Origin: a virus
Length of the DNA stretch: 32,083 nt
IMG/VR virus record: IMGVR_UViG_3300008459_000214
Location: 1-32,083 of that record
Reading direction: 5' to 3' (one strand)
Part shown: positions 1 to 32,083 of the stretch, piece by piece
How positions within the stretch are numbered: position 1 is the stretch's first letter
How the letters are laid out: each line of letters begins with the position of its first letter
Made by a program: the position numbers and the translations under genes
The notes under the pieces: model-generated
What the model was told of the DNA's origin: nothing
The model's database searches: none
The model's input: only the letters and a program-made list of their open reading frames with translations

Positions 1-153
1 GGAACACAACAAGTTTGTGATTTAGACACAGGGGATTGTTATACAATCAGAGAAAGAGATGGTCTTATTGAAAGAGCCGGACACCAAACAACTATTAATA
101 GAAAAGTTAGAGTTGAAACTGCAGGAGGAATTAAACAATTATTAAACGGATAA
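1..153 (+). CDS. C-terminal end of an unidentified protein (partial)
   Basis: Frame 1 is open from the window edge to a TAA at 151-153, giving 50 residues of a protein whose start lies outside the window. The stretch is mostly hydrophilic and has two cysteines (residues 6 and 13 of the visible part, in a short Asp/Gly-rich turn). It ends in a Gly-Gly-Ile-Lys-Gln-Leu-Leu segment. The next gene starts 5 bases after the stop, so the two are probably co-transcribed. I do not recognise a family, and the fragment is too short for a functional claim. Its neighbour suggests a phage gene, possibly structural, but this is inference only. Confidence 0.6.
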   Translation, partial: GTQQVCDLDTGDCYTIRERDGLIERAGHQTTINRKVRVETAGGIKQLLNG

Positions 154-158
154 TCAAA

Positions 159-857
159 ATGGGTTTAGACAAGAAATTAATACAAGAAATTGCAAGATAT
201 CATAATATCAACAAGTATATTATGGAACAAGAGGCAGAGGTTCCTGAAGACCCAACAGCGGGGTTAGGGGCGTTAACGCCACCACCACCTGCGGGAGGAG
301 AAGTTCCACCGGCACCTGCACCTTCTGCGGCAGTACCACCACCGGCACCGGGAGATGCATCACCACAACCAATTGATGTTGAAAATGACCCTGACGTTGA
401 AAAAATTGACGATGAAGGAACGTCTGAAGAAACAGGAACTGAAGGTGAAGAATCTGAAGAGCTTGAAATAACTGATTTGGTTAATTCTCAAAAAAATATT
501 GAAACAAAACAAGAAGAGTATTTTGAAAACTTGTTTAACCAACTTTCCAATTTAGAAACTAAATTGGGTGAGATGGATAATGTTATGAACAAATTAAATT
601 CACTTGAAAATAAGATTGAGAAGTATCGTGAAAAAACTCCTCAAGAAAAATTAGAGTTAAGAAGTTATGATTCATACCCATTCAATCAAAAACTTTCACA
701 ATTCTTCGATGACAAACAAGACGAGATGGAGAAAACAGGAAAAAATGATTATGTTTTAACTTCAGACGAAGTTGAAGATATTAATGTGAATGATATAAAA
801 AATTCATTCCAACCTGGTTCTCAAGAAGATGAATACAAAACATCATTCAAACGATAA
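159..857 (+). CDS. Unidentified Pro/Ala-rich acidic coiled-coil protein
   Basis: This 232-residue protein has a clear segmental build. Residues 1-25 look like a short amphipathic helix rich in Lys, Ile and Tyr. Residues 30-71 are a Pro/Ala/Gly linker with runs of prolines. Residues 72-104 are very acidic (Glu/Asp). Residues 105-160 have heptad-like Leu/Ile/Met spacing and probably form a coiled coil. The rest is polar and charged. There is no signal peptide, membrane segment or catalytic motif. The proline stretch uses GC-richer codons than its surroundings, as low-complexity sequence often does. It follows the preceding gene by 5 bases and is closed by a strong terminator. Such a build fits a phage scaffold, linker or virion accessory protein, but I do not recognise the family. 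Confidence 0.8.
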   Translation: MGLDKKLIQEIARYHNINKYIMEQEAEVPEDPTAGLGALTPPPPAGGEVPPAPAPSAAVPPPAPGDASPQPIDVENDPDVEKIDDEGTSEETGTEGEESEELEITDLVNSQKNIETKQEEYFENLFNQLSNLETKLGEMDNVMNKLNSLENKIEKYREKTPQEKLELRSYDSYPFNQKLSQFFDDKQDEMEKTGKNDYVLTSDEVEDINVNDIKNSFQPGSQEDEYKTSFKR

Positions 858-867
858 TAAAAAATTC

Positions 868-895
868 AAAGGTGTCTTAACGGACACCTTTTTTT
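868..895 (+). terminator. Rho-independent terminator after the coiled-coil gene
   Basis: A 9-bp stem (868-876 pairing with 883-891) encloses a 6-base loop, and T residues run from 889 to 895. It lies 10 bases past the stop at 857. It separates the upstream transcription unit from the gp32 gene. Confidence 0.9.
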
Positions 896-897
896 AT

Positions 898-928
898 TTG
901 ACTTCACTAATTTTATCACCTATATTTA
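898..928 (+). promoter_or_regulatory. Candidate promoter for the gp32/replication block (Bacteroidetes-type)
   Basis: TTG at 898-900 is followed after 20 bases by TATATTTA at 921-928. This fits the Bacteroidetes primary-sigma pattern (-33 TTG, about 20 bases, -7 TAnnTTTG) with only the last base differing. The same sequence also reads as TTGACT-N17-TATATT, a good sigma-70 match. It sits just after a terminator and 32 bases before the gp32 ATG, where a promoter is needed. No transcription data are available. Confidence 0.55.
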
Positions 929-960
929 AAGGACAATTTAACAATTTAATTTTATAACAC

Positions 961-1815
961 ATGAGTTCATTAGACGCCGTATTGGCACAGTACGAAAATT
1001 CAAAACAATCAGGGGGCGGGGCCCAAGGGAAAATGTCGCAAGACGAAAGAATGAAAAAATATTTTGCACTTATCTTAAGTGATAAAGAACAATCTGGACA
1101 AAGAAGAATTAGAATCTTACCTACAAGTGATGGTTCATCACCATTTAAAGAAGCTTGGTATCATGAGATACAGGTAGGAGGACAATGGCAAAAATTTTAT
1201 GACCCGGGAAAAAACGATAACGAACGTTCACCTTTAAATGAGGTTTATGAAGAGTTAATCTCAACCGGGAAAGAATCAGACAAACAATTGGCTGCTCAGT
1301 ATCGTTCTCGTAAATTCTATATCGTAAAAGTTATAGATAGAGATAAGGAAGAAGACGGACCAAAATTTTGGAGATTTAAACACAACTACAAAAATGATGG
1401 TATCTTAGATAAAATTATTCCAATTTGGAGAAACAAAGGTGATATTACTGATGCTAATATCGGTAGAGATTTAATCATTGAATTAAATAAAACAAAGGCA
1501 CCAAATGGTAAAGAATATACTGCAGTATCTACAATTATGTACGAAGACCAAGGTCCGGTACATACTGACCCGGCTCAATCGAACGCTTGGATTACTGACG
1601 AATTAACTTGGTTAGACGTTTATTCTAAAAAACCTGTTGAATATCTTGAGGCAATTGCTCGTGGAGAAACACCAAAATGGGATTCAGAAAAAGGCGGATA
1701 TACTTACGAAAGTGATTCAGTTAATACGGAATCATTTGGTGGTGGAAAATCTCAAAGTTCATCACCGGTTGACCCTCAAGCAAACGACTTTCCGGACGAG
1801 GATTTACCTTTCTAA
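961..1815 (+). CDS. gp32: gp32-like single-stranded DNA-binding protein
   Basis: This 284-residue protein coats ssDNA during replication and recombination. The N-terminus (residues 1-35) has the short helical, basic look of the gp32 self-association arm. The core contains the Arg-rich RRIRILP strand (48-54), an aromatic-rich region, and a WRFKHNYKNDG stretch, all in keeping with the gp32 OB fold. T4 gp32 is 301 residues. The C-terminus is a Ser/Gly linker followed by an acidic tip ending DEDLPF. No cysteine occurs anywhere, so the structural zinc site of T4 gp32 is missing. The tip resembles the C-terminal peptide of bacterial SSB, which recruits partner proteins, more than the Ser/Asp-rich tail of T4 gp32. 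The gene has its own promoter candidate and terminator, allowing high separate expression, as is usual for gp32. Confidence 0.88.
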   Translation: MSSLDAVLAQYENSKQSGGGAQGKMSQDERMKKYFALILSDKEQSGQRRIRILPTSDGSSPFKEAWYHEIQVGGQWQKFYDPGKNDNERSPLNEVYEELISTGKESDKQLAAQYRSRKFYIVKVIDRDKEEDGPKFWRFKHNYKNDGILDKIIPIWRNKGDITDANIGRDLIIELNKTKAPNGKEYTAVSTIMYEDQGPVHTDPAQSNAWITDELTWLDVYSKKPVEYLEAIARGETPKWDSEKGGYTYESDSVNTESFGGGKSQSSSPVDPQANDFPDEDLPF

Positions 1816-1827
1816 AATAAAACAATC

Positions 1828-1866
1828 AAACTTGGACATTTAGTTAGACACTTTGTCCAAGTTTTT
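1828..1866 (+). terminator. Rho-independent terminator after gp32
   Basis: An 11-bp perfect stem (1828-1838 with 1854-1864) surrounds a 15-base loop and runs into a T tract (1862-1866). It lies 13 bases after the gp32 stop. No promoter was recognised between it and uvsX at 1880, so uvsX may depend on read-through. Confidence 0.85.
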
Positions 1867-1879
1867 ATAATATTATTAT

Positions 1880-2890
1880 ATGGCAATTAAGAAAAACGAT
1901 TTCAAATCGATTAAAGATAAATTCTCAGTATCGGCAAAATACAAACCACAAAGATTTTTTGACTTAGGTCCTGATTTCTTGGATGCGGTTGGATTACCGG
2001 GACCAGCTATTGGACACCTTAATATGTTCTTAGGTCACTCCGATACAGGTAAAACAACAGCACTTGTAAAAACTGCCGTTGATGCACAAAAGAAAGGTAT
2101 TTTACCTGTCTTTATTATTACCGAACAAAAATGGTCATTTGAACATGCTAAGTTAATGGGGTTCGATTGTCAGGAAGTTGTTGATGAAGAAACAGGTGAA
2201 TTAGATTGGGATGGATTTTACATCTTTAATAATAACTTTAATTATATCGAACAAATTACTGATTACATTAATAATTTATTAGACGAACAAGAAAAAGGAA
2301 ACTTAGATTATAGTTTATGTTTTATGTGGGATTCAGTAGGTTCTGTACCTTGTAAAATGACTTATGAAGGTAAAGGTGGTAAACAACACAATGCTTCAGC
2401 ATTAGCGGATAAGATTGGAATGGGTATTAACCAAAGAATTTCGGGTTCTCGTAAGTCTGATTCAAAATATGAAAATACTTTAATCATTGTTAATCAACCA
2501 TGGGTTGAATTACCTGATAATCCATTTGGTCAACCAAAGATAAAAGCTAAAGGTGGAGAAGCAATTTGGTTAAACTCATCATTGGTTTATTTATTTGGAA
2601 ACCAAAAAGGGGCTGGAACAACTAAGATTACTGCAACTAAAGATAAACGAACTATTAAGTTTGCTTCAAGAACAAAAGTTTCGGTAATGAAGAATCACAT
2701 CAACGGATTAGGTTATGATGATGGAAAAATTATTGTAACACCACACGGATTCATTGCGGGTAAAGATAGTGCGGAAGAAAAAACTAATATTGAAAAATAT
2801 AAAAAAGAATACGCAGAATATTGGAAGGATATCATCGGAACTGATGGTGACTTCGACCTAAAAGAAGAAAAAGAAGAAAGAGAATTTTAA
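1880..2890 (+). CDS. uvsX: UvsX-like RecA-family recombinase
   Basis: This 336-residue RecA/UvsX-type ATPase would form filaments on ssDNA and catalyse strand exchange for recombination-dependent replication and repair. A Walker A motif GHSDTGKT lies at residues 52-59. A Walker B-like strand ending in Asp, CFMWDS, is at 147-152. A glutamate in the TEQKW segment (82) sits where RecA proteins have the catalytic Glu. The segment around 155-175 corresponds to DNA-binding loop 1, and a conserved VNQPW element follows. It is shorter than T4 UvsX (391), with an acidic C-terminal tail. The leader is A/T-rich with no Shine-Dalgarno. Its partner in filament loading would be the upstream gp32. The family is clear; UvsX rather than host RecA is inferred from context and from the residue pattern. 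Confidence 0.9.
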   Translation: MAIKKNDFKSIKDKFSVSAKYKPQRFFDLGPDFLDAVGLPGPAIGHLNMFLGHSDTGKTTALVKTAVDAQKKGILPVFIITEQKWSFEHAKLMGFDCQEVVDEETGELDWDGFYIFNNNFNYIEQITDYINNLLDEQEKGNLDYSLCFMWDSVGSVPCKMTYEGKGGKQHNASALADKIGMGINQRISGSRKSDSKYENTLIIVNQPWVELPDNPFGQPKIKAKGGEAIWLNSSLVYLFGNQKGAGTTKITATKDKRTIKFASRTKVSVMKNHINGLGYDDGKIIVTPHGFIAGKDSAEEKTNIEKYKKEYAEYWKDIIGTDGDFDLKEEKEEREF

Positions 2891-2917
2891 AATATTATTC
2901 ACCTATAAATCACCAAT

Positions 2918-3919
2918 GTGATTAAAACATTATTAGTAGATGGGTCCAACTTAATGAAGATTGGATTCCACGGAGTAAAAGACCTCTATAGTGACGGAAG
3001 TCACTTAGGGGCTATTTACCACTTTATAAATACAATTCGGAAATTCCTTGAGGAACATAACTACGATAAGGTAGTTGTGTTTTGGGATGCCGAACATAGT
3101 TCATCCACTCGGAAAGAACTTTATCCACAGTATAAGGGAAATAGAAAACAAGATATGAATGAGTTTAAGTACGAATCATATCTACAACAAAACGCTCGTA
3201 TTAAAGAATATCTTGAGGAGGTCTTTGTTAGACAAGTTGAGATGGTTTATAACGAGGCAGATGATTTGATTGCTTATTATTGTCTGAGAGCAACTAATGA
3301 AGAGATTACCATTTTTTCATCAGATAAAGACCTTACACAGCTTATTTCAGATAAAGTAACCATTTACTCTCCAAATGCAAAACAATACTTTAAACAGGGT
3401 GATATGATTACAATTAATAAAATTCAGATACCTCACTATAATGTATTACTTTGTAAGATTCTTACCGGGGATAATTCAGATAACATTAGTGGAATTGAAG
3501 GTTTAGGGGAAAAAACTTTAGTTAAATTGTTCCCTGATATGTTGGTTAAACCATGCACTATCAACGAAATAAGGGTTAATGCCGGAATTATCGTGCAGGG
3601 AAAGAAATCAAAAGTATTGGAAAATATTTTGACTGGTAAAACAAAAAATGGTATACTTGGTGAAGAGTTTTACAACACAAACAAAAAAATAGTTGATTTA
3701 TCTAACCCCTTAATAACTGACGATGGAAAAGAATTAGTTGACCAAATTATCACTGACACTATTGACCCGACAGATAGGGGATACAAAAACTTAATGAGGA
3801 TGATGATGGAGGATGGACTCTTCAAATATCTTCCAAAAAACGATGAAGCTTGGGTAAACTTCCTAAGGCCATTCATGAAATTAACAAGAAAAGAAAAACG
3901 AAACACAAACAAAAATTAA
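2918..3919 (+). CDS. rnh: 5'-3' exonuclease / RNase H (FEN-like)
   Basis: This 333-residue flap-endonuclease-like enzyme probably removes RNA primers and 5' flaps during lagging-strand synthesis, as T4 RNase H (305 residues) does. Metal-binding acids of the PIN-like fold are visible: D8 in LLVDGSN, D57 in FWDAEH, D115/D116 in EADDLIAYY, D136/D138 in SSDKDL, and D185/D188 in GDNSDNI. The last is followed by the helix-three-turn-helix GIEGLGEKT (192-200). The Arg/Lys-rich STRKELYPQYKGNR arch (63-76) fits substrate binding. The start is a GTG at 2918. The overlapping ATG at 2916 reads straight into TGA, and the next in-frame ATG would remove D8. The gene lies between the recombinase and the replicative helicase. 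A PolA-type exonuclease domain acting alone is the alternative family name. Confidence 0.87.
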   Translation: MIKTLLVDGSNLMKIGFHGVKDLYSDGSHLGAIYHFINTIRKFLEEHNYDKVVVFWDAEHSSSTRKELYPQYKGNRKQDMNEFKYESYLQQNARIKEYLEEVFVRQVEMVYNEADDLIAYYCLRATNEEITIFSSDKDLTQLISDKVTIYSPNAKQYFKQGDMITINKIQIPHYNVLLCKILTGDNSDNISGIEGLGEKTLVKLFPDMLVKPCTINEIRVNAGIIVQGKKSKVLENILTGKTKNGILGEEFYNTNKKIVDLSNPLITDDGKELVDQIITDTIDPTDRGYKNLMRMMMEDGLFKYLPKNDEAWVNFLRPFMKLTRKEKRNTNKN

Positions 3920-3923
3920 ATTT

Positions 3924-4376
3924 ATGAGAGAGCAAGAAAGCACTAAGATGGAATTTTTATTGACATTAAACGATAACATCGTAGTCCAAAGATTCTTTAA
4001 CGTAAGAGGGTTTAACCCAAAAGCAAAAAGTTCGGTTGAACTATATGAATTCCTTGAAGAATTCAAAGAAGAACTTCAAGAATACTTGAAAATGAAGACT
4101 TTAGTCTATATGATGGACAATAAAGATTCTATCATTCACGACCCAAGTATTATGGACACATCGTTCACTGATGGACCTGAAATGTTTAACATTATTATCA
4201 AATTAGGGGAACAGACAATTTGTCATAGAATTTTTGATGGAAAATTTTATCCACCAAAAGTTCGTTATACTGTCGATGTAAGACCTTTCCTGAAGGAAAC
4301 TCTTCGAGGATTGACTGACATTTTTTCAGATAAAAAATTAAGTTACAATTATTTGGAACTTGACTTAAGTAAGTAA
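3924..4376 (+). CDS. Unidentified small protein of the replication block
   Basis: This 150-residue, mixed alpha/beta-looking soluble protein starts 4 bases after the exonuclease stop and ends 37 bases before the helicase gene, so it is likely co-transcribed with them. It has an acidic helix rich in Glu/Leu/Phe (about 39-57), several Ile/Phe-rich strands, and one cysteine in an ICHRIF segment. There are no Walker, zinc-finger or nuclease motifs and no signal peptide or membrane segment. An internal ATG at 3948 (residue 9) is an equally plausible start, because the first eight residues are polar and uninformative. By position it could be a replisome accessory factor (for example a helicase loader or clamp-related factor), but nothing in the sequence proves that. 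Confidence 0.75.
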   Translation: MREQESTKMEFLLTLNDNIVVQRFFNVRGFNPKAKSSVELYEFLEEFKEELQEYLKMKTLVYMMDNKDSIIHDPSIMDTSFTDGPEMFNIIIKLGEQTICHRIFDGKFYPPKVRYTVDVRPFLKETLRGLTDIFSDKKLSYNYLELDLSK

Positions 4377-4413
4377 GTATTTAATAATACAAGGGTAACT
4401 TTTAAAACAATTT

Positions 4414-5796
4414 ATGAACAAAAATTTCGATTATTTAGGGAACACATTTCAATTACAATTACTGAATCAGATTATATTAGATAAGGACTTTTCATCTTCA
4501 ATTATGGATGTTATTGAGCCAATCTATTTCGACAACAAGTACTTTAAAATCATTTTACAGATGACAAAGGAGTATCACAAGAAATATGAATCTACTCCTA
4601 ATTTCGATACTCTTGAGCAGATAGTTAAGTCTGAAATCTCCCAAGAGATGGTTGCTAAGATTGTTTTGGACACATTAACTCAAGTTAAAGAGGCTCCTTT
4701 TGAAGGGACCACTTTCGTTCAGGAGAAGGCCTTGAAGTTCTGCAAACAACAAGAACTTCAAAAGGCGATGGACAAAGCTCAAAAGATTATTACTCAAGGG
4801 GATTTTGAATCTTACGATAAGGTAGAAGGCCTTGTAAGAGAGGCATTACAGGTTGGAGAAATAGATAAAGGTCAAACGGATATCTTTGCTAATTTAGACA
4901 CCGTACTTGATGAGGACTATCGTCACCCGATTCCAATGGGAATTAAAGGAATTGATAAACTTCTTAAAGGTGGATTGGCTAAAGGTGAGATTGGAGTTAT
5001 ATTAGCACCAACCGGTGTAGGTAAAACAACTATCTTATCTAAAATTTCAAACACGGCATTTAATCTTGGGTACAATGTTCTTCAAATATTTTTTGAGGAT
5101 AATCCAAAGATTATTCAAAGAAAACACTTCACTATGTGGACAGGTATCGAACCGGATAACTTAGTTCAAAATAAAGAAGAAGTGATGAGTAAGATTACTG
5201 AGATTAAAGAGACAATGCAAAACAGATTGGTTTTGAAAAAATTAGCATCGGATACGATGACTATGAGTCAAATTAAAAATCAGGTTAGAAAAATGATTGC
5301 GGATGGTGTTAAACTTGATATGGTTTTATTAGACTATATTGATTGTGTACTACCGGAATCAAGTAGTAAAGATGAATGGAAAGCGGAAGGGTCTGTAATG
5401 AGAGGATTTGAAGCTATGTGTCACGAACTTGATTTAGTTGGTTGGACAGCAACACAAGGTAACAGAGCGTCAATTTCATCAGAAGTTGTAACTACAGACC
5501 AGATGGGTGGGTCAATCAAAAAGGCACAAGTTGGTCACGTAATTATTTCCGTAGCTAAAACATTACAACAAAAAGAAATGGGTCTTGCAACTATTGCGAT
5601 TACTAAAAGTCGTTTAGGTCAGGATGGGGTTGTTTTTGAGAATTGTAAATTCAATAATGAATTACTTGAGATTGATACTGAAAGTTCAGTAACATTCTTA
5701 GGATTCGAGGAACAACAAGAAGATAGAAAAAGAGATAGGGTTAAAGAACTATTAGAAAAAAGAAAACAAAGAGAACAGAGTCAACAACAAATTTAA
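4414..5796 (+). CDS. gp41: DnaB-type replicative helicase (gp41-like)
   Basis: This 460-residue protein is a RecA-fold hexameric helicase that would unwind the fork 5' to 3' and cooperate with primase. Residues 1-150 form the helical N-terminal domain. A linker leads to GIKGIDKLLKGGL, the typical DnaB entry into the ATPase core. Walker A is APTGVGKT (198-205). Walker B is MVLLDYID (303-310, D307). A TQGNR segment supplies the sensor/H3-type polar residue, and a GSIKKAQVGHVI segment follows. The C-terminus is a charged Arg/Lys/Glu/Gln tail. The length matches T4 gp41 (475). No separate primase gene is visible in this window. A TATTTAATAA sequence at 4378-4387 upstream resembles the tail-region TATTTAT elements but may be chance. 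Confidence 0.88.
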   Translation: MNKNFDYLGNTFQLQLLNQIILDKDFSSSIMDVIEPIYFDNKYFKIILQMTKEYHKKYESTPNFDTLEQIVKSEISQEMVAKIVLDTLTQVKEAPFEGTTFVQEKALKFCKQQELQKAMDKAQKIITQGDFESYDKVEGLVREALQVGEIDKGQTDIFANLDTVLDEDYRHPIPMGIKGIDKLLKGGLAKGEIGVILAPTGVGKTTILSKISNTAFNLGYNVLQIFFEDNPKIIQRKHFTMWTGIEPDNLVQNKEEVMSKITEIKETMQNRLVLKKLASDTMTMSQIKNQVRKMIADGVKLDMVLLDYIDCVLPESSSKDEWKAEGSVMRGFEAMCHELDLVGWTATQGNRASISSEVVTTDQMGGSIKKAQVGHVIISVAKTLQQKEMGLATIAITKSRLGQDGVVFENCKFNNELLEIDTESSVTFLGFEEQQEDRKRDRVKELLEKRKQREQSQQQI

Positions 5797-5804
5797 TTTA
5801 AAAC

Positions 5805-6755
5805 ATGAAAGAAAAAATTTTAGAACCAAACAATGACAGATTTGTCATATTCCCAATCGAACACAATGATATATGGGAATTTTATAAACAACATCAAGCT
5901 GCGTTTTGGACTGCAGAAGAGGTGGATTTATCTAACGATATTAGAGATTGGGAAAACCTATCTGATAATGAAAGATATTTCCTTAAAAACATATTGGCGT
6001 TTTTCGCAGCGTCTGATGGTATCGTAAATGAAAACTTGGCAGAGAATTTCTTAAAAGAAGTTCAGTATGCTGAAGCGAAGTTCTTTTACGGATTCCAAAT
6101 TATGATGGAGAACATCCATTCGTTAATGTATTCGTTATTAATTGATACCTATGTGTCTGATGATAAAGAAAAAGACGAATGTTTCCACGCCATTGACCGA
6201 TTACCGGCTGTTCAAAAGAAAGCGAAATGGGCTCTTGATTGGATTGAAAACGCTTCCTTCCAAGAAAGATTAGTTGCGTTTGCGGCGGTTGAAGGTATCT
6301 TCTTCTCAGGTTCATTCTGTTCTATCTTTTGGATGAAATCAAGAGGAATTATGCAAGGATTATGTAATGCTAATTCATTAATCTTCAAAGATGAAAACTT
6401 ACATTGTGATTTTGCTATTCATTTGATTAATAATCACGTTGAAAATAAACCAAGTGAGAAAAGAATTAAAGAAATATTATTATCTGCATTAGAGATTGAA
6501 AAAGAGTTTATTACGGAGTCTTTACCTGTATCTTTAATCGGTATGAATTCAAATTTGATGAAACAATATTTGGAATTTGTAACTGATGGGTTATTAGTTA
6601 AATTTGGTTGTAAAAAACATTTTAATGTTGACCAACCATTTAAATTTATGGAACAAATTGCTGTTGAAACAAAAGGTAACTTTTTTGAATCAAGAACCAT
6701 GGAGTACCAAAAGGCTAAATTAGGTGAGTCATTAACATTCACGGATGAGTTCTAA
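5805..6755 (+). CDS. nrdB: Class I ribonucleotide reductase small subunit
   Basis: This 316-residue di-iron R2 subunit would generate the tyrosyl radical needed to reduce ribonucleotides to deoxyribonucleotides. All expected metal ligands are present: D41 in EEVDLSND, E102 and H105 in [10 protein letters not shown]163 in AVEGIFF, and E197 and H200 in KDENLHCDF. The radical tyrosine corresponds to Y109. The C-terminal peptide, ending FTDEF, would dock into the large subunit. The wording of several motifs ([23 protein letters not shown]) is close to that of eukaryotic-type R2 proteins and of many Bacteroidetes. It follows the helicase gene by 8 bases and precedes nrdA by 10 bases, the reverse of the T4 nrdA-nrdB order. 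The protein appears intact and active. Confidence 0.95.
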
Positions 6756-6765
6756 TTAAAAATAT

Positions 6766-9192
6766 ATGATGTCATTAAAGATTAAAAAAAGAGGGGGAGA
6801 TGAAGTTTCATTTAACCCTCAAAAAATTTACAATAGAGTTAAACGAGCGGCAAAAGGATTAAATGTTAATTCAGATGAAATTTTCATCAAAGTAATAACC
6901 TCAGTTCCAACGGAAGGTTTCATTACGACTAAAGAGTTGGATAAATTAGTTTATGAGATTGCAGCATCTTATACTGGTAGTCATCACGATTACTCAAGAT
7001 TAGCATCATCTGTTGCAATATCTGCATACCATAAAGAAACTGATGAAAGTTTTTGTAATACAATGCATACCTTACACGTTGATGGAATCATCAATGATAA
7101 GTTAATGGAGACTATTGAATTATATGGTCCTGAAAATATTGATTCTGTGATAAATCACGAGAATGATTATAATTTTGATTATTTTGCATGGAAATCATTA
7201 CAAGAAATGTATTTGTTAAAAAATCCTGAAGGTAGGGTGATTGAAAGACCTCAACATATGTATATGAGAGTTGCGTTATGGGTTACTAAATCATTTGAAC
7301 AGGCGGTTGATTATTATCAATCGTTATCAAATCAACTTATTTCTCCTGCAACACCAATTATGATTAATGCAGGTACTAGAACACCTCAGTTGGCATCTTG
7401 TGTATTGAAATATAATAATGGGGATTCAAGAGAAGGTCTATTACAGACATTCAACGATATCTCAACTTACTCATCTGACGCTGCTGGTATTGGATTATGT
7501 ATGTCTAACATTCGTAGTAAAGAAAGCCGTATTAACTCATCAGGAGGATTTGCGGGTGGTTTATTAAAATACCTAAAGATTGTTAATGAAGGGTTAAGAT
7601 TCTTTAACCAACAAGGTAGAAGACCAGGTAGTGCTGCTATATACATTGAACCTTGGCATAAAGATATCATTGATTTACTTGAAATTAAAAAGAATACGGG
7701 AGCTGAAGAGTTGAGAGCAAAAGATTTATTTACCTCAATATGGTTACCGGACAACTTTATGAATGCGGTTAAGAACAACGATGATTGGTATTTGTTCTGT
7801 CCTAACGACATTAAAAAGGCGGGTATTAAACCATTACAGGAAACTTATGGTGATGAGTACGAATCGAACTACAACAAAGCGGTTGAACTTGGTCTTGGTA
7901 AAAATGTAAAAGCTCAAACAATTTGGAATAAAATTATTGAATCTCAAGTTGAAACAGGTGTTCCTTACTTATGTTCTAAAGATAGTGCTAACAGAAAAAC
8001 TAACCATCAAAACATTGGGGTGATTAAACAATCTAACTTATGTAATGAGATTTACCAATATACTGATGAAAACACCACGGCAATATGCACATTATCATCT
8101 ATGGTGTTGAAAAACTTTATTATTAAAGGTGAGTTTGATTTCAAGTTACTTTATAGTGAGGTTAGAAAGGTTGTTAGAGCACTTAACAAAGTTGTTGATA
8201 TTAATAGTTACTCAACCGAACAAGGTAGAAAAGGTGGGTTGGAACAAAGAGCAATTGCGATTGGAACACAAGGACTTGCTGACGTATTCTTTTTAATGGA
8301 CTATATCTTTACAACTGAAGAGGCGAAAAAACTTAATAAACAAATCTTTGAAACTATCTACTTTGCTGCAATTACGGAAAGTATGGAATTATGTAAATCA
8401 GGTGAATACAGACCATACGACTTTTTTGAAGGTTCTCCAATGTCAAAAGGGATATTCCAATTTGATATGTGGGGGTTAGACTACGAAGGATTAGGAAGAA
8501 TGTGGGATTGGGATTCACTTAAATTAGAAGTGTCCAACCACGGAGTTTGTAACTCGTTATTCACGGCTCAGATGCCAGTTGCGTCTTCAGCTAAAATTAC
8601 AGGTTCATTTGAAATGACTGAACCGGCTCACTCGGCTTTATTTAATCGTCGTGTAGTTGGTGGAGAAATTTTAATTGTTAACAAATACTTGATTAATGAT
8701 TTTGAAAAAATTGGTATTTGGTCTGAAGATTTAAAAAATGAAATCATTATGAATGAAGGTTCGATTCAAAATATCAACTTTAATAATTATCTTGACCAAG
8801 AAGATAAAAATTACAATAAAAAAGTTAAGAGAATTGAACATTTAATTCCAAAATACAAAACAATTTGGGAAATATCTCAAAGAGAACTTATTGATATGGC
8901 TGCAGACAGAGCTCCATTTATTGACCAATCACAATCAATGAATATCTATATGTCAGAACCAACATTATCAAAAATTTCATCATCTCACTTTCATTCATGG
9001 GGTAAAGGATTGAAAACTCTTTGTTATTATGTTAGGACGAAAGCGATATCAACCGGAGCAAAACACTTGGCAGTGGATATTTCAAAAGTGAATCAATCAA
9101 CGATTAAACAAGAAAAACCAAAAGTTAATATTGTTGAGACAACAACAAAACCAACAGATTCAGAATTTGAATGTTTTGGATGTGGTTCGTAA
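6766..9192 (+). CDS. nrdA: Class I ribonucleotide reductase large subunit
   Basis: This 808-residue catalytic R1 subunit begins with an ATP-cone domain (about 1-95), the allosteric activity site. The catalytic ten-stranded barrel follows. The redox pair is C212 (in QLASCVL) and C441 (in TTAICTLSS). The thiyl-radical site is N424-L425-C426-N427-E428. The radical-transfer tyrosines are Y754/Y755 in LCYYVRTKA. The phosphate-binding PVASSAKITG loop and the Thr/Ser-rich TEPAHSALF region are intact. The C-terminus CFGCGS carries the shuttle cysteines C803/C806 that accept electrons from thioredoxin or glutaredoxin. Two adjacent ATGs (6766 and 6769) could each be the start. No intein or intron interrupts the gene. 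It ends the replication block ahead of a terminator. Confidence 0.96.
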   Translation: MMSLKIKKRGGDEVSFNPQKIYNRVKRAAKGLNVNSDEIFIKVITSVPTEGFITTKELDKLVYEIAASYTGSHHDYSRLASSVAISAYHKETDESFCNTMHTLHVDGIINDKLMETIELYGPENIDSVINHENDYNFDYFAWKSLQEMYLLKNPEGRVIERPQHMYMRVALWVTKSFEQAVDYYQSLSNQLISPATPIMINAGTRTPQLASCVLKYNNGDSREGLLQTFNDISTYSSDAAGIGLCMSNIRSKESRINSSGGFAGGLLKYLKIVNEGLRFFNQQGRRPGSAAIYIEPWHKDIIDLLEIKKNTGAEELRAKDLFTSIWLPDNFMNAVKNNDDWYLFCPNDIKKAGIKPLQETYGDEYESNYNKAVELGLGKNVKAQTIWNKIIESQVETGVPYLCSKDSANRKTNHQNIGVIKQSNLCNEIYQYTDENTTAICTLSSMVLKNFIIKGEFDFKLLYSEVRKVVRALNKVVDINSYSTEQGRKGGLEQRAIAIGTQGLADVFFLMDYIFTTEEAKKLNKQIFETIYFAAITESMELCKSGEYRPYDFFEGSPMSKGIFQFDMWGLDYEGLGRMWDWDSLKLEVSNHGVCNSLFTAQMPVASSAKITGSFEMTEPAHSALFNRRVVGGEILIVNKYLINDFEKIGIWSEDLKNEIIMNEGSIQNINFNNYLDQEDKNYNKKVKRIEHLIPKYKTIWEISQRELIDMAADRAPFIDQSQSMNIYMSEPTLSKISSSHFHSWGKGLKTLCYYVRTKAISTGAKHLAVDISKVNQSTIKQEKPKVNIVETTTKPTDSEFECFGCGS

Positions 9193-9213
9193 TAAAATAC
9201 CAATAATTATATT

Positions 9214-9238
9214 AATCCCGACAATGTCGGGATTTTTT
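9214..9238 (+). terminator. Rho-independent terminator after nrdA
   Basis: A 9-bp GC-containing stem (9214-9222 with 9226-9234), a 3-base loop and a T run (9233-9238) lie 22 bases after the nrdA stop. It divides the replication/nucleotide block from the tail block. Confidence 0.92.
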
Positions 9239-9247
9239 ATTTTTAGG

Positions 9248-9256
9248 TATTTATAA
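9248..9256 (+). promoter_or_regulatory. TATTTATAA element upstream of gp25 (candidate late promoter)
   Basis: The sequence AGG-TATTTATAA lies just past the nrdA terminator and 29 bases before the gp25 ATG. The same core recurs in every intergenic gap of the tail block. Its function is inferred from this recurrence only. Confidence 0.4.
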
Positions 9257-9285
9257 GAAATAATCATAACACTATAATTATAGAT

Positions 9286-9756
9286 ATGGCAGACGGAACA
9301 ACATATGGTCTTAATTTCCCTTTTAGGGATTCGGTAAAGGGTGACTATTTACAGTTAACTGAATTCGAAGCACAAGAAATTAAGGCAGATTTAATCCACT
9401 TACTTTTAACTCGAAAAGGTTCAAGATATTATTTACCAACATTTGGTACAAGACTTTATGAATTTTTGTTTGAGCCATTTGATGGTTTGACATTCGATGC
9501 TATTGAATCTGATATTCGAGATGCTGTCGGTACTTTTATGCCAAATCTGTTATTAAATCAAATTACCATAAGTCCTGCTGACCCAATGGAAGAGGTTGAT
9601 TTGGCAACAGGGATGGCAACAATAGGAACAAGTGAATCGTCAATTTATAGATTTCCTGGTAAAGGAACCTCAGAATATACCGCAAAAATAAAAATAGATT
9701 ACTCAACCGATAAATCAACTTTTGGGCCGAGTGATTTCATTATCATTAATATTTAA
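9286..9756 (+). CDS. gp25: Baseplate wedge protein, gp25/gpW family
   Basis: This 156-residue protein belongs to the GPW/gp25 family of baseplate wedge subunits that link the wedge to the sheath initiator. The family signature is clear at residues 43-64: RKGSRYYLPTFGTRLYEFLF, followed by EP. T4 gp25 has 132 residues; this one is longer, with an extra Met/Gly/Ser-rich insertion (about 100-125) before the final beta strands. The N-terminus has the usual short extended arm with an FPF element. It begins the tail transcription block after a terminator and a TATTTATAA element. The stop is 6 bases ahead of the gp6-like gene, as expected for interacting wedge subunits. No lysozyme residues are present despite older naming of the family. 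Confidence 0.9.
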   Translation: MADGTTYGLNFPFRDSVKGDYLQLTEFEAQEIKADLIHLLLTRKGSRYYLPTFGTRLYEFLFEPFDGLTFDAIESDIRDAVGTFMPNLLLNQITISPADPMEEVDLATGMATIGTSESSIYRFPGKGTSEYTAKIKIDYSTDKSTFGPSDFIIINI

Positions 9757-9762
9757 TATCAT

Positions 9763-11601
9763 ATGGCAAATCGTAATATATCATATACTACAAGAGATTT
9801 TCAAGGAATAAGAACTGAATTATTAAACTATGTAAGAACTTATTACCCTGAGTTAATACAGGATTTCAATGATGCTTCGGTATTCTCGGTATTCTTAGAT
9901 TTGAATGCTGCGGTTGCAGATAATTTACATTATCATATTGATAGAAGTATTCAAGAAACAGTTCTACAATATGCTCAACAAAGGTCTTCAATTTATAATA
10001 TTGCAAGAACTTATGGATTAAAATTACCGGGTCAAAGACCATCTGTTTCTTTGGTAGATTTTTCAATTACGGTTCCGGCTTTTGGGGATAAAGAAGATGA
10101 AAGATACTTAGGTACATTAACAAGAGGGTCTCAAGTTGTTGGTGCGGGTATTGTTTTTGAAAACATATATGATATTGATTTTACTTCACCATATAACGCT
10201 CAAGGGTTTCCAAATAGATTAAAAATACCAAATTTTAATGCTAATAATGTTTTAATTAATTATACCATTACTAAACGAGAATTGGTTGTTAATGGTATCA
10301 CTAAAGTGTTTAAAAGGGTGATTACTCCTAATGATGTAAAACCATTCTTTGAATTATTTTTACCTGAAAAAAATGTATTAGGTATTACAAGTGTATTACT
10401 TAAGAGCGGAACTGAATATACTAATATTCCTTCGAGTGCTGAATTTTTAGGTGTTGAAAATAAATGGTATGAAGTTGATTCGTTAGCGGAAGACAGAGTT
10501 TTTATTGAAGACCCAACTAAAGTGTCAGACCAACCAGGTATTAAAGTTGGTAGATACATTCAAACACAAGATAGATTTATAAGTGAATATACTTCTGAAG
10601 GTTTTAAAAAGATGACTTTTGGAGGTGGAACAAATACTGCTCAAGACGCATTAGACCAATTTACAACAGTTGGAGCAACAATTGACTTACAAAGATATTC
10701 AAACAACTTTTCATTAGGTTCAGCTTTAAAACCTAATTCCACATTATTCGTTCAGTATCGAGTTGGTGGTGGTTTAGCAACAAATTTAGGTACAAATGTG
10801 ATTAATCAAGTTGGTACTGTTAATTTCTTTGTAAATGGACCATCTGAGTCAACTAATTCATCTGTTGTTAATTCACTAAGATGTAACAACGTTACTGCCG
10901 CGATTGGTGGTGCGGGGACTCCTTCATTAGAGGAGATTAGAAATTATGTTTCATTTAATTTCTCAGCTCAAAAAAGAGCGGTAACGGTACAAGATTACGA
11001 ATCGATTATCAGAAATATGCCATCAGAATTTGGTGCACCTGCAAAAGTATCCATAACCGAGAATAATAATAAGATATTAATTCAGTTATTATCGTATGAT
11101 ACTTCTGGTAAATTAACAAGTATTGTGTCTGATACCTTAAGACAAAATGTTGCAAATTACCTATCAAATTATAGAATGATGAACGATTATATTTCAATCT
11201 TAACGGCTGATGTTATTGACTTAAGTATTGATGTTCAAATTGTGTTAGATTCTGCTCAAAATTCAGGACAAGTTATTTCTGATGTAGTTGATAGAATTTC
11301 GACTTATCTTAATCCACAAACAAGGGAATTAGGTCAAAATGTTTATTTATCTGAAATAAGAAGTATTGTTCAAAATCAAAATGGAGTTTTAACTGTTGCA
11401 GGATTAAATGTTTATAATAATGTTGGTGGACAGTATTCTTCTTCCGAAACATCTATGGAATATAGTAATTTGGAAACAAAAGAAATTGCTCCGGTTGATG
11501 ATACAATTTTTGCTCAACCATCTCAAGTATATCAAATTAGATATCCTAATAAGGACATTAGAGTGTCGGTTAAAAATTTCCAATCAGTTACCTTTTCATA
11601 A
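9763..11601 (+). CDS. gp6: Baseplate wedge protein, gp6/Baseplate_J family
   Basis: This 612-residue protein matches the gp6/J family that forms the baseplate inner ring and contacts gp25 and gp7 (T4 gp6 is 660 residues). The N-terminal 100 residues have the family layout: SYTTRDFQGIRTELLNYV, a DASVFSVFLDLNAAVADNLHYHID helix region, a QQRSSIYNIARTYGLKLPG segment, then a beta-rich insertion. A DYESIIRNMP element in the second half, followed by beta strands and an LNPQTRELGQNVYLSEI segment, fits the C-terminal Baseplate_J core. There is no signal peptide or membrane segment. It forms a two-gene unit with gp25, and its stop is followed by a 95-base gap with two TATTTAT elements. Confidence 0.9.
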   Translation: MANRNISYTTRDFQGIRTELLNYVRTYYPELIQDFNDASVFSVFLDLNAAVADNLHYHIDRSIQETVLQYAQQRSSIYNIARTYGLKLPGQRPSVSLVDFSITVPAFGDKEDERYLGTLTRGSQVVGAGIVFENIYDIDFTSPYNAQGFPNRLKIPNFNANNVLINYTITKRELVVNGITKVFKRVITPNDVKPFFELFLPEKNVLGITSVLLKSGTEYTNIPSSAEFLGVENKWYEVDSLAEDRVFIEDPTKVSDQPGIKVGRYIQTQDRFISEYTSEGFKKMTFGGGTNTAQDALDQFTTVGATIDLQRYSNNFSLGSALKPNSTLFVQYRVGGGLATNLGTNVINQVGTVNFFVNGPSESTNSSVVNSLRCNNVTAAIGGAGTPSLEEIRNYVSFNFSAQKRAVTVQDYESIIRNMPSEFGAPAKVSITENNNKILIQLLSYDTSGKLTSIVSDTLRQNVANYLSNYRMMNDYISILTADVIDLSIDVQIVLDSAQNSGQVISDVVDRISTYLNPQTRELGQNVYLSEIRSIVQNQNGVLTVAGLNVYNNVGGQYSSSETSMEYSNLETKEIAPVDDTIFAQPSQVYQIRYPNKDIRVSVKNFQSVTFS

Positions 11602-11607
11602 CAGGTT

Positions 11608-11614
11608 TATTTAT
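11608..11614 (+). promoter_or_regulatory. TATTTAT element after gp6
   Basis: TATTTAT in the context AGGTT-TATTTAT-CA is one of two such cores in the gap between the gp6-like gene and the 1783-codon gene. The AGG lead-in resembles those at 9248 and 27074. It lies 82 bases before the next ATG, so a long leader would result if it is a promoter. Confidence 0.3.
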
Positions 11615-11673
11615 CACCCAACTATCTTATAATTAAAAGTAAGGTGTGTGAATTTTAAAAATAACACATAAAC

Positions 11674-11683
11674 TATTTATTAA
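11674..11683 (+). promoter_or_regulatory. TATTTATTAA element upstream of the giant tail gene
   Basis: AAC-TATTTATTAA ends 13 bases before the ATG at 11697. It shares the AAC-TATTTAT context with the element at 20666. Candidate late promoter; function inferred from recurrence. Confidence 0.4.
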
Positions 11684-11696
11684 TTAAAAGAATTGC

Positions 11697-14600
11697 ATGG
11701 GTCAGTCTTATAGAATTAAAACCGAATTAGGTGTCAACAAAACTATTAACGTTGAGTTGGAGCAAGATTTTGAGTTTTTAGAAATATTATCATTAAAAAT
11801 ACAACAAGCTGATATCTACACAAGAAGTTGTGCGGACTATGGGGTAATTGTTGGAAGGGTTACTGCTAATAACGGATTTGGTATTCCAAACGCTCGAGTT
11901 TCGGTTTTTATCCCAATTAAAACTGTAGACGAATCTAACCCAATTATTACAAGTATATATCCTTACAAATCACCTACAGATAAAAATGAAGATGGTTATA
12001 GATATAATTTATTACCTTACGAAAAATCTTATTCCGCTCATGCCGCCACAGGAACTTTACCAACAAGAGAAGATAGTTTAACTGGTGCAACCGCAGTTGA
12101 AATATACGATACATATTACAAATATGCCACTAAAACCAATGAGAGTGGTGATTATATGATTATGGGAGTACCATTAGGTTCACAAACATTAGTGATGGAT
12201 GTTGATTTATCTGATATTGGTGAATTTTCATTGACACCTCAAGATTTAATTAGGATGGGATTGGCGACAGAAGGTCAAGTTGCCGGTAACAGATTTAAAA
12301 CCTCAACTGACTTAAGCTCCTTACCTCAAATAGTTTCATTAACAAAACAATTAGATGTTAGCCCATTATGGGGTGACCCTGACATTTGTCAAATTGCGGT
12401 AAACCGAATGGATTTTGACCTTAGAGATGATGCGAATATAGATATTCAACCAACATCGGTTTTTATGGGTTCAATTTATTCAACCGCTGATGGGTTTCGT
12501 GTGAGAAAAAATGCAAAACCTAGAGATGATATGGGTAATTTGTGTAGTTTAAATGCGGGTCCGGGTCAAATTTTAGCAATTAGACAAACTATACAAGAAG
12601 ATAGTGATGGTAATCCAATATTAGAACAATTTCAGTTAGAACAATCGGGAAACATTATTGATGGTAATGGTGTATGGTTGACCGAATTACCAATGAATTT
12701 GGATTATTTTATTACCAATGAATTTGGTGAGAAAGTTTTATCAAACGACCCTAATGTGGGTATTCCAACAAAAGGAAGATATCGTTTTAAAGTTAAATGG
12801 TCACAATCAGCTGGAGTTTCAGAACAGACTAGACGACCAAATTATTTAATACCTAACGTAAAAGAGTATGGGTGGGGAAATGAAGCAGTAAATGACTCTG
12901 CAAAACAAGAAGGTTCGTATTACTTTGGATTAGATTGGAGTGGGTATACAAAAGGATTTATTGGTAATACAGGACCAAATGTTCAACAAAGAAATCAGTT
13001 GTTAGATTCAAAAATAAATTGTGAGGATACTTTTTATGAATTCAAGTTTAATCGAGTATATACGGTTGCCGGTTTTATTGATGAATTTAAAAATGGTGCT
13101 AAAGGAAGATTTATAGGAATAAAAGAAATAGATAGTAATGAATGTGCATCTACTATAAATAAATTTCCGGTTAATGACGGATTTCGAAATTTTGATTTAT
13201 TATTTTTTATTTTTGCAATTTTAATGCAAATAATTCAATTAGTAGGCTTAGTTATACTTATAGTTTATCATTTTATTGCCTTTTTATGGAATAATTTTGC
13301 GGTTCCATTATTAGCTTATTTTATTGTTCAATTTGCTTTAAATGCGGGATATGAATTTTCTGCAGCAATCTCAGCTGCTTCCGGTGCTTCAGGATTTTCA
13401 TTTGGATTGTTGTTACTTATATTACCGTTTGTTTTAAAAGGGCTCTTATGGACAGCAATTGCGTTATTTTTAGCAATTAAATTTAGGGAAATTGTTTCTT
13501 ATAAATTTGGTAGGTTAAAATTACCAATGATACAATATCCTGATTGTCAAGCTTGTTCATGTGACGGAGAATCAACCGAACCTGGTGGAGGAGACGGTAC
13601 AAATCAATCACCTCCTCAAACAGGGTTGCTTAGTCAAGCGTCAAATCGTAATTTATATTATAATAATACAATACTTTATCAATCAAATTTAAACGCTACA
13701 GTATTTTCACAATATGGTGATAATATGGTCGGGTATGATGCTCAAATGAATTATCCTGGTTGTGGTGGGGGGTTTGCGGATGGTGCTAATAATTACCCTT
13801 GTAGTCCTTTTGGTCAAGAAACTATTGATGAATTTAATTCAATTGCCGCGAATATGAAAGTAGCGGCACTTGCTGGAGGTATAAACAAAATAAATGTTAG
13901 TGGAGTTGCTCAATACCCCAACTTTGTTAAAGAATTTGCGGTAGGATATTCTATTCCTCCCGGAGAGAGAATTAATATCTATAATACTCGTGGAAAATAT
14001 TTTACGGGTGAAAATAAAATAAAAGTTACTTTTTCTAAACCTAACAATGGTACGACTCACCATTTTGACAATACTTTAACTGTTTTATCGACTCAAGATT
14101 TACAAACAGGGGATTTACTTTCATTTATTGACATTGCTAAGTCGAAAGATGTCAATTTTTTATACACAGGAACAACAACTGTCGGTGGTAGATTAATTAA
14201 TGGTATTAACGGAGTTATTAATACTAATCAACAATCTGTAAATGTTACTTATGCTACTTCTCAAACACAGAATTCACAAGTTTTATATACATTACCACAA
14301 ATAACAGGGTATACTTGTGTTGATTCTGTTACTATTTCCGCTTCAACAGATGGTACTGTAACCTATCAGACTTGCCCGGGTTATACTGTAACAAACGTTG
14401 TTACAACAGGTACCACAACATTTACTAATGAATATGGTATTGATATTTCAACAACCGGAGGTACTGCGGAATATGTTGTAATTGCCTCAGGTCAAACATT
14501 ACAAAGATATATTTATCCATCTGATATTGAATATTATCAAGTATTAACCGCCATAACAATTACAACTACTGTTGTTAACGGGGTTACAACATATACTAAT

Positions 14601-17048
14601 CCAAATTTTAACGGAACTACAGGTTTTTGGGGAGCTCTTAATGCTCCTAACACTATTCAAGTTTGGAATGAAATAGATGCTGCCAGTGATGGTAGAAAGG
14701 GTTGGGGTATAATTAGACCGACAGAAAATGTACCAACAACTACATTTACTGATTTTGTAGAACAAAAAGTATTAATATTACAAAGAGGTGTGGACTCTAA
14801 TTCACCAAAATACCTAAATCAATATGGTATTGGTAAAATTTTAGGGTATCCAAATGAAGATGATGTAGTTATAACTGGATATACAAGATTAAATATACCA
14901 ATACAACGTTTAAATACGTCAACTAATGGAAATATAAGTGTTCAAAATCATAGAAACCAAAATAATATTTTTTATCCATCATATGTTTATACACCAGGTA
15001 TACCAAATTCAACATATGTTGGTAATATTTGGAGTGGATTTACTACTGATAATGTTGGTTATTATGGAAGTTTGGATAGTCAAAACTTTCCAACAGGTAC
15101 TGTTACAGTTTTACAACCGTTTTCAAATGGTGGGGTTACAGGGTTAAGAACAACTTCAAGTGGTACTCAAGGAGGAGGAGGAAATCGTTATTATTCTGCA
15201 AGTGTTGCGAATAATCGTTATGATAGTTCTGAAGATTTATCAGGAGGGGCAGTTATATGGGGAGACTACGAAAGTTCTGACTTTTTCCTTGGGTGGTTTT
15301 TAAACACTATTCCTATTAGTAATAGATACAATGGTGCACCAACTTCAGTATATGTAAGTCCGGTTTTATATTCTTCATTTACAGGATTCTCAACCTCTAC
15401 TAGTGGTCAATTAAGTATTACAAATTCTAATGGATATAAACCGGTTATGAGAACTGACAGACTACCTTCATCTGATTATTCTGATAATAGTAAAGGGTTT
15501 GTTCCGGGTCAAAATTCTAGTTTATTACAACAAAATTTAGGATTTGCAGTTTACTCTGTTGACTCAGGTATTGGGTATTCTGTGACTACTACAGCATTTA
15601 GTACTGGTGCTGATATTGTAACCGCGGATATTGATGGACAAGTTGCAGCTGTTAATGTAGTTTCAAGTTTAAACTCATGTGAAAGCATGGTTGGATTAAC
15701 TTGTTATCAAGGAAATGGTATAAACTTTGGTGTTAAACCCAATTGTCAGGCTGATGATTATGTTGAGAATGGATGTTATGTTATGGTTAATAGACCTTTA
15801 CTCGATTTAAGTAAAGATGTTGCAACGTTTAATGAGTGGGCATTTAGATTTAGATTTTTCTATGGATTATGTAGAGGGGTTTTATCACAATCTTTTGTTA
15901 ATAATTGGGTGAATGGTTCTTTGTATATGTTTCCAATCCAAGTAGATATTGAATATGATAGTAATAATCAACCAGGTACTCCTAAATTTGCAACTAGATT
16001 AGTTTATTATGATGACTCAAGTAATAATTTTTATTATAGAAGTTCACCATTTAAGCTTGACAACTCATCAAGTATTAGTGGAGATTTCGTTGGACTACCG
16101 TCAGCCGGACAATCTGCACCTACAAATGTGAGACAATTATTATTCCCAACAACAATTATTAATTTGGGTATAAAAGATGACTTTTATCAAGAAATAATTT
16201 TTGACCCATCAGCTAAAGGTTATATAATGAAAAATTTAAATTCGACAAGTTATTCTGATACTTCTGATTTAGTGAATTTATTTGTTATAAGTAGAATTAC
16301 TGATGAGTCGTTTTTACAACAATTAATATCATTTAATCCAAATAATAATTTAGACCAATTATTTTCAAGACAATATAAAAGAATTGATGGAGACTTAGCT
16401 CAAACTATGTCTATAAATTCGGAGTTTGGAGTAATTCCTTTTTCTCCTGAATTTTATAGTAGTTTGGGATTACCTTCAGACCCTGTTCAAATTTTAGGTT
16501 CATTGGGTAACCCAACAATGGCAATTTATTTTTCTTCTACAACTTTTGATTTACAAAATAAAGATTATTTGAGTCCGGGGGTTATTGATTTCAGACCGTC
16601 AAATAATGCCAATGCTCTGACATATTATTATGGTATTAAATCTCAAGAGGTACCATATTATCAATGGACCAGAGATACTAATCCAACAACAGGGGTTTTC
16701 GGTACTCAAAATAATAATTGGGCGACAAATTATAATGAAACTTCTTCATCTTCAGGGATATTTTCATATCCATATCAATCACTCAATAGACGTGATGATG
16801 GGATTACACATCCGAGTTATTTTATTCCATCAAATACCGCGTTGAGTGATACATTCGCTCGTGGTTATATCTTTAACTTATCTGCACAAACATACACTGA
16901 TTTTACATATTCTGCAACATATGGGTATAATACGTGGTCAGGAAGAAACAAATTTTTAGTAGGTGCACCAAATCATTTTTATTTTGGACTAATTAAAGGG
17001 GAGACCGCTCTTGATAAATTTAAAGAAAAATATTCGATAAATGAATAA
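11697..17048 (+). CDS. Giant baseplate/tail protein with internal hydrophobic block
   Basis: This 1783-residue protein is the largest in the window and sits where T4 encodes the gp7/gp8 wedge proteins. The N-terminal 180 residues look like a transthyretin/carboxypeptidase-regulatory-like beta domain (VIVGRVTANNGFGIPNARVS near 50-69, and NESGDYMIMGVPLG near 148-161). Residues 501-595 are strongly hydrophobic and divide into three or four helix-length segments. A Cys motif CQACSC (617-622) and a Gly/Ser/Pro linker come next. The remainder is beta-rich, Asn/Thr/Ser/Gly-rich and fibre-like, with a Thr/Val repeat zone (about 840-965) and a compact C-terminus. The stop overlaps the next start by 8 bases, so the genes are coupled. 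A structural role is inferred from context. The membrane-like block is unusual for a virion component. Confidence 0.8.
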   Translation: MGQSYRIKTELGVNKTINVELEQDFEFLEILSLKIQQADIYTRSCADYGVIVGRVTANNGFGIPNARVSVFIPIKTVDESNPIITSIYPYKSPTDKNEDGYRYNLLPYEKSYSAHAATGTLPTREDSLTGATAVEIYDTYYKYATKTNESGDYMIMGVPLGSQTLVMDVDLSDIGEFSLTPQDLIRMGLATEGQVAGNRFKTSTDLSSLPQIVSLTKQLDVSPLWGDPDICQIAVNRMDFDLRDDANIDIQPTSVFMGSIYSTADGFRVRKNAKPRDDMGNLCSLNAGPGQILAIRQTIQEDSDGNPILEQFQLEQSGNIIDGNGVWLTELPMNLDYFITNEFGEKVLSNDPNVGIPTKGRYRFKVKWSQSAGVSEQTRRPNYLIPNVKEYGWGNEAVNDSAKQEGSYYFGLDWSGYTKGFIGNTGPNVQQRNQLLDSKINCEDTFYEFKFNRVYTVAGFIDEFKNGAKGRFIGIKEIDSNECASTINKFPVNDGFRNFDLLFFIFAILMQIIQLVGLVILIVYHFIAFLWNNFAVPLLAYFIVQFALNAGYEFSAAISAASGASGFSFGLLLLILPFVLKGLLWTAIALFLAIKFREIVSYKFGRLKLPMIQYPDCQACSCDGESTEPGGGDGTNQSPPQTGLLSQASNRNLYYNNTILYQSNLNATVFSQYGDNMVGYDAQMNYPGCGGGFADGANNYPCSPFGQETIDEFNSIAANMKVAALAGGINKINVSGVAQYPNFVKEFAVGYSIPPGERINIYNTRGKYFTGENKIKVTFSKPNNGTTHHFDNTLTVLSTQDLQTGDLLSFIDIAKSKDVNFLYTGTTTVGGRLINGINGVINTNQQSVNVTYATSQTQNSQVLYTLPQITGYTCVDSVTISASTDGTVTYQTCPGYTVTNVVTTGTTTFTNEYGIDISTTGGTAEYVVIASGQTLQRYIYPSDIEYYQVLTAITITTTVVNGVTTYTNPNFNGTTGFWGALNAPNTIQVWNEIDAASDGRKGWGIIRPTENVPTTTFTDFVEQKVLILQRGVDSNSPKYLNQYGIGKILGYPNEDDVVITGYTRLNIPIQRLNTSTNGNISVQNHRNQNNIFYPSYVYTPGIPNSTYVGNIWSGFTTDNVGYYGSLDSQNFPTGTVTVLQPFSNGGVTGLRTTSSGTQGGGGNRYYSASVANNRYDSSEDLSGGAVIWGDYESSDFFLGWFLNTIPISNRYNGAPTSVYVSPVLYSSFTGFSTSTSGQLSITNSNGYKPVMRTDRLPSSDYSDNSKGFVPGQNSSLLQQNLGFAVYSVDSGIGYSVTTTAFSTGADIVTADIDGQVAAVNVVSSLNSCESMVGLTCYQGNGINFGVKPNCQADDYVENGCYVMVNRPLLDLSKDVATFNEWAFRFRFFYGLCRGVLSQSFVNNWVNGSLYMFPIQVDIEYDSNNQPGTPKFATRLVYYDDSSNNFYYRSSPFKLDNSSSISGDFVGLPSAGQSAPTNVRQLLFPTTIINLGIKDDFYQEIIFDPSAKGYIMKNLNSTSYSDTSDLVNLFVISRITDESFLQQLISFNPNNNLDQLFSRQYKRIDGDLAQTMSINSEFGVIPFSPEFYSSLGLPSDPVQILGSLGNPTMAIYFSSTTFDLQNKDYLSPGVIDFRPSNNANALTYYYGIKSQEVPYYQWTRDTNPTTGVFGTQNNNWATNYNETSSSSGIFSYPYQSLNRRDDGITHPSYFIPSNTALSDTFARGYIFNLSAQTYTDFTYSATYGYNTWSGRNKFLVGAPNHFYFGLIKGETALDKFKEKYSINE
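13197..13481 (+). other. Membrane-like hydrophobic block inside the giant tail protein
   Basis: This stretch codes for residues 501-595. Residues 501-530, 534-548 and 567-595 are almost free of charged residues and rich in Leu, Ile, Phe and Val. A small-residue Ala/Ser/Gly stretch lies at 555-566. The segments look like three or four transmembrane helices. The single lysines at 581 and 595 and an Arg-Lys-rich tail flank the last one. Confidence 0.75.
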
Positions 17049-18738
17049 TTTTACAATAATACCGAGTGGCTTAAAATATAAGGGGGCTCCATCAGTTGAT
17101 GAAAGAGTGACCATATCTTTAAATCAACAAAGTCAACAAATTACGGAATACGATAGAAGTGTTACGATTAGTTTAGCTCAGGTTTATGATGACGAGAGAC
17201 AGTCATGTACAGTATTTAGACCAACGTTCAAAGTGAATTATATATATGATAACACTTATGTCGGTAGTACTACTTATTTACCGTTTCAATACAACTTATA
17301 TTATGTAGACGCTGAAAATTCAACAGTTAGTGGAATTTGGAGAGGTTACCCACAATATTATGAATTTGATTTCTTTAGACCGGATGTTAATGACCAACAT
17401 TTTAATTATAAATCAAAAAGTGCTTACACATATAATTGGATGTATTATTTAACATATCCATTCGAGAACGATTATACGAAAAAACTATATTATTATTCTA
17501 ATACGACTAGAGATATTGATTGGGAGGCTCAAGAGGGTATTCCATTTACTATTGAAAATATTGAGATAAATGGAAACGGTTTAATATCATTTAAATGTAT
17601 TGCACCTCACGGATTATCTGTTGACGAATATGTTGAATTATCATTAACTTATAGAAATTCTAATATTTTTCAAGTTTACTCATTAGGTAACGGGTTATTC
17701 GATAGTGACCCTTATGTATTTAATGTTTTCAATATTGGTTATACGGGAAATACATTTGCGGATAATGTTACTGGATTATTTAAACGAGTAATTAATCCGG
17801 ATAATTTGTTGGAGACTAAATCAAAGTATTATGTTCGAAAACATAAAGTGATTACTAATCTTGAAGATTTAATAGTAACAAAAAATGGGTTTGAAAAAAA
17901 TGTCTTTAATGAAAAAAAACAATTTGAATATAGTTCAATAACACCAAATCAGGTTTCAAGAATATCTCAAAAAACTAGTAGTAACTCATATAATATGACA
18001 TCAGCTTATGATTTAGATTTTGCGGGATATAAAGATAATCAAATGAGGCCGTTAAGTGAGATATATTTAACAATTATTAATAAAGGATATTCAGGGTATT
18101 TTAATGAACCATCATTTGGTTTTGGTTTAAAACAAGGTTGGGAGTTTAATATAACACAAGAGGTTAATGAATATTGGGATTTGAATAATAATGAATCAAA
18201 TTGTCAAATACCATTATCATCATACACTTTAACAAGTGGTGCAACCAAAACATTCTATTATAATCAAAATTTATCTAAAGATGATGTTTTATATGGAGAT
18301 TTTTGTGAATGGAATGACTATGAACAACTTGAAAGAGTAATCTCACCATATTATCAAAAAATAAATTATAATCAAAAAGTTTTTCAAACCTCTGATTTTG
18401 TTGATACTAATTCTAAAGGATTTTATTATGAACCTCATAATAAAATGACTTTAAAAGTATTTTCAGATTATATTGAAACAGGTAATGTTGAATTTATTGA
18501 CCAATTACCGGAATATTCATTCTATTCAGAATCTGACCAACAATTTAGATGGAGAGATTTATACACTTATGGGTTTTTTGATAATTTAGATAGAGGTGTT
18601 GACTATCCATTCTTGAATACTTCACATTATCCTTTTGCTGAAATTGTGTTTAGATTAATACCAGAAGGTAGTAATTATAATGAGAGCTTAAATGGTGTTG
18701 ATATACCAATAAAACCATTAATAGATGACTGTGAATAA
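17041..18738 (+). CDS. Unidentified tail/baseplate protein (565 residues)
   Basis: This 565-residue, aromatic- and Asn-rich protein is probably mostly beta structure, with frequent Tyr/Phe (for example YYFGL-like and NWMYYLTYPF runs). No enzyme motif, signal peptide or membrane segment was found. Only a few cysteines occur, one pair near the C-terminus. Its ATG overlaps the end of the giant tail gene by 8 bases, and its end overlaps the next gene by 14 bases. This suggests coupled translation and subunits of one complex. By position it could play the role of T4 gp8 (baseplate wedge), which is also beta-rich. I see no convincing sequence match to gp8, which has only 334 residues, so this remains a guess. 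Confidence 0.75.
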   Translation: MNNFTIIPSGLKYKGAPSVDERVTISLNQQSQQITEYDRSVTISLAQVYDDERQSCTVFRPTFKVNYIYDNTYVGSTTYLPFQYNLYYVDAENSTVSGIWRGYPQYYEFDFFRPDVNDQHFNYKSKSAYTYNWMYYLTYPFENDYTKKLYYYSNTTRDIDWEAQEGIPFTIENIEINGNGLISFKCIAPHGLSVDEYVELSLTYRNSNIFQVYSLGNGLFDSDPYVFNVFNIGYTGNTFADNVTGLFKRVINPDNLLETKSKYYVRKHKVITNLEDLIVTKNGFEKNVFNEKKQFEYSSITPNQVSRISQKTSSNSYNMTSAYDLDFAGYKDNQMRPLSEIYLTIINKGYSGYFNEPSFGFGLKQGWEFNITQEVNEYWDLNNNESNCQIPLSSYTLTSGATKTFYYNQNLSKDDVLYGDFCEWNDYEQLERVISPYYQKINYNQKVFQTSDFVDTNSKGFYYEPHNKMTLKVFSDYIETGNVEFIDQLPEYSFYSESDQQFRWRDLYTYGFFDNLDRGVDYPFLNTSHYPFAEIVFRLIPEGSNYNESLNGVDIPIKPLIDDCE

Positions 18739-19555
18739 AGTAATGATGGTGCCTGATGGTACTAATAAAGAAATAAATATTCCAATAAAATTAACTTGGG
18801 ATTATTTGGGGTTAGACTTGGCAATTGATGAGTATGAAACTCAAATGATAACTGAGGTTATTGGAGTTGGTCGAGATTTTGAGGTGACCAGATTCGCACA
18901 CGCTCCGGCAACCGGAACCACGGATAATACTGAGGTAAACTACGAATTTTATTTTTATTCAGGAGGTCCTTTGTCGAATATAACAAGTTGGAGTATTGAT
19001 TATATGAATGAAGGGTTTAGCTCGCAAGAGTTATATTATTATAATAATAATTTTTCAAATTCATTTTTTAAACTAGATTTTTATGATACTCCGGATGAAA
19101 AAAGACAGACAAATTATCTTACGGTTATTATACCAACTCAACAAGGATTAAAAATGGATGTTCAAATGAGCCGAAATGTTGTTTCAGTTAAGAAACCAAA
19201 ATTTATTTTGGATTATGTTGGGGATAAAGAAGGATTTTTCTTGTATTGGTTAAAGAAAAGAACTTTTTTGAATTTGGACACATTTTATATGGCGGCTAAG
19301 TTTTATAATGCAAAGACGGGACAATTTACTAAAATGATGACAGGTAACGGGACAGACCCATTAGATTATACTAATGGTCCTCAATCAGACCTTTCTGATG
19401 GATTACGATATAATTTTGATAACACTCAATATTTTTACTACACCGTTAAATTAGATTATCCGAGTCAAACTTATCAGGTATTAAATACTTATGGACAGAG
19501 AATGGGAACTAATATTCCCATAAAATGGTATGAATATGTTAACCCACCAGTATAA
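18725..19555 (+). CDS. Unidentified tail protein (276 residues)
   Basis: This 276-residue protein is beta-rich with many Tyr, Phe and Asp residues and no cysteine, membrane segment or known motif. The annotated ATG at 18725 overlaps the upstream gene by 14 bases. An ATG at 18743 (residue 7), which lies just after the upstream stop, is an alternative that would remove the overlap. The stop shares one base with the next start (TAATG), which fits translational coupling. It is probably a component of the same tail or baseplate complex as its neighbours. The family is not recognised. Confidence 0.75.
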   Translation: MTVNKVMMVPDGTNKEINIPIKLTWDYLGLDLAIDEYETQMITEVIGVGRDFEVTRFAHAPATGTTDNTEVNYEFYFYSGGPLSNITSWSIDYMNEGFSSQELYYYNNNFSNSFFKLDFYDTPDEKRQTNYLTVIIPTQQGLKMDVQMSRNVVSVKKPKFILDYVGDKEGFFLYWLKKRTFLNLDTFYMAAKFYNAKTGQFTKMMTGNGTDPLDYTNGPQSDLSDGLRYNFDNTQYFYYTVKLDYPSQTYQVLNTYGQRMGTNIPIKWYEYVNPPV

Positions 19556-20646
19556 TGGAAGATTTTTATAATATTAAGATATCACCCGAAACAATATTAG
19601 GTGATTTGTCAGTTGTGAATTATCAAGGAACTCCTGTTGGGGTCTATTCCGCTATGACTCAAGTCGTAAGTTCAGGGATAAACGGAAGTTCAATTTTAAC
19701 AGGGCTTACAATTCCTATTTTAATAAGACAAAGTGCGGTTGATGCGGGGTATTATAGTCCTTTTGATGGAGCGGTTTTACAAAAAGACGTTGTTGCTAAT
19801 TTTATATTTTCATCTACTACATCCTCAGGTTATACTTACAATGTTTACAACACTTCAAATGAATTTCAAAAGTTTTTGGATTTATCTGCTTATAGAATTG
19901 ATTGGGGTGATGGTTCACCAAAACAAACAATAACGACTTACGCACCTAATTCAATTAATCATACATACCCTATTGAGAATAAACAATATGTGATTACCTT
20001 AGAACAGACTAATCCTTGGGGAATTACAAAAGTTTCAAAAACTATTACAACCCCATTTAGTGATGTGACAATTTATAATCCTCAAGGAGAGGCATTTTTT
20101 GTACCATCATCAGGTAATTGGATTGGTACGTCAGTGTCTTATGATTATATATTTTCAGGTGACGCGGTTAATGAAGTGTCGGCTCAAACATCTAACAATT
20201 ATGTTACGATACCATTTACCATATCGGGTATTACTAAATCAAGATTAACTGAATTAGAGACTTATGGGGATTTAACCATTAATCAAAGAATTGGTACTCC
20301 GGTTATTAGTAACGGACAAATATGGGGAATGATTACCGATGTTACTCCAATCTATACCGCATATACCATAACTCAGATTAATTATTACGATTATTTTGAT
20401 GGTACTACAATATATTTTGAACAATCATCAGGATTGACTGAGAATAATTTGACCTCAACACCAATAACTAAAGATGAGGTTTTATTAAAAGTTGTTGACC
20501 AAGCACAAATACAAACAAATGTTTTTGTTGAAAGAGGTAACAATAGTGCTTACGAAAGAGTTCAAAGAATTGGTGAGGTAGATAATCTTGGTGACATGAT
20601 TAATTATGGGTACGGATTTTTTAATGTAGTTAACAAACAAAATTAA
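19555..20646 (+). CDS. Tail protein with a PKD-like domain
   Basis: This 363-residue protein has one recognisable module. Residues about 100-165 carry the PKD signature: WGDGS (117-121), HTY (136-138), an alternating Tyr/Ile/Thr/Leu strand, then a Asn-x-x-Gly turn and a KTITT strand. PKD domains are Ig-like beta sandwiches used for protein-protein or carbohydrate contacts in surface proteins. They are especially common in Bacteroidetes secreted proteins. The flanking regions are beta-rich and unassigned. There is no signal peptide, as expected for a virion rather than secreted protein. The start overlaps the upstream stop by one base. The gene ends the second tail transcription unit, 43 bases before the next gene. 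Confidence 0.8.
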   Translation: MEDFYNIKISPETILGDLSVVNYQGTPVGVYSAMTQVVSSGINGSSILTGLTIPILIRQSAVDAGYYSPFDGAVLQKDVVANFIFSSTTSSGYTYNVYNTSNEFQKFLDLSAYRIDWGDGSPKQTITTYAPNSINHTYPIENKQYVITLEQTNPWGITKVSKTITTPFSDVTIYNPQGEAFFVPSSGNWIGTSVSYDYIFSGDAVNEVSAQTSNNYVTIPFTISGITKSRLTELETYGDLTINQRIGTPVISNGQIWGMITDVTPIYTAYTITQINYYDYFDGTTIYFEQSSGLTENNLTSTPITKDEVLLKVVDQAQIQTNVFVERGNNSAYERVQRIGEVDNLGDMINYGYGFFNVVNKQN

Positions 20647-20665
20647 AGGAAAAAAAGAACTAAAC

Positions 20666-20675
20666 TATTTATAAA
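20666..20675 (+). promoter_or_regulatory. TATTTATAAA element upstream of the third tail unit
   Basis: AAC-TATTTATAAA lies in the 43-base gap between two tail genes and ends 14 bases before the ATG at 20690. It closely matches the element at 11674 in both sequence and spacing (13 versus 14 bases). Candidate late promoter. Confidence 0.42.
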
Positions 20676-20689
20676 TTAAATAACAAGAT

Positions 20690-21598
20690 ATGGCAATTGG
20701 AAGCTATGGAACAATAAGACCTTCTGATGTTTCACCAACAGATGTTGAAATCATCATGAATTACACACCGAGTAGAGATGTTACGGACGCATTTGTCTTA
20801 ACAAAATTGGATGCTCAAACAATTTTACGACCTTATTTCGAAAATTCTGAAACCGGTGGAAACGCAGGTGTTGAAGTTTTGGGAGGGTTATATAATTTAA
20901 CATTACCTGCAAATCAGTTTAATGCTTTGGGATTTTATACCTTATATTTGAGACCTGCTCAAATCAGAACAATAATTACTGATTGTGGAGTTTTAAGTGC
21001 TCTTCCGAATGTTAAAGGTCTTGTGATTGATTTAGCTAATGTACCGACACAATATCAAAACAAATTTGTCCCTCAGGGGTTAGTTGGGTTTAGAGTAGAA
21101 TATCTAAATCCGGATGGTTCAAAAATACCTAATTTTTTCAGAGTAATTACTTCAAGTTTTTATTGTGAACCTGTTGTGTCGAATGAGGTTAATACTCAAC
21201 AAAAGGCGATTAGATATAGATATGTTGATGGTTCTTCAAATTTAATATTTTTAACATTATCACCATCATCATCTCCAACAAACAAACCAAATGCAACACC
21301 ATTTATTGGACAACCAAGCCAAGATATTATTATAACTAATACTTTTTTTAATCCAGTTACGGTTGAAATTGAAATGGTTGAATATGACATTTCATCTCTT
21401 GCAATTGCTCTTTATGGTAATCAAACCAAATCTATTGATGATGGAATTTACACAATTTATGATTCACAAAATAACATCTATAGACAATACAATTTATACG
21501 AGGTTAGAGACCAATTTAATGCGTTGTTATATGAGGTTAGACAAGGTCGAGGTAATAATGTTGATTTTAGTAAAAACTTTACAAATATAACAACTTAA
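20690..21598 (+). CDS. Unidentified tail/virion protein (302 residues)
   Basis: This 302-residue soluble protein begins MAIGSYGTIRPSDVSPTDVE and is rich in Ile, Asn, Tyr and Thr. The N-terminal half has alternating helices and strands around an LRPAQIRTII segment. A Ser/Pro/Thr-rich loop (SPSSSPTNKPN) lies near residue 200. The last 60 residues are Tyr/Asn/Gln-rich and contain a YDSQNNIYRQYNLYEVRDQ element. No catalytic or membrane motif is visible. It opens a new transcription unit after a TATTTATAAA element, and its stop shares one base with the start of the next, 995-residue gene. It is most likely a structural subunit of the baseplate periphery. The family is not recognised. Confidence 0.75.
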   Translation: MAIGSYGTIRPSDVSPTDVEIIMNYTPSRDVTDAFVLTKLDAQTILRPYFENSETGGNAGVEVLGGLYNLTLPANQFNALGFYTLYLRPAQIRTIITDCGVLSALPNVKGLVIDLANVPTQYQNKFVPQGLVGFRVEYLNPDGSKIPNFFRVITSSFYCEPVVSNEVNTQQKAIRYRYVDGSSNLIFLTLSPSSSPTNKPNATPFIGQPSQDIIITNTFFNPVTVEIEMVEYDISSLAIALYGNQTKSIDDGIYTIYDSQNNIYRQYNLYEVRDQFNALLYEVRQGRGNNVDFSKNFTNITT

Positions 21599-24585
21599 TG
21601 GCAGTAAATACGACAACAACTAAATATTTTTATCCGCCAAGACCTGGTAGTGGGGCTGCAACTTTTTCCGACAACATTGTAGGTTTACAAACAGTTGAGG
21701 GTGGTGGTTTAACGCAAGGTAATTTTGAGTTTACTACTTCAGTTACTGAAAAAGTTAATAGAAATTTTAACGTTGGGGCGTTTTCAGAACCGTTAAGTTT
21801 ACAATCATTAAACATTGAGGATGTTAATGAAAGTAGAAGAATTATGGCAACTCAGTTTAGGGTTTATCCTAATTATGATGTTTCACAAGTTCTAAACTTT
21901 TCGATGTATGGTTCTTTACGTAAAAGATTCCAAGTATCCGCGACAAAAATTATTAATTATTTTCCCGCCTCATTAGATGTTCAATTTTCAAACTTACAGT
22001 TTGTGACAGGAGCTACGGCAGTTAATGTTAGTTATGACCCTATTGAAGACGAAACTTATTTTCAACTTAATGTTGATAGGATTAATAATCCTTTTGATAT
22101 TGATTATTCCGTAAGTGCGGCAACCAATTTAAATTTAAGGGAAATCACAACTTCACCGTATAGAAATTTATATAACACTTATTTAGACTATTGTGTTAGT
22201 ATAAATGATAATATATTCAAAATAAATTCATTTCAACCATCGGATACATTAGGTAGTGGTTATATTAGTTTTTATGTTTCAGGTGCCCCTTTTGGAGAAT
22301 CTGCGACTACAGTTTTTGAGGAATACCAAATTAGACCGAATGATTTAATTACTGATAAGATATTTGCAGAAAGTTTTGATGAAGTTGAAAAATTCTTATT
22401 AAATAGGTTAATAAGACCTGAATACACTGCGGTTTTTCAAGTTCCTGCTCAAACTGAAAATGGTGAATTTTTTACAGATTACCAACAAGTTACTTGGCCT
22501 AAAGACGGCCCTTGGAACTTAGATATTAGGTCATTACAATTTGATGGTTATTTGGCTCAATTGGATGCAATTGCGGAAAATTTAGATTCATTTAAAACAA
22601 ATTTAATTTCAAGATTTTTGGTAACAGACTCGTTAAAAGAGTTTGACACTATGGGTCAAAAAGTTGAGAAGATATTTCAAATTTATGGTAGAAGTTTTGA
22701 CCAAATAAAACAATTTATAGATGCGTTGGCTTATATGAATTCGGTCAACTACAATCCGTCGAATGATATACCATCACAGTTACTTGTTAATCTTGCTCAA
22801 ACATTAGGGTGGTCATCAAATTTCTCACCAATTACTGATGAAGATTTTTTAGAATCGGTATTTGGAAACACTTCAACGCCAACTTATCCTGGTTATGCAA
22901 GAGCGTTAACACCTACTGAAATTAATTACGCATATTATCGTAATTTAATTATTAATGCCTCTTACTTATTTAAGTCAAAAGGAACAAGAAGGTCCGTTGA
23001 ATTTTTAATGAGGTTAATTGGTGCTCCGGATTCGTTAATTGAATATAATGAACATATCTATTTAGCCGACCAAAAGATTAATTTAGACCAATTCTATACA
23101 CAATGGGCAACAATATCAGGAGGGACTTATGTTGATAATACCCCAGCCTATTTACCTGGTCAAACGTATAAAATTAGAGGTAATGTTTATTCCGCTTATA
23201 CATCAATTGCAACATATGAAGATGTATCGATAAGGTTAGATGAATACCCTATGGATAGTTTAGGGTTTCCTAAAGCTCCTGTTAATACCGAAAGTTATTT
23301 TTTCCAAGTTGGTTCGGGATGGTATGAATCAACTCCACAACATAGAAGTCCGGATGAGGTGATTATTACCGGTGATGTTTATACCGGTCAAAATTATAAT
23401 ATCCAAACTAGTTTAACCCCATTTACGTATGGACAACCTTATTTAGATAGATTTAGACAATTCCCTTACATGAATGAAGGGTTTAAGTTAAGAAAAGTTG
23501 TTGATAATAAAAAGTCTTGGTTAGAAGAAGATAATAGAGTTAGAGTATCGACTGAAGGTGATTATAATGCCTATTATTACGTTGACGATGAAAAACTAGT
23601 ATTAAATGTTAAAAATGTGGATTTATTTTTAAATCCTTCCCAAGGTCTTGTTTATGATGTTTGGAGACAATCGGTTAATTATGATTACCCAATACCTGAA
23701 TCCGGATTAACTGTTGGTTATCCTGTTCCGGGAGGTGTGGATTGGACTTATATCAATCCTGAACCTAAAAAGAAAACATTCTTTGAATTCTCACAAACGT
23801 TTTGGGAGAATATGATTAATGTTAGAAATAGACAATACATTAGTGATGGTAAAACAGGTGGGTATCCAACATTACAATCGATATGGTGGAAATACATTGA
23901 ATCTGAGGCGACAGTTGGATTGCCAAATAGTAAATATACTTATCAAAAACTTATTGATTATGTTACAGGTATTGGCCCTTATTGGATGAAATTGGTAGAA
24001 CAAATGTTTCCTGCCACAACAATTTGGAATACCGGTGTTAAATTGGAGAATTCAGTTTTACATAAACAAAAATTTGTTTATAGAAGACAAAGAGGATGTC
24101 AATTTGTTCCGGTTCCTGTTAATCCTTGTTTTATAATTAATAGTATCTTTGATTTCAATTGTGCAACCGAAACAACGGTATTTAACGTATTTCCATGGTT
24201 AAATGGAGACCCTAATGTTGGGAATTTTAATAGTATTTTAGCAAACCGAATTGATAATATGTTAGCTCAAAATAATTTAACATTAAATGACTGTGAACAA
24301 ACCTCAGTGCAAACCGAATGGTATGTTGATTTAAGAATTGGTGGTGAATTATTAATTAAAGAACCATTTTATGTGGGTTATGGATATACCGATGTCCCAA
24401 CACTACAAATGTGGAGGATTGCATTATTCGATAATCTATCATTATTATATGATTATGGATTTACTTACGAAATAGAAGGAAATACTTTAACGATACAAAG
24501 TTTAACTTGTACCGAAAGAAATGTTAATGAATTGTTAACTTTAAATGTGGGTATACAAATAAATATAAATTGTAATAATAACTAA
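21598..24585 (+). CDS. Large baseplate protein with gpI/gp7-like signature
   Basis: This 995-residue protein contains, around residues 440-485, a segment reading NASYLFKSKGTRRSVEFLMR. It is preceded by QLLVNLAQTLGWSSNF. This is the pattern of phage P2 gpI-type tail proteins (aligned helices, then KGT plus a hydrophobic helix), and P2 gpI is regarded as the counterpart of T4 gp7. T4 gp7 is 1032 residues, close to this length, and it pairs with gp6. The N-terminal 250 residues are beta-rich. The middle contains Tyr/Pro-rich loops. The C-terminal 150 residues hold several cysteines and a domain that may resemble the end of the next protein. The start and stop each overlap their neighbours by one base. 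gp7 assignment is tentative because gene order differs from T4. Confidence 0.75.
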   Translation: MAVNTTTTKYFYPPRPGSGAATFSDNIVGLQTVEGGGLTQGNFEFTTSVTEKVNRNFNVGAFSEPLSLQSLNIEDVNESRRIMATQFRVYPNYDVSQVLNFSMYGSLRKRFQVSATKIINYFPASLDVQFSNLQFVTGATAVNVSYDPIEDETYFQLNVDRINNPFDIDYSVSAATNLNLREITTSPYRNLYNTYLDYCVSINDNIFKINSFQPSDTLGSGYISFYVSGAPFGESATTVFEEYQIRPNDLITDKIFAESFDEVEKFLLNRLIRPEYTAVFQVPAQTENGEFFTDYQQVTWPKDGPWNLDIRSLQFDGYLAQLDAIAENLDSFKTNLISRFLVTDSLKEFDTMGQKVEKIFQIYGRSFDQIKQFIDALAYMNSVNYNPSNDIPSQLLVNLAQTLGWSSNFSPITDEDFLESVFGNTSTPTYPGYARALTPTEINYAYYRNLIINASYLFKSKGTRRSVEFLMRLIGAPDSLIEYNEHIYLADQKINLDQFYTQWATISGGTYVDNTPAYLPGQTYKIRGNVYSAYTSIATYEDVSIRLDEYPMDSLGFPKAPVNTESYFFQVGSGWYESTPQHRSPDEVIITGDVYTGQNYNIQTSLTPFTYGQPYLDRFRQFPYMNEGFKLRKVVDNKKSWLEEDNRVRVSTEGDYNAYYYVDDEKLVLNVKNVDLFLNPSQGLVYDVWRQSVNYDYPIPESGLTVGYPVPGGVDWTYINPEPKKKTFFEFSQTFWENMINVRNRQYISDGKTGGYPTLQSIWWKYIESEATVGLPNSKYTYQKLIDYVTGIGPYWMKLVEQMFPATTIWNTGVKLENSVLHKQKFVYRRQRGCQFVPVPVNPCFIINSIFDFNCATETTVFNVFPWLNGDPNVGNFNSILANRIDNMLAQNNLTLNDCEQTSVQTEWYVDLRIGGELLIKEPFYVGYGYTDVPTLQMWRIALFDNLSLLYDYGFTYEIEGNTLTIQSLTCTERNVNELLTLNVGIQININCNNN

Positions 24586-26720
24586 TGGCGATTAATTATA
24601 TCATAAATGTAACGGGGGATTGTCAAAATAATTCGAGTGGGGTGATTGATTTATTAGTCTACAACGGCTCATCCCCATATACCATAGAATGGATTTCTCC
24701 GGTATTAACGACAAATACTCAAGTAACCGGAACGGTGACAAAAACCGGGTTACTTAGTAATACATATGCTGTTAAAGTTACCGATAGTTCAATACCTGAT
24801 AATCAAGTTGAATATATTAATATTCCTGTATCTAGTGGTGTTTGCTGTAGTATATTAGGTGTTCAAGATACAACTTGTTCACAAAATAATGGTTCAGTGA
24901 CAGGAACTTCAACAACTCAATATTCTTCAACAAATTATTATTTGTATCACGGGAATGGGGTTTATAGTCAATCTGCAACAACAAATCAAAATAGTGTTGT
25001 TTTTGGAAGTTTAACCGCTGGAACTTATTATATGACAGTTCAGGATTTAGGAGGATGTACGGGTCGTAGCCAAAATTTTATTGTTGAAGAATCGGAGCCA
25101 TTAAATTATGGTTTATATATGGTTCCAAACTCATCATGTGGTGGTACTCCAATTGGTAAATTAACTGTTACAGGATTAACCGGACAACCACCTTTTACAT
25201 ATTTGTGGAATAATACTTCAACAGGTTCGACTATTACAGGTTTAACTTCAGGAGCTTATTTTGTTAATGTGACTGATGGGTATGGGTGTCAATTAAGCCA
25301 AAGCGAAACTGTAATTGATGTTAATCCAATTGGATTTGGATTGTTTACATCAGTTCCACCAACTTGTTTTTCTTCCAATGGAGAGATTACATTAACAATA
25401 ACAGGTGGAACTGCACCTTATTATTATTCTGCTTCCACAGGTCAGGTAGAAATATCTTATTCTCAAACATTTTCAATATCAGGTTTATCTTCGGGTAATT
25501 ATGGGTTTTTAGTGACTGACGCAGGTTTTTGTCAATTATCCGTTAATACTTCAATAACATCACCAAATGGGATTTCCTCAGTTTCCGTTCAAACCACAAA
25601 TTCAACTTGTTCAAGTACAAATGGGCAAATAACTATATCCGTAATTGGAGGTGTAACTCCTTATACTTATACAATAATTTATCCATCAGGAGATGTTATT
25701 AACTCAAGCGGAAGTCAAACGGTTCAACTATTCGAGAATTTATCTGCCGGAACTTATTCGGTAGGTGTAAGTGACGATTCGGGATGTTCTTATTTGGATG
25801 AGTTTTATATTATGACTGATAATAAGTATACAATCTTGACATCAGTTACAGGTACTTCTTGTAATCAAGTAAATGGTTTGATTGGAATTACTGTTAGTAC
25901 AGGTGCGACATTACCACTTAATTATTCTATTGATAACGGGTTATATGATATTTTAAATACAAATTTAACTGCGGTAACCTTTAATAATATTGCCGCTGGA
26001 ACACATAAGGTTACCGTAACAGATGCATCAGGATGTGCTCAATCTTCAAGTGTGTTAATTACTGGAAGTGAAAGATTAGATTACTCATTATATAGTACAT
26101 CTTGTGGTACGGGTAATAGTGGTAAAATAACTGCATTTATAAACTCAGGTACACCACCATTTTCTTTCTATTGGTCGGATAATGTACCAAATAATCCACA
26201 ACAAATTCAAGTATCAGGTTTAACGGGAGGGACTTATAGTTTAACTATCGTGGATGATGGTGGATGTTCATTAGTTAGAACGGCATCAATTAGTTGTTTT
26301 GCCAATTTAACATCGTATCAAACTTATGTTATGGGAGAGGAAGTATTCAATATTGAATCACCAACTAGATTTGGTTTATTACAAATGTTGAATGAAGGTT
26401 TTTCTGATTTAACATCAGATAATGAAAGATGTGATTTAGTTAGTGCAACATTTACTGCAAAAGTATCTGTAACACCACTTGATTTAACAACTAGTGAATT
26501 ATTTTTTACAACAAACTCATTAAATATTTATCCAACGGATGATGAATATTATGAAACAATTAAACAGTTATTATTAACTGTTCCAGGGGTTGGAAATGTC
26601 ACAATAAACGCTCTGACAAATCAAATTACAATTGAGACGACAAGGGGTAATGATACTTTAGACGGTCAAGAAATTATTATTGATTTGATTATTGAGTATG
26701 ATATAATGTGTTTGAATTAA
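24585..26720 (+). CDS. SprB-repeat tail protein (probable adhesin)
   Basis: This 711-residue protein consists of about seven tandem repeats of roughly 80 residues (10-573) and a distinct C-terminal domain (574-711). Each repeat has a Cys near its start, a GxI-type strand, a Gly-Gly-x-x-Pro-(Tyr/Phe) turn, an LxxGxY element and a closing V-T-D-x-x-G-C. This is the SprB repeat first defined in the Flavobacterium gliding-motility adhesin. In bacteria such repeats form extended Ig-like rods on the cell surface. In a phage tail locus the likely role is a rigid stalk or host-binding adhesin. There is no signal peptide or type IX secretion C-terminal sorting domain. The start shares one base with the upstream stop, and a small related protein follows after 3 bases. 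Capture from a flavobacterial host is plausible. Confidence 0.85.
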   Translation: MAINYIINVTGDCQNNSSGVIDLLVYNGSSPYTIEWISPVLTTNTQVTGTVTKTGLLSNTYAVKVTDSSIPDNQVEYINIPVSSGVCCSILGVQDTTCSQNNGSVTGTSTTQYSSTNYYLYHGNGVYSQSATTNQNSVVFGSLTAGTYYMTVQDLGGCTGRSQNFIVEESEPLNYGLYMVPNSSCGGTPIGKLTVTGLTGQPPFTYLWNNTSTGSTITGLTSGAYFVNVTDGYGCQLSQSETVIDVNPIGFGLFTSVPPTCFSSNGEITLTITGGTAPYYYSASTGQVEISYSQTFSISGLSSGNYGFLVTDAGFCQLSVNTSITSPNGISSVSVQTTNSTCSSTNGQITISVIGGVTPYTYTIIYPSGDVINSSGSQTVQLFENLSAGTYSVGVSDDSGCSYLDEFYIMTDNKYTILTSVTGTSCNQVNGLIGITVSTGATLPLNYSIDNGLYDILNTNLTAVTFNNIAAGTHKVTVTDASGCAQSSSVLITGSERLDYSLYSTSCGTGNSGKITAFINSGTPPFSFYWSDNVPNNPQQIQVSGLTGGTYSLTIVDDGGCSLVRTASISCFANLTSYQTYVMGEEVFNIESPTRFGLLQMLNEGFSDLTSDNERCDLVSATFTAKVSVTPLDLTTSELFFTTNSLNIYPTDDEYYETIKQLLLTVPGVGNVTINALTNQITIETTRGNDTLDGQEIIIDLIIEYDIMCLN
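24612..26303 (+). repeat. Array of about seven SprB-type protein repeats
   Basis: The repeats are visible at protein level with a period near 80 residues, marked by paired cysteines and the recurring closing motif V(T/S/Q)D-x-x-G-C. At DNA level they have diverged too far to form exact repeats. The first copy is the most degenerate. Confidence 0.8.
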
Positions 26721-26723
26721 GTC

Positions 26724-27044
26724 ATGACACAATTAGAAATACGAAGTATATCAGGGGGTACTTTACCAATAAATTTATATGCTTGTGATGTTTATCAAAA
26801 TCAATGTGTATTATTTGGGTCTATTAATACTACGGTTCCACCCGTTATAATTTTTAACTTACCATCCCAATTCGATAATGTTCCTGCTATTGGTATTTTA
26901 TTAATAGATTCGGCCGGATGTGAAAGATTTGAAGTTGGTATTTGTGGTGATTCCGGTTTTACTAAAATATTCCAAAACATTGACGATGATTACGTATTCC
27001 AATTTATGGACTTTGTTATTTATCAATTTGAAGGTCCAAATTAA
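26724..27044 (+). CDS. Small SprB-like companion protein
   Basis: This 106-residue protein follows the SprB-repeat gene by 3 bases. Its own pattern resembles a single SprB-like unit: an early GGTLPINLYACD segment, a central strand with Pro-Pro, and a closing IDSAGC near residue 70. Four cysteines occur, in positions compatible with two pairs. The C-terminal 30 residues are aromatic-rich (Phe/Tyr/Ile). There is no signal peptide. It could cap the SprB rod, connect it to the collagen-like fibre encoded next, or be an independent small tail protein. The SprB resemblance is weak and rests on the turn and closing motifs only. Confidence 0.7.
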   Translation: MTQLEIRSISGGTLPINLYACDVYQNQCVLFGSINTTVPPVIIFNLPSQFDNVPAIGILLIDSAGCERFEVGICGDSGFTKIFQNIDDDYVFQFMDFVIYQFEGPN

Positions 27045-27073
27045 AAATTGGCAATTGAATTGAAACTTTAAGG

Positions 27074-27083
27074 TATTTATTAT
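27074..27083 (+). promoter_or_regulatory. TATTTATTAT element upstream of the fibre gene
   Basis: AGG-TATTTATTAT ends 12 bases before the fibre ATG at 27096, nearly the same spacing as at 11674 and 20666. The AGG lead-in matches the element at 9248. Candidate late promoter. Confidence 0.4.
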
Positions 27084-27095
27084 TAAAAAAGAGAC

Positions 27096-28922
27096 ATGCC
27101 GATATATCAAAGATTAACCGACCGACAATTTTCACCTAGTGCGGTTACACTTAACAATTTAATACATATTGTAATTACTGGTGATACTTCACAAAGTCCT
27201 CAAGGTTCTTCTTTTAAGGTTACCTTGGGTGATGTTGCGCGTGTTATGTCCGGAGGAACCGGAACATCAGGTACAAGTGGGACTTCGGGTGTTAATGGAA
27301 CATCAGGTACAAGTGGGGCTTCGGGGTCTTCAGGTACAAATGGTACGTCAGGTACGTCGGGTACAAGTGGAATTAATGGTACTTCAGGGACTAGTGGTGT
27401 AAATGGGACTTCAGGTACTGGTGGAACATCAGGGACTAGTGGAACATCAGGTACGTCAGGTACGTCAGGTACGTCAGGTACGAGTGGTATTAACGGAACT
27501 AATGGTACTTCAGGAACTTCTGGAGTTAATGGTACTTCAGGTACAAGTGGGACAACCGGTACATCAGGAACATCAGGTACGTCAGGTACGAGCGGAACAA
27601 CAGGTACAAGCGGTACTTCAGGTACTAGCGGAACAACGGGTACAAGTGGAACTAATGGTTCAAGTGGAACATCAGGTATAAACGGACAATCAAATTCATT
27701 ATTCCCATATAACGCAAGAACAAGTATTACATCAGGAGACCCTGGTAATACAAATATTATTTGGAATAATGCAACACAATCAGCATCAACACAAATAAAC
27801 GTTTCACATTTAGATAGAAATAATGATGATATTGATGTATTTTTGGCATTAATTCCAAGTGGAACAACAATCATTATTCAAGACCAAAATAATTCAACTC
27901 AATTTCAAAAATGGATTGTGGGAGTGGGTGTTGATGCCGGACCAAATACATATTGGACTTATCCTGTTACATTAGTCCAATCAACCTTTCAATTTACAGG
28001 TGGGGAAAATATATTATTTATTGTAGCACAATTACCATCAGGAACTTCAGGAACAAGTGGAATAGATGGAACTTCAGGTACTAGTGGTACTTCAGGTCTT
28101 AGTGGAGTAAATGGTACTTCAGGTACAAGTGCGACAAGTGGAACTTCAGGTACTACAGGTACTTCAGGAACATCAGGAGTTGATGGTACTTCAGGGACTA
28201 GTGGAACTAGAGGTACTTCGGGAACTTCAGGAGTTAATGGTACTTCAGGTACATCAGGAGTTAGTGGTACTTCAGGGACTAGTGGAACTAGAGGTACTTC
28301 GGGAACTTCAGGAGTTAATGGTACTTCAGGTACATCAGGAACAACAGGAACTTCAGGTACATCAGGAACATCAGCAGTCAATGGTGCAAGTGGAACATCA
28401 GGAGTTAGTGGTACTTCAGGTACATCAGGAACTTCCGGTTCTGTTAATATACTGAATAATGTTAATAACCGATTAACAACTGCTACCGGTAACGCAGGTG
28501 AATTACAAGCTGAGGCTAACTTAACTTTTGATGGTTCAACTTTAAGAATTACTGGTGATACTGTTATGACAGGTTCATTAACCGCGGCATCTAAATCATT
28601 CGATATCCCTCATCCAACTAAAGAAGGTTATCGTTTAAGATATGGTGTATTAGAGGGTCCTGAACATGGTGTTTATTTTAGAGGTAGTACTACACAAAAA
28701 GTAATTGAATTACCGGATTATTGGGTTGGATTAGTTCATGAAGATAGTTTTACGGTAAATCTAACCTCAATAGGTAAACCTTGTGAAAACTATGTTATTG
28801 AAATTAAAGATAATAAAGTATTCTTTGATAGTGGTTGTGAAGATATTAATGTGTTTTATTTAATATATGCAGAACGAAAAGATGTTGAAAAAGTTTTATT
28901 GGAATATAAACCAATAAAATAA
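27096..28922 (+). CDS. Collagen-like (Gly-Thr-Ser)n tail fibre
   Basis: This 608-residue fibre protein has five parts: a globular N-terminus (1-52), probably the virion attachment site; a Gly-x-y block (53-199), mostly Gly-Thr-Ser; a globular middle domain (200-315); a second Gly-x-y block (316-447); and a C-terminal region (448-608). The last holds a [12 protein letters not shown] motif (500-511) and an [17 protein letters not shown] segment seen in other phage fibre tips. Collagen-like triple helices are a known way to build trimeric phage fibres. Here the triplets contain no proline, so stability must come from other residues or from glycan modification of Thr/Ser. Two triplets start with Ala instead of Gly. 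The gene has its own upstream element and terminator. It faces a convergent glycosyltransferase gene. Confidence 0.87.
27252..27692 (+). repeat. First Gly-x-y repeat block (49 triplets)
   Basis: A 9-base tandem periodicity encodes 49 consecutive Gly-x-y triplets, mostly Gly-Thr-Ser with some Gly-Val-Asn, Gly-Ile-Asn and Gly-Thr-Thr. Varied Thr and Ser codons show that the protein sequence is being kept. Confidence 0.95.
27450..27482 (+). repeat. Perfect 9-bp microrepeat in the fibre gene
   Basis: The unit ggtacgtca is repeated 3.7 times without a mismatch. Because the unit is a multiple of three, gain or loss would change fibre length without a frameshift. Confidence 0.9.
28041..28436 (+). 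repeat. Second Gly-x-y repeat block (44 triplets)
   Basis: This block holds 44 triplets in frame, again mostly Gly-Thr-Ser, with Gly-Val-Asn, Gly-Thr-Arg, Gly-Val-Asp and Gly-Thr-Thr variants. Two triplets begin with Ala (Ala-Thr-Ser and Ala-Val-Asn), which would kink or weaken a collagen helix. Confidence 0.95.
28185..28340 (+). repeat. Exact 75-bp direct repeat (period 81 bp)
   Basis: Bases 28185-28259 recur identically at 28266-28340, an 81-base (27-residue, 9-triplet) period. Synonymous codons are also identical, so this is a recent segmental duplication within the fibre gene. Confidence 0.92.
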
Positions 28923-28928
28923 TAATAA

Positions 28929-28957
28929 AAAAAAAGGGACATATAGTCCCTTTTTTT
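28929..28957. terminator. Bidirectional terminator between fibre and glycosyltransferase genes
   Basis: A 12-bp stem (28929-28940 with 28946-28957) and a 5-base loop are flanked by an A run (28927-28935) and a T run (28951-28957). It therefore works in both directions. The minus-strand stop codon (28956-28958) lies within the T run. Confidence 0.92.
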
Positions 28958-31900
28958 ATTTAATTAAATGTTGTATTTGGTCTATAACCATTTTTGGTAA
29001 AATTGATGTGTGACATTCGAATTGTCTTTCAGTTCCTTTATGTACGGGACACCAATTCCAATCTCCTTTATCAAAAGTAAATTCAGGTTTATTCCAACAT
29101 CCATTACATACACTTTGGTTTATAATTCTAGTACAATTTGTTGTAAATTCATGGTCAGGTTCGGTGAAATTACTAATCATAACAACTTCTTTACCTAATC
29201 CCCAAGCTAACCAAGATAAACCACTTGATAAACCTATAAATAATTCACTGTGGTTAATAACACTTATGGTGTGAGACATTGATGTGTTTTCAATTTTATT
29301 TGCGTTCTCAAATGGATTATCCTCTTTTGAAACATTAATTACTTTATAACCTAAACTGTGAAGGTAATTAATTAATGTTTGCCACGCCTCTCTTGTCCAG
29401 AATTTACATCCTGACGTTGAATTAGTTGCAATGGTAACATATTTCTTCTGATAAGGTCTTGGATTGGTAGGGTTATGTATTTTTGGTTTTATTTCTACAT
29501 AATCTAAACCTAATATATTAGTTATTGTTTTTTGTAATGGTATTAAATTAGGTTGAATTGGTTCTTTGTTTTTATCATAAAACCACCCAATAGAATACAT
29601 TGCGATTAAATTTGGTACAGGTATACCCGGTGTTACAAACTCTATTTCAGGGTACTCACTTTCAAATAAATGATTCCAAAAAGTTGATACAATGACCTTA
29701 CAATTATGTTTCTTTTTGAATTCCATAACATAAGGAATCCATGCAATTGAATCACCTAATGATTTACTATCAAAAGCAATATAAACTCTCTTGTTTATAA
29801 AGTTTAAGGTATTGTCATAGATAATAACATTATCACGAGTTACAGTTGTTCTCCATTTGGTGTAATAATTTCTACTTAGTTTAACCCAATGATTTGGTTT
29901 TATTGTATTTTCATAGTGACAAACGCCTTCTTCATCAAAGAATTTTATATTATAATCTTTATCACCTGTACCTTTAATCTCTAAAAAAGGTTCTTTAACA
30001 AAATGTTGAAATATTTGAACTTCTTCATCAATAATAGTTTGTTGTTTAATAGGTTGATTTAATATTCGTTGATATAATTCATAATTTTTTTCTGAAAATT
30101 CTTTTGTTGTGTATGATGGGAACTCGTAAACTTTTTCATCTTTAATTAAATCTAAAAGTTGATTTTTCATATCAAAAATATCACCCGACATTTGTTTAAT
30201 ATAAGGTGTGAACATATCCATGTATTGTGGCAAGTTTCTTGCTAATATTTTTAATCCGTAAGAAATACCCTCTCGTAATACTAACGGGTTACATTCCCAA
30301 GTTGAATTAAACATTAGTACATCGGCTGCTGCCATAAAATCACTAACATTATCTTTTTCTCCCCACACTCTAACATTGGATGGTAAATCTTTCATAATTG
30401 GTTCCCAATAATTTTGGAAGTTTGGAGCTTGGTTTCCAATAAAATGAAATTCTAATTCAGGGTGAAAATTTTCGACTAATCGAGCAATTTCAACACCTTC
30501 CTCTTGATTTTTACCGGATGTCCATAATCCAACATTTATAATGTGAATTTTATTTGGGTCTAAACCTAATTTTTCTTTAGCACTTTCTTTTGACAATACA
30601 ATTGTTGGGTTATAAGGGAATTCAATTACTTCACCATGTGATGGCATATTCATAAAGGTTACTTCTTTATGGAATGGAGAGCAAAATGAATAAGCCTCAG
30701 GATGGAATATTTTTTCACTATCCGGTTGGAATACCACATTATGACAAGTTTCAACAACTCTCCATGTTCGGTCGTTTTTATAGATAAAATTCATTAAGTC
30801 ATTTGATAGTTTGTTGTGAGCGTCAAATGCCTCAATCATTTCATCTAAGTGAATTATATCAAAATAATTATCTTCAATAATTTTCTTTAATTCGTTTTTA
30901 TCTTCACCTAAGGTCCAAAAATGGGTTGGTGGTATTAACTCTTTAATTCTGTTTTTTTGAACAACATAGTGGTCGCTATGGTTTGAATATTCCACTACAA
31001 ATAATTCCATCTTATCTTGATAATATTCCAATAACGATTCAATTCGTTTTAATAGGAATGATGGCATCCCTCCGGTTGATAAGTGAGGTGCTAAAAATAA
31101 TACTTTCGACTTCTCATTACCGTCAATTATTTCAAACATTTTATCAATTTCCGATTGACGTTTTTCTCCGTGGAAAACTTTTATGTTATTTTTGTCTTCA
31201 GGTATTGTGTAAAATTCTCTAACTGTTGTACGTTTATTTCCGTTAAATTTAAAGAAATGTTTTAGTGTGTCAGCTCCGGTAACATTAATATATGAAATTG
31301 GTAAACCTTCATGATTTGGATTTATTTTCCATGTTAATACATTGTATATTGTTTCTTCATGGTATGGGGTTATCTGTTTTAACGAAACTAATTTTGGTAA
31401 AATATCTTTAGTTTCTTTCCATGTTCTTAAAAAATCCTTTGTATTGGAATTACCAACCAAAAGATTTGTGGTTTTATAATAACTTCTTTGATTTGGTTGT
31501 AATCCCATAAATTTCATTAACGGCCACTCCAAAGTATTTTCATAATCAATCTTATCGTCTTCTTTCCAAAACGGATTTCCAACCAAGGAACCATCAGGAT
31601 TAACTAACAAGACATATTCATAAGGACCTAAAGTTGCCAATGGAAATTCTTTTACTTTTTCACAATAATCAAATAGTTCGTCAACATTTTTATTTACAAT
31701 ACTATCTGAGTCAATATAAACCCATTCGTCGATTATTGAGGATGCGTCTAACATTACGTCAATTTTTGCGCCTAATGTTAGATATGTTCTTATTTGTTCT
31801 CTATTAACGTATGAATTACCACTAAGGTCTGAAATAAAACTTGATTCGTTAATTTCAGGTAGATTTAAGTTTAATCTAATACAAGTTGTTTCTTTTTGTA

Positions 31901-32030
31901 ATTTATCTGAACCATCATAATCTATGGTATAAACAAAAATTTTGTATTTGGAATATTTTTGAATACTTGTAACTAAATTTAATGTTATGTGTTCATAATT
32001 TTCAGTTGTGTGAGTTATAAATGCTCTCAT
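28956..32030 (-). CDS. Three-module glycosyltransferase with heptosyltransferase-like C-terminus
   Basis: This 1024-residue protein seems to fuse three glycosyltransferase modules. Residues 1-300 look GT-A-like, with a metal-binding YIDSDS motif (D107/D109) and a late His in VFHGE (288). Residues about 308-665 look like a GT-B, GT4-type enzyme: APHLSTGGM (314-322), GLWTSGKNQEEG (501-512), and an E-x7-E pair E579/E587. Residues about 665-1024 resemble autotransporter O-heptosyltransferases (TibC/Aah): SLGDSIAWIPYV (757-768), GLSSGLSWLAWGLGKE (933-948), and four cysteines C975, C978, C994, C1006 like the iron-finger pattern of that family. No signal peptide or membrane helix is present. It is the only minus-strand gene and ends head-on against the fibre gene. 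No clear promoter was recognised in 32031-32083. Targets could be phage proteins or host surface molecules. Confidence 0.87.
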   Translation of the reverse strand: MRAFITHTTENYEHITLNLVTSIQKYSKYKIFVYTIDYDGSDKLQKETTCIRLNLNLPEINESSFISDLSGNSYVNREQIRTYLTLGAKIDVMLDASSIIDEWVYIDSDSIVNKNVDELFDYCEKVKEFPLATLGPYEYVLLVNPDGSLVGNPFWKEDDKIDYENTLEWPLMKFMGLQPNQRSYYKTTNLLVGNSNTKDFLRTWKETKDILPKLVSLKQITPYHEETIYNVLTWKINPNHEGLPISYINVTGADTLKHFFKFNGNKRTTVREFYTIPEDKNNIKVFHGEKRQSEIDKMFEIIDGNEKSKVLFLAPHLSTGGMPSFLLKRIESLLEYYQDKMELFVVEYSNHSDHYVVQKNRIKELIPPTHFWTLGEDKNELKKIIEDNYFDIIHLDEMIEAFDAHNKLSNDLMNFIYKNDRTWRVVETCHNVVFQPDSEKIFHPEAYSFCSPFHKEVTFMNMPSHGEVIEFPYNPTIVLSKESAKEKLGLDPNKIHIINVGLWTSGKNQEEGVEIARLVENFHPELEFHFIGNQAPNFQNYWEPIMKDLPSNVRVWGEKDNVSDFMAAADVLMFNSTWECNPLVLREGISYGLKILARNLPQYMDMFTPYIKQMSGDIFDMKNQLLDLIKDEKVYEFPSYTTKEFSEKNYELYQRILNQPIKQQTIIDEEVQIFQHFVKEPFLEIKGTGDKDYNIKFFDEEGVCHYENTIKPNHWVKLSRNYYTKWRTTVTRDNVIIYDNTLNFINKRVYIAFDSKSLGDSIAWIPYVMEFKKKHNCKVIVSTFWNHLFESEYPEIEFVTPGIPVPNLIAMYSIGWFYDKNKEPIQPNLIPLQKTITNILGLDYVEIKPKIHNPTNPRPYQKKYVTIATNSTSGCKFWTREAWQTLINYLHSLGYKVINVSKEDNPFENANKIENTSMSHTISVINHSELFIGLSSGLSWLAWGLGKEVVMISNFTEPDHEFTTNCTRIINQSVCNGCWNKPEFTFDKGDWNWCPVHKGTERQFECHTSILPKMVIDQIQHLIK

Positions 32031-32083
32031 ATTTAAACTTTATGTAATGATATTAAATTGTTGATTTTATTATAACCTTTAAT

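What the first reader, a model, noticed from the sequence alone, without database searches (positions are those of the whole stretch)
28956..32030. Fusion of GT-A, GT4 and autotransporter-heptosyltransferase-like modules in one phage gene
Three apparently complete sugar-transfer modules lie in one open frame of 1024 codons: a DSD-type GT-A module, an E-x7-E GT4 module, and a C-terminal module with four cysteines spaced C-x2-C-x15-C-x11-C. Each retains key residues, so the protein could build a di- or trisaccharide in sequence. I know of no described phage enzyme of this build.
Basis: partly seen in the sequence, partly recalled or inferred. Interest (0 to 1): 0.7.

Follow-up and report, generated by a model that had tools for sequence, protein, structure and literature searches.

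The report
Phage sugar-chain builder beside tail fibre
A phage gene joins three sugar-transferring enzymes in one protein and, in many diverse phages, lies beside a giant fibre rich in serine and threonine, suggesting these viruses carry their own machine for coating their tail fibres with sugar chains.

Summary
The minus-strand ORF (28956-32030, 1024 codons) encodes three complete glycosyltransferase domains: GT8-like GT-A (Z 17 to glycogenin), GT4 (Z 28 to HepE) and a TibC-type module (Z 37, 31% identity), with conserved catalytic residues and all four iron-finger cysteines.

It is not a curiosity of one phage. TibC-type modules occur in over 560 viral stretches, fused in varying ways to GTs, methyltransferases or a pyruvyl transferase, yet I found none in the bacterial chromosomes searched.

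The substrate is probably next door. A convergent gene 33 bp away encodes a proline-free collagen-like tail fibre of (Gly-Thr-Ser)n. Of 37 non-redundant TibC loci with adequate flanks, 34 have a Ser/Thr-repeat gene (GTSG or mucin-like TPT) nearby, against 0 of 80 random loci. A cultured cyanophage, Mel-JY01, shows the pair independently.

Best explanation: a single-chain assembly line that O-glycosylates virion fibres. The TibC module starts on Ser/Thr; GT4 and GT-A extend (order inferred). It is not a plain BAHT: the ring-forming thumb is missing and the adenine-contacting Arg is Thr/Val, so the donor may not be ADP-heptose. No activity has been shown.

The parts
28956..32030 (-). whole ORF, 1024 aa, triple glycosyltransferase fusion (stop codon included)
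   Evidence: homologues over the full length in viral contigs
31119..32030 (-). module A, residues 1-304: GT-A fold, GT8-like; DxD D107-S-D109, invariant R77, E225, E226, H287, K290
   Evidence: AF2 pLDDT 86, pTM 0.87; Foldseek prob 1.00; VIA Z 17.2 to glycogenin, 16.3 to Skp1 galactosyltransferase, 16.0 to LgtC; Pfam Glyco_transf_8 in 2 of 29 homologues, best 5e-6; invariants
30051..31118 (-). module B, residues 305-660: GT4 (GT-B fold); G320-G321, K507, E579-x7-E587
   Evidence: PF00534 E 1.6e-10; VIA Z 28.0 to HepE; conservation
28959..30050 (-). module C, residues 661-1024: TibC/BAHT-type (N-terminal beta domain, GT-B catalytic domain, iron finger); D760, T872, K876, W940 equal TibC D110, T226, K230, W305
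   Evidence: TIGR04414 282 bits against cut-off 200; TibC 4rap E 3.6e-51; VIA Z 37.2, rmsd 2.2 over 348 residues
29013..29108 (-). iron-finger motif, C975-x2-C978-x15-C994-x11-C1006
   Evidence: sequence; 42 of 42 phage rows; PMC4358343
28929..28957 (.). terminator-like hairpin with T runs on both strands, between the two convergent genes
   Evidence: consensus scan; the number of hits is no higher than in shuffles, but this one fits the convergent gap
27096..28922 (+). proposed acceptor: collagen-like tail fibre, 608 aa, Gly-X-Y blocks (60 GTS triplets, no proline in the blocks)
   Evidence: PF01391 1.3e-36; PHROG tail fibre families, best 2e-39; triplet count
27252..27692 (+). first Gly-X-Y block of the fibre (residues 53-199)
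28041..28445 (+). second Gly-X-Y blocks of the fibre (residues 316-450, two short interruptions)

Best explanation
The gene encodes a single-polypeptide glycan assembly line that O-glycosylates the phage's own Ser/Thr-repeat tail fibre in the cytoplasm before virion assembly. Inferred steps: the C-terminal TibC-type module attaches the first sugar directly to Ser/Thr of the (Gly-Thr-Ser)n repeats, using D760 as base; the GT4 module adds a second sugar; the GT8-like GT-A module adds a third, probably from a UDP-sugar. Fusion keeps the three steps on one long repetitive substrate. The sugar coat probably stiffens and protects the proline-free collagen-like fibre and may shape adsorption. Shown here: the three folds, conserved active sites, wide viral distribution, modular fusion and fission, and tight linkage to Ser/Thr-repeat genes. 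Inferred: activity, donors, order, acceptor and benefit.
For: Folds and active sites. Module C belongs by score to TIGR04414, whose characterised members put heptose on Ser of secreted proteins rather than on LPS. Linkage to Ser/Thr repeats: the neighbour at 33 bp is a GTS-repeat tail fibre. Of 37 non-redundant TibC-type loci with at least 6.5 kb on both sides, 34 have a GTSG or TPT repeat ORF in the flanks, 33 within 5 kb; 0 of 80 random viral loci (707 kb) do. Whole records chosen for TibC blind to repeats: GTSG in 29 of 34 (30 with one doubtful hit), against 2 of 32 random records (Fisher 2e-11); 3 of the GTSG-negative ones have the TPT repeat instead, against 1 of 32 random records. Reverse test: records found by GTSG alone have a TibC-type gene in 15 of 28, against 1 of 22 records with proline-type collagen (P 2e-4) and 0 of 32 random; that one exception also has 38 GTSG hits. 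Independent case: cultured Microcystis phage Mel-JY01 has a GT4+...+TibC fusion about 2.2 kb from a GTSG/GSS fibre ORF. Rosetta-stone evidence: modules A, B, C occur as ABC, BC, BAC, or as separate adjacent genes (A next to BC; BA next to C), and with methyltransferase, GT25, GT9 or pyruvyl transferase domains.
Against: No biochemical or mass-spectrometric evidence. Two GTSG-rich random records have no TibC in the fragment and no obvious GT beside the fibre, so the repeat can exist without it, or the gene lies elsewhere. One divergent branch (GT9+GT4+TibC, records G079 and G080) has neither repeat type in any convincing number. The repeat gene is on the opposite strand in 34 of 34 loci, so linkage could reflect a fixed gene order at the end of the tail operon; the loci are partly related, so the P values overstate independence. 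R286 and the thumb of TibC are lost, so donor and substrate binding may differ.
Confidence: 0.68

Rival explanations
1. The fusion modifies a host cell-surface glycan or outer-membrane protein (LPS, capsule or an adhesin) to block superinfection or change the receptor; the fibre next door is only its receptor-binding neighbour.
For: Phage GTs that modify host surface sugars are well known, and PF01075/GT9 includes LPS heptosyltransferases. A huge-phage heptosyltransferase has been annotated as LPS heptosyltransferase I (PMC10747093). SprB-repeat domains in the window hint at surface biology.
Against: Module C scores 282 bits to the protein O-heptosyltransferase family and only 27 bits (cut-off 185) to LPS heptosyltransferase I. 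The gene goes with Ser/Thr-repeat genes of two different kinds, and rarely with proline-type collagen fibres. No lipid carrier or flippase gene was seen beside it in the window.
Confidence: 0.17
2. It glycosylates other virion or phage proteins, such as the SprB-repeat/Hoc-like protein (24585-26717) or TPT-rich mucin-like proteins, with the GTSG fibre a bystander.
For: Close relatives carry a TPT-rich ORF on the other side of the GT (L078), and most TibC records without GTSG have TPT repeats.
Against: GTSG is the commoner partner, and no TPT ORF is present in the sequenced part of this phage. The two readings are not exclusive.
Confidence: 0.12
3. It modifies phage DNA bases (as the alpha/beta glucosyltransferases of T4 and relatives do).
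For: Many phage GTs act on DNA, and the window's replication and baseplate genes are T4-like.
Against: Module C is of a protein-modifying family; no base-modification genes were seen near it; linkage is with fibre genes.
Confidence: 0.03

Closest known systems
BAHT family: TibC (ETEC), AAH; NCBIfam TIGR04414
   Same: Fold over 348 residues (Z 37.2), catalytic Asp, phosphate-binding Thr and Lys, sugar-binding Trp, iron-finger Cys4; acceptor proposed to be Ser/Thr of a repetitive extracellular fibre.
   Different: Fused C-terminally to GT-A and GT4; the beta-hairpin thumb that makes the dodecamer ring is missing; adenine-contacting R286 is Thr/Val; stereoselectivity residue P300 is Ser as in AAH; the partner is a phage fibre.
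Mycobacteriophage virion glycosylation (Freeman et al. 2023, as cited in PMC12619734)
   Same: Phage-encoded glycans on virion proteins.
   Different: There the sites are the C-termini of capsid and tail-tube subunits; nothing says the enzymes are of the BAHT type; here the proposed target is a long Ser/Thr repeat.
Mimivirus L230 and Bacillus BclA collagen-like glycoproteins (PMC9614988)
   Same: Collagen-like surface fibres that carry sugars; with L230 a virus encodes a multi-domain enzyme for its own collagen-like protein.
   Different: L230 acts on hydroxylysine; BclA is a bacterial spore protein; neither uses a TibC-type enzyme as far as I know.
Multi-domain LPS/O-antigen GTs such as WbbM
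   Same: Several GT domains in one polypeptide (WbbM is among the fold matches of module A).
   Different: These build lipid-linked polysaccharides and, as far as I know, have no TibC module.

Membership tests
BAHT / TibC (TIGR04414) | curated family score cut-off (200 bits) | tested here: met
   282 bits; 42 of 42 phage rows match the model at E<=1e-5
BAHT / TibC (TIGR04414) | TibC fold including N-terminal beta domain | tested here: met
   VIA Z 37.2, rmsd 2.2, 348 residues, model range 670-1024
BAHT / TibC (TIGR04414) | catalytic base D110 and donor residues T226, K230, W305 | tested here: met
   D760, T872, K876, W940 invariant in 42 rows; residues from PMC4358343
BAHT / TibC (TIGR04414) | R286 contacting adenine (ADP-sugar specificity; R286A abolishes or largely diminishes activity) | tested here: not met
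   T921; 38 Thr and 4 Val in 42 rows (ungapped part of the alignment)
BAHT / TibC (TIGR04414) | iron finger Cys-339/342/358/370 | tested here: met
   C975, C978, C994, C1006 in 42 of 42 rows
   gap in the phage sequence over the thumb tip, TibC about 261-270; segment S901-I925 is 24-26 residues in all phage rows
BAHT / TibC (TIGR04414) | cognate autotransporter encoded nearby | tested here: inconclusive
   Ser/Thr-repeat genes, in the window a tail fibre, are the recurrent neighbours; autotransporters were not searched for systematically and the window is a fragment
BAHT / TibC (TIGR04414) | heptose transfer from ADP-heptose; dodecameric ring with Fe(III) | not testable with these tools
   needs purified protein
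GT8-like GT-A | GT-A fold with DxD and C-terminal H-G-x-K type motif | tested here: met
   Z 17.2 to glycogenin; D107/D109 and H287-G288-E289-K290 invariant
GT8-like GT-A | Pfam Glyco_transf_8 gathering score | tested here: not met
   window protein has no Pfam match in this part; only 2 of 29 homologues match, best 5e-6
GT4 | PF00534 gathering score and E-x7-E with GT-B fold | tested here: met
   41.2 bits against 26.4; E579-x7-E587; Z 28.0
Collagen-like phage tail fibre (27096-28922) | PF01391 and PHROG tail fibre | tested here: met

The most novel reading that the evidence does not exclude
Large tailed phages have their own family of protein O-glycosylation assembly lines: a viral branch of TibC-type initiators, combined in one polypeptide with interchangeable extension and tailoring domains, each matched to a Ser/Thr-repeat virion fibre, giving tails a mucin- or proteoglycan-like sugar coat.
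Probability: 0.55. Interest if true: 0.87.

Novelty: new variant of a known kind. Interest (0 to 1): 0.74.

Why it matters
If true, glycosylated fibres would be a common trait of large environmental phages, and the length and make-up of the glycan might be read from the domains of one gene. It would explain long Pro-free (Gly-Thr-Ser)n and (Thr-Pro-Thr-x)n arrays in phage tails, which have no assigned role that I know of. Glycosylation of threonine is thought to contribute to collagen heat stability in Riftia (PMC10141479), so the sugars could help such a repeat form a triple helix at all. It would bear on host range, decay in water, and recognition by antibodies or bacterial defences, and would give a one-gene O-glycosylation tool for a simple repeat peptide. 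The cultured phage Mel-JY01 makes it testable now.

Tried and rejected
Sequence search for module A against PDB with a 29-row profile: only a weak hit, E 0.05; the fold search settled it. Bacterial origin or host copy: a scan of 84,980 species gave one hit, a truncated piece of module B at the end of a Bacteroidetes MAG contig, and a module-C profile found only partial weak GT9 matches (40 bits at best) in 395 Bacteroidota genomes: so no sign of a host gene picked up by this phage. Baseplate relatives as a phylogenetic control: not informative, because the contigs end inside the GTSG array before reaching the GT. UvsX relatives: too close to serve as a control. Proximity as a sampling artefact: a random AT-rich 15-mer sample and a proline-collagen sample were used instead and speak against it. 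GTSG as chance: the same pattern read backwards gave 0 hits in nearly all records. Papers: no report found of a TibC-type phage enzyme, nor of GTSGTSG in phages; the library lacks most subscription journals. The fold search on the whole model is dominated by module B, so module A was folded alone.

Full report
Observation. The ORF on the minus strand at 28956-32030 is real, 1024 aa, without internal stops. The window is the whole of its record, a 32,083-base virus fragment. The rest of the window is a tailed phage with gp32-, RecA/UvsX-, exonuclease-, DnaB- and ribonucleotide-reductase-like genes, then baseplate wedge genes.

Three modules. Residues 1-304, alone, fold with pLDDT 86 and pTM 0.87 into a GT-A domain: Foldseek probability 1.00, Z 17.2 to glycogenin, 16.0 to LgtC. 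D107, D109, R77, E225, E226, H287 and K290 are invariant in 29 homologues. Residues 305-660 are GT4: PF00534, Z 28.0 to HepE, GG, K507 and E-x7-E conserved. Residues 670-1024 are TibC-like: 282 bits to TIGR04414, cut-off 200, Z 37.2 with rmsd 2.2 over 348 residues. The full-length model has pLDDT 83 but pTM 0.55, so the relative placement of the modules is not known.

What module C keeps and what it has lost. From the TibC paper (PMC4358343) the base is Asp-110, the donor residues Thr-226, Lys-230, Arg-286 and Trp-305, the iron-finger Cys-339/342/358/370, the thumb tip Phe-265/Val-266, and Pro-300 sets D,D selectivity (Ser in AAH). In the alignment these map to D760, T872, K876, T921, W940, C975/978/994/1006, a gap, and S935. 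Across 42 phage rows everything is invariant except the R286 site (38 Thr, 4 Val) and the P300 site (38 Ser, 3 Gly, 1 Pro), and none has the thumb. So the chemistry is probably kept, the ring probably not, and the nucleotide of the donor is open. This is an inference from residues, not a measurement.

Distribution. In bacteria there is nothing comparable: one broken fragment among 84,980 species and only weak partial GT9 matches in 395 Bacteroidota. Among complete ORFs at 72 non-redundant TibC loci the architectures are ABC (44, of which 28 have a further N-terminal extension), BC (14), C with another N-terminal part (7), GT9-like+BC (4), BAC (1), C alone (1). Extra domains include FkbM and other methyltransferases, pyruvyl transferase, GT25 and GT9. 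In some loci A and BC, or BA and C, are separate neighbouring genes. Fused in some genomes and adjacent in others, they probably serve one pathway.

The neighbour. Thirty-three bases away, convergent, with a hairpin flanked by T runs on both strands between them, is a 608-aa collagen-like protein (PF01391 1.3e-36, PHROG tail fibre 2e-39). Its Gly-X-Y blocks hold 60 GTS triplets and no proline. In relatives the fibre reaches more than 3000 aa in the part sequenced. Other loci have instead, or as well, ORFs with (TPTx)n, like mucin repeats.

Test of the link. In 37 non-redundant TibC loci with at least 6.5 kb on both sides, 34 have such a repeat ORF, 33 within 5 kb; in 80 random viral loci none. 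At the level of records: of 34 TibC-bearing records, chosen without looking at repeats, 30 have the triple GTSG pattern (one of them, G080, has a single hit and four in the backward control, so I count 29) against 2 of 32 random ones. In the reverse direction, 15 of 28 records found by GTSG alone carry a TibC-type module, against 1 of 22 with proline-type collagen and 0 of 32 random ones. The loci are partly related to each other, so the P values are optimistic, but the diversity of architecture and the two repeat types argue for repeated association. Exceptions are listed under evidence against.

A cultured example. Microcystis phage Mel-JY01 (PP395634.1) has a 1226-aa protein with GT4 at its N-terminus and a TibC-type module (404 bits) at its C-terminus; it is annotated as FkbM methyltransferase. 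At record position 2-2599, plus strand, is an ORF of at least 866 aa with GTSG/GSSG repeats. The record annotates instead an antisense ORF there.

Mechanism. TibC-family enzymes act on Ser of repetitive surface proteins, with the enzyme forming rings around the substrate (PMC4358343). The natural reading is that module C begins a glycan on Ser/Thr of the fibre and B and A extend it, on the same polypeptide, with tailoring domains in other phages. The order C, B, A is my inference from what family C does. The likely effect is a stiff, protease-resistant, sugar-coated fibre; threonine glycosylation is thought to help collagen stability in Riftia (PMC10141479).

Known or new. Virion glycosylation of phages is known from mycobacteriophages (cited in PMC12619734), collagen glycosylation by a giant virus from L230 (PMC9614988), BAHT enzymes from pathogenic bacteria. 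I found no description of their combination in phages. Module C passes the family score but fails two features described for TibC, so I describe it as a viral branch that works like a BAHT rather than as a BAHT proper.

Noticed in passing
L692:2-2599 (PP395634.1, Microcystis phage Mel-JY01): GTSG/GSS-repeat fibre ORF of at least 866 aa on the plus strand; the record annotates an antisense ORF (WWT39287.1, VPEVPRVPLVPEL repeats) instead. Antisense VPxVPx ORFs over such repeats are also seen in the window (27200-27874 and 27989-28381, minus).
   Followed up: partly
window 24585-26717: 711-aa protein with SprB repeats (PF13573 1.7e-23) and a weak Hoc-like match, between baseplate genes and the fibre: a flavobacterial-adhesin-like repeat in a phage virion cluster.
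   Followed up: no
L233:1-658 (RGEC01000037.1): Bacteroidetes MAG contig that begins with a broken fragment of the viral GT4 module followed by ordinary bacterial genes: probably a mis-assembly or a remnant.
   Followed up: partly
L673-L676 (records G096 and G110): Two related phage records with GTSG arrays spread over about 14 kb between capsid-type genes and a sheath-like gene, with no TibC-type gene in the fragment; what, if anything, modifies them is open.
   Followed up: partly
L077:4748-9502: 1585-aa ORF with at least five domains: GT4, GT-A, GT25, TibC-type, FkbM methyltransferase plus DUF6165.
   Followed up: partly
L052, L054, L058, L065: Divergent branch, 31-38% identical in module C, mostly with a GT9-like domain in front of GT4+TibC, next to sugar epimerase and cytidylyltransferase-like genes in some; no convincing GTSG or TPT repeats in the two records searched (G079, G080).
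   Followed up: partly
window 11697-17048: 1783-aa protein between baseplate genes with no PHROG match; a large unknown, probably tail, protein.
   Followed up: no
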